From Deltaproteobacteria bacterium (GTDB lineage: Bacteria; Desulfobacterota; Binatia; HRBIN30; JACQVA1), in assembly GCA_016178705.1 (NCBI GenBank), contig JACOST010000011.1, positions 62,001 through 126,000 on the forward strand: a DNA stretch of 64,000 bases. The letters run 5' to 3'. The position numbers were made by a program, and so were the translations under genes. Of the stretch, positions 1 through 64,000 are shown one piece after another. Position 1 is the stretch's first letter. Every line of letters begins with the position of its first letter. The notes beneath the pieces are model-generated. The model was not told the DNA's origin and did not search any database. It was given only the letters and a program-made list of their open reading frames with translations.

Positions 1-726
1 GACATCGCCGCCGGCAAGGCGCTGGTGACTATCGCGCGCGACGACGCACCGTTTAGCGGCGGCAACGCGACACCGACGCGCTTCGAGGGTGGCCGCGTGC
101 GGGGTACCAAGTACTTCGTGCCGTTCGCGGCCGCAGCGGATGCGTTGCTGGTGACAACTCTCGACGCCGTATGCCTGGTGCAGAAGCCGTTTGAAGTCAT
201 CGCGCTGACGACGTTCGACTTGGCGCAGCGCTTTGGCGAGGTGAAGCTCGATCACGCGGCGACCGCGATTGGTTCACCGAGTCTGCTCGGTCGCGTCGAT
301 CAATTGGCAGCCGTCGGCGCTGGTGCGACGCTGCTCGGCCTGATGAGCCGAGCGTTGGAGATCACCCTCGAATACGTGCAGACGCGCAGCGCGTTCAAGC
401 GGCCGATCGCTTCGTTTCAAGCGCTGCAACACCGACTGGCAGACATGCTGTTGAAGACCGAGTCGACGCGCTCGGCGGTCTACCGTGCAGCGTGGTGCGT
501 CGATACCGACGCGCCGGACACCGCGATCGCGTGCGCGGCCGCCAAGGCATATGCCGGCGACGCATCGCGTTTGGTGTGCGGCGAGGCGATCCAGATGCAC
601 GGCGGCATCGGTTTCACGTGGGAACTCGATCTACACGTCTACTTCAAACGCGCTAAGACGTTGGAACAGCACTACGGCTCAACCGAGGCGCAAATCGAAC
701 ACACACTGGCCGCAGCCGGATTCTGA
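1..726 (+). CDS. Acyl-CoA dehydrogenase, C-terminal part (gene enters from the left)
   Basis: The frame is open from the first base, so the N-terminus lies outside the window; 241 codons remain. The visible part is the end of the middle beta domain followed by the C-terminal helical domain of a flavin-dependent acyl-CoA dehydrogenase, which forms the 2,3-enoyl-CoA from acyl-CoA. The C-terminal signature IQMHGGIGFTWELDLHVYFK is typical of the family, where the GGIG turn contacts FAD. The usual catalytic Glu position of short- and medium-chain enzymes is not obvious here, as in many actinobacterial and environmental paralogs. Other CoA-ester genes lie near the right end of the window (enoyl-CoA hydratase, CaiB transferase). 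Substrate chain length cannot be read from this fragment. Confidence 0.9.
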   Translation, partial: DIAAGKALVTIARDDAPFSGGNATPTRFEGGRVRGTKYFVPFAAAADALLVTTLDAVCLVQKPFEVIALTTFDLAQRFGEVKLDHAATAIGSPSLLGRVDQLAAVGAGATLLGLMSRALEITLEYVQTRSAFKRPIASFQALQHRLADMLLKTESTRSAVYRAAWCVDTDAPDTAIACAAAKAYAGDASRLVCGEAIQMHGGIGFTWELDLHVYFKRAKTLEQHYGSTEAQIEHTLAAAGF

Positions 727-731
727 AGGAG

Positions 732-788
732 TCTCTGGTCTGTAGTTCCTGGTCTGTGGTTGTGAAACCAGGAACCAGAGACCAGAGA
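732..788. terminator. Long imperfect hairpin between convergent genes
   Basis: The left arm, TCTCTGGTCT followed by GTTCCTGGT, pairs with ACCAGGAAC and AGACCAGAGA on the right, leaving a loop of about 13 nt. It lies a few bases after the acyl-CoA dehydrogenase stop and just before the stop of the convergent FecR gene, so a bidirectional terminator role is likely. There is no T tract. It may also be a dispersed repeat of the ACCAGAGACCAG type. Confidence 0.55.
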
Positions 789-792
789 TCTC

Positions 793-2892
793 TTAGCGAG
801 CGGCGCGCCGCCCACCGGACGCGTGAGTCATCGGCGCAGCCGGTGGCTGCTGAATACTCACGGCCGGCGCGGCGTGGGGCGCGCTCTGCGGGCGAGCCAT
901 CGGCGGCGCAGCCTGCGGAGCGTGCGCGCGGATGCGATCCGCGCGCGACTGGAACGCGGGCGCATCCGATTGTCTTCGGGCAACTGGCGGCGCGATGGGG
1001 CGAACGTCGGGACGCGTGTTGGCACGTGGCTCGGACTGATGAACCGCTGGCTCGCTGCGCGGCGCGTCTGCGATGTGTGGCGGCAGCGCAACGTGGTGTT
1101 CGCGCAGACGCTCGACGCGGGAACGCGAGGCGCTTTGATCCGGTTGCACGGCCGGTCGCCGATCGAACGACGGCGGGGTCTCCGGTTGCGGCAACGGGTG
1201 GCGGTCCGCGCGGTTGACGAGTTCGCGGTCCGATTCGCGCAACCGATCGACGCGCGAGTGGTGGGCCGTGGCGAGCGGCGGTGGTGCAGTGTTCGGCCGA
1301 GCCGTGTGCGTGGTGTCGCTAGGCAACGGCGCGACCGCGGGTCGCTGCTCGCGTAGTCTCTCGATACGCGACCGATCCGAGCGATCCGACCGATCCGTCG
1401 GATGCACAACGAGCTGCGGCTGCGTCGCCAGCGCGGGCGACTGGTTGCGCAAGCGCTCGGCCCGACCGCGGTCGCGAGCAGCAGTCGCCGGGTTGCCGGC
1501 GGGTAGCACGGCATGCGGCGGAGTTACCGATGCATTGCTCATCACCGGCTTTACCGGCAACGCGCCGCGCACCGGTTGCAGTTGACTCGGGTTGAGTCGC
1601 TCAATGCGTGCGCGCCGGCCCGCCGGCTGCGTGAACTGATTGTGCGGCACGGCGACTACCGCGTTCGGGACATGCGAGTTCGTGTAGGTGATCCGGTTCA
1701 CGTTCACGATAGTGGTGTTGTTCACTATCGTCTGATTCACCACGTGCGGGCCACACCACCCACCCCACCACGGCACACCGACGAACACCGAGGCACCCCA
1801 CCACGGAATCACAGGTTCACCCCACCCAAGCGCGACCCAGCCGACGAACGGGGTGCCGACAGTGACCTGAACCCCCGGCGCGAAGAATGCCACCAACGCC
1901 GGCGCATACACCGGCGTGACGGCCACCGCGATCGGGCCCGGCGCCCACGCCCAATAGCTGTCGGCATAGACCCAGCGGCCGTAGTGATATGGCGCCCATC
2001 CCCACGGCGCGTCGTCGACCCACGTCCAACCGTAGTACGTGTCCCAGATCCAATGACCGGTGGTGTAGGGCGCCCAAGCCGTTGGTACGCTGGCGGGCAC
2101 CCACACTCGGCCGTAGGTCGGCACCGTGCGCCAGTACCCGTAGCGATCGAGGTCGCGCACGCCGTACATGTCGGGCGGCACGTATCGCTCGCTCGTGGCG
2201 TTGAGCACGTCGTCCGTGCGGTCATAGTTCCACTGGTCCCAGGGATCGAGTTCCGGCGCGCGATAAGTCGCGACGCGCGTGCCGTCGCTGACATCGAGGA
2301 CAGCCTCTTCGTTGGGTTCGATTTCGGTGGCGTGACCGCCGGTGGGCGTCACGGCCGTGCGACCCCCGCGTCGGGTGACGATCGTGGTCGTCTCTTTGCC
2401 GACATCAACGCGATAGTAGCCGGGTTGCTCGATGCGTAGCGCGCTGTTCGGCGTGTCGAGTTCGATGGTGTGCCCGCGCGGCAGGGTGCGGACATCGGCG
2501 GTCACGCGACCACTGACTACGGTGAGCTGAATGAAGTCGGGCTCTTGATTCGTCAATTGAATTTCAGTGTCGCCATCGGCACGCACGAAGGCGTGCGCAC
2601 CGATCTGCAGCTCAAGCTTCCCGTCAGCGGTGTGGAGATAGTCGCCGGGCGCGAGCGCTATGTTGATCTGCGCCGGCGACCAGTCGGCATCGCCTTTGCG
2701 CCAGAACGACACGTCGCCGTCGACCAGACTGAGGCGCGGCGGCGTGCGCCCGTCACCCCCTGCGGTATCGCTGTCGGCGGCGCCAGCCGGATTGATCCAG
2801 AGTGCGGCAAGCACCGCCAGACCGATGGCCAGCGTCGTGGCAATGGAGCGTCGCAGTCGCGGGATGGATCGTCTCGCTGTGGTGGGAGTCAT
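793..2892 (-). CDS. Secreted FecR-domain / DUF6600 protein
   Basis: 699 aa, starting at the ATG at 2892; the open frame reaches 3090 but would run into a dispersed repeat. Residues about 1-38 are a signal peptide (arginine-rich, hydrophobic core, then NPAGAA). A FecR-like beta domain follows at about 50-170. A segment very rich in Trp, Tyr and Gly lies at about 245-385, with repeats of the kind GYWRTVPTYGRVWVP and DDAPWGWAPYHYGRWVY; this is the hallmark of DUF6600. The last 270 residues are Pro/Ala/Arg-rich and carry six spaced copies of a motif like SRxERLR. An envelope or extracellular role is likely, but the function of the family is not known to me. No FecI-type sigma factor or FecA receptor gene is adjacent, so classical Fec signalling is not supported. 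Confidence 0.8.
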   Translation of the reverse strand: MTPTTARRSIPRLRRSIATTLAIGLAVLAALWINPAGAADSDTAGGDGRTPPRLSLVDGDVSFWRKGDADWSPAQINIALAPGDYLHTADGKLELQIGAHAFVRADGDTEIQLTNQEPDFIQLTVVSGRVTADVRTLPRGHTIELDTPNSALRIEQPGYYRVDVGKETTTIVTRRGGRTAVTPTGGHATEIEPNEEAVLDVSDGTRVATYRAPELDPWDQWNYDRTDDVLNATSERYVPPDMYGVRDLDRYGYWRTVPTYGRVWVPASVPTAWAPYTTGHWIWDTYYGWTWVDDAPWGWAPYHYGRWVYADSYWAWAPGPIAVAVTPVYAPALVAFFAPGVQVTVGTPFVGWVALGWGEPVIPWWGASVFVGVPWWGGWCGPHVVNQTIVNNTTIVNVNRITYTNSHVPNAVVAVPHNQFTQPAGRRARIERLNPSQLQPVRGALPVKPVMSNASVTPPHAVLPAGNPATAARDRGRAERLRNQSPALATQPQLVVHPTDRSDRSDRSRIERLREQRPAVAPLPSDTTHTARPNTAPPPLATAHHSRVDRLRESDRELVNRADRHPLPQPETPPSFDRRPAVQPDQSASRSRVERLREHHVALPPHIADAPRSEPAVHQSEPRANTRPDVRPIAPPVARRQSDAPAFQSRADRIRAHAPQAAPPMARPQSAPHAAPAVSIQQPPAAPMTHASGGRRAAR

Positions 2893-2999
2893 AGTTGGGC
2901 TCGCCTTTGAGGCCTTGGCTGTCCAAACGCGGGGGCACGGGGAAAGTTGCTCCGTTGGCTCGCGAACGGTGTTCGCGCTGCGGAGGGGAAGCGAGCTAG

Positions 3000-3072
3000 C
3001 GCGGGAAATCCAATACCCGTTTGCCCGAGTAGATCGCGAAGCGATCGTATCGAGGGCCGTCTGTGCAAGGCC
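3000..3072. repeat. Dispersed palindromic repeat, family A, truncated copy
   Basis: Contains the right half of a repeat found complete at 6632-6794, 25516-25690 and 62171-62320: a CCCGTTTGCCCGAGTA arm, the inner hairpin GATCGC-GAA-GCGATC and the end CGTATCGAGGGCC. The left half is missing. It sits between the divergent FecR and paaX-type genes and probably overlaps their control region. Confidence 0.75.
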
Positions 3073-3153
3073 AGCGATGGTCGCCGCCAACCCGCCTGGC
3101 GGCGTACATTACAGGGGTTGCATGAAGTCAGCTGTTTGAGTAATGTTCGCGTC

Positions 3154-4008
3154 GTGAAGCCGACGGCGAAGAGTTTCATTCTCGATCTGCTCTCGACCCT
3201 GCGTGGCGGGGCGATGCCGGTCAGCGCAGTGATCACCGCCGGCGCACACTTTGAGATCGCAGAGAACAACATTCGGGTCGCCCTCGCGCGCTTGCTGGCA
3301 GTCGGCCGCGTCGCCCGTGACGAGCGCGGGCAGTACGGCCTTGGCGCGCAGGCCGAGCCGGTGCGGCGGCACGTCACCTCGTGGCGCGCGCTCAGCGACC
3401 GCATTGCGCCATGGAGCGGCGGCTGGATCGGCGTGCATCGCTCACGCACGCGTTTGACCGCGCCGGCCTTGCGCCGGCGCGCGCGCGCGCTGCGTTACCT
3501 GGGCTTCCGCACGCTCGAACCGGGGATCGAAGTGCGGCCGGACAATCTGCGCGGCGGGGTGGCGGCGGTGCGTTCCGAGCTCCACGCGCTCGGGCTCGAG
3601 GCGGCCGCGCTGGTCTTCGAGATCCGCCAACTCGAGGTCGCGACCGAAGCGCGCGCGCGCCGTTTGTGGGACACCGCGGCGCTGCGGCTGGCCTATCGCC
3701 GCACCATCGCCGAGCTGGCGCAGAGTGAGAAGCGCATGGCGCGGTTCTCCGAGCGGGACGCGATGGTCGAATCGTTTCGCTTGGGCGGCCATGCGATTCG
3801 CCAACTCGCGCTCGATCCCCTGCTGCCCGAACCACTAGTGCCGGCAAAAGAGCGCGAAGCGTTGGTCGCCGCGATGCGGCGCTACGATCGCCTCGGGCGC
3901 GCGTGCTGGGCGCGCTTCATGCGTGACGCCGGCGCGCCGCACCTGCACGCGCCCGCCGACACGCGGATGGCGCACGGCCTGCAACATCTGCGCGCCGCGA
4001 TTATGTGA
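3154..4008 (+). CDS. PaaX-family transcriptional repressor
   Basis: 284 aa from a GTG start at 3154; codons further upstream would lie in a dispersed repeat, and the conserved N-terminus begins at KPTAKSFILDLLSTLRGG. Residues 1-80 form a winged helix typical of PaaX (…NNIRVALARLLAVGRVARDERGQY…), and the rest matches the PaaX C-terminal region with WSGGWIGVH. PaaX proteins are acyl-CoA-responsive repressors, classically of phenylacetate degradation. No paa genes are visible here, so the regulon is more likely local: a fatty acid desaturase starts 38 bp downstream on the same strand, and a lipid-derived ligand is plausible. The stop codon lies inside a 15-bp tandem repeat. Confidence 0.82.
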   Translation: MKPTAKSFILDLLSTLRGGAMPVSAVITAGAHFEIAENNIRVALARLLAVGRVARDERGQYGLGAQAEPVRRHVTSWRALSDRIAPWSGGWIGVHRSRTRLTAPALRRRARALRYLGFRTLEPGIEVRPDNLRGGVAAVRSELHALGLEAAALVFEIRQLEVATEARARRLWDTAALRLAYRRTIAELAQSEKRMARFSERDAMVESFRLGGHAIRQLALDPLLPEPLVPAKEREALVAAMRRYDRLGRACWARFMRDAGAPHLHAPADTRMAHGLQHLRAAIM

Positions 4009-4040
4009 GGCGAGATCATGCGAGGCGAGATCATGTGAGG
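3999..4040 (+). repeat. 15-bp tandem repeat over stop codon and ribosome site
   Basis: Nearly three copies of GATCATGYGAGGCGA. The first copy holds the paaX-type stop codon (4006-4008) and the last supplies the GTGAGG ribosome site of the desaturase. The repeat also makes a six-codon mini-frame, MRGEIM, at 4018-4038 that ends just before that site. Copy number changes here would alter translational spacing. Confidence 0.7.
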
Positions 4041-4046
4041 AATGTT

Positions 4047-5042
4047 ATGACGACTGCCACCGCAACCACGACATCCAACTGGCTCGACGCCTTCTCGCGC
4101 GCCGAGATCGATCAACTGCTCGAGCGCAACGCGCTGCGGACTTGGTTCTCGATCGCCACCAACTGGGGGCTGGTGTTTGCCGCGTTCGCCTTGATCGCCT
4201 GGCGGGCGAACCCGCTCACCATCGTCGTCGCCTTGTTCATCCTCGGTGCGCGTCAGCTCGGCATGGCGATCATGATGCACGAAGCGGCCCATCGCATTCT
4301 GTTCGACAACCGCCGCTTGAACGATTGGGTCGGCAACTGGCTGTGTGCGTTTCCGGTCTGGGGTGACCTGCGGCCGTACCGCGCCTATCACCTGCAACAC
4401 CATGCAAAGACGGGCACTGCGGAAGATCCTGATCTCGGCCTCGCGGCGCCGTTCCCGGTAACGCGCGCGAGCCTGCGGCGCAAAATCTGGCGCGATCTCT
4501 CGGGGCAAACCGGCCGCAAGCGCGCCAAGGCGACGTTCAAGCGTGACCTCGGCATGTCGCGCGGCCGCGTGGCGCGCAAAGACGGCGCCGGGGTCTCCGC
4601 GTTGTACGGTGTGATCATCACCAACGTGACCCTGCTCGCGCTCCTCACACTGGTTGGGCATCCGTTGCTGTACGCGTTGTGGCCGCTGGCGTGGCTGACG
4701 ACCTACAGCTTGGCGATGCGCATCCGTTCGATCGCCGAACACGGTATGGTACCGGACAACTCGGACGAACTGCGCAACACGCGCACGACGCTGGCGAACT
4801 GGTTCGAGCGTTTGTTCGTCGCACCGAACCGCGTCAACTATCACCTTGAGCATCACCTCCTGATGACCGTGCCGCTGCACAATCTCCCGCGCTTCCACCG
4901 CCTGCTGCGCGAGCGGGGAATCCTCGATCGCGCGTGCGTTACGCGTGGCTATGTCGACGTGCTGCGATTGGCGTCGTCGCGCCCCGAGGGGTCTACCGCG
5001 CCACTGCACGATGTGTCGGTAACAGAACGGCCGCCGTTCTAA
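4047..5042 (+). CDS. Membrane fatty acid desaturase
   Basis: 331 aa; ATG at 4047 with a GAGG ribosome site 7 bases upstream. It shows the three histidine boxes of the di-iron membrane desaturase/hydroxylase superfamily: HEAAH at residues 78-82, HLQHH at 115-119 and HLEHH at 266-270. Hydrophobic segments lie at about 33-70 and 190-225, as expected for four membrane helices. The reaction is O2-dependent insertion of a double bond or hydroxyl into a lipid acyl chain or related substrate, with ferredoxin or cytochrome as electron donor. It probably shares a transcript with the PaaX-type regulator. Exact regiospecificity cannot be inferred; carotenoid- or sphingolipid-type substrates are alternatives. 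Confidence 0.9.
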   Translation: MTTATATTTSNWLDAFSRAEIDQLLERNALRTWFSIATNWGLVFAAFALIAWRANPLTIVVALFILGARQLGMAIMMHEAAHRILFDNRRLNDWVGNWLCAFPVWGDLRPYRAYHLQHHAKTGTAEDPDLGLAAPFPVTRASLRRKIWRDLSGQTGRKRAKATFKRDLGMSRGRVARKDGAGVSALYGVIITNVTLLALLTLVGHPLLYALWPLAWLTTYSLAMRIRSIAEHGMVPDNSDELRNTRTTLANWFERLFVAPNRVNYHLEHHLLMTVPLHNLPRFHRLLRERGILDRACVTRGYVDVLRLASSRPEGSTAPLHDVSVTERPPF

Positions 5043-5048
5043 GAGTGT

Positions 5049-6614
5049 CTAGTTCTTCATCCTCAAAATTCGTCGCAGCGCAGCGCGCGTCGCATCGTCG
5101 CCGATGGTGAACGCGCCGGTCGCAACCAGAACCGCGAACGCGATCGCTCCGAGTGCGAGGCTAGCGAGAGCTCCGGTGGTCGCACTAAGTACGGCGAAAC
5201 GAGTCACTGCGGCTGCAATTGCGGCGATGCCGCTCGCGCGGACCAGCGTCGCCGTTAGCTGCGTGAGATTCGGCGCGCCGTGCAGCCAACGCGCCAGCAG
5301 CAACGTGCCGAGGGCATTCAGGCTCATGCCGATCGCGCCGGCGGCAGCGAGGCCGCTCACGCCGAATCGATTGCCGAGCAGCCAATAGAGCGGGATCGCG
5401 GCGAGGGCGACCGCCGTGCCGAGCACCATCGGTCGCCAGGTGTCGCCGCGCGCGTAGAACGCCCGCGCCGCGATCTGCTGGGTAATCCACGCCGGCACCG
5501 CGAGCGCCAGCAGCGAGAGAATTGCCGCGACCCGGGTCGTATCCTCTGTCGTGAAGCGGCCGTGTTGGTAGATCACCTGCACCAGCGGCTGCGCCAGCGC
5601 GAAGAATCCGCCCGCCGCAAACACCGCGAGCACAAGCCCGGTTTGCAGCGTGCGCTCGACCACGCGGTTGAGGTCGTCGCTACGGTGCTCGGCGAATAGA
5701 CGCGCCAAAGTTGGCAGTGCAGCGGCGGCGATGGCTTGGCCGACGACGGCGACGGGCACCTGCATCAGCCGTCGCGCATAGGCGAGATGCGCGACGCTGC
5801 CGGCACCGAGCAACGCCCCGAACCAGCGCTCGTACCATTCATCGACCGTCAGCAATGTTTGGCCGAGCATCAAGGGTGCGGCGACGGCGAGGTAGGCGAG
5901 AAAGGCGCGATCGAATGGCGCCACTCGCAATCGCACGCGGACGCGGCCGCGGGCGTCGAGCAGCGGCGCGAGCAACGGACCGAGCACCGCGCCCGCCAGC
6001 GCGCCCCACGCGAACCCTTCGACACCGATGCCCGTGCGCGGGGCAAGCAGCAGGCCACCGGCGATGATGCCTCCATTGTAGAGCAGCGGTGCCGCCGCCG
6101 ACGCACGAAAGCGCCGGCGCGCCAGGAGCGTGGCGTTGATGATACCGCCGGCGATGAAGCAGATCTGCGCCGGCAAGACGATGCGCGTCAAATGGACTGT
6201 CAGCGCCTGCGTTGCCGGATCGAAGCGTGGAAACTGCAGTGCGACCAACGGCTCGGCCCACCACCACAACGCCGCGGTGGCGACCGCGGCGAGCAACCCG
6301 AGCGTACCCAGCACCGTGGAGAACAACTGCTCGGCGCGCGCGTCGTCGCCGCGCGCGAGATGGCGCGTGTAGAGCGGCAGGAATGCGATCGACAGCGCGC
6401 CGCCCGCGAGCAAGTAATTCAGCAGATCGGGAATCTGAAACGCGGCGTAGTACGCATCGGTCGCCGCTCCCGCTCCGACTCGGTACGCCAGCAATACTTC
6501 GCGCCCGTAGCCGAGCACGCGCGAGAGCAGCACGCTGGCGGCGAGCAGCAGCGCCGCCGCGCCAAAGCGTGTTCCCTCCGTTGTCGGTATTGCCTCGTCG
6601 TCCACCAAAGCCAT
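5049..6614 (-). CDS. murJ: Lipid II flippase MurJ (MviN family)
   Basis: 521 aa; ATG at 6614 with a GGAGAGGG ribosome site. About 14 hydrophobic segments run the whole length, and the N-terminus GAAALLLAASVLLSRVLGYG with the following REVLLAYRVGAGAATDAYYAAF matches the conserved first helices of MurJ. MurJ is a MOP-superfamily flippase that moves the lipid-linked peptidoglycan precursor to the outer face of the inner membrane. Length is normal for the family. It ends 6 bp after the convergent desaturase stop and reads alone on this strand, with a palindromic repeat in its upstream region. Confidence 0.93.
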   Translation of the reverse strand: MALVDDEAIPTTEGTRFGAAALLLAASVLLSRVLGYGREVLLAYRVGAGAATDAYYAAFQIPDLLNYLLAGGALSIAFLPLYTRHLARGDDARAEQLFSTVLGTLGLLAAVATAALWWWAEPLVALQFPRFDPATQALTVHLTRIVLPAQICFIAGGIINATLLARRRFRASAAAPLLYNGGIIAGGLLLAPRTGIGVEGFAWGALAGAVLGPLLAPLLDARGRVRVRLRVAPFDRAFLAYLAVAAPLMLGQTLLTVDEWYERWFGALLGAGSVAHLAYARRLMQVPVAVVGQAIAAAALPTLARLFAEHRSDDLNRVVERTLQTGLVLAVFAAGGFFALAQPLVQVIYQHGRFTTEDTTRVAAILSLLALAVPAWITQQIAARAFYARGDTWRPMVLGTAVALAAIPLYWLLGNRFGVSGLAAAGAIGMSLNALGTLLLARWLHGAPNLTQLTATLVRASGIAAIAAAVTRFAVLSATTGALASLALGAIAFAVLVATGAFTIGDDATRAALRRILRMKN

Positions 6615-6631
6615 CCCTCTCCGAGTCCTCG

Positions 6632-6794
6632 CTTTGCACAAGCCGGCCCTCGATACGATCGCTTCGCGATCTACTCGGGCAAACGGGTATGGAAGCTGAG
6701 AAACAAAACCGCTTGCGCGAGTAGCGGCCCCGAGTAGAAGCCGAAGGCTTCGTACCGAGGGGTCGCGTATCGAGGGGCCGCATCTTGCACAAAG
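6632..6794. repeat. Dispersed palindromic repeat, family A, full copy (reverse orientation)
   Basis: About 163 bp. Outer inverted ends (CTTTGCACAAG… and …CTTGCACAAAG) enclose GGCCCTCGATACG and CGTATCGAGGGGCC. Each half has its own inner hairpin: GATCGC-TTC-GCGATC on the left and GAAGCC-GAA-GGCTTC on the right. The two inner stems differ in sequence but keep pairing. It fills most of the 297-bp gap before the gene at 6912; nothing else is recognisable there. Confidence 0.85.
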
Positions 6795-6911
6795 TCGGTA
6801 GTTCCCCTCGTCTCGGCGCGTGCATTATGCACGATCGCCGCGCCGGAACAGAATGCCGCGGGCACCCGCGCCGTTTGACGCGAGCGTGTCAGAAAGAGCA
6901 TGGAGGGAACC

Positions 6912-8054
6912 ATGAAGCGACTGGCAAAGACTCTCGGCGTCGTGATCGTGCTGCTTGCGCTGGCTGCGCTGGTGATTCGAATCGAATTCGGCGGTGGCAA
7001 ACGGCTGCAAAATCTCACCACTGCGCCGCTGCTGCCCGCTGCCGCGCTCGAAGTGGTCGCCAATCTCGACTATCCGCCGGGCAACCTCGCGGTGTCGCCG
7101 AGCGGGCGCGTGTTCTTCACGCTCCATCCCGACGGCCATCCGCCCGCCAAGGTGCTCGAGCTGGTTGATGGCAAACCGGTGCCGTATCCGAACGAAGCGT
7201 TTCAGCATCCAGAGAAGGATAAGCCGTACTTCGAGACCGTGCTGTCGTTGCGGATCGATCGGCAGAATCGCTTGTGGACGCTCGACCACGCCGACTACGC
7301 CCAAGGTCAGCCCCGCCTGCTCGCCTTCGATCTCACTACCAATCAGGTCGTGCATCAGTACGACTTCCCGTCCGATGTTGCCGGCTTCCTCTCGATGCTG
7401 AACGACCTCCAAATCGATCCGGCGGGCGAAAAGATCTACATCGCCGAGGCCAGTCCGATTAAGCAGACCCCGGCGATCATCGTCTACGACATCGCCAAGC
7501 GGACGAGTCGCCGTGTGCTCGACGGACATCCGTCGGTGCAAGCGGGCGACTTCATCATCCAGGCGCCCGGCCGCGACATGATCATCTACGGCATCTATCG
7601 CCTGAAGATCGGGATCGATTCGATCGCGCTCGATCGCCGCGGCGAGTGGCTGTACTGGGGCTCGGTGAACGGTGACCGCCTGTACCGCATGGCGACCACG
7701 CATCTCAACGACACCTCGCTCAGTCCCGTTGTGCTGGCCGCGCGGGTGCAAGAGTACGCACACAAGACGCTGAGCGACGGACTCACGATGGACGAGCTCG
7801 ATAACATCTATCTCAGCGACATGGAGCACTCGGCGATCCTGACCCTCGCACCCGACGGGACGTTGAAGACGTTGCTCAAGGATCCACGTTTGCGCTGGCC
7901 CGATGGATTCAGCTTCGGTCCCGACGGCTGGCTCTACGTGAGCTGCAGCTCACTGCAACACGTGCTCTTCATTAGCACGGCACACATGCGCGCGAACGCA
8001 CCGTATCAGATATTTCGCTTCAAGCCCGGGCCGCTCGGGGTCGCCGGACAGTAA
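6912..8054 (+). CDS. Yellow / major royal jelly-type beta-propeller protein
   Basis: 380 aa; ATG at 6912 after GGAGGGAACC. One hydrophobic N-terminal segment (about 5-25) suggests a membrane anchor or signal peptide. The body has the repeated strand pattern of a six-bladed propeller, with motifs such as LRIDRQNRLWTLDHAD, LNDLQIDPAGEKIYIAEAS, DSIALDRRGEWLYWG and SDMEHSAI, matching the bacterial branch of the MRJP/Yellow family, related to SMP-30/gluconolactonases. Bacterial members are poorly characterised; a periplasmic lactonase or ligand-binding role is possible. It stands alone on its strand. Confidence 0.8.
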   Translation: MKRLAKTLGVVIVLLALAALVIRIEFGGGKRLQNLTTAPLLPAAALEVVANLDYPPGNLAVSPSGRVFFTLHPDGHPPAKVLELVDGKPVPYPNEAFQHPEKDKPYFETVLSLRIDRQNRLWTLDHADYAQGQPRLLAFDLTTNQVVHQYDFPSDVAGFLSMLNDLQIDPAGEKIYIAEASPIKQTPAIIVYDIAKRTSRRVLDGHPSVQAGDFIIQAPGRDMIIYGIYRLKIGIDSIALDRRGEWLYWGSVNGDRLYRMATTHLNDTSLSPVVLAARVQEYAHKTLSDGLTMDELDNIYLSDMEHSAILTLAPDGTLKTLLKDPRLRWPDGFSFGPDGWLYVSCSSLQHVLFISTAHMRANAPYQIFRFKPGPLGVAGQ

Positions 8055-8065
8055 CCTCACCGCGT

Positions 8066-8521
8066 TCAATAGAAGAACTGGAAGGAGCCGGTGCAGTCGC
8101 CATGGCTGGCGCGGCTGGCCTTGAACTTGTCACGCATGGACTCGGCATCTTCAAGCGACTTGTACCCGGCACGCACATCGACAGTCATGCGTTGACACGC
8201 CTCACGCCGGAGCGCAAAGGCGTCCTGAGCGCGCTGCTTGATGCGGTCGACCTCGTCGCGCTCTTCCGCCGGCGCCGGGCCCGAGCGCGCAGCCCCAGGA
8301 TCGGGGAAGAAGTTGGCCGTTACGACATTCGAGAAGTACCAACAGTTCGGTGCGACCTTTCCGTCGCGCCCGGCGTTGAGCAACTCGCCGGTCTGGCCAT
8401 CAACTTCGGGATAGTTGTTGCAGGAGATCTCCACGTACGCGTATTGCGCGGCGTTGGCAGTAGCGGCGGTGCAGGCGGCAGCGACGATCCAACCGACAAG
8501 ACTACGGATGCACAGCTTCAT
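8066..8521 (-). CDS. Small secreted hypothetical protein
   Basis: 151 aa. Residues 1-25 are a clear Sec signal peptide (MKLCIRSLVGWIVAAACTAA, then ATANA-AQ). The mature part is charged and has four cysteines (CNNY, NCWY, EACQ, GDCTG), which could form two disulfides in the periplasm. I recognise no family. It is convergent with the propeller gene, 11 bp away, and divergent from the hydrolase at 8655. Confidence 0.65.
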   Translation of the reverse strand: MKLCIRSLVGWIVAAACTAATANAAQYAYVEISCNNYPEVDGQTGELLNAGRDGKVAPNCWYFSNVVTANFFPDPGAARSGPAPAEERDEVDRIKQRAQDAFALRREACQRMTVDVRAGYKSLEDAESMRDKFKASRASHGDCTGSFQFFY

Positions 8522-8654
8522 ATATCCCCCTGCTTCGACGACGGCAGCGATAGCTGGGTGACTTCGCGCTCGTCAAGCGGCGCGTGCGAACGCGTCGCGC
8601 ACAATCGTGGCGAGGCCCTTGCGCTCGCGTTGTCACGCCGTATGCTCAGCTATC

Positions 8655-9539
8655 GTGACTGAGCCGACCTATCCCGGCGCCGTCGCGCCCGAGCGCACGG
8701 GCACGTTTGCCTCGCTCGGCGTGCAATTGCGCGCGCTCGAATGGGGCGATCCCCGTGCGACGCCGATCGTGCTGGCGCACGGCATGTGGGATCACGCGCA
8801 CAGCTTCTCGGTGCTCGGTCCATTGCTTGCCGCGCGCTTTCGCGTGATCGCCCTCGACGCTCGTGGCCACGGCGATTCGACCTGGGCGAGTGCGTACACG
8901 TGGCCCACCGATGTGCTCGACATCGTCAACGTGATGCGCGCGCTCGATCAACCGGTGCACCTCGTCGGCCACAGCAAAGGTGGCGGGCAGGTGACCGATG
9001 CGGCCTGCGTCGCGCCCGAGTTGGTTCGCAAAGTGGTCAACATCGACGGCTTCGGTCCGCCGTCTCTGCCAACCGGCGACGATCCGGTCCCACACATGGT
9101 CCAGTTTCTCGACGCGCGTCGTCGCGTCGCCGGGCGCAGTACGTGGCGACCGTACGCAAGTCTCGACGATCTCGTCGAACGTCGCCGGGCGCAAAATCCC
9201 CGGCTGACGCGCGAGTGGCTGCGTTACTTTCTCTTCTTTGGCGCGAGCGAATCGCCCGATGGCTGGCGATGGAAACACGATCCGCAGATGGGCCATGGAT
9301 TCGGTCCGTGGCGACCCGAATGGATCGGCCCGAGTTACGCTGCACTGCAAGCGCCGATGCTCGCCATCGTCGGCTCCGAGAACGATACATGGGGCCCCCT
9401 GCCGGAACCGCTTCTCAGCGAGCGGTTGTCACACGTCAAGCGGCTGGAACGTCGCGTGGTGGCTGGGGCCGGACATTTCGTCCACATCGAGAAGCCGCGC
9501 GAGACCGCCGCGCTGATCCGTGAGTTCTTGGAGTCGTGA
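8655..9539 (+). CDS. Alpha/beta hydrolase (active-site residues present)
   Basis: 294 aa from GTG at 8655; another GTG at 8607 is in frame and would add 16 residues. It is a classical alpha/beta hydrolase: oxyanion segment VLAHGMWDHAHSF, nucleophile elbow LVGHSKGGG with Ser107, acid region VGSENDTWG (Asp about 243) and catalytic His in GAGHFVHIEKP (about 275). The substrate is unknown; esterases, epoxide hydrolase-like enzymes and haloalkane dehalogenase-like enzymes share this outline. The stop overlaps the next start (TGATG), so the following hydrolase-like gene is translated from the same message. Confidence 0.85.
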   Translation: MTEPTYPGAVAPERTGTFASLGVQLRALEWGDPRATPIVLAHGMWDHAHSFSVLGPLLAARFRVIALDARGHGDSTWASAYTWPTDVLDIVNVMRALDQPVHLVGHSKGGGQVTDAACVAPELVRKVVNIDGFGPPSLPTGDDPVPHMVQFLDARRRVAGRSTWRPYASLDDLVERRRAQNPRLTREWLRYFLFFGASESPDGWRWKHDPQMGHGFGPWRPEWIGPSYAALQAPMLAIVGSENDTWGPLPEPLLSERLSHVKRLERRVVAGAGHFVHIEKPRETAALIREFLES

Positions 9540-10168
9540 TGCGCGTCACCCACGGGCGCGTCACGCTCGAACTGCACGAAGTCACGCAGCGCGACGGCCC
9601 AGCGCTGTTGCTGTTGCACGCGCTGTACGAATCGAGTGCGAGCTGGGGCGAAGCACCGGCCGCGTGGCCGGGGCGCGTCTACGCGCTCGACTTCAGTGGG
9701 CACGGCCGTTCCGATTGGCTCGTCGGCGGTGGTTACTATCCGGAGATGTTGGTGGCTGACGCTGACGCGGCACTTGCGCACATCGGCGGCGCCGCGCTCG
9801 CCGGTGCGGGCATCGGCGCCTACGTTGCGACGTTGCTCGCCGGTTCCCGATCCGCGTTAGTGCCAGCGGCGTTGCTGTTGCCAGGCGCCGGACTCGCGGG
9901 CGGCGGCGCACAACCCGACTTCAATCAACCGCGTCAGCCGCTGAGTCCGCCGCCGCACCAAGGCTGCGATCCGATGGTCCACGTGTTGGATCGCGACGCG
10001 CGTCCGCCCGACTACGTCGAGCCGTTCGCGCGCGCCGCGAAGCGGCTGCTGCTGATCGAAGACGGCGCGGCGCGCCCGCCGTGGTGGGAGGCCGCGCGCG
10101 GCGTCACACGTGCGGAGGTCGCGCCCGCCGAATTGTCCGTCGCGTTGGCGCGCCTCGCGGCCGCGTGA
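9539..10168 (+). CDS. Alpha/beta hydrolase-like protein lacking the nucleophile serine
   Basis: 209 aa; ATG at 9539 overlaps the preceding stop by one base. The fold outline is clear (PALLLLHALYESSASW, then YALDFSGHGRSDW), but where the family has GxSxG the sequence reads LAGAGIGAY, so the nucleophile position is Gly91. It is also about 80 residues shorter than its neighbour and the C-terminal His region is not evident. It is therefore probably non-catalytic, perhaps a partner subunit or regulator of the active hydrolase. A decayed paralog is the alternative, but the frame is fully open. Confidence 0.75.
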   Translation: MRVTHGRVTLELHEVTQRDGPALLLLHALYESSASWGEAPAAWPGRVYALDFSGHGRSDWLVGGGYYPEMLVADADAALAHIGGAALAGAGIGAYVATLLAGSRSALVPAALLLPGAGLAGGGAQPDFNQPRQPLSPPPHQGCDPMVHVLDRDARPPDYVEPFARAAKRLLLIEDGAARPPWWEAARGVTRAEVAPAELSVALARLAAA

Positions 10169-10241
10169 GCCGCGCGGTGTGGCGGTGCGCGCTGGTTCGG
10201 CGCGCCGCAGTTTGAACCGAACCTTGCGCGCGCCGGAATCG

Positions 10242-10272
10242 TCATTGCGAGAAGCGTCGCGACGAAGCAACC
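10242..10272. repeat. Fragment of a GTCATTGCGAG-type dispersed repeat
   Basis: Reads GTCATTGCGAGAAGCGTCGC then GACGAAGCAACCT, matching a palindromic repeat common in environmental deltaproteobacterial genomes (one half carries GTCATTGCGAG, the other GACGAAGCAATCT). Noncoding, in the gap after the hydrolase pair. Confidence 0.5.
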
Positions 10273-10307
10273 TAGCCCCGTTGTGACAATAGATCGGTGG
10301 GCGAATC

Positions 10308-10381
10308 TGGGAGGGCGAGCCTTCCGGCGAGCCGCCGGTGCGGCGATGGTGCGGCGGCTCGGCGGGAGCCTCGCCCTCCCA
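10308..10381. repeat. Large GC-rich hairpin
   Basis: A near-perfect inverted repeat: the left arm GGGAGGGCGAGCCTTCCG and GCGAGCCGCCG pairs with CGGCGGCTCG and GCGGGAGCCTCGCCCTCCC, with a loop of about 14 nt. It may end transcription of the hydrolase pair; it also resembles a dispersed element. The 289-bp gap at 10169-10457 holds only this hairpin and the repeat before it. Confidence 0.7.
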
Positions 10382-10457
10382 TTGTGCTTGTGTCGCCGTC
10401 TATCAATGACCGGTTCAGTACCTTGCCCTTCGCGGCGCGCGCGTCTACACAGCGCCG

Positions 10458-11774
10458 ATGCGCCCCAAGAGTCCGAGGGTCATCACCGATGCCGAGGCGG
10501 CGCACGTCGCGCGGCGGTTTCCGTCGTACCGCGACCTCGTTGATGATGCGCTCTTCCATCCGGCGTGGGGCTACTACAGCACCGGCCAAGTGCGCTTCGG
10601 CGAAGGCGGACACTTCGATACGTTCCCGATCGCGCTGGCTCCGCTGTTCGGACAGATGGTGTCCGCATACGCCTTCCGTCGCTGGCGCGCGCTGGGTGAA
10701 CCGGCGGCGTTCGAGATCTGCGAGCTGGGCGCGGGCAACGGGCAACTGTGCCTCGACGTGCTGGTGGCCGCCAACGAGCGCGCGGTGCGGCGCGGTGATG
10801 CCTGGCTCCGCTTCGCCGAGGCGCTGCGCTATCGCATCATCGAGCGGAGCCCGGCGCTGATCGCGCGCCAGCGGCAACAGCTCGGACCGCTCGCCGCACG
10901 CGTGACCTGGACGCGTGGCGATCTCACCAAGCGCGCCGCTCGCGGCGCGCCGTTTGCCTCGCACGGAGTGGTCTTCGCCAACGAAGTCCTCGATTGTCTC
11001 GCGCACCACAAGGTCGTTCCGGGTGCGAATGGCCAGCCGGGGGTGGTCTTCGTTGTGCCGCAACTGCGCGGGCGGGCGATTCCGCACGCCGACCTTGCCG
11101 CGGTGCTCAGCGACGACCGCCGCCGCCGACACGTGACGTATGAAGAAGTGATCGTGCCGGTGGAGCGAGTACCCGGGCTGCGGCCGTTCCTCCGCCGTCA
11201 CTATCCGGAGTTCTTTGCTCCCGGAAAATTCGCGCCGTACTTCGCGTGTCCGGCCATCGAGCCGCTGCTGCGCAACACCGCGCGCCTCTACGACACCGCC
11301 GATGCGCTCTGGATCGACTATGGGCATCTGCGCGCGTTTCATCTCACCACCGCCGAACGGCAGCGAGTGTTCGCTGGGCCGCCGCGCTCGGGGGCAACGA
11401 TCTATCGCGATCCGGGCCACGACGACATCACCTTCATGGTCGACTTTTCCGTCGTTGGCACTGCCGCCGAGCAGGCGGGTCTGGCAGTGGAATTCTACGG
11501 TGGACAAGGCGAGCTGGCCCGCCGCAGCGGCGTGCGGCTCGACGCGCGTGCGCGCGAGCTGATTGTTCGCTACCGCACGCTGGGCTGGATGTTGGCGGTG
11601 ATCGGCGTCGGACCAGAGCGTGCGTGGCAGCACACCGGCCTCACGTGGAATAAGGCGGCCGGGCGTGGTGGGCGGGTGCGCGACGACGTGCGCCGCGGCA
11701 TCGAGGAGTTCCTCGGCCGGCGCCGGACGACGTTCAAACTGATGATCTTGCGCCGCGCCGCCGCAGCAGGATGA
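10458..11774 (+). CDS. SAM-dependent methyltransferase, NDUFAF7/PF02636 type
   Basis: 438 aa. The N-terminus has the family signature HPAWGYYSTGQVRFGEGGHFDT and the SAM-binding loop EICELGAGNGQL at about residues 89-100, followed by SHGVVFANEVLDCLAHHKV. These are the hallmarks of the family that includes mitochondrial NDUFAF7, an arginine methyltransferase of complex I assembly. Bacterial members are SAM methyltransferases whose targets are mostly unknown. The length and order of motifs are normal, and the gene stands alone. Confidence 0.88.
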   Translation: MRPKSPRVITDAEAAHVARRFPSYRDLVDDALFHPAWGYYSTGQVRFGEGGHFDTFPIALAPLFGQMVSAYAFRRWRALGEPAAFEICELGAGNGQLCLDVLVAANERAVRRGDAWLRFAEALRYRIIERSPALIARQRQQLGPLAARVTWTRGDLTKRAARGAPFASHGVVFANEVLDCLAHHKVVPGANGQPGVVFVVPQLRGRAIPHADLAAVLSDDRRRRHVTYEEVIVPVERVPGLRPFLRRHYPEFFAPGKFAPYFACPAIEPLLRNTARLYDTADALWIDYGHLRAFHLTTAERQRVFAGPPRSGATIYRDPGHDDITFMVDFSVVGTAAEQAGLAVEFYGGQGELARRSGVRLDARARELIVRYRTLGWMLAVIGVGPERAWQHTGLTWNKAAGRGGRVRDDVRRGIEEFLGRRRTTFKLMILRRAAAAG

Positions 11775-11804
11775 AGTGCTACGCCACTGCGGAGTGAGCG
11801 GACA

Positions 11805-12818
11805 CTACACGGTAGGCGCGTAGCCTTCGAGTCGGCACACGTCGAGGTTGGTATTGATCGCGTGGAGCAACTCGAGCGCGCTCGTACGCACGCGCTGCAA
11901 GACGTTGGTTTGCTCCGCCGACAGCGGACCGAACTCGTGATCGAGCATGAGATCGTTGTAGCCGATGATGGCGGTGAGCGGCGTGCGCAGTTCGTGCGAG
12001 GTGGTGGTCGCAAACTCCAAGCCCGCCCGCTGGGTCTGATGGAGTTCCGCCATCAGGCGCGCGTTCTCGCGCGCGAGCGACGCCGGCTCGAAGGTGCGCA
12101 GTGCCGTCGCCGTTTCGGCGGTCAGGCAGCTCGGATCGAGGGTGCGATTCACCAGCTCTAGCAGTTCGCGTGAACCTTGATCGATGCGCCGAAGGGTATC
12201 GACCTGGGCCGACGCGAGAGTCCCAAAGGCGCCATCGAGGAGCAGATCGTTGTAGCCAATGATCACGTTGAGCGGCGTCCGCAGTTCGTACGACAGATTC
12301 GCAAGCAGGTCATACTTGCGCTGATTGCCGCGTTCGAGCTCCGCCACCAAGCGAGCATTCTCCAGCGCGATGGCCGGCAGGCGGATGACAAACCAAGCGC
12401 CGGCGTCGTGGCTCGTGTCGAGCACCAGCTCGCCACCGTGTGCCGCGACGATGGCCTGCGACGCAGCGATCCCCGGACCATTTTGCGCGAGCGCTTCCTC
12501 GCTGCCCAAGCGCGGGCCATTGTCACCGATGGTGAGTTCGATCCAATCGCCGTCGGCACTGGTGCGGCAGACGATGAGGTCGCCGTCGCGCGTGTGCTTC
12601 ACCGCGGTGCGCAGCAGGTTGGCGAGCCCGCGCTCCAATTGCGGTGCGTCGATCCATGTTAGCGGTAACGTCGGATCGAGATCGAGTCCCGAGCCGAGGC
12701 GCTTGAGCGTGAACGCCGGCTGATAGAGTTCAATCAGATCCAGCACCACACGATTGAGCGAGGTGAACTGGGGCAGGACACGAACAGCCGACGCGACATT
12801 CTCCATAGGTTCCGCCAC
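11805..12818 (-). CDS. Histidine kinase-like protein with reversed domain order
   Basis: 337 aa from GTG at 12818 (GGAG just upstream); an ATG at 12806 is possible. The order is unusual. An HATPase_c-like domain comes first (about 20-147), with an N-box-like NLLRTAVKHT, a G1-like GDNGPRLG and a G2-like GPGIAASQAIVAAHGGE. Then follow two HisKA-like helical hairpins. The first reads LSYELRTPLN with Tyr177 where the phospho-accepting His should be; the second reads SHELRTPLT with His275 intact. There are no membrane segments and no sensor domain. The second N-box Asn is replaced (RTA), so ATP hydrolysis or binding may be weakened. It is probably a cytosolic two-component protein; no response regulator gene is adjacent. 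Confidence 0.75.
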   Translation of the reverse strand: MAEPMENVASAVRVLPQFTSLNRVVLDLIELYQPAFTLKRLGSGLDLDPTLPLTWIDAPQLERGLANLLRTAVKHTRDGDLIVCRTSADGDWIELTIGDNGPRLGSEEALAQNGPGIAASQAIVAAHGGELVLDTSHDAGAWFVIRLPAIALENARLVAELERGNQRKYDLLANLSYELRTPLNVIIGYNDLLLDGAFGTLASAQVDTLRRIDQGSRELLELVNRTLDPSCLTAETATALRTFEPASLARENARLMAELHQTQRAGLEFATTTSHELRTPLTAIIGYNDLMLDHEFGPLSAEQTNVLQRVRTSALELLHAINTNLDVCRLEGYAPTV

Positions 12819-13042
12819 CTAGCTCCGGTCCTCGGCGAAGGTCCAAGGAGCATGCCACGCGGCGTTGCAGTTGCCCCACTGTGCGATCGCGATTGCAGCA
12901 TGCCGACGACTGAATAAGATTCAGACAATAGCGAGAATCTTGCCGCCAACCTGCTCAAGCAGGTGCTATGGCGTCGCGCGCGCTTGCCCGGCGCGCAGTG
13001 GTGTGTGAAGTGGGAACACGTTGGCGATGAGCAGACGATGAA

Positions 13043-14341
13043 ATGGTGATGCGTCAAGAGAATGAACTCGCGCCGACAGAGGGTGAGCCCGCGCCGACGG
13101 ACACCGACGCCGCGTTGCGCGCGCGGCGGACGTTGACGGCGTGCCTGTGGGTGCTCGCCTACCAGGGCTTCACCACCACCATCAACGGCGTCGGCGCGCC
13201 GTGGATCGCCACCAGCTTCGAGTTGGATCAATCGGGGATCGCCGCACTGTTCGCGCGGATCTCGCTGTCGGCGATCGGCAGCCTGCTGTTGTCGCGCCTC
13301 GCCGATCGTGTCGGGCGCCGGCGCGTCGTGCTCGGCTGCCTGACGGCCACGCCGCTCTGTGCGCTGGGTGCCGCGCTGTCGACACGTCTGACGCTGTTCG
13401 CGCTGTGGGAGATTCTGTTGTTCGCTTTCATCGGGGCAACGATGGCCGGAGCGATCGTGATGTTGGCGGAGGAGTTGCCGATCGCACAGCGCGCGAAAGG
13501 CCAGGGCTACGGCGGGATCGCGATGGGATTGGGCAGCGGCGTGTGTGTGATCGTGATGCCGCTGCTCGTCGATGCCGGCTGGTCGTGGCGGTGGTTGCTG
13601 GTGATCGCCGCGGCCGGACTGCTCGGCGTCCCGTTCGTCGCGCGTACGCTGCCCGAGAGTCAACGCTGGCAGCGCGCGGCGGCGAGTGGCGCAACCCAGC
13701 GCGTCGGCTTCTCCGCGGTCCTTGGCGTGGTGCACCGCCGTCGCACTCTGCCGATGCTGCTGTGCGTCTTCCTCGGGACGCTCTCGGGCGCGGCGGCGAT
13801 GAGCTGGACGTATTTCCACGCGGTCTCGGTCGTCGGCTTGTCGGCCGACGCCGCGAGCATGATGGTGATCATTGCCGGTGGCATCGGCATGATCGGGTTT
13901 CCGCTCGGCGCGTGGACCTGTGAGCGGCTCGGCCGCGTGCCGACCGTGGTTGGATCGAGCGGACTGGTCGCGCTCGGTACGTTGTGGTTCTACTGGGGCC
14001 CGCCGGCGTGGGTGACGTGGCCGGCGTGGTGGCTCGGCGCCGCCTACTGCGGCTTTTCCATTGGGGTGAACGCAGCGACGGTTGGCGGCAACTCGGCCGC
14101 CACCGAGCTGTTCCCGACCGCGCTGCGCGGCACCATGATCGGTTGGTTCGCGCTGATCAACGCGCTCGCCACGGTGAGCGCCCAGGGCGCCATCGCACTG
14201 CTGGCTGCCCCGCTCGGCGGACTCTCGATAGTCGTCGGCTATCTCGGCGTGTTGGCGATTCCGAATGCGATCCTCTTCGGTCTGTTCATCGACGAAACCC
14301 GCGGCCTCTCGCTCGAAGCCGCGGCGCGGGAACACGCGTAA
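13043..14341 (+). CDS. MFS transporter
   Basis: 432 aa with twelve predicted membrane helices. The loop between helices 2 and 3 carries the MFS motif as RLADRVGRRRVVLG, and a similar GAWTCERLGRVPTVVG follows in the second half. The N-terminal 28 residues are hydrophilic and acidic. The helix-5 region (GLGSGVCVIVMP) is of the metabolite/H+ symporter type rather than the multidrug type. The substrate is unknown. The carboxylesterase starts 50 bp downstream on the same strand, so uptake of an ester or release of its hydrolysis product is a reasonable link. Confidence 0.87.
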   Translation: MVMRQENELAPTEGEPAPTDTDAALRARRTLTACLWVLAYQGFTTTINGVGAPWIATSFELDQSGIAALFARISLSAIGSLLLSRLADRVGRRRVVLGCLTATPLCALGAALSTRLTLFALWEILLFAFIGATMAGAIVMLAEELPIAQRAKGQGYGGIAMGLGSGVCVIVMPLLVDAGWSWRWLLVIAAAGLLGVPFVARTLPESQRWQRAAASGATQRVGFSAVLGVVHRRRTLPMLLCVFLGTLSGAAAMSWTYFHAVSVVGLSADAASMMVIIAGGIGMIGFPLGAWTCERLGRVPTVVGSSGLVALGTLWFYWGPPAWVTWPAWWLGAAYCGFSIGVNAATVGGNSAATELFPTALRGTMIGWFALINALATVSAQGAIALLAAPLGGLSIVVGYLGVLAIPNAILFGLFIDETRGLSLEAAAREHA

Positions 14342-14391
14342 CTTGCCTGTCGCAACATATCAGGGGTAAGTCAGGAACATTGGAGGCCATC

Positions 14392-15939
14392 ATGGGAGCT
14401 ACGGTTGAGACGAGTTACGGCAAACTGCAAGGCTTTGATGAGAGCGGCATCCGCGTGTTCCGCGGCATTCCGTACGCGCTGCCACCGATAGGTGCACGCC
14501 GGTTTCGTGCGCCGCAGCGGCCGCTGCCGTGGGCGGGCGTGCGCGCGGCACACGACTTCGGACCCGCCGCGCAGCAGAACCCGAACGCGCTCGGTCCGCT
14601 GGGCTTCGATATCGGACCGATGGACGAAGATTGTCTGTCCCTCAACGTCTGGACGCCGGCGTGCGACGGCGCCCGTCGGCCGGTGCTGGTGTGGATCCAC
14701 GGTGGGGCATTCATCCTCGGCGCCGGATCGCAAGCGCTCTACGACGGCGCGACGCTTGCGCGCCGCGGCGACGTGGTCGTTGTCACCATCAACTACCGTC
14801 TCGGTGCCTTCGGCCTTCTCGATCTGTCCGACGCAGGCGTTGGCGCCGCGGGCGTCGGCGACACCAACGTGGGGATGCGTGACCAGATCGCAGCGCTCGA
14901 ATGGGTGCGCGACGAGATCGCGGCGTTCGGCGGCGATCCCGACAGCGTCACGATCTTCGGCGAGTCGGCCGGCTCGATCAGCGTGGCGACGCTGCTCGGC
15001 ACGCCCCGCGCCCAGGGTTTGTTTCACCGCGCGATTCTCCAGAGCGGCGCCGCTAACTTCGCTGGCTCGCGCCCACAAGCCGCGCGCGTGACAGCCGCGT
15101 TCCTCAAGGAGATGAGCTTGACGCCAGGCGAGACCGCCAAACTGCGCGAAGCCCCGCCGGCGCAGTTGCTCGAAGCGCAGCAGCGCGTGTATCTCACCAT
15201 GCAGGGGCAAGTGCGCGGCTTGCCGTTCGCACCCGTGGTCGACGGCGACTTACTGCCGCAACATCCATTTGAAGCCATCCGCGCCGGGCTGGTGAAGGAT
15301 GTGCCCGTGCTGGTCGGCAGCAACGTGGACGAGCTGAAGCTGTTCGTGGTGATGGATCCCGAAGCGCGCTCGCTCGATGAGGCGGCGTTGCTCAAGCGCT
15401 GCGAACACAACAGCCCGGGTGCGGATGCCAACGGCGTTAGCCATGGGCGGCGCGCGATCGACACCTATCGTCGCGCGCGCGCGGCTCGCGGCGCCGCCAC
15501 GACGCCATCGGAGTTGTGGTTCGCGATCGAATCCGACCGCGTGTTTCGCTACCCCGCGATGCGGTTGGCCGCCGCCCAACGCGCGCATCAGCTGCACACC
15601 TACGCGTATCTCTTCTCCTGGCCGTCGCCGTTCATGGAAGGCATGCTGGGCGCGTGTCACGCGCTCGAACTGCCGTTCGTCTTCGGGACGTTCAACGATC
15701 CGATGATCGGCCAATTTGCCGGCGGCGGCGCGGCGGCGAACGGGTTGGCGGAACGCATTCAGGACGCCTGGCTCGCCTTCGCGCGCACCGGCAATCCGGC
15801 CTGCGCCCGCACTGGCGAGTGGCCGGCATACGACGCGGCGCGCCGCACGACCATGATTCTCGATGCCGACAGCCGCGTCGAGCATGCCCCGTTGGAAGAC
15901 GAACGACGCTTCTGGGAGTTCTGGGACGCGATGGCGTAA
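14392..15939 (+). CDS. Type B carboxylesterase
   Basis: 515 aa; ATG at 14392 after TGGAGG. It matches the carboxylesterase/cholinesterase family: N-terminal GIRVFRGIPYALPPIGARRF, the EDCLSLNVW motif, oxyanion hole GGAFILGAG, nucleophile elbow GESAGSIS with Ser192, the acid region SNVDELKLF, and catalytic His in ACHALELPFVFG. It hydrolyses carboxylic esters of alcohols. There is no signal peptide, so the enzyme is cytosolic. It probably forms a transcription unit with the MFS gene. Confidence 0.93.
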   Translation: MGATVETSYGKLQGFDESGIRVFRGIPYALPPIGARRFRAPQRPLPWAGVRAAHDFGPAAQQNPNALGPLGFDIGPMDEDCLSLNVWTPACDGARRPVLVWIHGGAFILGAGSQALYDGATLARRGDVVVVTINYRLGAFGLLDLSDAGVGAAGVGDTNVGMRDQIAALEWVRDEIAAFGGDPDSVTIFGESAGSISVATLLGTPRAQGLFHRAILQSGAANFAGSRPQAARVTAAFLKEMSLTPGETAKLREAPPAQLLEAQQRVYLTMQGQVRGLPFAPVVDGDLLPQHPFEAIRAGLVKDVPVLVGSNVDELKLFVVMDPEARSLDEAALLKRCEHNSPGADANGVSHGRRAIDTYRRARAARGAATTPSELWFAIESDRVFRYPAMRLAAAQRAHQLHTYAYLFSWPSPFMEGMLGACHALELPFVFGTFNDPMIGQFAGGGAAANGLAERIQDAWLAFARTGNPACARTGEWPAYDAARRTTMILDADSRVEHAPLEDERRFWEFWDAMA

Positions 15940-15954
15940 GTCATCCCTCCACCC

Positions 15955-16000
15955 CGGATGAATGGAACCGCCGATGGACGCCGATGCTCGCCGATCAGAG
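15955..16000. repeat. Fragment of a GATGAACGCCGATG-type repeat
   Basis: Short direct repeats of the form GCCGATGGACGCCGATG lie after the esterase stop. The same words recur at 18370-18395 (ACAGATGGACGCCGATGG). They belong to a common intergenic repeat of the CAGATGAACGCAGATG kind. Confidence 0.4.
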
Positions 16001-16100
16001 CTTTCCGCAAGAACGTTAGGGATCCGTAGGGTTCACCGAACTGTCTGTCGCGATAGCGCGATGAATCGCGAAGAACTCCGTATCGGCGTGTATTGAGGCG

Positions 16101-16862
16101 ATGTCCCTCCGCGTCTACGCATTCACGTGCGGTTGGCTCACCGGGCCGTTTGGAAATTTTCTCGTCGGCGAGTCGGGATCGATCCGCGTTCCGATTCCCT
16201 GCTTTCTCATCGAGCACCCGCACGGTCGAGTCCTGTTCGACAGCGGCCTGCATCGCGACATGCAAACCGACGCGGCCCGGCGACTCGGCCGGTTGGCGAA
16301 ATTGTTCACGGCCGAGTTCAACGCGGGCGAAGATGTGGCCGCACGATTGGCGGCGCTCGACATCGATGCGACGAACGTGCGCTATCTCATCAACTCGCAC
16401 CTGCACTTCGATCACAGCGGCGGCAACAGCGCGATCCCGAATGCCCAGCTCGTGGTGCAGCGACGCGAGTGGGAGGCCGGGCGCGATCCCGATTTGATGC
16501 GCGCGAACGCGTACAACCCGAAGGACTACGACCACGGCCACGACGTCCTCGCGGTCGACGGCGAGCACGACCTGTTCGGCGACGGCCGCGTCGTCTGCAT
16601 TCCGACCTACGGCCATACCCCCGGGCATCAGTCGCTGCGGGTCCGACTCGACCGCAGCGAAATCGTTCTGACCGGCGACGCCTGCTACCTGCGCCGCACG
16701 CTGGAGCAGTTGCATTTGCCGGCGGTCGTTCACGACGAAGCCGCGATGCGCGCCTCGCTCTTGCGTCTGCGCGCGCTCCGCGACGCCGGCGCGCAGATCA
16801 TCTTCGGCCACGATCCCGAGTTCTGGGCGAACGTGCCGCAGGCACCCGCTACGATCGGATGA
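16101..16862 (+). CDS. MBL-fold hydrolase, N-acyl homoserine lactonase-like
   Basis: 253 aa. The zinc motif is SHLHFDHSGG (His100, His102, Asp104, His105), followed by the later ligands in YGHTPGHQS and LTGDACY. The N-terminal TCGWLTGPFGNFLVGESG and the open loop layout resemble AHL lactonases of the AiiA/AttM group and related lactonases. The family opens lactone rings; quorum quenching is possible, but a general lactonase is equally consistent. No LuxI or LuxR gene is nearby. Confidence 0.85.
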   Translation: MSLRVYAFTCGWLTGPFGNFLVGESGSIRVPIPCFLIEHPHGRVLFDSGLHRDMQTDAARRLGRLAKLFTAEFNAGEDVAARLAALDIDATNVRYLINSHLHFDHSGGNSAIPNAQLVVQRREWEAGRDPDLMRANAYNPKDYDHGHDVLAVDGEHDLFGDGRVVCIPTYGHTPGHQSLRVRLDRSEIVLTGDACYLRRTLEQLHLPAVVHDEAAMRASLLRLRALRDAGAQIIFGHDPEFWANVPQAPATIG

Positions 16863-16890
16863 CGCTTCCTCGCGGCGCGGGATAACGGAG

Positions 16891-17298
16891 ATGTACTTCT
16901 GGAATTCCCAAGCCCTGGCTCGGCAGCTCAAGACCGGGAGCCTCTCACAACGTGAGCGAGTCAAGTATCTGGTAGCAACCCTATTGGTAGTGACGATTGC
17001 GACTTACGTTCGCTCCTGGTCGTCGTACCGGATTGCGGTGAGCGAAACACTTGTTGCGATGGTGGCGACAGTCCTTGGCGTCTGGATATGTTTCTCTGCC
17101 AACGAACAAGGCGACGGCAAGGATTTCACGGATCGGTTCATTTGCTTGGGATGGACGACCTCGATTCGAGTTGGTCTGGCATTCGTCGCCACGCGCTGGC
17201 TGTGCACGCACCTCGTACCGTTGGCGTTCGGAGATGCTTTTCACATTCGCGACGAGTATCGGGGCATATTCAATCTCGGAGAGGGTCTCCTAATTTGA
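16891..17298 (+). CDS. Hypothetical membrane protein
   Basis: 135 aa; ATG at 16891 preceded directly by ACGGAG. Hydrophobic segments lie at about 26-43, 50-70 and 88-112, with a charged region between the second and third. I recognise no family. It starts 28 bp after the lactonase stop and may be cotranscribed. Codon use is somewhat less GC-rich at third positions than its neighbours, which could mean later acquisition. Confidence 0.55.
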   Translation: MYFWNSQALARQLKTGSLSQRERVKYLVATLLVVTIATYVRSWSSYRIAVSETLVAMVATVLGVWICFSANEQGDGKDFTDRFICLGWTTSIRVGLAFVATRWLCTHLVPLAFGDAFHIRDEYRGIFNLGEGLLI

Positions 17299-17385
17299 GG
17301 GGATATTCTGCTGGAGACTCTGGTTGCGAATCCGCTTCGTGGCCCGGGTGGGTCAGGAGGTGTCGAGCATCCACGGGGGCAGACC

Positions 17386-18345
17386 CTAGTAGGGTCGTTC
17401 GTTCAATCCGTTCTCGACGATCTGCGCGATCTCGTCAGCGCTGAAGCCCATGCGCGACAAGCTCAACAACTCGTCCGATACGCCGGCGCCGAAGAGGGCG
17501 TAGTCGTCGCTGTTGACGGTGAGCTTGACGCCGTTGTCGAACAGGCGCCGCGCCGGATGATTTTCGAACACGTCGCAGACGCCGAGGGAGTAGTTGCTGG
17601 TGGGACAGATGTGCAACAGGGTGCCGCGCTCGGCGAGGTGATCGACGAGCCGCGGATCCTCGGCCGCGCGCACTCCATGTTGCACCGCGTGCAAGTTGAG
17701 TTTCGTCACGCTCTCGCGGATGCGCTCCGGCCCGCATATTTCGCCGGCATGCGCCTTGAGCTTGAGACCGTGGTCCTCGGCGAGTCGATAGAGCGGAACG
17801 AAGTCGTCGATCGTACCGAGCTGCTCGTCGGCGTAGAGATCGAGGCTGCGGAACGCGCCGGTGGCGAGGAAGTCCTTGAGGCGCACCATCAACAGATCGG
17901 CGGGCAGACCGCGATCGATGCCGATCTCCGGAGCGATGGTGACGCGGTCGGCGACACGCGCCGCCTCGATGGATAGCAACTCGGCGAACTCCGCCACCGA
18001 CATTCGCATGAACTCGGGGAGCAAGAGATCGAAGCTCGGCTCGGCATAGACCACGCCGTCGTCGACGAAGCGATCATACGTATCGCGGATCACGGCCGCG
18101 ACGACGTCGCGGCCACCGCCGAGGATCGGCAGCAAGTTGGTGCCGATGTACATCCCGAACGCCTCGAAGTTCCCAAACACGGACGGCACCGGCGGCAGCG
18201 GCTGCTCGGCGAAGCGCGCGTAGGTCGCAATCGGCGCGGACAGCAGGCCGTGGCAGTGCAAGTCGGTTTTCGGCACGCGCCTCAGCGCGGCGCGGTCGCC
18301 GGTCGTCAATGCTTGTGCGAGCGTGGTGCGCCAGTTCTCGTCCAC
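17386..18345 (-). CDS. Adenosine deaminase-family protein
   Basis: 319 aa from GTG at 18345, with an AGGAGG ribosome site. It has the metal-dependent deaminase motifs in order: TDLHCHG (His30, His32), KAHAGEICGP with the catalytic Glu, QHGVRAAEDP, CPTSNYSLGV and VNSDDYALF. The family hydrolytically deaminates adenosine or adenine-type substrates using one zinc. The usual adenosine deaminase substrate loop is altered (HCHGLLSAPIA in place of the normal HLDG), so adenosine itself may not be the substrate. It stands alone. Confidence 0.85.
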   Translation of the reverse strand: MDENWRTTLAQALTTGDRAALRRVPKTDLHCHGLLSAPIATYARFAEQPLPPVPSVFGNFEAFGMYIGTNLLPILGGGRDVVAAVIRDTYDRFVDDGVVYAEPSFDLLLPEFMRMSVAEFAELLSIEAARVADRVTIAPEIGIDRGLPADLLMVRLKDFLATGAFRSLDLYADEQLGTIDDFVPLYRLAEDHGLKLKAHAGEICGPERIRESVTKLNLHAVQHGVRAAEDPRLVDHLAERGTLLHICPTSNYSLGVCDVFENHPARRLFDNGVKLTVNSDDYALFGAGVSDELLSLSRMGFSADEIAQIVENGLNERPY

Positions 18346-18576
18346 TGCGGCCTCCTGATGTGTGCACAGAGGAACACAGATGGACGCCGATGGCTAGGCG
18401 CGAGTTTGAACGTTCGACGAATAGCTTGAGGATCACGAAGACACGAAATGCCGACACGCACGAAAGGCGACCTGCCCTTCGTCCTTTCAAGCTTTCGAGT
18501 TTTCGTGATGCTCCGGATCTCGGGAGGGAAGGGCGACGCATGCGTCGCCCCTACGGCCGGATTTGATCCGCCGCAC
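18346..18576. repeat. Intergenic stretch made of repeat fragments
   Basis: No gene is visible. It holds an ACAGATGGACGCCGATGG fragment (18370-18395), inverted words of the ATCACGAAGACACGAAA / TTTCGAGTTTTCGTGAT kind at about 18430-18510, and a perfect 20-bp palindrome GGGCGACGCATGCGTCGCCC at 18531-18550. The ACACGAAAGG word recurs near 54430. Confidence 0.6.
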
Positions 18577-19740
18577 TCAGCGGCGATGCATGACGATCTC
18601 GGTGATCTCGGACGGCGCGAACAGACGCATCGCCGGGCCCCAGAAGCCGGTGCCACGACTGACGTAGAGTTGCGCGTCGCGCTCGCGATAGAGGCCGGCG
18701 ACGTAGGGAGTGCTGAGGCGCACCAGATAGTTGAACGGCCAGATCTGTCCACCGTGCGTGTGACCCGAGAGCTGCAGATCGACGCCGAGCGCGGCGGCTT
18801 GGTGGAAGGTCGCTGGGTCGTGTGCCAGCAGAATGAGTGCGCGCTGCGGATCGCGATCGGCCATCGTTGCCGGCACGTCCTCCTTGATACTTCCGCCCAC
18901 CAAACTGGCGTGATGATCTTCCACGCCGGCGAGATCGAACGACACATCGCCATCGCCGATGCGGACGCGCTGGTTGCGCAGAACCTGCATGCCGAGCGTT
19001 CGCACATGCGCGACCCACGGATCGGCGCCCGAATAGTGATCGTGATTGCCGGTGACGAAGAACACCCCATGACGAGCGCGCAAGTCGGCGAACGGCGCGA
19101 CCTCGTCGGCGAGGCGCCGGACGCTGCCATCGACGAGGTCACCGGTAACCGCGATGAGGTCGGGCTGCAGTTCGTTGCAACGCGCGACCAAGGCGGCGGC
19201 GAAGCGGCGGTCGAGAATGGGGCCGATGTGAATGTCGCTGATCTGGACGATGCGAAAGCCGTCGAGGGCTTGCGGCCAGCGCGCCAGCGATAAGTCGAGC
19301 CGTCGCAGCGTGGGTGGACGCAGGGCGATGCGCATGGCGGTGACACCGGCGCCGAGCGCCAGGCCGATCACGCTGAAGGCGCGCATGCGGGCCGCGGTGG
19401 TAACGCTCAGTCCACGTGCGCCAGCCGGCACGGCCGCGCCAAGCAGCGTCCACACAACATCGGAGAGGAGCGTCAACGTCAGCAGGTAGAACGCGAACCC
19501 GATCCACAACGAAGCGGGCCAGGCGATCAGACGCGTGGTGGCGCGCGGCCAGCGCCGCTCGCCGATGGGTTGCAGGATCAAGGTCATCGCGAGCAATACG
19601 ATCAGACTCAGCAATGCCGCGCGCAGCGGCGGCGCAAAGCCCGGATCGAAGACGAGCCGCTGGGCAAGATACCAGTGTCCGCCGACAAACACGGTGAGAA
19701 TGACGGAGAGGAAGATGGTGATGAGCAGGCGACGACGCAT
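18577..19740 (-). CDS. Membrane-anchored metallophosphoesterase (YkuE/YaeI-like)
   Basis: 387 aa from ATG at 19740; codons upstream would overlap the uvrA promoter region. Four hydrophobic segments lie at about 5-22, 35-55, 67-90 and 115-130. The calcineurin-type phosphoesterase domain fills the C-terminal two thirds, with all metal motifs: QISDIHIGP, VTGDLVDGS, VTGNHDHY, LLAHDP and SGHTHGGQ. Family members such as B. subtilis YkuE and E. coli YaeI bind two metal ions and act at the membrane, in some cases on lipid A precursors. The actual substrate is unknown. It is transcribed divergently from uvrA, 97 bp away. Confidence 0.88.
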   Translation of the reverse strand: MRRRLLITIFLSVILTVFVGGHWYLAQRLVFDPGFAPPLRAALLSLIVLLAMTLILQPIGERRWPRATTRLIAWPASLWIGFAFYLLTLTLLSDVVWTLLGAAVPAGARGLSVTTAARMRAFSVIGLALGAGVTAMRIALRPPTLRRLDLSLARWPQALDGFRIVQISDIHIGPILDRRFAAALVARCNELQPDLIAVTGDLVDGSVRRLADEVAPFADLRARHGVFFVTGNHDHYSGADPWVAHVRTLGMQVLRNQRVRIGDGDVSFDLAGVEDHHASLVGGSIKEDVPATMADRDPQRALILLAHDPATFHQAAALGVDLQLSGHTHGGQIWPFNYLVRLSTPYVAGLYRERDAQLYVSRGTGFWGPAMRLFAPSEITEIVMHRR

Positions 19741-19837
19741 GCGGCCAGTGTAGCAGCTGGGTTCGGGAACTCGACATCGCTGCTGGCGACCGGCGTTGCT
19801 TCTGCCTCGGCGCGGTCTATAGTCGCGGTTTCTGCCT

Positions 19838-22800
19838 ATGCCCAAAGACGCGATCACTATCGTCGGCGCGCGCCAGAACAATCTGAAGGGGATCGACGTC
19901 CGGATCCCGCTCGGCGCGCTCACCGTCATCACCGGGGTGTCGGGCTCGGGCAAGTCGAGTCTCGCCTTCGACGTGCTCTATGCCGAAGGGCAGCGGCGCT
20001 ACGTCGAGAGCTTCTCGGCCTACACGCGCCAGTTCCTCGATCGCATGGACAAGCCGCAGGTCGATCGCATCGACGGCGTGCTGCCGGCGATCGCCATCGC
20101 CCAAGGCAACACGGTGAAGACGTCGCGCTCGACTGTGGCGACGATGACCGAGCTGCACGATCATCTGAAGCTACTCTTTGCGAAAATCGGCGTGCTGCAC
20201 TGCCGCCAATGCGGGCAGGTGGTGGGGCGTGACTCGGCCGAGTCGGTGGCAACGCGGTTGGTGCACTACCCCGCAGGTACGCGCGCGCTGATCACCTTCG
20301 CGCTGCCATTGCCGGAGAACTTGCCGTGGGCGGACGCGCGCATCGGGTTGATCCGTTCGGGCTTCCGCCGGCTGCTGGTGAACGGCGAGGTGGTCGATGT
20401 CGAAGCGGTCACGACGGCGCCCGGTGCGACGGTGACGGTGGTGGTCGACCGCGTCGCCGTGCGCGCCGATCACAAGACTCGGTTGGTCGACTCGATCGAG
20501 CAGGCGCTGCGCTTTGGCAAGGGACGCGTGGCGCTGATCTTTCCCGACGAAGCGATGCGCGAAGAACCGTTCGTCGATCGCCTGGAATGCCCGCGCTGCC
20601 ACATCGCGTACCGCGAAGCCACCTCGAACTTGTTTTCGTTCAACAGTCCGCTCGGCGCGTGCGAGACCTGCCGCGGCTTCGGACGCGTCATCGACATCGA
20701 CCTCGATCTGGTGATTCCCGATCCGCGCAAATCGCTCGCCGATGGCGCGGTCAAGCCGTGGAGCACGCCGAAGACCGAATGGGAACGCGGCGAGCTGATG
20801 GCTGTCTGTCGTCGGCGCAAGATTCCGACCGACACGCCGTTCGAGACTCTCAGCGTCGAGCAGCGCGCCATCATCATCGACGGTGAAGACAAGTCGCTCG
20901 GCCGCAAACGCTTCCACGGCATTCGCGGCTGGTTCCGCTGGCTCGAAGGCCGCACCTATCGCATGCACGTGCGCGTCTTTCTCGCGCGCTATCGTAGCTA
21001 CCGCGTGTGCTCAGCGTGCGATGGCGGGCGGCTCAAGCCCGACGCGTTGTTGTTCCGCCTCAACGGCAAGACGATGCCAGAGGTAAGTCAGCTCAGCGTT
21101 GCCGAGGCGGCGGCGTTCTTCGACACGCTGCGCCTGAGCGAGACACAGGAAGAGATCGCGCACCTGATTCTCGCCGAGATTCGCAACCGGCTGCGCTACT
21201 TGCTCGAAGTCGGACTCGACTACCTCACACTCGATCGCCAGTCGCGCACGTTGTCGGGTGGTGAACTGGCGCGCGTCGATCTCACCACCGCGGTGGGCTC
21301 GTCGCTGGTCAACACGCTCTACGTTCTCGACGAGCCCTCGGTGGGTTTACACCCGCGCGACAGCCAGCGGCTGGTGCGCATCCTCCACGCGCTGCGGGCG
21401 CAGGAAAACACCGTGGTCGTGGTTGAGCACGATGCGGAGATCATCCGCGAAGCTGATCACATCATCGATCTCGGACCCGGCGCGGGTGCCAACGGCGGCG
21501 AGGTGGTGTTCGCCGGCAGCTACCAGGACCTGCTCGCCAATGGCCGGCGTTCGCTCACGGGCCAGTATCTCTCCGGCCGCAAGCACATCCCGACGCCGGT
21601 CAAGCGTCGGCCGATCATCCGCGCGCTGCGCCTGCGCATCCGCGGAGCACGCGCGAACAATCTGCGCAACGTTACCGTCGATCTGCCGCTGTCGCGCTTC
21701 GTCTGTGTTAGCGGGGTCTCCGGTTCGGGTAAGTCCACCCTCATGGAGGACGTGCTCTATCGCGGCCTCAAGAAGCGGCTCGGTCAATTCGTCGCGGTGC
21801 CGGGTGAGCACGACGACATCGAAGGCGCCGAGCGCATCGCCGAGGTCGTGTTCGTCGATCAGTCGCCGCTCGGCACGACGCCGCGCGCCAATCCGGTCAC
21901 CTATCTGAAGGCGTTCGATCCGATCCGCACGCTGTTCGCGCAGACCCCGATGGCGCGGATGCGCGGCTATGCCGCCAGCGCGTTCTCGTTCAACGTCGCC
22001 GGCGGTCGCTGCGAAACCTGCACGGGTGAAGGCGTCGAAAAGGTCGAGATGCAGTTTCTCTCCGACGTCTACGTCACCTGCCCCGAGTGCAATGGCGCGC
22101 GCTTCCGCGCCGAGACTTTGGAAGTGAAGTATCAGGACAAGAGCATCCGCGAGGTGCTCGACCTGACGGTGCGCGACGCGCTCGATTTCTTTCACGCCGA
22201 GCCCGAAGTGGCGCGCCGGCTGCAGCCGCTGGTCGATGTCGGGCTCGACTACCTGCGGCTCGGCCAACCGTTGACGACGCTCTCCGGCGGCGAATCGCAA
22301 CGGCTGCGACTCGCCGCGGCGATGGGGCGCGAGGCCAAGCCGCACAGCTTGTTCCTCTTCGACGAGCCGAGCATCGGCTTACACTTCGCCGACGTCGAGA
22401 AGCTGCTCACCGCGTTGCATCGCCTGGTCGAGCGCGGCAACTCGCTGGTGGTGATCGAACACAACATCGACATCATCAAGGCTGCTGACTACGTCATCGA
22501 TCTCGGTCCGGAAGGCGGCCCCGGCGGCGGCACGGTCGTGGCTGCCGGCACACCGGAGCAAGTCGCCGCGGTCGAGGGATCGCACACCGGGCGCTACCTG
22601 CGGCAGGCGCTCAGCCCGGCGGCAGCGATCGAGCCGACGCTGCCGGCGCGCGTGGCCCCGCGGCGCGAGGGCTACGGCGTCATGCGTGTGATCGGTGCCA
22701 GGGAGCACAACCTGCGCGATCTCTCCATCGACTTGCCGCGTGATCAGTTCATCGTCGTCACCGGCTTGAGCGGTTCGGGCAAATCGACGCTGGCGTTCGA

Positions 22801-25504
22801 CATCCTCTACGCCGAAGGGCAGCGTCGCTACCTCGACAGCTTGTCGGCGTACGCGCGCCAGTTCGTGAAAGTGATGGCGCGGCCGGCGGTGGATTTGTTG
22901 TCGGGCATTCCGCCCACTGTCGCCATCGAGCAGCGCCTCAGCCGCGGCAGTAAGAAGTCGACCGTCGCCACGATCACCGAGATCTATCACTACCTGCGCT
23001 TGCTCTATGCGAAGATCGGCGTGCAGCACTGCACGCAATGCGATCGACCGATCGCGGCGCAGACGCGCCAGCAGATCATCGACCGCATCCGCCGCGAGTC
23101 GCGCGGCGAGACCATCACCCTGCTGGCGCCGGCAATTCGCGCGCGCAAGGGGCAGTACACCGATCTGTTTCGCACCGCGCGCAAACTCGGCTTCGCGCGC
23201 GCCCGCGTCGACGGCAAGATCGTCGCGGTGCACCCGGTACCGGCGCTCGCCCGCTATCGCGCGCACGACATCGACATCGTCATCGGCGAGATCGAGGTCA
23301 CACGCGCCGGCGCCGCCCAGTTGCCGGAGCTCGTGGCGACAGCGCTGCGGATGGGAAGTGGTGCGCTCATCGTGACTCGTGCTCGCGACTCGTGTTCGGC
23401 CCCCCGCTCCCGTTCTTCCGAGAACGAACCACGAACACGAGCCACGACTCCAGATCGCGTCTTCAGCGAACGTTTGTACTGCGCCGAGTGCGGGATCGGC
23501 TACGAAGCGCTCGATCCGCGCCTGTTCTCGTTCAACTCGCCACAGGGGGCGTGCCCCGATTGCGACGGCGTCGGCGCGGTGCCGAGTTTCGAGCCGGAGC
23601 TGATCGTCGGCGATCCGGCCCGCCCCATCGGCGACAGCCTGAGTGGTGCCTTCGAGGCGTTCGGCCCGCGGGCGAAGCGCGTGGTGAAGGAAACCGCGGC
23701 CCGCTATCGCGTGGCGCTCGATCGGCCGTTCGCGCGGTTGACGCCAAAACAGCAGGCCGGGTTGTTTCATGGCGACGGCGACGGCGGCGTGATCGGTTTC
23801 CTACAAGAATTGCTCGACGACGAGGAAACCAACCCGTCGCTGCTCGCGCCGTTCATGCACGAACGGGCATGCCCGACGTGCCACGGACGGCGGTTGCTGC
23901 CACGCGCGCAAGCCGTGCGCATCGATGGCCAAGCGATCTGGGAGGTGACGGCGACTTCAGTGGCCACGGCGCACGCGCAATGGACGGCGCGCCGCTTCGG
24001 CGGTCGCGACGCGGTGATTGCGGCGAGCGTGGTGAAGGAGATCGTGCCGCGCTTGCAGTTCCTCGAACAGGTCGGGCTGTCGTACCTCACGCTCGATCGC
24101 CGCGCCGACACGCTTTCCGGCGGTGAGGCGCAGCGCATTCGGCTGGCGGCGCAACTCGGCTCGAACCTGCGCGGCGTCTGCTACATCCTCGATGAGCCGA
24201 CCATCGGGTTGCACCCACGCGACAACGCGATGCTGCTGGCGACGCTCTTGGAACTGAAGCAGCACGGCAACAGCGTGCTGGTGGTCGAGCATGATGAAGC
24301 GACGATCGCGGCCGCGGATCTCGTCGTCGATCTGGGGCCGGGCGGCGGCACCCACGGCGGCGAGTTGGTGGCGATGGGATCGCCGGCAGCGCTGCGCGCC
24401 AACTCGGCGTCGATCACCGGCCGCTATCTCGGGCAGCATCGACCGCGTCTGGGACCGCTCCGCGACTTGCGCGGCCGCGCGCAGCTGAAGGTTGTCGGGG
24501 CGCGCGAGCACAACCTGAAGAACGTCAGCGTCGAGATTCCGCTGGGCGCGTGGACCTGCGTCACCGGGGTTTCCGGTTCGGGGAAGTCGACCTTGGTGCG
24601 CGACGTTTTGTTTGCGGGCGTGCGCCGCCAGCTCGGACTACCAAGTGGCCGCGTCGGCGCGCACGGCGCCATTCGCGGTGTCGAGCATATCGAGCGGGTG
24701 GTCGAGGTCGATCAGACGCCGATCGGGCGCACGCCGCGCTCGATTCCGGCATCGTACGTCGGCTTCTTCGACGACATTCGCAAGCTCTTCGCGATGACCC
24801 CGGAGGCGCGCATGCGCGGCTACACCGCCGGCCGCTTTTCGTTCAACATCAAGGGTGGGCGCTGCGAGAGCTGCATAGGTCAGGGCAAGATCAAGATGGC
24901 GATGAGCTTTCTCCCCGACCTCTACGTCGAATGCGAAGACTGCGGCGGGCGGCGCTTCACCGACGAAACCTGTGCCGTGAGCTACAACGGCCGCAGCATC
25001 GCCGACGTGTTGGCGATGACGATCGAAGAAGCGGTGGCGTTCTTCGCCGGCGTCAGTCACATCAACACGCCGCTGCAGTTGCTCGACGACATCGGCCTCG
25101 GCTATTTGACGCTCGGGCAGGGCAGCAACACGCTCTCCGGCGGCGAAGCGCAGCGCATCAAGCTCGCCTACGAACTGGGGAAGGACTCGCGCGGCTCGAC
25201 GCTGTACGTACTCGACGAACCCACCACCGGGCTGCACTTCGCCGACATCGATCGGCTCATCGATGTGGTGCACCGCTTGGTCGATCGCGGCAACACCGTC
25301 GTCACCATCGAGCACAATCTCGACATCATCAAGGAAGCCGACTGGATCATCGACCTCGGCCCCGAAGGCGGCGATCACGGCGGCGAAGTCGTCGCCATGG
25401 GCCCGCTCGATCACGTCATTGCCAACGGTGGGCGTTCGCACACCGTGCGCTTCCTGCGCGAGTTCGTGAACGGAGGCGCAGAGGCAGCAGCTAGCGGCTC
25501 GTGA
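19838..25504 (+). CDS. uvrA: Double-length UvrA excinuclease subunit
   Basis: 1888 aa, about twice a normal UvrA (about 940). It is two complete UvrA units in one chain, residues 1 to about 940 and about 946 to 1888. Each unit has two ATPase halves: Walker [14 protein letters not shown] and [13 protein letters not shown] in unit 1, [13 protein letters not shown] and [13 protein letters not shown] in unit 2. All four signature motifs remain ([24 protein letters not shown] twice), as do the zinc-finger Cys pairs (for example [12 protein letters not shown]…CPEC and [12 protein letters not shown]…CEDC). UvrA recognises DNA damage as a dimer; here a single chain could be an intramolecular dimer. 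Tandem UvrA proteins are known, for example in Chlamydia. Residues about 1179-1205 are an odd Ser/Arg-rich insert encoded by a palindrome. Confidence 0.95.
23372..23450. repeat. Palindromic insertion inside uvrA, in frame
   Basis: The arms GACTCGTGTTCG and CGAACACGAGCC face each other across about 35 bases, with extra CGTGACTCGTG copies on the left. The segment is translated as a low-complexity Arg/Ser/Thr-rich stretch between the UvrA body and the [11 protein letters not shown] zinc region of unit 2. Unit 1 has only a few residues at the equivalent place. It therefore looks like an inserted dispersed repeat that kept the reading frame. Confidence 0.65.
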
Positions 25505-25515
25505 CGCTCGTGACG

Positions 25516-25690
25516 GTTTGCACAAAAGGGGGTTGCTGCCCCTCGATACGCCGCCCTTCGATACGAAGCCTTCGGCTTCTACTCAGTGCGGCTACGCGGG
25601 GAAGCGGTCTTTTTCTCGAAGAACCCACTGCCCGTTTGCCCGAGTAGATCGCGAAGCGATCGTATCGAGGGCCTGCTTGTTCAAAGCCGG
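25516..25690. repeat. Dispersed palindromic repeat, family A, full copy
   Basis: About 175 bp between the convergent uvrA and WS/DGAT genes. Ends: TTTGCACAA…CCCCTCGATACG on the left and CGTATCGAGGGCC…TTGTTCAAAG on the right. Inner hairpins: GAAGCC-TTC-GGCTTC followed by TACTCAGTGCGGC, and GATCGC-GAA-GCGATC preceded by CCCGAGTA. No coding frame lies inside. Confidence 0.85.
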
Positions 25691-25696
25691 CACTAA

Positions 25697-27160
25697 CTAC
25701 GCGGCGACGTGTCCCCGGCGTTTGTGCTCGGCTTCGACAACCGGTGCCGCGCGGATGCGTTCCAACCCGGTAGCCGCCCACAACTCGTCGAAGGACTGTT
25801 GCAGCGCCGCGGCGACTCTCCACGCGTCGGGGACGCGCTCGGCGTCGGCGTTCATACCGATGGTGAGCTGATCGGCGTAGCTCATGATCGCAAAGCCGAG
25901 CCCGATGCCGACGGCGAGCGGGACCAGGGGCACCATCACCTGCACCGGCTCGCCCAGCAGGTAGCGGGTCTCGCGCGGGCCGGGCACGTTGGTGCAAATC
26001 GTGTTGACCGGTTGGACGGAGGCCTGCAGCCGGGCCAGCGGCCGTTGCAACACGGGTGGCAACACGTCGGTGAGCGCCACGACGCGCTCCATCTGACTCG
26101 CTTGCCCGCCTTCTTTGAGCTGATTCATCGCCGCCGACACTTGCCGCAGTCGCTCGACCGGATCGGTGATGCCGATCACCAACGGCGCCACCATCATCGA
26201 TACGCGGTTGCCGAGCTTAAGGTGTTCGTGTTCGCTGCGTACGTTGACCGGCACCATCGCCTTCAGTTCCGTGCGGTCGACTTTGACGCCGCGCTCGCGC
26301 AGGTAGTGGCGCAAGCCGCCCGAGATGATGGCCAGCACGACGTCGTTAACGGTGCCGCCCAGGCGGCTTTTGATCGCTTTGACTTCGTTCAGCGAAAACG
26401 GCGCCCACGCGACCGCGCGCTTGTTGCCGAGCGCGCCGTTGAAGAGGGTCGCCGGCGCCCCCGCGAGCAAGGTGCGAGCCATCGTGCCGATTGCGTCGAC
26501 GGTGGCGCGCGCTTCGGCGAACGCACGTGACGGGCGGGTCAGCATGCCGGCGACGTGGCGTCCCAACTCGATCTGCGCACTTACCGCATCGAATATCCCC
26601 ATCGTCGCTTGCGTGAGAGGGTTTGGTAGCGCCGGCTTCACCGGTGAGTGTTTCGGTGGATTGATCGGCGAGGGCTTCGGTGACGGGTCCATCAAGATGC
26701 CGATGATCTCGACGCCGCTGGCGCCGTCGATCATGCAGTGATGGGTCTTGGCCAGCACCGCGCTGCCGTGGCCGCGGTAGCCCTCGATCAAGTGCATCTC
26801 CCACAAGGGCTTCGAACGGTCGAGCGGTTCGGCGAACAGCTTCGCGCACAGCGCGGCCAGTGCCTGATCGTCGTGACCGCCCTTGAGGGTATGACGGCGG
26901 ACGTGATCGCGGATGTCGAACTCCGGGTCGGGCTCCCAGGTTGGGTGCGCCAGGTTCAACGGCACCATGACCGCGCGCTGAGTGTAGCGCGGGATCAGAT
27001 GCAAGCGCGCGCGCAGGTCGCGCACCAGCCGTTCATAGTCAATGGCGTGCGCGAAGGTGTAAATGCCGGCGACATGGAGCAGTGCGTTCGGCTGCTCGAG
27101 GTAGAGGAAGCTAGCGTCCAGTGAGGTCATGCGCCGGTTGAGCGCGGTTGGTTCAGTCAT
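25697..27160 (-). CDS. Wax ester synthase / diacylglycerol acyltransferase (WS/DGAT)
   Basis: 487 aa from ATG at 27160 with GAGAGGA upstream. The condensation-type active site HHCMIDG sits at residues 140-146. The conserved N-terminus MTSLDASFLYLE and the C-terminal-domain motifs GTVNDVVLAIISGGLR and NVPGPRETRYLLG are also present. It esterifies acyl-CoA with long-chain alcohols or diacylglycerol, making storage wax esters or triacylglycerol. It is the last gene of a probable three-gene transcript behind two dodecin-like genes. This supports a lipid-storing organism. Confidence 0.93.
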   Translation of the reverse strand: MTEPTALNRRMTSLDASFLYLEQPNALLHVAGIYTFAHAIDYERLVRDLRARLHLIPRYTQRAVMVPLNLAHPTWEPDPEFDIRDHVRRHTLKGGHDDQALAALCAKLFAEPLDRSKPLWEMHLIEGYRGHGSAVLAKTHHCMIDGASGVEIIGILMDPSPKPSPINPPKHSPVKPALPNPLTQATMGIFDAVSAQIELGRHVAGMLTRPSRAFAEARATVDAIGTMARTLLAGAPATLFNGALGNKRAVAWAPFSLNEVKAIKSRLGGTVNDVVLAIISGGLRHYLRERGVKVDRTELKAMVPVNVRSEHEHLKLGNRVSMMVAPLVIGITDPVERLRQVSAAMNQLKEGGQASQMERVVALTDVLPPVLQRPLARLQASVQPVNTICTNVPGPRETRYLLGEPVQVMVPLVPLAVGIGLGFAIMSYADQLTIGMNADAERVPDAWRVAAALQQSFDELWAATGLERIRAAPVVEAEHKRRGHVAA

Positions 27161-27232
27161 GCGGTCCTCTCGCGGGGATAGCGTGGGCTTCAACGGATCG
27201 ATGACGCGGTGGCGGCCGAGTGCCGCCGCGCG

Positions 27233-27436
27233 CTAGTTTTCGAGTACGAACGTCACCAGCAGTGTCGAGCGATACTCGACGATCTTACCTTTGTCGATCG
27301 CCGCGTTCTCCTTGAGCACTTCGAGTCCGGTGATGCCGCGCAGCGTCTTGTTGGCGCGCTCGATTGCGTTGCGGACGGCGTCTTCCCAACTATGGGGCGA
27401 CGCGCCGATGATTTGCGTCTGTCGTGCAACCGCCAT
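27233..27436 (-). CDS. Dodecin-like protein (second of a pair)
   Basis: 67 aa; strong ribosome site (AGGAGG). Fold signature: alpha helix ASPHSWEDAVRNAIERANKTLRG followed by strands GLEVLKENAAI, KIVEYRSTLLVTFVLE. Dodecins form hollow 12-mers that usually bind flavin. The Trp that stacks on flavin (normally in a xRWxEV context) is Gly here (ITGLEV), and the Gln of EYQVTL is Arg. That resembles the flavin-free calcium/SecE2-type dodecins. It is 15 bp from its paralog and upstream of the WS/DGAT gene. Confidence 0.87.
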   Translation of the reverse strand: MAVARQTQIIGASPHSWEDAVRNAIERANKTLRGITGLEVLKENAAIDKGKIVEYRSTLLVTFVLEN

Positions 27437-27451
27437 GGCTACCTCCTGTGT

Positions 27452-27652
27452 CTATTCCAAGACGAAGACGAGTTTCATGTCGACTCGATACTCGACGATC
27501 TTCCCACCGGTCACCTTGACCCGCTTGGCCAGCACTTCGACTCCCGTGATACCGCGCAGAGTCTTGGTTGCTCGCTTGAGGCCTTCGATGACGGCTTCCT
27601 GAAAACCATCGGGAGACGAGGCACGAATCTCGGATACGCGTGCAACAGCCAT
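27452..27652 (-). CDS. Dodecin-like protein (first of a pair)
   Basis: 66 aa; ribosome site AGGAGG before the ATG at 27652. Same fold and same substitutions as the next gene (ITGVEVL in place of the Trp motif; EYRVDM in place of EYQVTL). The two share about half of their residues, so they come from an older tandem duplication. First gene of the probable dodecin-dodecin-WS/DGAT transcript. A role in cofactor or metal buffering during lipid metabolism is inference. Confidence 0.87.
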   Translation of the reverse strand: MAVARVSEIRASSPDGFQEAVIEGLKRATKTLRGITGVEVLAKRVKVTGGKIVEYRVDMKLVFVLE

Positions 27653-27841
27653 CGCTGTCCTCCTGCCGATAGTGTCGGCGCTTGAGCAATCTGAGAGACG
27701 GACGCCCTCTTTCTAGCAAAGGGCAGGGCGTCTGTCATGCCAAGAGTCGGGGGTGAGTGGAGATTTGCCGCGCGGGTGTCATCTGGTCGCCGGATGCCTA
27801 GGCCGCGACGCGCATCACACAACGCGGGTGTCCGGATTGCG

Positions 27842-28456
27842 ATGGTACGCGGGTTGCAAATTTCAGCAGCGATGCTCCGAGAATCTGAAGCGATACAGCG
27901 CAAGCAGACCTTCCTGCTGTGCCGCTATGTCCTGATCCTTGCCACTGGTGCGATGGCGTTCATCGAGATCGCCGCACTGGCCTCGCCATTCCCCGTAGCG
28001 ATCGTGATGGCGGTGGCGATTGCTTCCAACCTCGTGCTGGGCCAAGCCTCGCCGTTCAGCTTCTTCGATGCATGGATGCAGGCGCCGGTGTTGGTCGCCG
28101 ACACCGCGCTGATTTCGACCTGTCTGCTGCTCAGCCGAGCCGGCGCAGAGTTCTTCATGTTTTTTTTCTTCGTGCTGATCATGGCCGCCAAGCTGGAGAA
28201 CCTGATCGCCCTCGCCATCGGCGCGACCGCAATCGGCTTCGCGAGTTTTTTGTTGGCGGATTGGGATGCAGGGTGGGCCTCGCCGACGATGATGCGCATC
28301 CCGTTCATGTTCGCGACCGGCTTGTTCTTCGGCTACGTCGTGTTGCCCGAGAAGACCGGCACGATGGTTGGCTTCAACGGAGTGCGGCCGCTCTCCTACG
28401 TCAACCGCCCGCCGTCCAAGCCGGGGCATAAGCCTGCTCCCGCCTGGCAGTACTAA
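27842..28456 (+). CDS. Hypothetical polytopic membrane protein
   Basis: About 204 aa if it starts at the ATG at 27842; ATG 27872 and an earlier start at 27737 are also in frame. Five or six hydrophobic segments lie between about residues 25 and 175, then a Pro-rich, basic tail ending at PAWQY. The layout resembles the membrane sensor module found in front of GGDEF or histidine kinase domains, but no output domain follows. The tail ends about 120 bp before the tRNA gene. Function unknown. Confidence 0.6.
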   Translation: MVRGLQISAAMLRESEAIQRKQTFLLCRYVLILATGAMAFIEIAALASPFPVAIVMAVAIASNLVLGQASPFSFFDAWMQAPVLVADTALISTCLLLSRAGAEFFMFFFFVLIMAAKLENLIALAIGATAIGFASFLLADWDAGWASPTMMRIPFMFATGLFFGYVVLPEKTGTMVGFNGVRPLSYVNRPPSKPGHKPAPAWQY

Positions 28457-28577
28457 CCTCGATCGACATCGCTGATTCGTCGTTACCGAGTCACCCGGTC
28501 GCCTGTGTCGTCCGCGGCGCGTTGACAAGCGGGAGGGGTTCTCCTATCGTTCCGTGCACTGCACGACACTCACCTGT

Positions 28578-28651
<74 letters not shown>

Positions 28652-28655
28652 CTTC

Positions 28656-28682
28656 GAGAGCCCTTGTGCCACAAGGGCTCTC
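28656..28682 (+). terminator. Hairpin terminator after tRNA-Gly
   Basis: A perfect 12-bp stem GAGAGCCCTTGT/ACAAGGGCTCTC with a 3-base loop, 6 bases after the tRNA. No T run follows, but position and stability fit a tRNA terminator. Confidence 0.7.
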
Positions 28683-28755
28683 GCCGCGTTCCTTCGCGAT
28701 CGCGATGATGTGACACTGCGCCTTGCCCTCGATGCGCAATGACGGGAAGGCATCC

Positions 28756-29721
28756 TTACGCCCGCGCGGCGAAGCCCTTGAACAAGCGCCACGCATTGCC
28801 GTGCCGCACCATGGCTTGTTCTTCCGGCGTGAAGGGCAGCGCCGCGAAGAAGCTCTCCGCCATGCGCACGCGGTCCTCGTTGGCGAAGGGGTAGTCGGTG
28901 CCGTAGACGATCTGCGAGATCGGCACGAGGGCGCGCAGCGCGGCGATCTGCTGTGGCATCACGGAGAGGGCCGTGTCGTAGAAGAAGCGCGCAAAGGCCT
29001 GGATCGCGTCGGGCAGCGCCACGGCGCGCTCTCCGAGCACGGGCGTCGAGCCGATCGCCGCGATGCGCGGCGCGAGAAACGGCAGCGTGCCGCCAGCGTG
29101 AGGGAGAATGAAGTTGATGCGCGGGTGGCGCGTCAGCGCCCCCGAATAGAGCAGGCTCAGCGCGGTGCGCGTCGTGTCGAACGGAAACTCGATCATCGGC
29201 GCCGGCAGCTCGAGGCCGAAGGCTTCGAAGCAGCACGGCGACGTCGGATGAATGAAGACCGTCGCGGCGCGCTCGTCGAGCATCTCGAGAAGCGGCGCGA
29301 GCCGCGCATCTCCGAGGTAGCACCCTTCGGCGTGCGTCGGCAGAGCGACGCCGTCCAGCTCGAGCTGCTCGAGCGCGCGTTCGAGCTCGGCGAGGCTCGT
29401 CGCGACGTCGGGCAGCGGCAGAATCGCGAACGCTCCGAAGCGGCCCGCGTGGCGGCGCCGCATCTCCGCCGCGGCGTCGTTGACCGCGCGGCAGAGAGTC
29501 ACGGCCTTCGTCCGATCGAGGAAGCTCACGTGCGGCGAGGAGACCGAGAGCACCGCGACGCCAATCCCGACCTCGTCCATGATCCCGAGCGCGCGCTCCG
29601 GCGACCAGTCGGGCACCGGCATCCCGCCATCGAGAGTCTTCAGCCCCGCGTCCGCCAGCGCCTGCCGATACGCCGGCGGCAGGAAGTGGGCGTGAACGTC
29701 GATCGTGCGTGGGTCGGGCAT
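28756..29721 (-). CDS. Amidohydrolase of the ACMSD-like family (PF04909)
   Basis: 321 aa. The metal motif IDVHAHFLP is at the N-terminus, then FIHPTSP, ILPHAGGTLPFLAPR and the late Asp in YGTDYPF. These match the aminocarboxymuconate-semialdehyde decarboxylase-like branch of the amidohydrolases, which decarboxylate or hydrolyse ring-derived acids with one zinc. It starts 38 bp after the next hydrolase gene on the same strand, so the two likely form a small catabolic operon within the island. The substrate is unknown. Confidence 0.87.
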   Translation of the reverse strand: MPDPRTIDVHAHFLPPAYRQALADAGLKTLDGGMPVPDWSPERALGIMDEVGIGVAVLSVSSPHVSFLDRTKAVTLCRAVNDAAAEMRRRHAGRFGAFAILPLPDVATSLAELERALEQLELDGVALPTHAEGCYLGDARLAPLLEMLDERAATVFIHPTSPCCFEAFGLELPAPMIEFPFDTTRTALSLLYSGALTRHPRINFILPHAGGTLPFLAPRIAAIGSTPVLGERAVALPDAIQAFARFFYDTALSVMPQQIAALRALVPISQIVYGTDYPFANEDRVRMAESFFAALPFTPEEQAMVRHGNAWRLFKGFAARA

Positions 29722-29759
29722 GTCGTGGAGTCGATCGGTGCGGGCGAGGCTCGGCTCCG

Positions 29760-30698
29760 CTACCGCGGCGAGGGAAGGCCCTCGGTCCAGGACGAGAGAA
29801 TGTTAACAAAGCGCTCCGGATCGGCTTGGTGCATGCTGTGAGCAGCGTCGGGCGCTTGGACCAGCTCGAAAGGTTGGCCGGCACTCGCGACTAACTCACG
29901 CACTCTCTCCACTTGGAAGTCGGATATGGCGCCCATGAGCGCGCCGGAGACCGGGTCAATGAATCGCATGTGATGGGTGAACAGCAGCGGCGTGCGCACC
30001 TGCGCCAACATCCTTTCATGCGGGCAATTCACGGCAACGGTGCCTTGGATGAAGGCCCGACCCCATTCCGGATCATACTCTCTGAGGTTTTGCGCCGGCT
30101 CCGCGAACTGGCTGAGAAACTGGTTCGCCGGATGGGGATCTTTGGCTTGTGCCGCCCGCAGACCCTCGAAGTCGCCAACAGACCACTGGTCTCCAAGATA
30201 GCGGCTGAGGAGCTCGAAGATGGGTCCCGCCGACTGCCGGATGGAGTGACCGTATTTCGGGTGAACTTCAGCGGTAAAAAACGGCGCATCCTCGCAATGC
30301 ACGCCCCTGATTTGTCCGGGCATCGCATACGCCGAAAGCCAGGCCGCGAGCAGCCCACCGGACGAGTTCCCGCTGACGATGACCGGCCTGCCGATCGCGA
30401 GTGCGATGAATCGCACGAGATCGTTGCCCATGTTGTTGAGGGAGTAACGGCCGGGCGTCCTTGTGCTACGCCCCTGTCCGCGAAGATCGACCGCGAACAC
30501 CTGGAAGCGCGACTCGAGGAGGGAGATCGCTTTCTCGAAACCCCACCAGGACTCGGTCTGGCCGGGGATCAGCAGAAGCGCCGGCTTGTCGCTCGAACCC
30601 GCGACGACGTAGTTCATGCGAACTTCGCCGAGATCGACCACCTGCTCCTCGTAGGTGTGAGGTACAAACACGTCTTGCAGGTCTTGCAGGTTTTGCAT
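29760..30698 (-). CDS. Alpha/beta hydrolase
   Basis: 312 aa from ATG at 30698 with GAGAGGAG upstream; a longer frame to 30776 lacks a ribosome site. Motifs: LLLIPGQTESWWG (oxyanion region), VDLRGQGRS, nucleophile elbow VSGNSSGG, and APDAAHSMHQADPERF with the catalytic His. It resembles enzymes for C-C or ester bond hydrolysis. It is the first gene of the pair with the amidohydrolase. The mRNA start has two copies of CTTGCAGGT-type words that encode QNLQDLQD. Confidence 0.88.
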   Translation of the reverse strand: MQNLQDLQDVFVPHTYEEQVVDLGEVRMNYVVAGSSDKPALLLIPGQTESWWGFEKAISLLESRFQVFAVDLRGQGRSTRTPGRYSLNNMGNDLVRFIALAIGRPVIVSGNSSGGLLAAWLSAYAMPGQIRGVHCEDAPFFTAEVHPKYGHSIRQSAGPIFELLSRYLGDQWSVGDFEGLRAAQAKDPHPANQFLSQFAEPAQNLREYDPEWGRAFIQGTVAVNCPHERMLAQVRTPLLFTHHMRFIDPVSGALMGAISDFQVERVRELVASAGQPFELVQAPDAAHSMHQADPERFVNILSSWTEGLPSPR

Positions 30699-30863
30699 CG
30701 CGCTCCTCTCAAGGGACGGACGTGGGGTTGTGCCCAAAGCTGAGTCCCACTCATCCCTTGTGCCCCCAAACTCCATCCGGCCAGAAATTTCAAGCCTTTC
30801 CGAGGATCGGAGGCTGAGCGAGGATCGCCCGACATGTGCGCCGTTTTCGAATCAGCGCCTGCG

Positions 30864-31760
30864 CTAGAGCACCGCGATGTCGAGCTCGCGAAGGCGATCG
30901 GGGTCTGCAACGACCTCGACCCGCGCGACCTTGCCGTTGGTGAAGGTGAAGGTCAGTACCCGGGACAGCTTGCCGCCCGGCGCGACGATCAATCCGGCCG
31001 ATCCATTGATGAGCGCCGGCTGTACAAATTGCAGCCCTCGCGAAAGCGCGATGAACTGTTTCGCCCACGTCGAGGCGCCTCTGAGCTCCCGCGGCTTGCC
31101 GACCTCCGCTGCCGGGGCATTGATGCGTGCCGCGGCATCGATGCGAACGACGGCATCCGGATCGAGCACGGCGAGGAGTCCCTCGATGTCGCCCGCGCGC
31201 GCCGCCCTCAGAAACGCCTCCACCACTTCGCGCTGACGAGCCCTGCCGGCGTCCGATGGCGCTGGCGAGCCGCGCACGCGTCGGCGCGCGCGGCTCGCCA
31301 GCTGCTTTGCCGCGTCCGGCGACCGTCCGACGATGGAACCGATCTCGTCGAACGGCATGCCGAACAGATCATGCAGGACGAACGCGAGGCGTTCGGCGGG
31401 CGTCAGCGTGTCGAGCACGACAAGCAGCGCCACGCCGACCGAGTCCGCGAGCACTGCTTCGCCTTCGGGATCGGCGCCTTCCCCGCGCACGATGCTCGGC
31501 TCGGTGACCTGCGCGCCAATCGGCTCTTCGCGTCGTGACTTCCGCGAGCGCAGCATGTCCAGACACACGCGCGAGACGACGGTCGTCAACCAACCGCCCA
31601 GGTTTTCGACGGTGGCCGTGTCGATGCGGTTGAGACGCAGCCACGCTTCCTGCACCGCGTCCTCGGCTTCGCTCAGCGAGCCGAGCATGCGGTAGGCCAC
31701 TCCGCGCAGCCGTAGCCGGTTCTCTTCGAATCGCTCGGTCAGCCAGCTTTGCTGTTCCAT
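30864..31760 (-). CDS. ECF sigma factor with C-terminal SnoaL-like domain (ECF41/SigJ type)
   Basis: 298 aa. Sigma region 2 is at the N-terminus (RGVAYRMLGSLSEAEDAVQEAWLRL), region 4 at about 110-165 (LTPAERLAFVLHDLFGMPFDEIGSIVGRS), and an NTF2/SnoaL-like domain occupies 180-298. The C-terminus VVADPDRLRELDIAVL corresponds to the NPDKL motif of ECF41 factors, in which this domain tunes sigma activity instead of an anti-sigma factor. ECF41 genes are typically next to a carboxymuconolactone decarboxylase or oxidoreductase target. Here the divergent neighbour is a small membrane protein with a VOC gene behind it, which are possible targets. Confidence 0.92.
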   Translation of the reverse strand: MEQQSWLTERFEENRLRLRGVAYRMLGSLSEAEDAVQEAWLRLNRIDTATVENLGGWLTTVVSRVCLDMLRSRKSRREEPIGAQVTEPSIVRGEGADPEGEAVLADSVGVALLVVLDTLTPAERLAFVLHDLFGMPFDEIGSIVGRSPDAAKQLASRARRRVRGSPAPSDAGRARQREVVEAFLRAARAGDIEGLLAVLDPDAVVRIDAAARINAPAAEVGKPRELRGASTWAKQFIALSRGLQFVQPALINGSAGLIVAPGGKLSRVLTFTFTNGKVARVEVVADPDRLRELDIAVL

Positions 31761-31887
31761 GTTACGTTCCCACCTTCTGCTTCGTCATACCCCTGACGAA
31801 TGACAAAAGCCCGAGGTGACAGATAAGGATGCTCATGCAGTCTCGAACGTCCAATGCAGCCATGATTCTCCGGGAGAGATGCCTTCT

Positions 31888-32316
31888 ATGAAACGAACCT
31901 TCGCTCTTATTCTCGCCGCTCTGGCTGCAGCCGCCCTGTTCGGGGCGCTTGTGCATGCCGTACTGGTGGCCGCGCACGTTTCGGAGCCAGCCGCCACCAC
32001 GGTTTACGGCCTGACCCCACGGCGACTGTGGGCCACCATGGCCGCTGTGCTGGCGCTGGTCGGCGTAGTCATCGGTGGGCTGGCTCTGCGCCGATCCGCC
32101 AGTCGTATCGGCACCGGTAACGGCAGAATGGGGGCCATCGCGGCCCTGGCGGCGGGGCTGATCGCCGTAATCAACGGCGGGCTGAATTTGGCCATCGCCG
32201 AAGGTGGTCCAGGCACTGGCAACGGAGTAGTCGGTGGCGCCGCGGCCCTGGTGCTGGGGCTGATCGGCATGGCCCTCGGTGGGCTGGCTCTGGCCCGCTC
32301 CCGTCGCACCGGCTGA
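31888..32316 (+). CDS. Small membrane protein, DUF6223-like
   Basis: 142 aa from ATG at 31888 (GGGAGAG upstream). N-terminal signal-like helix, then three Gly/Ala-rich hydrophobic helices with short GNG linkers (IGTGNGRMGAIAAL and GTGNGVVGGAAALVLG). This pattern and the TVYGLTPRRLWATMAAVLAL opening fit DUF6223, which I associate mainly with actinobacteria. Function unknown. It is divergent from the ECF41 gene and may be under its control. Confidence 0.7.
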   Translation: MKRTFALILAALAAAALFGALVHAVLVAAHVSEPAATTVYGLTPRRLWATMAAVLALVGVVIGGLALRRSASRIGTGNGRMGAIAALAAGLIAVINGGLNLAIAEGGPGTGNGVVGGAAALVLGLIGMALGGLALARSRRTG

Positions 32317-32421
32317 CCCCGCTCGGACAGTTCCGGCGTGACGTCGGTCTGCTCGATTGCAGTATCCGCTGTACCAACAACATGGACCGATCGAACACCC
32401 GCTGAGATTCAAGGAGAAGCC

Positions 32422-32832
32422 ATGACCAACCCGAGTGAGATGGTGAGTGTCCGTTACATGGTCGATGACGTCGAAGCTGCCCTCGCCTTCTACACGAAGT
32501 TCCTCGACTTCAAAGTTCTGACGAGCTTCGTTCCTGCTTTCGCCGACGTTGCCCGCGGCAACCTGCGGCTGCTGCTCAGCGGACCGACAAGCTCTGCGGC
32601 GCGGCCAATGCCGGATGGCACCAAGCCGGGGCCCGGCGGCTGGAACCGCATCCACCTCATCGTCGACGACATCGATGCCGAGGTCGCCCGTCTCCGCGCC
32701 GCCGGTGCTCGGTTCCGCAACGACATCCTCGAAGGACCCGGCGGCAAGCAGACCCTGCTCCAAGACCCCTCCGGCAACGTCGTCGAACTCTTCCAACCCG
32801 CCGCCACTCGCCTTGGTCCTCGCAGCAAGTAA
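32422..32832 (+). CDS. VOC-family (glyoxalase/dioxygenase-like) protein
   Basis: 136 aa from ATG at 32422 with AAGGAGAAGCC upstream. The two paired beta-alpha-beta-beta-beta modules are visible: VRYMVDDVEAALAFYTKFLDFKVL and HLIVDDIDAEVARLRAAGA followed by LQDPSGNVVELFQP. Candidate metal ligands are a His in the second half (IHLIVDD) and a Glu near the C-terminus (VVELF); the first-strand His is Arg/Tyr here. Small stand-alone VOC proteins act as lyases, isomerases, dioxygenases or antibiotic-binding resistance proteins. Confidence 0.88.
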   Translation: MTNPSEMVSVRYMVDDVEAALAFYTKFLDFKVLTSFVPAFADVARGNLRLLLSGPTSSAARPMPDGTKPGPGGWNRIHLIVDDIDAEVARLRAAGARFRNDILEGPGGKQTLLQDPSGNVVELFQPAATRLGPRSK

Positions 32833-32907
32833 TAGAAAACGGAACCACCGAGGCACAGATCCCCAGGGGATGAGGAGTACGCCGGTAGCCGGGCACGCTC
32901 CGCCCTC

Positions 32908-33174
32908 GTGACGGCGCGGAACAACATGGGCGATCTCAAGAAGGAACTCCCCTCGCTTCGCCTCGATGACGAGCCGCCGCGCTCGCGACGCGGGGTGTGG
33001 GTGGTGATCGCTCTGCTTGTGTTCATCGTCGCTGCGGGCACGATCTTCTCGTAGGGCCACGGCGCATTCGCCGCGACGGAGGTCGCGACGACGATGCCGC
33101 GCGTCGAGAGATCGGGAGGCGCGCCGCCAGGAACGCCGCTGCTCACCGCGTCCTGATATGTCGTGGCGCGTCGC
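32908..33174 (+). pseudogene. Remnant of a HlyD/MacA-type membrane fusion protein gene
   Basis: The frame opens with MGDLKKELPSLRLDDEPP, an Arg-rich stretch and one membrane helix (VVIALLVFIVAAGTIF), the usual start of periplasmic adaptors of ABC exporters. A TAG at 33052 stops it. The same frame then continues for 33 codons to a TGA at 33154 placed inside what reads LTAS-stop-YVVARR, where the family has ASGYVVARR, so a Gly codon has become a stop. Nothing of the long coiled-coil part remains. It is the partner gene of the MacB-type remnants at 37548 and 39483. Confidence 0.75.
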
Positions 33175-33364
33175 ACAAGAATGCCCAGCGATCCTCGCTG
33201 ATCTGTCCTTGGCTGCAATCGATCATGCTTCAACCTAAACGACGGCATCGTGCACAATCAAACGGTCATCGTGGCCATAGACACTGGCCAAGACCAAGCC
33301 CAGCACGGGCCGTCCAGGTGCAGTGAGCGCTCGTCAAATTTAGGCGGCCCTGGGACGAGAAGAA

Positions 33365-36007
33365 ATGAAATTCCACCACTGGCCTCGTGGAAAACATCGG
33401 GCCGACCCTCTACTATACAGAAAAGGGAATGACGTTCGGGGTGAGACGGTGACGATCGACTACGACCCGACGATGGACGAGCTTCGCGGCATTGGCGAGC
33501 GCAATCTTGAGTTCATGGAACTCATCGCCAAGCACTGCGCGCACATGAAGGTGGTGCAATCGCCGTTTATGGGTCGCGGTATGGCCGAGGAAATGCTCCA
33601 TATGCCCCTGAACGGCCGGACGATTCGTTGCGAGCACGCGAGGAAACCGGGTGGATCGGCGATCCGATTGGACTGGATCGCCGTCGAGTTCTATCGGGAT
33701 AACTGCGTCCAGTGCCCTTTTCGCGAGCCCAGAGGTGTCCCGAACCTCAAGATGTGCGTCGACGAACTCGACCAGCGCGCCGCGTCGGAAGCGACCGCGC
33801 GCGATCAGGCCCGGCAGAAACAGAACGCCGAGCGTGAGGCGCGCCGTGTTCACCGCCACCGCTTGATCGCGGGCGAGCCGTACGCCACGATCGAACAAAT
33901 CATGCACCTCGATCGGCTCGACGCTGAGTCGGCCGATCACGATGCGGGGACGCAGCTGCGTACCGTTGCCCAGCATGCGCCAGAGCTGTTCACGCCCGCG
34001 GCCGTTGCGGTGCTCATCGAAACCGCCCGTGTGATTGAGCATCCGGCACTGCTCTCCACGCTGCGCGCCCTGGCGCACGCGGGACGTGTCGACGCCCGAC
34101 AAGCAACTGGTGTTGCGCTAGAGACCCTGGCGCACTCAGTGATGGTGGAAGCCGCGCATTTCGTTATTGACTTCTCGGAACACGTCAACGTTGGGGCCCT
34201 TACATCTGCGCTCGACTCGTTGGTGGTCATCGCAGGCCGCTCGGCCGATGGCATACCCCACGAACCGGCGCCAGAACCCAAGCCGCTCCTCGCAGCTCTA
34301 CGCATTGCGCCGATCCATGTACTCGAGCGCGTCGAAGCGTGGATCGCTTCCGATGATGATGCCCAGGCATCTTGCGGCGCACAAGCTGCGGCGGCCATCA
34401 TTGGTGTGGAACCGGGAGCGGCTCCGGTGATTGCGTCGCGGCTTCTCGATCGTCTCGCCCGGGTGCGCGTCGGCCTCTTAACGCGCACCGAAAGGCGGGG
34501 GCCGCTGGGATCGATCACGCGCGCGCTTACGGCGGCACTCCTTGCCGGGCCGGCAAAAGTCCGCAATCTCATCGAGCAGCGCGCTCGGTGTCTTTCGCGG
34601 GAGCTGCGCGACTCGCTGTTTGGAGCGTTCGACGGCGTGGTTCGTCGTTCGCTTCGAACCGAAGGTGATCCCGCGCTCCCGAGCGACGCTGGCCTGATGG
34701 TTGTTGAATTCAGCCTGGAACGGTTGAAGGAAGACTGGGGCACGCAGGTTTCTGTCGAGGCCGCAGATACACTACAGCTGATAGCGCGCTACCACCCCGA
34801 GCTCCTCAAGGGACGAGAGCTCAGAGTCTGGGCGGCAGTCGTAGAGGAAGCGCAATGGGTTAAGCCGGCGCCGACGACGCTGACGATCGCGCCCATGGAG
34901 GACGAAGATCTCCTCGAATCCATGACGGCCACGAGTTCGCACGGGGGACGGCTCTGGCGTCTGCGATCCACGCTCGACCTGCTCCTAACGCACGAGCCCG
35001 ACGCCGTCGCAACAACCGTCTTCGCCCTCCTGAAAGAGAAGGAGCTCCGCGACGAGTCGATCCTCCAGATTCGTGCTGAAGCGGTGCGCGTCCTGGGTCC
35101 GCTCGGATGCCAGCCGAGATTCCTGCGCTCGGTCATCCCATACCTCTATACGGCGCTCTTGGGGACGGACGTGCGTTTGCGAGCGACCGCCGTGGACGCC
35201 TGGGTCGAGATCAGGCAACAAGTAGCAGTCCATGAGCTTCCCGCCGAGCTCGATGCGCTCGTACCGGTACTCCTCGGCGATCCCTATGTCGCCGTCCGGC
35301 TGCGCATGCTCAAAGCAGTAGGGACACTCGGCATTGGCGATGACATGATCGATAGCGCGGCTCTCAGAGTCATCGAGGTTGCGACGCAGAAGCCGGAGGC
35401 ACCGGATGCCATCGAGGATGCCGTGGGGGTGCTGCAATGGCTCGCTTCGCGCACCAAGGATCCGCAGACCGCGATCAAGATTCGGCAGTTCTGTCTCAAG
35501 TTCGCGGGGCAGCTCAATGACTACCGCCTCAGAGACTTCGTGCTGCGCGCCCGTGACGACTTCGCGCGTTACCCGCAGTATGCTGATCTCTTGCTCAAGG
35601 CGCTGACGTCCGAGCTACTCCTCGACCCGATGGACGATCAAGCGCGATGTCTCGAACTCCTGTGGCATGTGCCTCCGTCGATCCTCGGTGGACGTGTCAA
35701 CAGCGTTGTCGCGGCGGCGCGTGCTCATCTGCCTCACCTGCCGTATCGAGCGCTTCGTTATGTCGAGGTGCTCCAGCAAGCCGGGCTCTTTACGGAAGCC
35801 GCCAACCTTTCCGACGAGATCGTGCTCGCCATCCCCGACACCACCGAGTTCGCGCCACGCCGCTCGCACTCGTTCGCCGTACAAGCGGCCGCCCATCTGG
35901 AATGCGAGACTGCCGTCGGCAACGCGGACGGGGTCGCATACTGGCTGGCGCGGTGGCGGGAAGCGCTCGGACTCTACCGCCGCGCGCGCGCCGACGCCGA
36001 GCGATGA
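33365..36007 (+). CDS. Large helical-repeat protein with N-terminal four-Cys cluster (cassette gene A)
   Basis: 880 aa from ATG at 33365 (weak GAGAAGAA site); GTG at 33449 would give 852 aa. I recognise no named family. The N-terminal 140 residues hold Cys89, Cys114, Cys117 and Cys131 (C-x24-C-x2-C-x13-C), suited to a zinc or iron-sulfur site. A charged coiled-coil-like stretch follows at about 138-165. From about 190 to the end the chain is almost all amphipathic helices of 15-20 residues in pairs, often with a Pro or Asp between, as in HEAT/ARM repeats (for example DVRLRATAVDAWVEI and DPYVAVRLRMLKAVGTLG). There are no P-loop, helicase, membrane or signal segments. Its last codons overlap gene B (ATGA), so both are made together. 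A scaffold or sensor role for the nuclease is inference. Confidence 0.8.
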   Translation: MKFHHWPRGKHRADPLLYRKGNDVRGETVTIDYDPTMDELRGIGERNLEFMELIAKHCAHMKVVQSPFMGRGMAEEMLHMPLNGRTIRCEHARKPGGSAIRLDWIAVEFYRDNCVQCPFREPRGVPNLKMCVDELDQRAASEATARDQARQKQNAEREARRVHRHRLIAGEPYATIEQIMHLDRLDAESADHDAGTQLRTVAQHAPELFTPAAVAVLIETARVIEHPALLSTLRALAHAGRVDARQATGVALETLAHSVMVEAAHFVIDFSEHVNVGALTSALDSLVVIAGRSADGIPHEPAPEPKPLLAALRIAPIHVLERVEAWIASDDDAQASCGAQAAAAIIGVEPGAAPVIASRLLDRLARVRVGLLTRTERRGPLGSITRALTAALLAGPAKVRNLIEQRARCLSRELRDSLFGAFDGVVRRSLRTEGDPALPSDAGLMVVEFSLERLKEDWGTQVSVEAADTLQLIARYHPELLKGRELRVWAAVVEEAQWVKPAPTTLTIAPMEDEDLLESMTATSSHGGRLWRLRSTLDLLLTHEPDAVATTVFALLKEKELRDESILQIRAEAVRVLGPLGCQPRFLRSVIPYLYTALLGTDVRLRATAVDAWVEIRQQVAVHELPAELDALVPVLLGDPYVAVRLRMLKAVGTLGIGDDMIDSAALRVIEVATQKPEAPDAIEDAVGVLQWLASRTKDPQTAIKIRQFCLKFAGQLNDYRLRDFVLRARDDFARYPQYADLLLKALTSELLLDPMDDQARCLELLWHVPPSILGGRVNSVVAAARAHLPHLPYRALRYVEVLQQAGLFTEAANLSDEIVLAIPDTTEFAPRRSHSFAVQAAAHLECETAVGNADGVAYWLARWREALGLYRRARADAER

Positions 36008-37527
36008 ACGCTCCTGACACCGCACTCGAACACCGACGCGCGACGCGGGCCCAGACACTGGAAGCGTTGAAGCTCGAAGATGACCCAAGGGCTACCGCTG
36101 AGCGGCTGGCCCGCGCGAGCGTCGCGGTTCGGCGCGATGCTTCGGCGGGCGACGACACACGCGAAGGCCTGTTCTGGCGCGACTATGCGGAGGTCTTGAA
36201 CATTGCCGCCATGCTGAATCTTTGGGACGCTTCAATACGCGATGCGGAGCCCGACGCCGACCGTCACCTGCGGGCGGCAAAGCGACGTCTCGAGACGATG
36301 CGTGTCTATCAGGTCGATCCGCTCTTCGAGCCGCTCAGTGTGGCGCTCACCTTCATCGCTGCGGTCGCTAGCCCTCGCGAGGTTGGGCCGGCGCTCCAAG
36401 CGCTTGCGCGCGTGCCCGTGCCGCTCCAGCTATTGGATCGTGGCCGTGAACGACGACACGGACGACGCGGGATCAGCGAGCAACCTGTCGAGCCGCCGCC
36501 CCTTGTCGTGTGCATGTTCGAGATTGATGGCGCCGTGGTGACGCACCCACATGTGATCCATCTCAATCGCGTCTACGAGGTACGGACGCGCGTGCGTGTG
36601 CCGCATTGGCCCGAATGGGCCGCTGCTTTGCGGCTGGAGTTCCTCTCGGTGCTGGCCCCGAACGACTTGAGCCTTCCGGTCTTCGAAATGCCGAGGCCTC
36701 CCGATACGTACCCAAATGGCCCAAACCTGATCTGCTCCGTTGCGGCCACGGGTTCCCTGGTCCTTCGCGTCGCGCAGGCGCCAGGCGCCGCGCCGTGGCG
36801 GCCACGCGTCGCTGCTTCGTTTTTTGCGCCCGCTCGGGTCGAGCCAGCCAGGGTGGCCGGCTACACGGAACTGCGCCTACGTGCCTTCGATGCATCGCGC
36901 GATCATCTCACGGGACGAGCTTCGATCGACGAGCGTTTGTTAGCGATGTACAGCCAACTCTGGGAGAGCGGCGTCCCCGACGCCGAGATCGCCGCGTTTT
37001 GCCGCTTCTTCACTGCCATTTCCCTCGCAGCACAAGCGATTCAGGCCGACCGCGCGTACGGTGAAGGAAAGCGTTTGAGTGAGGCTGCGTTCCACGACGA
37101 TCTTGAGCGACGGTTACGATCGGATGCCACACTCGGTGGTCGCCTCGAACGTCGCACGCCGGCGGGTGGTGGCTATCTCGACCTGTTGCACGACGGCATC
37201 AACGCCGAACTGAAGATTGAAAACGACAAGCCAGCATCCGTGGATGGCGCAGCAAAGTATATGGGGCAGCCGGTGCAGTACGCGACAGATCGGGGGAGTC
37301 AGCTCTCGATCCTGTGCGTCCTCGACCGATCGGCGAAGCGCGCTCCTGTCGGCGAACTCCCTAATTATTTTGGTTGGCTGATCCCGGCGATCCACGGCCT
37401 CGACGACGCGCGGTATCCGTCGCGCGTCGGTACGCTCATCATCAACGCTAACCTCCCGGTCCCCAGCCAGTGGTCCCGTCGGCGCGTGTCGAGGGCCAGG
37501 CAGCAAGCTGCCCACCCCGGACCGTGA
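36004..37527 (+). CDS. Protein with C-terminal PD-(D/E)xK nuclease motif (cassette gene B)
   Basis: 507 aa; ATG at 36004 overlaps the stop of gene A by 4 bases. Residues 1-140 are helical and Arg-rich; 150-290 look like a beta-rich domain ([21 protein letters not shown] and following strands); 300-350 are helical. The end carries a nuclease core: helix [10 protein letters not shown], then [21 protein letters not shown] with Asp393, Glu402 and Lys404 (D-x8-E-x-K), followed by a helix with GQPVQYATD and a strand LSILCVLD. This is the layout of PD-(D/E)xK nucleases, including the trailing Gln seen in several groups. There is no restriction-modification, CRISPR or helicase gene beside it. I cannot match the pair to a named system; DNA or RNA cleavage triggered through gene A is inference. 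Confidence 0.8.
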
Positions 37528-37547
37528 TTTGCCGACACCACCGCATT

Positions 37548-37980
37548 GATCAGTCTGGCGTCGTCTCAGGGCAGCTCCTCGGACTGGCGGTATTCGTGGC
37601 CATCCTCATGGGCATCGGTGCGGTGTTCGGCGCAATGAACACGATGTACGCACTCGTCGCTGCACGCACCCGTGAAATCGGCACGCTGCGAGCGCTCGGA
37701 TTCTCCAAGGTCAGCATCCTGACGGCGTTCGTCGTCGAATCGACGTCCTGGCCATCGTCGGCGGCGCGCTGGGTTGCCGGCTCGCCCTGCCTGCCGACGG
37801 CATGACCTCGTCGGCCATGGGCACGACCTTCGCGGAGATCGGGTTCGCTCTCCGGATCAGCGGGACATCGCTCGTGGTGGGAATGGTACTCGCGGTTCTG
37901 ATGGGTGTCGCGGGCGGTGTGTTGCCCGCGTTCCGCGCGGCACGGATGCAGATCACGTCGGCGCTGAGAGACGCCTAAAA
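37548..37980 (+). pseudogene. MacB/FtsX-type ABC permease fragment, copy 1
   Basis: Encodes the last about 140 residues of an ABC exporter permease: a membrane helix with [20 protein letters not shown], then [20 protein letters not shown], and the final GGVLPAFRAARMQITSALRDA. One T is missing near 37743 compared with copy 2, which shifts the frame in the middle. It has no start of its own. Its sequence matches 39687-40120 closely in direct orientation (about 433 bp). It begins 21 bp after the nuclease gene. Confidence 0.8.
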
Positions 37981-37982
37981 CA

Positions 37983-38129
37983 CCCTCGGCGGTAGTGGCG
38001 GGCAGCTTGCGCATGCCGAGGTCGTCGACAATCAGCAACGGCACGGTGAGGTGGGCCGAGGAAGAGTGCGTCCTCGCGCTGGGTGATGACGCGTCCGGTC
38101 GCGAACTCGAAGATCAGAGCCTTGTTCAT
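37983..38129 (-). pseudogene. IS21-type IstB ATPase fragment with internal deletion
   Basis: On the minus strand the frame from 38129 reads MNKALIFEFATGRVITQRED then ALFLGPP, the segment before Walker A in IstB helpers. It then jumps, in another frame, to VPLLIVDDLGMRKLPATTAE, the Walker B region. The intervening P-loop has been lost. No IstA transposase or terminal repeats are visible. It marks past IS21-family activity in the island. Confidence 0.7.
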
Positions 38130-38135
38130 CTTGCG

Positions 38136-39416
38136 CTACCGGGCGCCGCCCGGAGTGAACGCACAGGGCATACGCTTGATGCCGTGGATGAAGTTCGAGC
38201 GCAGCATCTCGGGCGGGCCGGTGATTTCGAGATCCGGAAGACGGCGCAGGAGCTCGCGGAACACCACCGCGATCTCGCGCCGAGCGAGGTTGGCGCCCAG
38301 GCAGTGGTGTGCGCCCGGGCCGCCGAATCCCACATGTTCGTTCGGTGTGCGCGTGACGTCGAAACGGTATGGCTCGTCGAAGACGGCCTCGTCACGGTTC
38401 GCTGAGTTGTACCAGAGAACGATCTTCTCCCCGGCACGCAGTTTCTGGCCGCCGAGCTCCGTGTCTTGGGTCCCGGTGCGCCTGAAGTGCATCACCGGGG
38501 ACGCCCAGCGCACGATCTCTTCCACCGCGGTGGGCGCCACGCCCTCGAAGTCGGCCGCCCACTTTCGCCGCTCGTCGGGATGATCAGCGAGCGCCTTCAT
38601 GCCGTGGCTGATGGCGTTGCGGGTCGTCTCGTTGCCTGCGGCCACGAGCAGAATGAAAAACGAAGCGATCTCCTGGTCGGTGAGCACCTCACCGTCGATC
38701 TCGGCGTTCAGAAGCTTTGACGTGAGATCATCCTTCGGGTTTCCGCGGCGCTCGGTCGCTAGCTCGTTCATGAGCTCCGCAAGTGCTCGTCCCGAATCGA
38801 GTGCTGCGATCAGTGGGTTCGAGCCTGGCGCCACGTATTCCGGGTCGCCGAGGCCGAGGATGATGTTGGTCTGTTCGAAGACGAAACGTGTCTGGCTCTC
38901 CGGGATTCCCATCATGTCGCAGATGATGCCCAAGGGAAGCGGCGCCGCGATCTCGGTAACGAAGTCGCACTCGCCCCTGTCGATCACCGCATCGACCAGC
39001 GCACGGGCGCGCCGTTCGACGTCGCCTTGGAGCTGCGCGAGCCGGCTAGGCGTGAAGCCGCGCGACACGATGCGCCGCAACCGCCCGTGGCGCGGGTCGT
39101 CCATGGCGATCATCGAGCCGAAGAACTCGCCGAGCTCCTCGGGCAGATCGGGAATCTGGATGCCCTTGCCCGAACAGAAGATGTCACTCCTGCGGCTCGC
39201 CAGGAGCACGTCCGCGTGGCGAGTCACCGACCAGTAGCCTGGCCCCTTCGGCAGGGGGATCTCCGGTGGCGGCTCGAACTCATTGTGAAACGACATCGGC
39301 CGCTCACGCCGCAGCAACGCGAAGGCGCCCTCGCGCTCCTCACTAGGGGCGATCCAGAACTCGAGCTGGTCCAGGTGGATGTCATCGATGCTTGCAGGCA
39401 GCTTGGGCTCGAACAT
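38136..39416 (-). CDS. Cytochrome P450
   Basis: 426 aa from ATG at 39416 with AGGAGG 9 bases upstream. The heme-binding loop FGGPGAHHCLGANLARRE has the thiolate Cys. The I-helix AAGNETTRN carries the acid-alcohol-like ETT, and the K-helix ExxR is EEIVR. The C-terminus RSNFIHGIKRMPCAFTP resembles bacterial P450s acting on steroids or branched lipids (the CYP125/CYP142 kind). It hydroxylates an organic substrate using ferredoxin-supplied electrons; no ferredoxin gene is adjacent. It lies between the two MacB fragments, so its arrival may be linked to the duplication. Confidence 0.93.
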   Translation of the reverse strand: MFEPKLPASIDDIHLDQLEFWIAPSEEREGAFALLRRERPMSFHNEFEPPPEIPLPKGPGYWSVTRHADVLLASRRSDIFCSGKGIQIPDLPEELGEFFGSMIAMDDPRHGRLRRIVSRGFTPSRLAQLQGDVERRARALVDAVIDRGECDFVTEIAAPLPLGIICDMMGIPESQTRFVFEQTNIILGLGDPEYVAPGSNPLIAALDSGRALAELMNELATERRGNPKDDLTSKLLNAEIDGEVLTDQEIASFFILLVAAGNETTRNAISHGMKALADHPDERRKWAADFEGVAPTAVEEIVRWASPVMHFRRTGTQDTELGGQKLRAGEKIVLWYNSANRDEAVFDEPYRFDVTRTPNEHVGFGGPGAHHCLGANLARREIAVVFRELLRRLPDLEITGPPEMLRSNFIHGIKRMPCAFTPGGAR

Positions 39417-39482
39417 ACGTGCGGCCTCCTGGTGAACGGAAGAGATCTTCTCAAATCCAAGCGCGCTCCGCCAGAAGGCTAA

Positions 39483-40118
39483 CAGGAAACGATTGGAGTT
39501 GTGGATCAGCGGCTTGTCGGTGCCCACGTCATCGGGTACGTCATCGGCCCCGCGTTCAACCGCGGCGGCTATCACTCAGTCACGCTGCGCATGCGTGACC
39601 CGTCGATGATCAGCGCCCTCAATTCCGAGCTGGAGCACAACCCGCGCATGCAGGTGCAGGCGGTGCAGGAGTGCAAGTACTGCGAGGATCAGTCTGGTAT
39701 CGTCTCAGGGTAGCTCCTCGGACTGCCGATGTTCGTGGCCATCGTCATGGGCATCGGTGCGGTGTTTGGCGCCATGAACACGATGTACGCACTCGTCGCT
39801 GCACGCACCCGTGAAATCGGCACGCTGCGTGCGCTCGGATTCTCCAAGGTCAGCATCCTGACGGCGTTCGTCGTCGAATCGACGTTCCTGGCCATCGTCG
39901 GCGGCGCGCTGGGTTGCCTGCTCGCCCCGCCGGCAAACGGCATGACCTCGGCGGCCATGGGCACGAGCTTCGCGGAGATCGGGTTCGCTCTCCGGATCAG
40001 CGGGACATCGCTCGTGGTGGGAATGGTGCTCGCGGTCCCGATGGGTGTCGCGGGCGGCGTGTTGCCCGCGTTCCACGCGGCACGGATGCCGATCGCGTCG
40101 GCGCTTAGAGACGCCTAA
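39483..40118 (+). pseudogene. MacB/FtsX-type ABC permease fragment, copy 2, with amber stop
   Basis: One frame runs from 39483 to the TAA at 40116-40118 and encodes the periplasmic end (GGYHSVTLRMRDPSMISALN) and the last membrane helices of an exporter permease. A TAG at 39711 interrupts it, where copy 1 has CAG. The N-terminal two thirds and the ATPase partner are missing. The part from 39687 on is the direct repeat of 37548-37980. Each copy carries a different lesion, so neither is functional. Confidence 0.82.
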
Positions 40119-40153
40119 AACATTCCGCGGCTTTCCGCGAATGCGCCTCTGAC

Positions 40154-40199
40154 GCTTCCCCAGCTGGACGTCGCCAGTCCGACCCCGGTCGCCCGCTCT
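40154..40199 (+). repeat. Right attachment repeat (attR), truncated tRNA-Gly end
   Basis: 46 bp matching the tRNA-Gly 3' part at 28606-28651 with three differences: one in the anticodon loop and two in the T arm. The 5' half of the tRNA is absent, so it is not a gene. It closes the 11.5-kb island. Confidence 0.75.
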
Positions 40200-40320
40200 T
40201 TCTTCATACGGGGAATTGCTTTGAGGCAGGGCAAGCGGTTGGCTGTTGTGACCGACGGACGAGGAGCGTGCGTCTTGCTTGATCGAGTTTGCACGCGGTC
40301 TGCGCTACGCTGCCTCGGCG

Positions 40321-41346
40321 ATGGCAAACGGCAAGGATACGCTGCAGCTCTGGCAGTGGATTCCGTTGTCGGAGTATCGGCGGCCGGTACCGCCGGTCCA
40401 CCACAACATCGGGCGACTCTGGCGGAGAGGCACGCCGGCAGAGAACTCACCGAGCGCTCCGACATTGCCCCCACCACAGCGAGGCGCCAGCGGGCGGCAT
40501 TCGCTTGAGGAAGAGATCGCCGACTCGCTGGCGCGGCACCTCGCCGCGTGGCTCGCTGATCCGACGAGCTCTCCGCGGCTGATCGTGCTCGCGCCGCACT
40601 TGGGCATCGAGGACGTACTGCGGCGTGTCGCGCGGTTGACTCGTTCGCCGGTGCTGGAGCCACCATCGTCGGCTGAGATACTCACCCACAGTGAGGCATG
40701 GCTCGATCGCCTGCTGGCGATGGGCGACGGACCGGTTGTCGTCCCGGCCCTGCACCGAATGTTTCTGCAGCATGCCGATGGCTTGACCCGACTGCGCGAG
40801 CTCCTCACGAGCGTGCACCAGCGACGCGGGCGCACGCTCGTCGGTTGCGAGAGTTGGGGGTGGCGATATCTGCGCAAGGCACTTCGGCTCGGCGCTGTCT
40901 TCGGTGAGCCACTGACGCTCCAGGCCGTTGATGCCGACGGGCTCGCTGATTGGTTGCCTGATGCGGGCGGCTTGTCGGTCGACGTTTTGCGCCAGCTTGC
41001 CGTCGAATCGGGCGGCAACGTGGCCGTCGCTCACGCACTCGTCACGCGAATCGTGGAGAGCGGGGCCGCGCCGCTGCAATGGCGATCGCGACTGCCCGCC
41101 TGGCCGCCGGAGTCGAGTCCGATGGAAACGTTCGTTGCGCACTCCCTGCTGATTCACGGCGGGCTGCCGATCGATGCATTGGCCGCGACGATCTTGGCAA
41201 GTGACGACGAGATCCGTGCCGGCGTGGAACACTTGGCAGCCGCGGGCTTGATTGAGGAAGCCAGCGGTACCTGGCGCGTGACGGCGGCGGGATACCCCGC
41301 AGTGCGCACGCACTTGCTCGGCCACGACTATGTCGACGATTTCTGA
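40321..41346 (+). CDS. Uncharacterised protein with winged-helix-like C-terminus
   Basis: 341 aa from ATG at 40321; an in-frame ATG at 40279 would add 14 residues. The middle has an ATPase-like layout without a P-loop: RLIVLAPHLGIEDVLRRVAR, then GPVVVPALHRMFLQHADGLTRLRELL and RRGRTLVGCESWGWRYL, reminiscent of Walker-B and sensor strands of AAA-like proteins. The end (about 265-335) looks like a winged helix (LPIDALAATILASDDEIRAGVEHLAAAGLIEE). It lies 18 bp upstream of the MscS gene, so the two are probably an operon. Function unknown; a regulator or gating partner of the channel is inference. Confidence 0.7.
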   Translation: MANGKDTLQLWQWIPLSEYRRPVPPVHHNIGRLWRRGTPAENSPSAPTLPPPQRGASGRHSLEEEIADSLARHLAAWLADPTSSPRLIVLAPHLGIEDVLRRVARLTRSPVLEPPSSAEILTHSEAWLDRLLAMGDGPVVVPALHRMFLQHADGLTRLRELLTSVHQRRGRTLVGCESWGWRYLRKALRLGAVFGEPLTLQAVDADGLADWLPDAGGLSVDVLRQLAVESGGNVAVAHALVTRIVESGAAPLQWRSRLPAWPPESSPMETFVAHSLLIHGGLPIDALAATILASDDEIRAGVEHLAAAGLIEEASGTWRVTAAGYPAVRTHLLGHDYVDDF

Positions 41347-41364
41347 TTGCGGCAGGAGCGTACC

Positions 41365-42162
41365 ATGAACGAACTATTCCGCGACTTGCACACGATCAAC
41401 ATTCCGCTCGTGTTGGCCATTCTCGTCGGCGGGGCGCTGACGGTGGCGGCGGTACGGCGAGTGGTACCGCGACTCGTCAAGCGGGCGCCCGCGCGTCTTC
41501 GGCACGAGCTGCTGCCGCTCGCGACTGTGTTGCGGCTGACGATCTACGTGGCGATGACCGGGCTGATCGTTCCACTCGTCACGCATCCGTCGCGCGAACG
41601 ATTCGTCGCGCTCCTCGGCGCCTCAGCGTTGGCGATCGGCTTTGCGGTCAAGGACTACGCCAGCAGCGTGATCGCAGGCATGGTGGCTCTGTTCGAGCGC
41701 ACCTATCGCTTGGGCGATCGCGTGCAGATCGGCGACACCTACGGCGAAGTGCGGGCCCTGAATCTGCGCACCGTGAAAATCGTCACGCCCGACGATACCG
41801 CCGTTTACGTCCCGCACGACAAGATCTGGAACACGGCGATCTACAATGCCAACGACGGGGCGCGGACGATGCTGTGTGTCGCCAAGTTCTATCTCCATCC
41901 AGCGCACGACGGCGCGCGGGTGCGGGAGAAGCTGATCGACACCGCGCTCACCAGCCCGTACGCGAATCTGGATCAAAAGGTGGCGGTGATCGCGTCCGAG
42001 CATCCGTGGGGAACCGAGTACAAATTGAAAGCCTACGTCCTCGACGGTCGCGATGAGTTCCTCTTCACCACTGACATGACACTGCGCGCCAAGGCCGCGC
42101 TGCAGAATCTCGGCGTCCAGTTCGCACTGGTCCAGGTGGCAGCGACTCCAGGGCGCGTGTAA
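41365..42162 (+). CDS. Small-conductance mechanosensitive channel (MscS family)
   Basis: 265 aa; ATG at 41365 with AGGAG upstream. Three membrane helices (about 12-30, 55-75, 83-105). The pore helix reads FVALLGASALAIGFAVKDYASSVIAGMVALFE, close to the MscS TM3 pattern, followed by the beta domain YRLGDRVQIGDTYGEVRALNLRTVKIVTPDD with the typical YVPHDKIWNTAIYN. It releases solutes on hypo-osmotic shock. It is shorter than E. coli MscS only slightly. A 247-bp gap to recC contains no clear gene. Confidence 0.93.
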   Translation: MNELFRDLHTINIPLVLAILVGGALTVAAVRRVVPRLVKRAPARLRHELLPLATVLRLTIYVAMTGLIVPLVTHPSRERFVALLGASALAIGFAVKDYASSVIAGMVALFERTYRLGDRVQIGDTYGEVRALNLRTVKIVTPDDTAVYVPHDKIWNTAIYNANDGARTMLCVAKFYLHPAHDGARVREKLIDTALTSPYANLDQKVAVIASEHPWGTEYKLKAYVLDGRDEFLFTTDMTLRAKAALQNLGVQFALVQVAATPGRV

Positions 42163-42409
42163 CGGTCCCACGCTGCCGCGATCGCGGCGTTCGTCCTCTG
42201 CCTACTGGTTGGGATGTCGGGCTGGACCGGCCGTGCGCTTGCGATTGCGGGAACCGGCACTCTGCCGGCCGAGCATGCCGAGATGGAATTGAAGTCGCGG
42301 TACGCGCGGAACCGACAAACGAATCCTCACGCCTCGCTGCTTGGGCGATGCCAGTGAGGTAGGCGCGCGCCCGGAGCCGGTATAAGCTCGCCCAGAGAGT
42401 ATTCACGCC

Positions 42410-45400
42410 ATGTTCGTTCATCGTAGCAATCGCGCCGAGGCGCTGGTCGAGGTGTTGGCGGAGGTGGTCGCGCGGCCGGTTGCCGGGCCGTGGGCAGCGG
42501 AGTGCATCGTCGTGCAAGGCCGCGGCATGGAGCGGTGGCTGTCGATGCAGCTGGCCAGCCGACTTGGCGTGTGGGCCAATCCCAGCTTTCCGTTCCCACG
42601 TCATCTCATTCTGCGCGCGCTCGGCGCGGTCATCGACATCGATGACGTCGCGCACACTTGCTTCGAGCCGGAAATCCTCATGTGGTCGATTGCCGACTTG
42701 TTGGTCGCGCATCTCAATCGCCCAGAGTTCGCGCCGATCCGCACCTATCTCGCCGGCGACGAACGCGGGATTCGTCGCATCCAATTGGCTGAACGCATCG
42801 CGCGCACGTTCGATCAGTACGTGGTTTACCGTCCCCACATGGTGCTGGGTTGGGAGAGCGGCGGCGATACGCACTGGCAGGCCGTGCTGTGGCGGGCGGT
42901 CGTACAACGGCACGGTTCGCATCACGTCGCCGCGCACGCGCGACAGTTTCTCCGCGCCCTCGAACAACCCAACGTACAACTGCGCGACTTCCCCGCACGC
43001 GTGAGTGTGTTCGGAGTTTCGACGCTGCCACCGCTGCATCTGGAGCTGCTGGCCGCACTGTCAAAGCATGTAGAGCTGCATCTCTTCTTGCTCAGTCCGT
43101 CCGCCGAATATTGGGCGGAGATTCGCTCGCGGCGCGAAATGATTCGCGCGCATCGGCGGGACGGGTCGGCCGTCGCGGCAGGTGCCGATCCGTTGCACTT
43201 CGAGGAGACCAACCCGCTGCTGGCGTCATTGGGGCGGCTCGGGCGTGACTTTCAGAGGGTGCTCGAAAGCACGGCGGACTATCGCGAGTCGGATCGCGAT
43301 CTCTACGCCGATCCGGGCGGTGCGACGATGTTGACCGTCCTACAGTCCGACATTCTCTCCCTGCGTCATCGTGGCCCTGACAACACCGACGCTTCCACTC
43401 TCCAACTCGACCCCGGCGACGACTCCATCACGATCCATGCGTGTCACGGACCGATGCGCGAAGTCGAAGTTGTCCACGATCAACTGCTCGCGCTCTTCGA
43501 TGCCGATCCGTCGTTGGAACCACGGCACATCGTGGTGATGTCGCCGGCCATTGATGCCTACGCGCCGTTCATCGATGCCGTTTTCGGCGGCGCCAGCGAT
43601 CACTCCCCGCGCATTCCGTATCGCATCGCCGATCGCGCTGTGCGGGCCACCGACGACGCCGTCGATGCCTTCCTCACTTCGCTCACCGTGCTCCGTGGCC
43701 GGATGGCGGCGAGCGAGGTACTCGATCTGCTCGGCCTTGAGCCGATCCGTCAGCACTTCGGTTTCGTCACCGATGACCTCGACGTCGTGCGTGGGTGGAT
43801 CAAGGAGTCTGGCATTCGTTGGGGTGTCGATGCCGAGCATCGGCGCACTAGCGGACAACCCGCCGTGTCCGACAACACCTGGCGCTTCGGCCTCGATCGG
43901 TTGCTGCTCGGCTACGCGATCGCCGGTGAGGGGCGCCGACTCTATGCCGGCGTGCTGCCGTATGACGAGATCGAGGGCACCACCGCCGCGTTGCTGGGCC
44001 GCTTGGTCGAGTTCTGCGAGACGCTGTTCGCGTTTCACAGTTCATTGCAGACTCCGCGCCCGTTCGATGTGTGGCGTGACGATCTCGGTCGACTGCTCCA
44101 CGCGATGGTCGCGAGCACCAATCAGACGGCGCACCAACACCGGCAGGTTCACGCGGCGTTGGCCGAGCTGGCCGAGCACGCGCGCGCCGGACACTTCGAC
44201 GAGGCCGTCGATCTCGACACCGCTCAGATGCAACTCACCGCCGCGCTGGAGCGCACCGCCCCGGGCCGCGGCTTCTTGACCGGCGGCGTGACGTTCTGCG
44301 CGATGGTGCCGATGCGCAGCATTCCATTTCGAGTCGTCTGTCTGCTCGGGATGAATGACGCGGATTTTCCGCGCGTTCGGCGCGCGCCCGGCTTTGACCT
44401 GATGGCGCAAAAGCCGCTACCGGGCGATCGCTCGTCGCGTGATGACGATCGCTATCTGTTTCTCGAAGCGCTGTTGTCGGCGCGCGAACGTCTCATCATT
44501 ACCTACGCGGGCCAGAGCATCCGCGACAACAGCGAGATTCCGCCGTCGGTGGTGGTGAGCGAACTGCTCGATGTGCTCGGCGAATCCTTTCGTGTCACGG
44601 CGGACACAACCGACCGGTCGCAGCCGATTGAGGACGCGCATGAGTCGATGCGGCAGCGCCTCGTCGTCCGTCATCCGCTGCAACCGTTCAGTCCACGCTA
44701 TTTCGGCGCCGACCAGGATCCGCGCCTCTTCAGCTATGCGCGGCACTACTACGAGGGTGCGCGGGCGCTGACGACTGCGCGCGGGAGCGCGGCACCGTTC
44801 CTCACCGCGCCACTGCCGCTCGATGTTCCGGCGAAGCGCGAGGTCTCACTAACCGCGTTGGCGCGTTTTTTCGAAAACCCCACGCGAGCGTTTCTGCAGA
44901 ACCGCCTATCGCTGTACCTCGGCAAGGACCTCGACACCGTTGAGGATCGCGAGCCGCTGGACCTCGACAACCTCGATCTGTGGAAGCTCGGCGACCGACT
45001 GCTGAAGCACGCGATGGATGGAGAGACCATCGACCAGGCGCTCCCGTCTATGCGCGCGAGCGGAGCGCTGCCGCCGGGCACCCTCGGTCAGTGCACGTTC
45101 GGCGATGTGGGCGGACAAGCCGACGCGCTCGCGACGGCGGCCAGCGCGCTTCGCCGCGGCGCCGAACTGGAGCCGCTGACGATCGACGCCGAACTGGATG
45201 GCACTCGCATCATTGGAGAGATCCACAACCTGTGGCCGAGCGGGCTGGTGCAATACCAGTACTCCAAGCTCGGCGGCCGCCACGAGCTGGGAGTATGGAT
45301 TCGCCATCTGATCCTGAACTGTTTGCAGCCAGACGGTTATCCGCGCGAGAGTTTTCTGATCGGCCGGCCTCGAAAGGACGGCGGTGCCGCCGCGATTCGC

Positions 45401-45763
45401 TTTACTCCAGTCGAGAATGCGGCCGAAATCCTGCGTGAGCTACTGCGGCTCTACTGGCTGGGCCAAGAGTCGCCCCTCCTTTTGTTCGACAAGGCGTCGC
45501 GCACATACGCCGAGACGCTTCGCAGCGGCAAGGGCGCAGCCGCTGCGTTGCGGAACGCACGGAAAAGTTTCGAAGATGACGGCCACAACTGGGGTGATCT
45601 TGGCGACGAGTACGTTCGGCAAGTCTTCGAGGCGGCCGATCCCATCGGCCCCGACTTTCTGTTTCGCGATGCCAGTGAACGCAACAGCGACCACCTCGGT
45701 TTTGCCGAAGTCGCCGTGATCGTTCTTGCGCCCATGCTCGATCATCGACGAGATCATCGATAG
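42410..45763 (+). CDS. recC: RecBCD subunit RecC
   Basis: 1117 aa. N-terminal [20 protein letters not shown] and [10 protein letters not shown] match RecC, as do the middle [39 protein letters not shown] and [12 protein letters not shown] motifs and the C-terminal nuclease-like fold. RecC lacks helicase and nuclease activity but holds the channel that reads Chi and splits the strands. It is first in a compact operon recC-recB-recD (9-bp gap, then 8-bp overlap). Unlike in E. coli, no ptrA lies between recC and recB. Confidence 0.94.
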   Translation: [1117 protein letters not shown]

Positions 45764-45771
45764 GAACAGCC

Positions 45772-48700
45772 GTGACGCCGCTTGATCCCATCACCGTTCC
45801 GCTCACCGTCACGAATCTCATCGAAGCCAGCGCGGGTACCGGCAAGACCCACACGATCACCAACCTCTACGTGCGCATGCTGCTCGAACTGCGCTTGTAC
45901 GTCAGCCAGATCCTGGTGGTGACCTACACCAATGCGGCGACGGCCGAGTTGCGCACGCGAGTGCGACGCCGCCTGCACCAGGCGCTCGCCGCATTTGATG
46001 AGAACGGCACCAGCGGCGACGAGTTTCTCGACCAATTGGTGACGGCCCGCCGAGCGCATGGCTCGGTCGCTCAGGACCGCGAGTGGTTGGTCGACGCGCT
46101 GCACGGCTTCGATGAAGCTGCCATCTTCACGATTCATGGATTCTGCCAGCGCATGCTGCAGGAGAACGCCTTCGAGAGTGCAGTCGCGTTCGACACCGAA
46201 CTCATCAGCAACCAGAGCCCACTGCTCACTGAGGTCGTGCAGGATTTCTGGGTCCGCGAACTGCACGCGGCGCCGGAGGCCTTCGTCCGCCACCTCGACG
46301 CGCGAAAGATCACGCCCACGACACTGGAGCACTTGGCGGTGCGAGTCATCACGCACCCGGACATGCCGATCCTGCCGGCCGTCGGCGCGCCGCGCGACCA
46401 AGACGACGACACCGACCTCGACACTCGGTTGCTCCAGTTTCAACTCGACTTCATCGAGTACGCGCGGCGAGAACTACGCCGGCGCAAGGAACAGGCGCGG
46501 CAGCAGTCGTTCGACGATCTGCTCCATCGCTTGGCGGAGGCCCTGCGCGGCCCCGGCGGTGCGACCCTTGCCGAAACCATCCGCCAGCGATTTCACGCGG
46601 CGCTCATCGACGAGTTCCAAGATACCGACCCGATTCAGTACGAGATCTTCCGCCGCGTCTATCTCGACACCAACGCGGTGTTGTTCCTGATCGGCGATCC
46701 GAAGCAAGCGATCTACGCGTTCCGTGGCGCGGACGTGTTTGCCTACATCCAAGCCAAGCACGATGCCGCGAGTACGCCGCGCACGCTCAACATCAATCGT
46801 CGCGCCGATCCGCACCTGGTGGAAGCAGTGGGCACGCTGTTCGGCCGCCTGACCAAGCCATTCGTCTTCGACGACATTCCCTTCATTCATGTCCAGCCCG
46901 CACCGGACGCCGTCGATCATCTTGGTGGCACCGCCGCAGGGCAGCCGCCGCTGCGGATTCTCTACGTTGATCGTACGATCGCCCAGTGCAGCAACGGCGC
47001 CATCAACAAAGGATGGGGAGACCGGCCACTCACGCGCTTGGTGGCGCGCGAGATAGTGCGCTTTCTCGAATCGGGAGCGACGATCGACGGCCGCCCGGTC
47101 GAGCCCGGCGACATCGCCGTGCTCTGTCGCAAGAACAAGCAGGCGGCGCTGATGCAGGAGACGCTGCGCGAGCTAGGCGTCCCGACCGTGCTGCAAACAG
47201 AAGCCAGCGTCTTCGAGGCACCCGAAGCCGCGGAGATGCAACGCGTGCTGATGGCGATGGTCGACCCCGCCGACTCGCGCGCCATCCGCGCAGCGTTGTG
47301 CACACCCATGCTCGGGCAGCGCGCGGCGGATCTGTGCGCTCTCGACTGTGATGAACAGCGCTGGGACGATTGGGTCGGGCAATTCAGCGCGTGGCACAAT
47401 CTCTGGACGCAACATGGCTTCATCGGCGCCTTCCGGGCGTTGCTCGACTCGCAGGCGGTGCAGCCGCGACTACTCGGATTGCTCGATGGCGAGCGCCGCC
47501 TCACCAACGTGTTGCACCTGATGGAATTGCTGCACGCGGCCAGCACCGAGGAGCGCCGCGGCCCGCACGCCCTCGTCCAGTGGCTGACGCAGATGCGGAC
47601 CGATTCCGATGCCCGTGCCGCACTCGCCGGCGAGGCGGCGCAGATCCGTCTCGAGAGCGACGCCGGTGCTGTGAAGCTCACAACGGTCCACAAGAGCAAG
47701 GGGCTCCAGTATCCCATCGTCTACTGTCCCTACTTGTGGGACGGCGCGTTGCTCAGCGCCAACGATGAGAAGGCCGTGCGCTTTCACGACGCCGCTGATC
47801 ACAATGCGCTGAAGCTCGACATCGGTTCGAGCGAGCACCGTGCTCACACCGCGCTCGCCGAGCACGAAGTCTTCGCGGAGAATCTGCGGCTCTTGTACGT
47901 CGCGCTCACACGCGCGCAGCATTGCTGCACCGTCGTGTGGGGACCGTTTCGCGACGCCGAGTCATCTGCGCTCGGTTACCTGTTGCATCAACCACGTGGC
48001 AGCGATCATCCGAGAGCCGCCACGGCCGCTCACATCAAGTCACTCCGCAAGGCCCCCGACGACCGCGCCATACGGGCCGAACTCGAAACGCTCGCGGCGA
48101 GCGCGCCCGACGCCATCGGCGTTGCCGACCTGTCTCTCCAGCCCGTCGATCGATACCAGCCAATAGTTGCCGAGGCGCGCGCGCTGCGTTGTCGTGTCGT
48201 GAGTCGCGCGCTGCCGCGTACATGGAGAGTCTCGAGTTTCTCAGCGCTCGCCGCGTCCGGAGGAACCATCAGCGAGCCAGCCGAAACCGGGCTGGACCAT
48301 GACGCGACCATCGACGTCGCTCCGAGCGAGGAACAACCGCCGCAACCAGCCGACGAGAGGTTGATCGTACTGCACGATTTTCCGCGCGGCACGCGGGCAG
48401 GACAACTCGTTCATCAAGTTCTGCAGGATCTCGACTTCGACGTACCGGGTCCAATAGCGTCCGAGGTGATTGCGCAGTTGCTCGGACGATTTGGTTTCGA
48501 GGGCAAGTGGACAGAACCGCTGTCGCGGGCCATCGCTGACGTGCTCGCCACCACGCTCGCCGACGGCGCCACGCCACTTCGCCTGCGCGATATTCCGTCG
48601 AGTCGCCGCTTGAACGAGCTGGAATTCATTCTGCCGGTGGCAGACGAATCGCCGACCGAGCGACAGGATTCAGTACCGCTGACTGCCGCGCGCCTCGCGG

Positions 48701-49137
48701 ACGTCTTCACCCGTTACGCAGCGTCGCCGGTTCCATCCGGCTATGCTGAACACGTCCGCAACCTCGGCTTCAGCGCGCTCGCGGGCTTTCTCAGAGGGTT
48801 CATCGATCTGGTGTTCGAGCACAACGGTCGCTGGTACGTCGTCGACTACAAGTCGAACATGCTCGGGCCGCGGGCGCACGACTACGAGCCGGCGAAATTG
48901 ATCGAGCCGATGAGCCAGCACCACTACTTCCTTCAGTACCATCTCTATGTGGTGGCGCTGCACCGCTATCTCGCGTCGCGGCTGCCCGACTACGACTACG
49001 ACCGCCACTTCGGCGGGATTTACTACTTATTCCTACGCGGCATGGCGCCGGGCCACGCGCACCACAACGGCGTCTTCCACGATCGACCGCCGCGTGCGCT
49101 GATCGAGCGCTTGTCGGCTGTGCTCGCTGGTGAGTGA
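45772..49137 (+). CDS. recB: RecBCD subunit RecB, helicase-nuclease
   Basis: 1121 aa from GTG at 45772. SF1A helicase motifs: Walker A EASAGTGKTHTITNLY at about 17-32, VTYTNAATAELRTRVR, Walker B LIDEFQDTDPIQYE, GDPKQAIYAFRGAD, VKLTTVHKSKGLQYPIV and LYVALTRAQHCC. The C-terminal nuclease is intact, with VVDYKSNMLG at about 1023-1032. Together with RecC and RecD it unwinds and degrades double-strand ends and, after Chi, loads RecA. It also destroys linear phage DNA. The length is slightly under that of E. coli RecB. Confidence 0.95.
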   Translation: MTPLDPITVPLTVTNLIEASAGTGKTHTITNLYVRMLLELRLYVSQILVVTYTNAATAELRTRVRRRLHQALAAFDENGTSGDEFLDQLVTARRAHGSVAQDREWLVDALHGFDEAAIFTIHGFCQRMLQENAFESAVAFDTELISNQSPLLTEVVQDFWVRELHAAPEAFVRHLDARKITPTTLEHLAVRVITHPDMPILPAVGAPRDQDDDTDLDTRLLQFQLDFIEYARRELRRRKEQARQQSFDDLLHRLAEALRGPGGATLAETIRQRFHAALIDEFQDTDPIQYEIFRRVYLDTNAVLFLIGDPKQAIYAFRGADVFAYIQAKHDAASTPRTLNINRRADPHLVEAVGTLFGRLTKPFVFDDIPFIHVQPAPDAVDHLGGTAAGQPPLRILYVDRTIAQCSNGAINKGWGDRPLTRLVAREIVRFLESGATIDGRPVEPGDIAVLCRKNKQAALMQETLRELGVPTVLQTEASVFEAPEAAEMQRVLMAMVDPADSRAIRAALCTPMLGQRAADLCALDCDEQRWDDWVGQFSAWHNLWTQHGFIGAFRALLDSQAVQPRLLGLLDGERRLTNVLHLMELLHAASTEERRGPHALVQWLTQMRTDSDARAALAGEAAQIRLESDAGAVKLTTVHKSKGLQYPIVYCPYLWDGALLSANDEKAVRFHDAADHNALKLDIGSSEHRAHTALAEHEVFAENLRLLYVALTRAQHCCTVVWGPFRDAESSALGYLLHQPRGSDHPRAATAAHIKSLRKAPDDRAIRAELETLAASAPDAIGVADLSLQPVDRYQPIVAEARALRCRVVSRALPRTWRVSSFSALAASGGTISEPAETGLDHDATIDVAPSEEQPPQPADERLIVLHDFPRGTRAGQLVHQVLQDLDFDVPGPIASEVIAQLLGRFGFEGKWTEPLSRAIADVLATTLADGATPLRLRDIPSSRRLNELEFILPVADESPTERQDSVPLTAARLADVFTRYAASPVPSGYAEHVRNLGFSALAGFLRGFIDLVFEHNGRWYVVDYKSNMLGPRAHDYEPAKLIEPMSQHHYFLQYHLYVVALHRYLASRLPDYDYDRHFGGIYYLFLRGMAPGHAHHNGVFHDRPPRALIERLSAVLAGE

Positions 49138-51172
49138 GAGCAACCTGATGGCGGCGACGATCGAGACACTCCGTGCCGCGGGTATCCTCACTCCCCTAGA
49201 CGTGCACTTCGCGCAAACGATGGGGCGCATCGGTGGCGAGACACGCGCTGACGTACTCCTCGCGGTGGCGCTGGCCAGCCAGCAGGTCAGCAACGGCCAC
49301 GTCTGCCTCGATCTCGCCCGCCTCGCCGCGACACCGGCGTTGCTCGATGCCGAAGGACAACTCGTTGTCGAGCATCCGTGGCCGCGCTTCGAATCATGGG
49401 TCGAGACGCTGCGAACCAGTCCGCTCATCAGCGACGGCGAGGCGATCGCACCGTTGGTCCTCGACCGCAGCGGTCGCTTGTACCTCCGCCGATATTGGGA
49501 GCACGAGACGGCGCTGGCGGCATCACTGCGCGAGCGGGCAACACAGGTTGAAGTATTGCTCGACAGCACATGGCTGCGACCGGCGCTCGATCGGCTGTTT
49601 CCTCGCGAGACCCCGGGTCAAATGAACGCGAGAGAACCCGATTGGCAACGCATCGCCGCCGTGCTGGCGTTGCAGCGGCGCTTCTGCGTGATTTCCGGAG
49701 GACCTGGGACAGGCAAGACCTACACCGTCGTCAAGATTCTCGCCTTGTTGATCGAGCAAGCCTTGCAGCAACACGTGCGCGCTCCGCGCATCACGTTGGT
49801 GGCACCGACGGGAAAGGCCGCGGCGCGGCTTTCCGAATCGATCCGTGCTGCCAAGGGCACCCTGCCCTGTAGCGACAGCGTGAAGGAATCCATCCCCGAA
49901 GACGCGGCGACCATTCATCGCTGTCTCGGCTCGACGGCCTGGAGCGCGACGACGTTTCGCCATCACGCCGGCAACCCGCTTGTCACCGACGTCGTGTTGG
50001 TCGACGAAGCGTCGATGGTCGACCTGGCGCTGATGCGACGGCTGGTGGCGGCGATCCCGCCGCAGGCGCGGCTGATCTTGCTCGGCGACAAGGATCAACT
50101 CGCCTCGGTCGAAGCCGGCGCGGTGCTCGGCGACATTTGCAACACCGGCGTCGCGCGCAGCTATTCGCCGGCGCTGGTTGACACGATCGCATCACTGACC
50201 GGAGAGCGCGTTCCGCTCAACTCCGAGTCGGCTTCCAGAACAATATCGGGGCATCCCCAATCGTCATTCCGGCGAAAGCCGGAATCCAGGCCAGCCTCCC
50301 ACGCCACCACCTGGATACCGGCTTCCGCCGGTATGACGGACCCGCCAAGGCGAGTCCCTATGCGAGACGCCACCGAATCCTCGCGCGAGAGCGGCATGTC
50401 GGATTGTATCGTCGAGTTGACCACCAGCTATCGCTACAGCGCAGACAGCGGCATCGGCCGCCTGGCGCGAGCGATCAACGCTGGCGACGCCGAGGCGGCG
50501 CTGAGGATCCTCGACTCCAGCGACCATCCCGACGTCGTCCTCATCGAACCCTCGTCGACGCCCGCGCTCAGCGAATCGCTTCGCGACGCGGCGGTGGGCG
50601 GGTTCGGCGCGTACCTCCGCGCGCGCGATCCACGCGAACAGCTCTATGCCTTGGAACATTTCCGCATCCTGTGCGCTCTCCGCCGCGGCCCCAGCGGCGT
50701 CGCGACAATCAATCAACAGATCGAGGACGCGCTGGCCGACGCCGATCTCATCCGACCCAACACGTCGACGTACATCGGCCGGCCGATCATGGTGACGCGC
50801 AACGACTACCAAGTGAATCTCTTCAACGGCGATGTTGGGGTGATTGCTCCGGAGTCAGATCATGCGGATCGCAGGCAAGTAATCTTCCCGGCCGACAAGG
50901 GTCAACTGCGCCGGCTGTCAGTGTCGCGCCTTCCGCCGCACGAAACCGCGTATGCGATGAGCGTGCACAAGAGCCAGGGATCGGAGTTCGACGAGGTCGC
51001 CGTGGTGCTGCCGGCGCAGCCATCGCCGGTGCTGTCGCGTGAACTCCTCTACACGGCAGTCACCCGCGCGCGCCGCGCGGTGACGATTCACGCGTCGCGT
51101 GAAGTCGTGGCGCAAGCCATCGCTCAGTGTATCGAGCGGACATCAGGGCTGCGGGATTTGCTTTGGACCTAA
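49130..51172 (+). CDS. recD: RecBCD subunit RecD, helicase, with repeat-derived insert
   Basis: 680 aa from GTG at 49130, overlapping recB by 8 bases (ATG at 49148 is an alternative). SF1B helicase motifs: Walker A VISGGPGTGKTYTVVKIL at about 187, DEASMVDLALM, GDKDQLASVEAGAVLGDI, ELTTSYRY, the late MSVHKSQGSEFDEV and YTAVTRARRAV. RecD is the 5'-3' motor of RecBCD. Between the GDKDQL region and SYRY lies an in-frame insertion (about 378-404) with the sequence type SFRRKPESR…WIPASAGMT, which is a translated intergenic repeat. The family has a variable surface loop here, so the protein may tolerate it. Confidence 0.93.
   Translation: MSESNLMAATIETLRAAGILTPLDVHFAQTMGRIGGETRADVLLAVALASQQVSNGHVCLDLARLAATPALLDAEGQLVVEHPWPRFESWVETLRTSPLISDGEAIAPLVLDRSGRLYLRRYWEHETALAASLRERATQVEVLLDSTWLRPALDRLFPRETPGQMNAREPDWQRIAAVLALQRRFCVISGGPGTGKTYTVVKILALLIEQALQQHVRAPRITLVAPTGKAAARLSESIRAAKGTLPCSDSVKESIPEDAATIHRCLGSTAWSATTFRHHAGNPLVTDVVLVDEASMVDLALMRRLVAAIPPQARLILLGDKDQLASVEAGAVLGDICNTGVARSYSPALVDTIASLTGERVPLNSESASRTISGHPQSSFRRKPESRPASHATTWIPASAGMTDPPRRVPMRDATESSRESGMSDCIVELTTSYRYSADSGIGRLARAINAGDAEAALRILDSSDHPDVVLIEPSSTPALSESLRDAAVGGFGAYLRARDPREQLYALEHFRILCALRRGPSGVATINQQIEDALADADLIRPNTSTYIGRPIMVTRNDYQVNLFNGDVGVIAPESDHADRRQVIFPADKGQLRRLSVSRLPPHETAYAMSVHKSQGSEFDEVAVVLPAQPSPVLSRELLYTAVTRARRAVTIHASREVVAQAIAQCIERTSGLRDLLWT
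50263..50340. repeat. Palindromic repeat inserted in recD, in frame
   Basis: The left half GTCATTCCGGCGAAAGCCGG faces the right half CCGGCTTCCGCCGGTATGAC across about 35 bases. It is 78 bp long, a multiple of three, and free of stops in the recD frame. A one-sided copy occurs at 54483-54511. Confidence 0.85.
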
Positions 51173-51252
51173 AAAGAAGATGAACCTCCAAGTCGCCAAG
51201 GGCGCCAAGAAGAGAGACCTCAGAGCGCGGTGAAGCTATCGGACGCCTTGGC

Positions 51253-54200
51253 TCAGATCGCCTGGCTCCGTTCGATCATCTGCACGAATGCCTCTTCCAG
51301 TTCGTTTGCCGCGAACTGGTTCTCGAATACCTCCGGCACGGCCGCCAAGACACGCGCCCGCAGCGCGGCGCGCGCCGCCGGGTCGGTGGCCAACCGCACC
51401 GCCGTCTCGACGTACGCCGCTGGCGTCGTCGCGATGCCATCGTCGATGCCGACGCTGCGATACAACTCCGCGGTGTAGCGGCTGCGGGGCATCTCGCCCG
51501 GGAGGGTTACCACGATCGCGCCGGCAACGAACGCGTCGTACGCGGTGTTCGAGCCGCCGAAGTGGGGTGTGTCGAGCGTGACGTGGGCGGAGGCGAGCAA
51601 GCGCATGTAGTCGTCGGGCGCGGGCCGGGGCAGGATCACCAACCGATCGCCGAGGTCGGGCAACGTGTCGCGCCAGCGCGCGCGCAGCAACTCGGCGAGC
51701 ATCACCGAGTTGTCCCCCGCAAACACCGCAACCCCGTGCGGATCGGCGCGCAAGATGGCACCGAGGAGCGCGTCCATGTCCGGATGCACCTTGCGCAGAT
51801 TCTGCGCGCAGAAGTAGACGTGCGCCGCCTCGGGCAAACCGAACCCCGTCAGCGGCTCCGGACGCGGCATCGCCGGCGGCCGGACGCAATAGGCGGGCAG
51901 GTGCGGCAGACGCACCAGGTGCTCACTGAAGAACCGCTCGGTACCCGCTGGCGCCAGCGCTTCGCTGGTGATGTGGTAGTCCAACTCCGGCGCGGCGCTG
52001 GTCTCGGGCCAGCCCCACCCCGTGCATTGCACCGGCGCGAGTCGGCAAAACGGGAGAAAGTAGTTGGTGGCGTCCGTCCCGACTTCCCAGAAGTAGATCA
52101 GGTCGAACGCGGCGGCACGCAGCTGCGCGGTCGCCTGGTCGAAGCGGGGTGAGAGCGCGAGCAGGTGCACGTCGCGGTTGTGCAGGCTGCGGCGCACGAG
52201 ATCCATCGCCGCCCGCGGACCCGCCACCGTCACGCGCCATCGACGCCGGTCGAGCCGATCGATGAGGCCGCCCATGCAGCGCAAGAACACGCCCTCGTGC
52301 GTGGCGGTCACGACGAAGCCCACGTGCCGGACCCCGTTGGTGCTCGGCCGGCGTTGCAGTGGCTCGAGCGGAAACGATCCTTCGAACAGCCGACTGTATG
52401 CCCGCTTCAACGGGAGATTGTCGCGGCCGTGATACGCCCACAGGAACGGCGCCTCGGCGCGGCTCGCCTGCACGTCGCGCATCGCCAGACGCAAGCCGCG
52501 CGTGGCGAACACGCCAATCACCGACTCCACCCGTGCGCGGTACGCGTCGAGATCCGCCACGCTGGCCCACACCGGCGGACCGAGCAGCTCGCGGTGCAGC
52601 GTGAGCGTGGGGCTGTCCTGGATCGCCAAAGCCTGCCCGAACGCGGCGCGCGCCTGCGCCACGTCGCCGCGATGCTCGCAGATGATGCCGACGTTGACGT
52701 GGGCCTCGGCGAGATTCGGATCGAGTCGCCGCGCCTGCTCGAAGTACGGCAACGCCGCAGCATCGTTCTGTTCGTTGAGCAGCATCGCCCCGAGATCGTT
52801 GTGGGCACGTGCGGATCCAGGCTCGGCCTTGACCAGTTGTTCGAGGCAGCGCCGCGCATCGCGGTTGCGGCCGACTTCCCAGAACAGCCCGCCGAGTTCG
52901 CGCAACACCACGGCGTTGCCGGGCTCGACCTTCCGCGCGCTTTCCAGGTGACCGATGGCTCCGTCAAGATCGCCGCGCTCGCGCAGCAGCATGGCGAGGT
53001 TGCTGTGCGCGCGCACCGACGTCTCATCGACGGCGAGCGCGTGCTGATAGCACGCGATCGCGGCGTCGAGGTCGCCCAGGCGATGCTGCGCGGTGCCGAG
53101 GTTGACGTGCGCGTTGACGTGCCGCGGATCGAGCCGCAACGCGGCCTCGTAGTGCGCGACCGCCTCGGTGAAGTGGCCGGCTTTCGCGAGATCATTGCCG
53201 AGCTGGTACTCGGCGCGCGCGGCGTCCGGAGTGGCCGGCGACGCCGGTCGCGGCGGCCCGCCCGCGGGCGGCAGGCGCGCGGCGTGCGACGCCGGATCCG
53301 CCACATGCAGCCGCGCGAAGGTCGGGGTTGGCTGCGTATCGATCGTCAGCAGCCGCTGGATCTCGTCGGTCTGGAACCCCAGCGCCATCGGCCGCCGGAC
53401 GCCCGGGAGCACCGCGACATCGTAGAGCTCGATGACGACGCCCTCCATCTGCAGCCAATGCGCCACCGTGCCGCTGCGCAGATCGATGACCCACAACCCG
53501 CAGCGCGCGTCGCTGTCCTTCTCCCGCAGGCGGTCGTCCAGCGCCAAGCCCGAGAACGCGCGCTCCTGGCGCGGCTTGGAGAGCCCGACGATCGCGTAGT
53601 CGCCATGCACGGCCATGCCCCGCATGTAGCCTGGGCAGAACGCCACCGGCTCGAAGCGGCCGGCGCGGTGATCGACCCACCCGAGTTCCCCAGCGCCCGA
53701 ATTCAGCACCCACAAGCGATCGCGGTAGACCCGCGGCGAATGCGGCATCGACAAACTGTCGAGCACAATCTCGTTGTCTTCGACCTCGATCACACAGCCA
53801 CCGGCGTGCCGGCGCTCGCGCCATCCCGCCGCCACGTCGGATCGGCTCACCGCGGTCATGTACGCCGGCTGCCCGTCGATCATGGCCAGCCCGTTCAAAT
53901 GACAGCGATCTTCCGGCGCCAAGCGCGAGATGAATGGCGGCTGCCACAGCGGCGCGAAGCTGTAGCGCTCGCTGACCGCAGCCAGACAACTGTAGAGCGT
54001 GTTGACGAACACGATGCGCCCGGCGCGGTCCAGCGCCACATCGTGGGCGTCGACATCGCCCGTCGTGTGGCTGCGCCGCGGCACGTAGACGCGGTCGTAG
54101 CCGTCGTGCTGCTCGCCCGGCGGCAAGGCGTTGGTCAATTCCCACAGCTGCCAGCGGGTGGTCATGTGGAGTCGTTCCGATGTCGCGTGCAAGCCCATCG

Positions 54201-54372
54201 GCCGGTCGAAGTGCCGTTCGAAGGTCGACAGCGCCCCATCGGGCTTGAGCCCGATCAGGAACAGGCGATTGGTCTGGTAGGTGGTAAACGCCAGGCTGAT
54301 GGCGGCGTCATGCAGCCAGGACAGGAAGTGCCGGGAAACGGTGATCTCCATGAGCGGCCGCGAACCCATCAC
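51253..54372 (-). CDS. TIGR03032 + TPR + GT41 (O-GlcNAc transferase-like) fusion protein
   Basis: 1039 aa; ATG 54372 or 54351. Three parts. Residues 1 to about 370 match the TIGR03032/DUF4915 beta-propeller-like family (FLIGLKPDGALSTFERHFDRP, VDAHDVALDRAGRIVFVNT, HLNGLAMIDGQPAYMTAVS). About 395-600 are six TPR repeats (HFTEAVAHYEAALRLDPRHV and so on). About 640-1036 are the catalytic region of SPINDLY/OGT-like glycosyltransferases: HVGFVVTATHEGVF, DLIYFWEVGTDATNYFLPF, APVQCTGWGWPETS, YFCAQNLRKVHPDM and the late HFGGSNTAYDAFVAGAIVVTL. OGT-type enzymes attach a sugar from a nucleotide donor to Ser or Thr. It neighbours a Ser/Ala-rich repeat surface protein and a second glycosyltransferase-like gene, suggesting surface protein glycosylation. 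Confidence 0.9.
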   Translation of the reverse strand: MMGSRPLMEITVSRHFLSWLHDAAISLAFTTYQTNRLFLIGLKPDGALSTFERHFDRPMGLHATSERLHMTTRWQLWELTNALPPGEQHDGYDRVYVPRRSHTTGDVDAHDVALDRAGRIVFVNTLYSCLAAVSERYSFAPLWQPPFISRLAPEDRCHLNGLAMIDGQPAYMTAVSRSDVAAGWRERRHAGGCVIEVEDNEIVLDSLSMPHSPRVYRDRLWVLNSGAGELGWVDHRAGRFEPVAFCPGYMRGMAVHGDYAIVGLSKPRQERAFSGLALDDRLREKDSDARCGLWVIDLRSGTVAHWLQMEGVVIELYDVAVLPGVRRPMALGFQTDEIQRLLTIDTQPTPTFARLHVADPASHAARLPPAGGPPRPASPATPDAARAEYQLGNDLAKAGHFTEAVAHYEAALRLDPRHVNAHVNLGTAQHRLGDLDAAIACYQHALAVDETSVRAHSNLAMLLRERGDLDGAIGHLESARKVEPGNAVVLRELGGLFWEVGRNRDARRCLEQLVKAEPGSARAHNDLGAMLLNEQNDAAALPYFEQARRLDPNLAEAHVNVGIICEHRGDVAQARAAFGQALAIQDSPTLTLHRELLGPPVWASVADLDAYRARVESVIGVFATRGLRLAMRDVQASRAEAPFLWAYHGRDNLPLKRAYSRLFEGSFPLEPLQRRPSTNGVRHVGFVVTATHEGVFLRCMGGLIDRLDRRRWRVTVAGPRAAMDLVRRSLHNRDVHLLALSPRFDQATAQLRAAAFDLIYFWEVGTDATNYFLPFCRLAPVQCTGWGWPETSAAPELDYHITSEALAPAGTERFFSEHLVRLPHLPAYCVRPPAMPRPEPLTGFGLPEAAHVYFCAQNLRKVHPDMDALLGAILRADPHGVAVFAGDNSVMLAELLRARWRDTLPDLGDRLVILPRPAPDDYMRLLASAHVTLDTPHFGGSNTAYDAFVAGAIVVTLPGEMPRSRYTAELYRSVGIDDGIATTPAAYVETAVRLATDPAARAALRARVLAAVPEVFENQFAANELEEAFVQMIERSQAI

Positions 54373-54628
54373 GAAACGGGGAGGACATGCAACCGGCGCG
54401 GCTGATGAGGAGCAAAGTTCTCATCGCGAAAACACGAAAGGGCGACCGCACGAATTCGACATCGAGGCCCCCGTCTCCCGCCGTCATTCCGGCGGACGCC
54501 GGAATCCAGTCCGATGACTCCCGCCCTGATGACCCGCCCGGCCCCTCAGCGCTGATTGACTTCGACGCGGCTAGTTCGCTATTCCGTTGCGGCAATAGTT
54601 TCGATGTCGTGAGAAAGGTGGCGGGCTG
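54373..54628. repeat. Intergenic control region with repeat fragments
   Basis: 256 bp between divergent genes, no gene visible. It holds an ATCGCGAAAACACGAAAGGG word (about 54421-54440, related to 18430) and the one-sided GTCATTCCGGCGGACGCCGG repeat at 54483-54511. The promoters for both flanking genes should lie here, but I see no clear -35/-10 pair. Confidence 0.55.
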
Positions 54629-57123
54629 ATGAGCACAGGAGCAGGCGAGCGGTTGAGCGCGGCGGCGGTGCTGGAGGAAGCCAGCCAGACGCTGGTGCGG
54701 TTGCAGCGGGTGCGCGGCGCGTCGGCCACGACGCGGCGGCGGATGGCGCGGGCGGCGGCGGTGATGCTGGCGGCCGCGGGTCTGGTGGCGGGGGCCTCGC
54801 TGGCCCCGGCGCACGCGGCTACGCCGAACTTTCTGAGCCCGTTTCCCTTCGGCCTCGGCAACGTGGGAGCCTTCAGCAGCCCCAGCTTCGCCGACCTCGA
54901 CGGCGACGGCGACCTCGACGCCTTCATCGGAAGCCTCGCCGGCAACACGATCTACTTTGCGAACACGGGCAGCAGCGCGGCGCCGGCCTTCGCCGCCTCG
55001 TCCGCCAACCCCTTCGGCCTCGCCGGTGTGGGAGGAGGCGCCAGCAGCCCCAGCTTCGCCGACCTCGACGGCGACGGCGACCTCGACGCCTTCATCGGGA
55101 ATGGCGACGGTGACACGATCTACTTCGCGAACACCGGCAGCAGCGCGGCGCCGGCCTTCGCCGCGTCCTCCGCCAACCCCTTCGGCCTCGCCGATGTGGG
55201 AGCCTTCAGCAGCCCCACCTTCGCCGACCTCGACGGCGACGGCGACCTCGACGCCTTCATCGGAAACCTCGCCGGCAACACGATCTACTTTGCGAACACG
55301 GGCAGCAGCGCGGCGCCGGCCTTCGCCGCCTCGTCCGCCAACCCCTTCGGCCTCGCCGGTGTGGGGACCCCGACGGCGACGGCGACCTCGACGCCTTCAT
55401 CGGGGAACGCGAGGGCAACACGTTCTACTTCGAGAACACGGGCAGCAGCGCGGCGCCGGCGTTCGCCGCCTCCGCCGCCAACCCCTTCGGCCTCGCCGCT
55501 GTGGGAACCTTCAGCAGCCCCAGCTTCGCCGACCTCGACGGCGACGGCGACCTCGACGCCTTCATCGGGGAACGCAACGGCAACACGATCTACTTCGCGA
55601 ACACGGGCAGCAGCGCGGCGCCGGCCTTCGCCGCCTCCGCCGCCAATCCCTTCGGCCTCGCCGATGTGGGATACAACAGCAGCCCCAGCTTCGCCGACCT
55701 CGACGGCGACGGCGACCTCGACGCCTTCATCGGGGAAGGCTACGGCAACACGATCTACTTCGCGAACACGGGCAGCAGCGCGGCGCCGGCCTTCGCCGCC
55801 TCGTCCGCCAACCCCTTCGGCCTCGCCGATGTGGGCTCCGACAGCAGCCCCACCTTCGCCGACCTCGACGGCGACGGCGACCTCGACGCCTTCATCGGGG
55901 AAACGAACACCGGCAGCAGCGCGGCGCCGGCGTTCGCCGCCGCGTCCGCCAACCCCTTCGGCCTCGCCGATGTGGGATACAACAGCAACCCCAGCTTCGC
56001 CGACCTCGACGGCGACGGCGACCTCGACGCCTTCATCGGGGAGCTCTTCGGCAACACGATCTACTTCCAGAACACGGGCAGCAGCACGGCGCCAGCCTTC
56101 GCCGCCTCGTCCGCCAACCCCTTCGGCCTCGCCGATGTGGGATCCCGCAGCAGCCCCGCCTTCGCCGACCTCGACGGCGACGGCGACCTCGACGCCTTCG
56201 TCGGGGAAGTCAACGGCAACACGATCTACTTCGCCAACACGGGCAGCAGCGCGGCGCCGGCGTTCGCCGCCGCGTCCGCCAACCCCTTCGGCCTCGCCGA
56301 TGTGGGATACGACAGCAGCCCCACCTTCGCCGACCTCGACGGCGACGGCGACCTCGACGCCTTCATCGGGGACCGCGAGGGCAACACGTTCTACTTCGAG
56401 AACTCCGGCTGCGGGAACGGCGGCGTGGATGCGGGCGAGGAGTGCGACGACGGCAACACGAACAACGCCGACGGCTGCAACACGCTCTGCCAGACGCCGG
56501 GCGGTGACGCCGACGCCGACGGAGTGACCAATGCGGTCGAGAACGCCGGCCCCAACGGCGGCGACGCCAACGGCGACGGCATGCCCGACAGCACGCAGCC
56601 GAACGTCGGCTCGCTCCCCGGCGCCACCGACGGCACCTACCAGACCCTCGTCACCGACGCGGCGTGTCCGATCGAGAATCTGGCGGCACAGGCGCTCAAC
56701 CCGGCGGGGTGGAGCTTGCCCTTCGGCGCGTTGAGCTTCGAGCTACCGGGCTGCGAGAGCACGCGCGTGACGATCTACTACCATGGCCGCGACAGCTTGG
56801 CGTCGCCGCCGTTCCAATATGTGAAGCAGGGCCCGAACCCACCGGGGGCGGCGAACGACGTGACCTACACGCTGTCGGCGGGCGCGCCGCACATGCTGGT
56901 GATGGGCAGCGCCAATCTGGGCTTCGACCCGGCGGTGGCGTTCGCCGCCTTCACGCTGAGTGACAACGTGGTCGGCGACGACACGGGCAACGACCACCGC
57001 ATCGTGGACCAAGGCGGGCCCGGCCTGAAGGTGACGCCGGCGGCGGTGCCGGTGTTGGGCTGGTCCGGCCTCTCGGCCGCGGTCCTCGGCCTGCTCGGCC
57101 TCGCGCGGCGCCGCCTGCGCTGA
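54629..57123 (+). pseudogene. FG-GAP/VCBS-repeat surface protein with IPTL-like sorting signal, frame broken
   Basis: Two adjoining frames make one protein of about 820 aa. Frame 1 (from ATG 54629) has a basic N-region with a late signal-like helix (AAAVMLAAAGLVAGASLAPAHA), then three repeats. At about 55364 a repeat is 25 nt short and the frame shifts by one. The correct pattern resumes in the frame that is open to 57123. Repeats read FADLDGDGDLDAFIG…GNTIYFANTGSSAAPAFAAS, a Ca-binding Asp-rich FG-GAP pattern. After ten units come a CGNGGVDAGEECDDGNTNNA Cys-rich motif (myxobacterial type), a globular region, and the end VPVLGWSG, hydrophobic helix, ARRRLR, resembling IPTL-CTERM/exosortase signals. 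A sequencing or assembly error in the repeats, or repeat-mediated phase switching, are alternatives to true loss. Confidence 0.8.
54845..56400 (+). repeat. Ten tandem coding repeats, mainly 165 bp
   Basis: Positions of the repeated TTCGCCGACCTCGACGG (or the matching point) are 54887, 55055, 55220, 55360, 55525, 55690, 55855, 55996, 56161 and 56326. Spacings are 168, 165, 140, 165, 165, 165, 141, 165 and 165. The 140-base spacing breaks the frame; the 141-base one keeps it. DNA identity between units is high, so recombination between them is likely. Confidence 0.9.
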
Positions 57124-57126
57124 ACG

Positions 57127-57170
57127 CGGCGGCGCTGCTGGAGGGAGCCAGCTAGGCGCTGGTGCGATCC
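57127..57170 (+). repeat. Vestige of a second repeat-protein gene start
   Basis: GCGGCGGCGCTGCTGGAGGG with the following AGCCAGCTAGGCGCTGGTGCG closely matches 54658-54700, the N-terminal codons of the repeat protein (AAAVLEEASQTLVR), here reading AAALLEGAS-stop-ALVR. It seems to be the leftover of a duplicated gene. Confidence 0.55.
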
Positions 57171-57255
57171 AGCGGCGAGGCCGAGCGCAAGCAGCGCACA
57201 AGTAGTGCGCGACTAAGCGATCGGGAACACCGAGGAGCCGCACGCCGCAGGTGCC

Positions 57256-57345
57256 ATGAGTTGCTTGAACTGCGAGAGCGACCGCTCGGCCGGCAAGAAG
57301 CTCGGCTGCGATTGCGGCGCGCCGACCTCGCGCCCATGGCAGTAG
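57256..57345 (+). CDS. Possible 29-aa Cys-rich microprotein
   Basis: ATG at 57256 to TAG at 57343: MSCLNCESDRSAGKKLGCDC followed by GAPTSRPWQ. It has CxxC and CxC pairs spaced like a small zinc knuckle. The stop overlaps the start of the glycosyltransferase-like gene (57336), an arrangement that would allow translational coupling. There is no strong ribosome site, so this could be chance. Confidence 0.25.
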   Translation: MSCLNCESDRSAGKKLGCDCGAPTSRPWQ

Positions 57346-58205
57346 ACGCCGGCATGCGGTTCAACGTCTGCGTGGCGCGGTGGCCGGGGCCGATCCCGTA
57401 TTTCGAGGCGTACCGCGAAGTGGCCGAGAGCGTGCGCGACGGCCTGCAGCGGCTTGGCCACGACGCCCGGCTCTCGACGCACCGGATCGAGCGCGATCGC
57501 GTCAACATCTTGTTCGGTGTCCAGCTCCTTGCCGCCGATCGCCTGGCCAAACTTCCTCCCGACACCATCTTCTACAACCTCGAGCAGATCCCGGAGGGCC
57601 CTCTGAAGCCCTCCTACCATGCGATCGGCTCGCGCTTCGCGCTGTGGGACTACAACAAGCGCAACGGTGCCCGGCTGCAACAGCTCGGCGTGGCGCGGGC
57701 CATCTACGTGCCGATCGGCTACGCCCCCGTGCTGCGTCGCATTGCGCCGGCGCCGCGCCTCGATATCGATGTGCTGTTCTACGGCCTGGTCGACGACCAT
57801 CGCGGCCGCATCCTCGAGGAGCTGCGACGGCGGGGCCTACGAGTCGAGGTGGCGCAAGGCGTCTACGGCGCAACTCGCGACACGTTCATCGCGCGCGCAC
57901 GGGTGGTGCTCAACCTGCACCTCCACAAGACGCGCGTCTTCGAAATCGTCCGCGTATCGTACGTGCTCGCGAATTCCAAAGCGGTGGTTTCCGAATGCGG
58001 TCCCGACACTGAGATCGAGGATGACATGCGCGAGGCGGTCGCCCTGGCCGAGTACGAGCGCGTGGCCGACCTGTGCGAGGCTGTGGTCCGCGATGACGAC
58101 CGACGGCGTGAGTATGAGCGGAAGGGTTTCGAAGTCATCTCACTCCGCGACCAGAGTCGCATCCTCGATGATGCGCTCCGCAAGACCTTCGCGCGTCATG
58201 GGTGA
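57336..58205 (+). CDS. Glycosyltransferase-like protein
   Basis: 289 aa from ATG 57336 (ATG 57354 also possible; the frame opens earlier at 57162 but through noncoding-like sequence). It begins MRFNVCVARWPGPIPYFEAY after six residues, then FYNLEQIPEGPLKPSYHAI, FALWDYNKRNGARLQQLG, VPIGYAPVLRRIAP and VLFYGLVDDHRGRILEELRRRG. The last strand-turn pair RVVLNLHLHKTRVFEIVRVSYVLAN and SKAVVSE fits the donor-binding half of GT-B enzymes (as in GT1/GT4-like families). It is probably part of the surface glycosylation cluster with the GT41 fusion. Sugar and acceptor are unknown. Confidence 0.7.
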   Translation: MAVDAGMRFNVCVARWPGPIPYFEAYREVAESVRDGLQRLGHDARLSTHRIERDRVNILFGVQLLAADRLAKLPPDTIFYNLEQIPEGPLKPSYHAIGSRFALWDYNKRNGARLQQLGVARAIYVPIGYAPVLRRIAPAPRLDIDVLFYGLVDDHRGRILEELRRRGLRVEVAQGVYGATRDTFIARARVVLNLHLHKTRVFEIVRVSYVLANSKAVVSECGPDTEIEDDMREAVALAEYERVADLCEAVVRDDDRRREYERKGFEVISLRDQSRILDDALRKTFARHG

Positions 58206-58478
58206 GGCACGGTGCCCGCGGTCAGCGCGCGAGCCAGAAATGCTTCCAGGTTGTGCACTGCGTCGCGGCTTTCGAAAACCTTCGCTTCGCCGGCGCGGAT
58301 GTGCTCGATCAACACGGCGCGCCAGGCCGGATCGAGGCAACCGTCGAGCGTATTGATGAAGGCGATGCCACCCGTCTGCCTGGCGGCTGCGTCAATCGGC
58401 CGGTGAAGCGTCCGCAGGTGGCGCGGCTGGTCGCAGAGGGGTTCACCGACTCGGCCACTGCGGCGGTGGTGCTCTTAG
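58196..58478 (-). other. Open minus-strand frame without start, possible gene remnant
   Basis: About 94 codons are open and end at a TGA (58196-58198), with protein-like sequence in the second half (GGIAFINTLDGCLDPAWRAV, then EHIRAGEAKVFESRDAVHNL). No ATG or ribosome site lies at its head, and upstream the sequence turns into a GCGCTAAGAGC-type repeat at 58470-58495. It overlaps the end of the glycosyltransferase-like gene by 10 bases. This is all I see in the 300-bp gap; it may be a degraded gene. Confidence 0.3.
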
Positions 58479-58505
58479 CGCCTTGGCGGTGAAGCCATCG
58501 AACGT

Positions 58506-59693
58506 CTACGTCCGCGTCCCGAGTACGCGTTCCGCGTTGGTGTGCAAGATCGCGGCACGGGCCGGGTCGTGTTCCTTGGTGACGATGAGCACCTTCGCCA
58601 GTGTTGCGGCCAACGGGTAGAAGGGCCAGTCGGTGCCGAAGAGCAACTTCTCGTAACCGAGCGTGTGGATCAGCTCGTGCAATTGGGTCACCCCTTGTCC
58701 CGAAATTTCCAGCCAGACGTTCGCGTGCTGCTGCGCGACGGGGATCGCATCGGCGACGTCGCGTGCGCCGGCGTGGCCGAGGACGAAGCGGACTTGCGGG
58801 AACGACGTGATGGCGGCCACGTAGCGACGGATCAGCGCGTACGGGCGCATGAACGCCGGCTCGATGCCGGAGCGGCCGCCGTGAAAGATCACCGGCAGAT
58901 TCAAGCGACCGCACTCCTCATACAGCTCCATCGCAGCCGGCTCGTCGGGAAAGAGGCGTTGCATCTCGGGATGGACCTTCACCCCACGGACACCGCGCTG
59001 CGCATAGCCGCGCAGTTGCGTGCGCCAACCGACATCGCGCGGGTGAACGGAGGCAAAGGGGATCAATCGTTCGCCGGCGTCAGAGTTGGCGATGGCGTCG
59101 AGCACGTGCGCGGTCGGGTCTTCACCAAACGGCAGCCCGGTGGCGATGGGCAGTATCGCGATCTTAGCCACGCCCACCGCGTCCATCTCCGCCAACAAGT
59201 TCGGAATGGTGTGCGTGGCTGCGGCCTGACTGCCGAACAGCAGACTGTCGCGCACCTCGCGCGACAGATCGTCGTGCATGGCCTCGGTGAAATTTGCATT
59301 GATGTAGACGTCGAGATCGAGCGTGCACGGCGGGTCGGTGCGATCGCAATCGAGCAAATACTGGATTCGCGGCGTGCGCTGGAGCAGGTCGACCGGCGGC
59401 GCGAAGAGGTGCGCCCAACCGAGGTGCGCGTGGAAGTCGAATACCGCCGGCAGCTCCGCCTTCGTACGCAGCACGCCGTGCGCATCGAGTTCGAACCACG
59501 GTAGGTCGGCCAGCCCGCGATAGCCGCTGAAGCGCAGCGGGCCATACGGACCCGTGCCGGAGCGCGCCGCTTCATCGCGCATCTGCGCGGCGAGACGGAC
59601 CGCATCGTCATCCGTGTAATCCTCTGAGTGAGTGCACCCGGACGCACCGGCCAGCGCTGCCAGCGCGAGCTTCAAGAAGTGGCGACGATCCAT
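58506..59693 (-). CDS. Amidohydrolase with lipoprotein-type N-terminus
   Basis: 395 aa from ATG at 59693. MDRRHFLKLALAALAGASGC is a signal with a lipobox-like ASGC; a Tat-like RRHFL precedes the hydrophobic core. The enzyme part belongs to the PF04909 amidohydrolases: FDFHAHLGW, GVKVHPEMQRLFP, PVIFHGGRSGIEPAF, FVLGHAGARDVADA and FGTDWPFYPL. It is probably an exported lipoprotein hydrolase or decarboxylase facing the periplasm. It is distinct from the island amidohydrolase at 28756, which has no signal. It is divergent from the DTW gene. Confidence 0.85.
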   Translation of the reverse strand: MDRRHFLKLALAALAGASGCTHSEDYTDDDAVRLAAQMRDEAARSGTGPYGPLRFSGYRGLADLPWFELDAHGVLRTKAELPAVFDFHAHLGWAHLFAPPVDLLQRTPRIQYLLDCDRTDPPCTLDLDVYINANFTEAMHDDLSREVRDSLLFGSQAAATHTIPNLLAEMDAVGVAKIAILPIATGLPFGEDPTAHVLDAIANSDAGERLIPFASVHPRDVGWRTQLRGYAQRGVRGVKVHPEMQRLFPDEPAAMELYEECGRLNLPVIFHGGRSGIEPAFMRPYALIRRYVAAITSFPQVRFVLGHAGARDVADAIPVAQQHANVWLEISGQGVTQLHELIHTLGYEKLLFGTDWPFYPLAATLAKVLIVTKEHDPARAAILHTNAERVLGTRT

Positions 59694-59770
59694 TTCAGGT
59701 GTAAGCAGTATCATCAAGCGCGTCCGTTCGCACATTCGCGATGCGCCGGCATCGTGCTAGACAACACCCG

Positions 59771-60430
59771 ATGCCTTCGTCGACACAACCGCGTACAGCG
59801 AGCGCGATCCGTCATCGCTTGGTGTGCTACGACTGCTTCAAGCCGCAAGTGGCGTGCGTCTGCGCTTCGATCGAGCCGGTCGCGAACCGCACCGGCATCA
59901 TCATCCTGCAGCACCCGCGCGAGCGCTTCCACGCCGTCGGCACGGCGCGCATCGCGCGGCTGGGGTTAGTGAAAGTCCGCGTCGAGTCCCGCGCACCGCG
60001 CGCACGCGACTCGGCGATGTCGGTGCCGTTTCCCGCGCGCACCGCGTTGCTCTATCCGACAAACGGAGCCCAGGAGTTGGCGGCGATGCCGGTGGTCGAG
60101 CGGCCGCAGAATTTGGTTGTTCTCGACGGCACATGGTTTCACGCCAAGAAGATCTACGACGCCTATCAATGGTTGCGAGATCTCCCGCACGTCAGCCTGA
60201 CGCCGAGCGAACCCAGCCGGTACCGCATTCGCCGCGAACCCAAGCCGCACTACGTCGCCACGTTGGAAGCGATCGTTTGCGCGTTGCGAATCATCGAGCC
60301 GCATACGCGCGGCCTTGACGGCCTCCTGCGCAGCTTCGCCGCCATGATCGACCGCCAAGCGGCGTACACGCCGACGACAAAAAAGAGTCTTGTTCCATCG
60401 ACATTGAATTTCACGAGCGGCGGCGGCTAA
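59771..60430 (+). CDS. DTW-domain tRNA-uridine aminocarboxypropyltransferase
   Basis: 219 aa from ATG at 59771 (an earlier in-frame start at 59741 adds ten residues). N-terminal zinc-type Cys pattern CYDCFKPQVACVC, then IILQHPRERFHAVGTARIA, LLYPTNGAQEL, the DTW-like VVLDGTWFHAKK and RREPKPHYVATLEAIV. The DTW family transfers the 3-amino-3-carboxypropyl group of SAM to uridine in tRNA (acp3U; E. coli TapT at position 47). The strict D-x-T-W is DGTW here, and the family's STLEA appears as VATLEA. Monocistronic, followed by a repeat element. Confidence 0.9.
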   Translation: MPSSTQPRTASAIRHRLVCYDCFKPQVACVCASIEPVANRTGIIILQHPRERFHAVGTARIARLGLVKVRVESRAPRARDSAMSVPFPARTALLYPTNGAQELAAMPVVERPQNLVVLDGTWFHAKKIYDAYQWLRDLPHVSLTPSEPSRYRIRREPKPHYVATLEAIVCALRIIEPHTRGLDGLLRSFAAMIDRQAAYTPTTKKSLVPSTLNFTSGGG

Positions 60431-60589
60431 CCTAGCAGCCCGTTGAAAGGTGCGGCGCCCTTCGAGACGGCGCTGCGCGCCTCCTCAGGGCGAACGGAAA
60501 AGTGTTGCGGCACAAAAGAGGAACCGCTCGTGCTGAGGAGCGCCGACAGGCGCGTCTCGAAGCATGCGGGTCTTTCAACGAGCGCCTAG
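60431..60589. repeat. MITE-like repeat with terminal inverted repeats, family B
   Basis: 159 bp. Ends CTAGCAGCCCGTTGAAAG and CTTTCAACGAGCGCCTAG are imperfect inverted repeats. Inside are two facing hairpin units: CCCTTCGAGACGGCGCTGCG with CGCCTCCTCAGGGCGAACGG, and CCGCTCGTGCTGAGGAGCGC with CGACAGGCGCGTCTCGAAGC. The REP-type core is widespread in proteobacteria. No coding capacity. Confidence 0.85.
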
Positions 60590-60640
60590 TTCTCACCTGC
60601 AACGCTCGATATAGTCGCGCGGCCGAAAAGGAGTCCGCTC

Positions 60641-61441
60641 ATGCCGCCGCGCGCAACGTTGATCGAAGAATTGTCGGAAGGGGTGCTGCTGATCACGCTC
60701 AATCGGCCGGAGCGGAAGAACGCTTTCAATCATCGGATGTGGGGCGACTTCCGCGACGCGCTGGCGGAGGCGCAAGCGAGCGACGCGGTACGCGTTGTCG
60801 TGGTCACCGGCGCCGGCAACGCGTTTTCCGCCGGACAAGATCTCAGTGAAATGATGAGTGGCGGCGAAGCCGAGTCGGGTGACGCGCATCCGTTCGGCAC
60901 ATTCATGGATCGGCTGTGTGCCTTCGACAAGCCGTTGATCGCCGCCGTGAACGGCGTCGGCGTCGGGATTGGCCTCACGCTGCTGCTGCACTGTGAGTAT
61001 GTCTACATCGCGCGCGACGCCCGTCTGCGCGCGCCGTTCATCACCCTCGGCGTGGTGCCCGAAGCGGCCAGCAGCTACCTCCTGCCGGCGCTGGTCGGCT
61101 ACCGCAAAGCGATCGACTTGCTGTTCGAGTCGGACTTCATCTCCGCCGATCGAGCGGTCGAGATCGGGATCGCCACGCAACTCTGCGAACCTGACGCGCT
61201 GCTCGCCGCCGCACTCGAGCGCGCGCGCCGCCTGGCGGCGAAGCCGCTCGGGTCTTTGCGCTGGACGAAACGACTCGTACTCGCCGCGCGCCAGGATCAA
61301 GTGGCGGCGGCGCGCCAACGCGAAGACGAGGCGTTCACGCATCGCGTCGGCTCGCCGGAGAATCTCGAAGCGGTGGCGGCCTTCTTTGCAAAACGCAGCC
61401 CGGACTTTTCCGCCGTGCCACCAACCGACCGCGAACCATAA
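60641..61441 (+). CDS. Enoyl-CoA hydratase/isomerase family protein
   Basis: 266 aa; AAGGAG ribosome site before ATG at 60641. Crotonase fold: ITLNRPERKNAFNHRMW, the oxyanion Gly in GAGNAFSAGQDLSEM, PLIAAVNGVGVGIGLTLLLHCEYVYIARDARLRAPF and LGVVPEAASSYLLP. The first catalytic Glu of hydratases is Gly/Val in the helix, while a Glu in VVPEAASS sits at the second position. This fits members acting as isomerases or hydratases on less common CoA esters. It is near the CaiB and LLM genes. Confidence 0.92.
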   Translation: MPPRATLIEELSEGVLLITLNRPERKNAFNHRMWGDFRDALAEAQASDAVRVVVVTGAGNAFSAGQDLSEMMSGGEAESGDAHPFGTFMDRLCAFDKPLIAAVNGVGVGIGLTLLLHCEYVYIARDARLRAPFITLGVVPEAASSYLLPALVGYRKAIDLLFESDFISADRAVEIGIATQLCEPDALLAAALERARRLAAKPLGSLRWTKRLVLAARQDQVAAARQREDEAFTHRVGSPENLEAVAAFFAKRSPDFSAVPPTDREP

Positions 61442-61447
61442 GCTACG

Positions 61448-62137
61448 TTATACCGAAACCTTCTCCACGTACTCGGCCACGCGGTACGCCGCCGTGCGGC
61501 CGATGAAGCGGGTGATGTCGTCGCGAATGATACGCTCACCTTCGGCCGAGTCGAACATTCCTGTCTTGAGTGTCTCCAAGCTGGGAAAATGCAACTCGGC
61601 GATGCCGTCCAGTTCGTCGCCGCCGGACGACAGGCGTTCGTCGACAACGTTGGTGACGTACTTCGACAAGCCGGCATGATGCACGAGGGCGAGTGGCACA
61701 TGACGGGTGAGCCAATGCGCGACAAACTCCGCATGGCTGATGCCGGTCCGTCGCACCAGCGGGCACACCAGCTTGATGCCTGGCGATCGCACGCCAAGCG
61801 GCGCGTCGGGCCAGCGCGGCTTCTGCACGTGCTCGGTGGTGGCATACGCGTGCGCGCCGCTCGTGAAGCCTTGCACGTCGCGCTCGACGATCGCTTGTCC
61901 CGCCGGCGAGTCGTAGAGGCGCTCGCGAAAGTCCGCGAGGGTGTCGAACGACAACTCGCCCACGCTATCGAGCGGCTCCCAGCCGTCAGGCGACTGCTCG
62001 ACGATGTTGACGACGTACGCTCGCAGAGTCGGATGGTGCTGCAGCGCAATCGGCACGTGGCCGCCGAGCAGCAGCTCCGCATACCGCTCGTGTGTGATGT
62101 CGGGCCGGCGGCGGCAGAGGAAGATGAGTTTGACCAT
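61448..62137 (-). CDS. Protein with two EthD domains
   Basis: 229 aa. Two ferredoxin-like EthD modules in tandem: KLIFLCRRRPDITHERYAEL with HVPIALQHHPTLRAYVVN, and KLVCPLVRRTGISHAEFVAH with HVPLALVHHAGLSKYVTN. EthD proteins are small accessory factors first described beside a P450 system for ether degradation; single-domain forms dimerise, so the duplication may form a pseudo-dimer. It is convergent with the enoyl-CoA hydratase gene, 6 bp apart. The conserved His residues of both modules are kept. Confidence 0.85.
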   Translation of the reverse strand: MVKLIFLCRRRPDITHERYAELLLGGHVPIALQHHPTLRAYVVNIVEQSPDGWEPLDSVGELSFDTLADFRERLYDSPAGQAIVERDVQGFTSGAHAYATTEHVQKPRWPDAPLGVRSPGIKLVCPLVRRTGISHAEFVAHWLTRHVPLALVHHAGLSKYVTNVVDERLSSGGDELDGIAELHFPSLETLKTGMFDSAEGERIIRDDITRFIGRTAAYRVAEYVEKVSV

Positions 62138-62170
62138 CGCGGCTCGTTTGCCCGAATCGGACGGCGCCGG

Positions 62171-62320
62171 TCAAGCGGCCCCTCGATACGCAGCCCTTCG
62201 ATACGAAGCCTGCGGCTTCTACTCAGTGCCGCTACTCGGGAAAGCGGTGTTTTCTTCTCCGAAAATCCAGTACCCGTTTGCCCGAGTAGATCGCGAAGTG
62301 ATCATATCGAGGGCCTCTCG
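62171..62320. repeat. Dispersed palindromic repeat, family A, full copy
   Basis: About 150 bp between the EthD and CoA-transferase genes, with the same plan as 25516-25690: CCCCTCGATACG, GAAGCCTGCGGCTTC, CCCGTTTGCCCGAGTAGATC and a slightly decayed right end (GCGAAGTGATCATATCGAGG). Confidence 0.85.
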
Positions 62321-62375
62321 CCTGCGTGACAACGCACCGGTTCAGTGATTGATCAAATCGCACAGGAGCGCCGAG

Positions 62376-63591
62376 ATGAGTGACCCAGGAGCGTTGAGCG
62401 GAATTCGCGTCGTCGAGCTGGGCATGTGGGCCGCGGGGCCCGCGTGCTGCGCGGTGTTGGGCGATTGGGGCGCCGACGTGGTGAAGATCGAAGACCCGCG
62501 CACGGGAGATCCCATGCGGGGCTTTCAAGTGCGCAGCAAAGCCGATCCCAATCAACGCGTGTCACCGAGCTTCGCGGTCAACAATCGCAACAAGCGCAGC
62601 GTGACGCTCAACCTGGACACCGAGAGCGGCCGAACCGTCGCGCTCGATCTAATCGGCAAAGCCGACGTGTTCGTCTCCAACTGGCGACCACGCGCGCTTG
62701 AGCGCCTCGGCTTCGATCCCGAGACGCTCACCGCACATTTTCCTCGGCTCATCTTCGGGCAGCTCAGCGGCTACGGTCACGTCGGACCGGAACGCGATCG
62801 TGCGGCGTTCGACTATGGCGCGGCCTGGGCGCGCGCCGGCATCATGGCGAGCATCGGTGAACCCAACAGTCCGCCGCCGGGCGCGCGCCCGGCACTCATC
62901 GATCACCCGACCGGTTTGAGTCTCGCCGGCGGCATCGCGGCCGCCCTGTTCGAGCGCACGCGCACCGGCAAGGGACAGATCGTGCGTACGTCGCTGTTCC
63001 AGATGGGGCTATGGATGAAAGCCGTCGACCTGCAGGCGGCGATGCTCGGCGGCGCTCTGCCGTTACCCGAGCCGTTTCGCCGCGGTCAATCCGCTGTTCA
63101 ATTTCTACCGCACAGCGGACGGCCGCTGGCTCTACCTCATCATGATGCAGGGCGATCGCCACTGGCGCGATTTCAGCCGCGCAATCGGACGTGATGACTG
63201 GGCCGACGACGAAGCGCTGCAAACCATGCGTGGGCGCTTTGAGCAACGCAGCGAGATCATCGCGCGACTCGATGCGTTGTTCAGCACTAAGTCGTTCGAC
63301 GAGTGGGCCGAGATTCTCGATCGCCACCATCTCTTCTGGGCACGCGTGCAGAACGACGACGAAGTGCTCGCCGATCCACAGGCCGCCGCGCTCGAAGCAT
63401 GGGGCGAAGTGACCGACGCCGCTGGAGAGTCGATGACGCTATTGAAGAGCCCGATCGGCTTCTCGCGCTCCGAGACGTCGCTACGAGTGGCCGCACCCGA
63501 AGTCGGCCAACACACCGAAGAGGTGCTCCTGGAGCACGGCTACACCTGGGAACGCATCGCCGAGTTGAAGGAGCAAGGCGCGATCGGATGA
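62376..63591 (+). pseudogene. CaiB/BaiF-type CoA transferase, single frameshift
   Basis: From ATG 62376 (AGGAG upstream) the frame gives the class III CoA transferase N-terminus: GIRVVELGMWAAGPACCAVL, GADVVKIEDPRTGDPMRG and FVSNWRPRALERLGF. Near 63081-63085 the frame slips by one base; the protein continues in the other frame as NPLFNFYRTADGRWLYLIMM to KEQGAIG at 63591. The joined length is about 405 aa, normal for the family. It would move CoA between an acyl-CoA and a carboxylic acid. One inserted base explains everything, so a sequencing error is as likely as true decay. Confidence 0.85.
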
Positions 63592-63664
63592 CGCGATCGG
63601 ATGATTTGGCGGGCGCGTCCGGCAGTGGTAGCGTTCGCTCGCCATCGCTTAGGAGGAACGACTC

Positions 63665-64000
63665 ATGGGCACCGTCCACTTCGGCGTCTCGCTACCGCAA
63701 ATCAAACGGACCTGGGAGGAGACGCGCGCCGCCGCGCTCGAGTTCGAACGCCTCGGGTTCGATTCGGTGTGGCTCAACGATCATCTCTACGGCATCCCAG
63801 GTCCGCAGATTCCCATCCTCGAAGCGTGGACCACGTTGTCGGCGGTTGGTGCCGTAACCAACCGCGTGCAGCTCGGGACGTTGGTTTCGCCGGTCGGTTT
63901 CCGCAATCCCGCGCTGCTGGCGAAGATGGCGGCGACGCTCGACCAGATCAGCAGCGGGCGCGTGATCGTCGGCATCGGCGGCGGGTGGTTCCAGATGGAG
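63665..64000 (+). CDS. LLM-class flavin/F420-dependent oxidoreductase, N-terminal part
   Basis: 112 codons reach the window end; the gene continues to the right. ATG at 63665 after TAGGAGG. The start MGTVHFGVSLPQIKRTWEET, then FERLGFDSVWLNDHLYG, WTTLSAVGAVTNRVQLGTLV, FRNPALLAKMAATLDQIS and GRVIVGIGGGW are typical of luciferase-like monooxygenases, most often F420-dependent in high-GC soil bacteria. Substrate unknown. It follows the CoA transferase by 73 bp in the same direction. Confidence 0.92.
   Translation, partial: MGTVHFGVSLPQIKRTWEETRAAALEFERLGFDSVWLNDHLYGIPGPQIPILEAWTTLSAVGAVTNRVQLGTLVSPVGFRNPALLAKMAATLDQISSGRVIVGIGGGWFQME

Follow-up and report, generated by a model that had tools for sequence, protein, structure and literature searches.

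The two-gene defence system Olokun was reportedly described and tested experimentally in 2022. It has been called uncharacterised in mechanism (PMC12592470; PMC12926258). In Lamassu, LmuA effectors are thought to be held inactive and then to cut nucleic acid (PMC10586767). Here, the PADLOC models of Olokun (2023) were found to match two adjacent genes, A and B, in the window, that is, in the whole stretch of 64,000 nucleotides analysed:

33365..36007, + strand: gene A, OloA-model protein; open reading frame of 880 aa, likely true start GTG at 33449
36004..37527, + strand: gene B, OloB-model protein, 507 aa

The OloA model (PDLC03925) matches residues 106-624 of A (E 4.1e-12, 44 bits) and the OloB model (PDLC03926) residues 247-451 of B (E 5.5e-8, 30 bits), in the order A then B, as in the Olokun models. 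The same models also match all homologues tested, 16 of 16 for A and 13 of 13 for B. The pair had been put forward in the initial annotation as an undescribed system; that proposal, which did not take Olokun into account, did not hold, and, judged by these model matches, the window pair is a divergent member of a pair already recognised by the Olokun models.

Both reading frames are intact, and the two genes overlap by ATGA at 36004-36007. Residues 1-28 of A have no counterpart in the homologues, which start about 15 residues ahead of the GERN motif; the GTG at 33449 is therefore probably the true start, giving a protein of 852 aa. In the AlphaFold model, residues 1-35 have pLDDT below 50. Third-codon-position GC is 0.72 in A and 0.71 in B, with most neighbours higher (0.74-0.90), which fits a foreign origin, though not strongly.

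Two forms of gene pair are matched by the Olokun models. The short form is the commoner one and is the source of the strong OloA and OloB matches in relatives L033, L034, L036 and L037 and on Klebsiella plasmids; it is also found in Agrobacterium and in genomes G068, G089 and G092. Its OloA is about 578 aa long without a Cys4 module, and its OloB is about 567 aa long with GVDV...IK near the N-terminus. In the long form, A is about 855 aa with a Cys4 module and B is about 490 aa with a C-terminal nuclease motif. The short form shares with the window pair the two-gene operon, a helical A, a PD-(D/E)xK-like motif in B and the PADLOC models, whereas it differs in its shorter A, the missing Cys4, the N-terminal position of the OloB motif and the lack of profile homology. 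None of the short-form features searched for in the window pair (N-terminal nuclease motif, OloA of about 578 aa, homology) was found. Comparison of the long with the short form by hhalign, which may miss remote homology with few sequences, gave probabilities of 0.1% for B, 1.3% for A and 0.2% for the nuclease regions. At the level of sequence profiles, the PADLOC Olokun models thus span two architectures without detectable homology. Because both forms match both models along their length, the curators' input probably included both, and the PADLOC seed sets probably hold both forms.

The long form may accordingly be a defence system separate from the experimentally tested Olokun, with PADLOC lumping the two, a reading to which we give somewhat less than an even chance. 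It is favoured by the missing profile-profile homology, by the differing lengths, by the restriction of Cys4 to long-form A and by the nuclease motif lying at opposite ends of B. Moreover, the model lengths (596 for OloA, 556 for OloB) and the OloB-model scores (about 600 bits for the short form, about 130 bits for the long form) suit the short form, and short-form OloB occurs on 34 plasmids, with intact long-form B on none. Against this, both forms match both models along their length with a probably mixed curators' input, the pair tested in 2022 may itself be the long form, and remote homology can escape hhalign when sequences are few. The window pair itself scores low against the models (44 and 30 bits), which counts against the explanation of the pair that is preferred below.

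The long form present in Serratia, Yersinia and Escherichia coli PSJ-29 (WP_267441047.1 and WP_058691187.1) shares with the window pair the gene order, the overlap, the Cys4 module and HEAT-like helices in A, and, in B, the helical, beta-sandwich and C-terminal nuclease plan with the same invariant residues. Identity to it is about 20% for window A and about 25% for window B, and window B differs by an insertion and a C-terminal extension. The Enterobacterales copies carry a third gene of 240 aa, which the window pair lacks.

In protein A, two parts were delineated:

33467..33724, + strand: Cys4 module (C58, C89, C114, C117), invariant in 16 of 16 homologues, as is R120
33872..36004, + strand: HEAT-like helical superhelix (AlphaFold, Foldseek)

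The Cys4 module carries the family signature NC-x2-C-x2-R-x-P-x-G-x-PN, and the residues invariant in all 16 sequences further include R160, R164 and R606. No significant match was obtained with A in Pfam or NCBIfam, HEAT_2 reaching E=0.08 in Pfam. The AlphaFold model, built from a 16-row alignment, is an all-helical solenoid with a mean pLDDT of 77.5, and its best Foldseek matches are karyopherins and the PP2A scaffold (E ~1e-6). Protein A is therefore predicted from alignment and model to be a HEAT superhelix that would bind zinc through its four cysteines.

Protein B was divided as follows:

36004..36408, + strand: N-terminal helical domain, residues ~1-135 (AlphaFold model)
36502..36855, + strand: beta-sandwich (Ig-like) domain, residues ~167-284 (AlphaFold model, Foldseek)
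37081..37446, + strand: C-terminal PD-(D/E)xK-like domain, residues ~360-481 (model and conservation)
37180..37215, + strand: catalytic-motif codons D393 ... E402-x-K404 (conservation)
37267..37269, + strand: Q422, invariant Q 3' of the D/E/K motif (conservation)

The AlphaFold model of B, from 13 alignment rows, has a mean pLDDT of 72.7 and consists of helices at 3-135, a beta-sandwich at 167-284, helices at 306-348 and a C-terminal unit. The order of elements in this last unit, helix-strand-strand-strand-helix-strand, is that of the PD-(D/E)xK core, with D393 and E402/K404 on neighbouring strands. Eighteen columns of the domain are invariant across 14 sequences, among them G389, G390, D393, L394, E402, L403, K404, Q422, Y426 and A427, so that the D...ExK motif with its downstream Q is conserved in 14 of 14. 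Sequence searches of Pfam, NCBIfam and PDB with B gave no match. Foldseek against PDB found no solved nuclease; against the viral library it found a PD-(D/E)XK protein weakly (E 0.08), and all nuclease-labelled matches had E of at least 0.08. Foldseek matches to Integrator, STAT and TRAP subunits (TM at most 0.22 on the query) appear to reflect generic helical or Ig-like similarity and were set aside. The model of the Lamassu effector LmuA (PDLC03853) is matched, in its C-terminal region, by the nuclease domain of 9 of 13 B homologues, and full-length window B gave no match to it. Taken together, the motif and its conservation, the secondary structure and the matches of relatives to LmuA make it probable that B carries a C-terminal PD-(D/E)xK nuclease domain. 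The architecture given in the initial annotation, namely two intact genes overlapping by ATGA, a four-Cys N-terminus and HEAT-like helices in A, and GGGYLDLL...AELKIEND with D393, E402 and K404 in B, is in agreement with these results.

Lamassu differs from the window pair in that the rest of B is unmatched and neither the SMC-like LmuB nor LmuC lies beside the pair. No PADLOC match to LmuB was found in A or B, and no large intact open reading frame of the LmuB kind was found within the island borders. Gabija, Septu, Zorya, Hachiman, AVAST and restriction systems have in common with the window pair a nuclease on a mobile island, whereas the pair lacks genes for an ATPase, helicase, motor or methylase. 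PADLOC assigns none of these systems to A or B; the initial annotation could not place the pair among them by architecture.

To find relatives, a motif, NC-x2-C-x5-P-x-G-x-PN, was derived from window A and from a Candidatus Desulfaltia genome of the same phylum (G217), in which the pair is clearer but A is frameshifted and B is interrupted by an IS-type insertion, and the DNA form of the motif was searched in genome contigs. As a result, 36 stretches were found, of which about 20 truly belong to the family. The hosts include Serratia, Yersinia, Sulfuricurvum, Sulfurospirillum, Marinobacter, Geomobilimonas, Calditrichia, Verrucomicrobia, Rhodanobacteraceae, Xanthomonas and several alphaproteobacteria, and the pair is present in Pseudomonadota, Campylobacterota, Calditrichota, Thermodesulfobacteriota and other phyla. 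Protein-based scans of genome and viral contigs with B or with two-row alignments found nothing. Searches of plasmids and phages with A gave no match, and the plasmid matches to B were degraded remnants on Rhizobium and Martelella plasmids. Two further leads were discarded: the sole other B match among 58 relatives (L002) lies in the frame of a different gene, and an OloA-only search returned 42 genomes, most of them matched weakly through helical repeats, but not the window, for which reason weak OloA matches were not used as evidence.

The proposal that A and B form a conserved cassette is borne out by their neighbourhoods: A is followed by an overlapping B in all 18 other genomes with retrievable flanks. 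The overlaps are 4-155 nt in 17 located pairs, as estimated from open-reading-frame starts; genes in L094 and L114 are also paired, and each genome carries one copy of the pair. The window pair is 19-28% identical to its relatives. The tree of A is broadly congruent with that of B, and in each of them Enterobacterales group with Campylobacterota and Calditrichota, suggesting that the pair moves between phyla as a unit. In both trees the branch of the window pair is much longer than any other (4.5 and 5.1 changes per column), which leaves its exact placement uncertain; on these alignments it is apparently the longest and deepest branch of the long form.

In the window, the pair lies in an 11.5-kb segment with a tRNA-Gly gene at one end and, at the other, a copy of the tRNA 3' end 46 nt in length, and such a copy is the usual sign of integration at a tRNA:

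28578..28650, + strand: tRNA-Gly(CCC), bordering the segment on the left
28606..28651, + strand: 46-nt att-like repeat, left copy, 3' part of tRNA-Gly(CCC)
40154..40199, + strand: 46-nt att-like repeat, right copy, 93% identity
37548..37982, + strand: 3' fragment of a MacB/FtsX-type permease, immediately following B, gene identity by eye
39687..40122, + strand: repeat of this permease fragment (94% identity), gene likewise identified by eye

No repeat of this kind arose in 100 shuffles of the sequence. The two permease fragments (436 nt each) flank a P450 gene, and the other genes recognised by eye within the borders encode an amidohydrolase, an alpha/beta hydrolase, a SigJ-like sigma factor and a VOC protein. 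Both the tRNA-linked island and the partly broken neighbours proposed earlier are thus recovered. Inspection of the island by eye revealed no further clear defence gene. No integrase open reading frame was found between the two repeats, so the element looks old or decayed. An empty site was not found among the relatives examined, whose recC neighbourhoods have no tRNA-Gly and no flanks in common with the window. The window copy could itself be a decaying remnant that no longer works, given its long branches in both trees, the continuation of B past the usual PSxxSR end of the family and the permease fragments nearby; with both frames open over 4.1 kb and all invariant residues kept, we consider this quite unlikely.

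The surroundings of the pair elsewhere are rich in defence genes. Neighbours of 18 pairs matched 212 PADLOC models and 15 matched control stretches from the same genomes hit 7, although the 212 models are redundant. These neighbours include Dsr1 in three genomes, which are 85-87% identical and so not independent, and a complete GajA-GajB Gabija in Ensifer. In addition, among 5,426 E. coli genomes, six have a copy that shares 95-99% identity with the Serratia pair; five of these copies cover at least 80% of it and one is shortened. Three of these E. coli islands were read, and both genes are annotated there as hypothetical. Their sites differ, two adjoining tRNA-Thr and one lying elsewhere; in each, A directly follows a tyrosine recombinase gene and has a SIR2-family gene downstream of it, with Zorya zorD in one island. 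The association with defence genes is a clear trend rather than a measured probability.

That A and B instead form a toxin-antitoxin-like or element-maintenance module, in which a toxic nuclease B would be neutralised by the scaffold A and the island stabilised, is unlikely: the overlapping genes, the nuclease partner, the constant location on mobile DNA and the single copy per genome are as expected of such a module, but A is far larger and more elaborate than known antitoxins, and antiphage genes abound nearby. The two readings overlap, since numerous defence systems resemble toxin-antitoxin modules themselves. A role in a host pathway such as DNA repair, unrelated to defence, is very improbable. 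The HEAT-like DNA glycosylase AlkC is among the weak fold matches, and the island is followed downstream by recB/recC/recD-like genes (42410-51172), but the pair is rare and patchy, with A matched at all in 3 of 395 genomes of the phylum and the pair in the 6 of 5,426 E. coli genomes; it sits on islands and has been transferred across phyla, and, of 15 relatives in which synteny of the pair is lacking, 12 have RecC.

The preferred explanation, which we consider probable, is that A and B, as the long form of the pair recognised by the Olokun models, act together against phages (mobile elements), with A as zinc HEAT sensor or holder and B as nuclease effector, in line with the initial proposal that A senses or scaffolds and B cuts nucleic acid. 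The zinc module and superhelix of A would bind an invader signal or B itself, the nuclease of B would be held inactive until A is triggered, and triggered B would then cut nucleic acid, as is thought for LmuA; the metal binding, the nuclease activity, the sensor/effector split and the protection against phage are what we infer for the pair. This mechanism is compatible with the long form being a system separate from the tested Olokun. Tentatively, the Olokun label may conceal in the long form a distinct and experimentally uncharacterised defence system of two genes, with a zinc/HEAT sensor and a C-terminal PD-(D/E)xK effector, and the window may carry its deepest known lineage.

The alignments give exact residues for mutation, the Cys4 in A and the D, E, K and Q in B, and the E. 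coli copy makes the pair testable in a laboratory strain. If the PADLOC models do cover two unrelated architectures, genome surveys of 'Olokun' mix two systems, and what is learned about one may not hold for the other.

The PADLOC Olokun models PDLC03925 (OloA) and PDLC03926 (OloB) match two architectures without detectable homology to one another. In E. coli, Serratia and Yersinia, the A-B gene pair is followed on its 3' side by a third gene of 240 aa, which is absent from the window and is located as follows in two of the stretches from other genomes:

L098, 19082-19804, 240-aa third gene
L105, 6285-7007, 240-aa third gene

Degraded copies were also found: a Rhizobium megaplasmid carries a remnant of the B nuclease domain (L052, 8001-8372), and in Ca. 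Desulfaltia a frameshift together with an IS-type insertion has disrupted the pair (L038/L053).

Within the tRNA-bounded segment of the window, a cytochrome P450 gene is flanked by two permease 3' fragments (37548-37982 and 39687-40122) that are 94% identical. Elsewhere, a single ORF (19838-25504, 1888 aa) encodes two UvrA-like halves, with an internal repeat of 65% across 1.3 kb. Intergenic repeats of ~60-150 nt with 85-94% identity are dispersed on both strands (3006-3075, 6628-6782, 25534-25691 and 62175-62316), and the in-frame stretch SSFRRKPESRPASHATTWIPASAGMTD within a RecD-like ORF (49130-51172) resembles a translated REP-type element. Imperfect tandem units of ~165 nt (54844-56422), encoding the FG-GAP/VCBS-like unit SPSFADLDGDGDLDAFIG, are carried by ORFs 54629-56527 and 55501-57123, a pair that looks frame-shifted.
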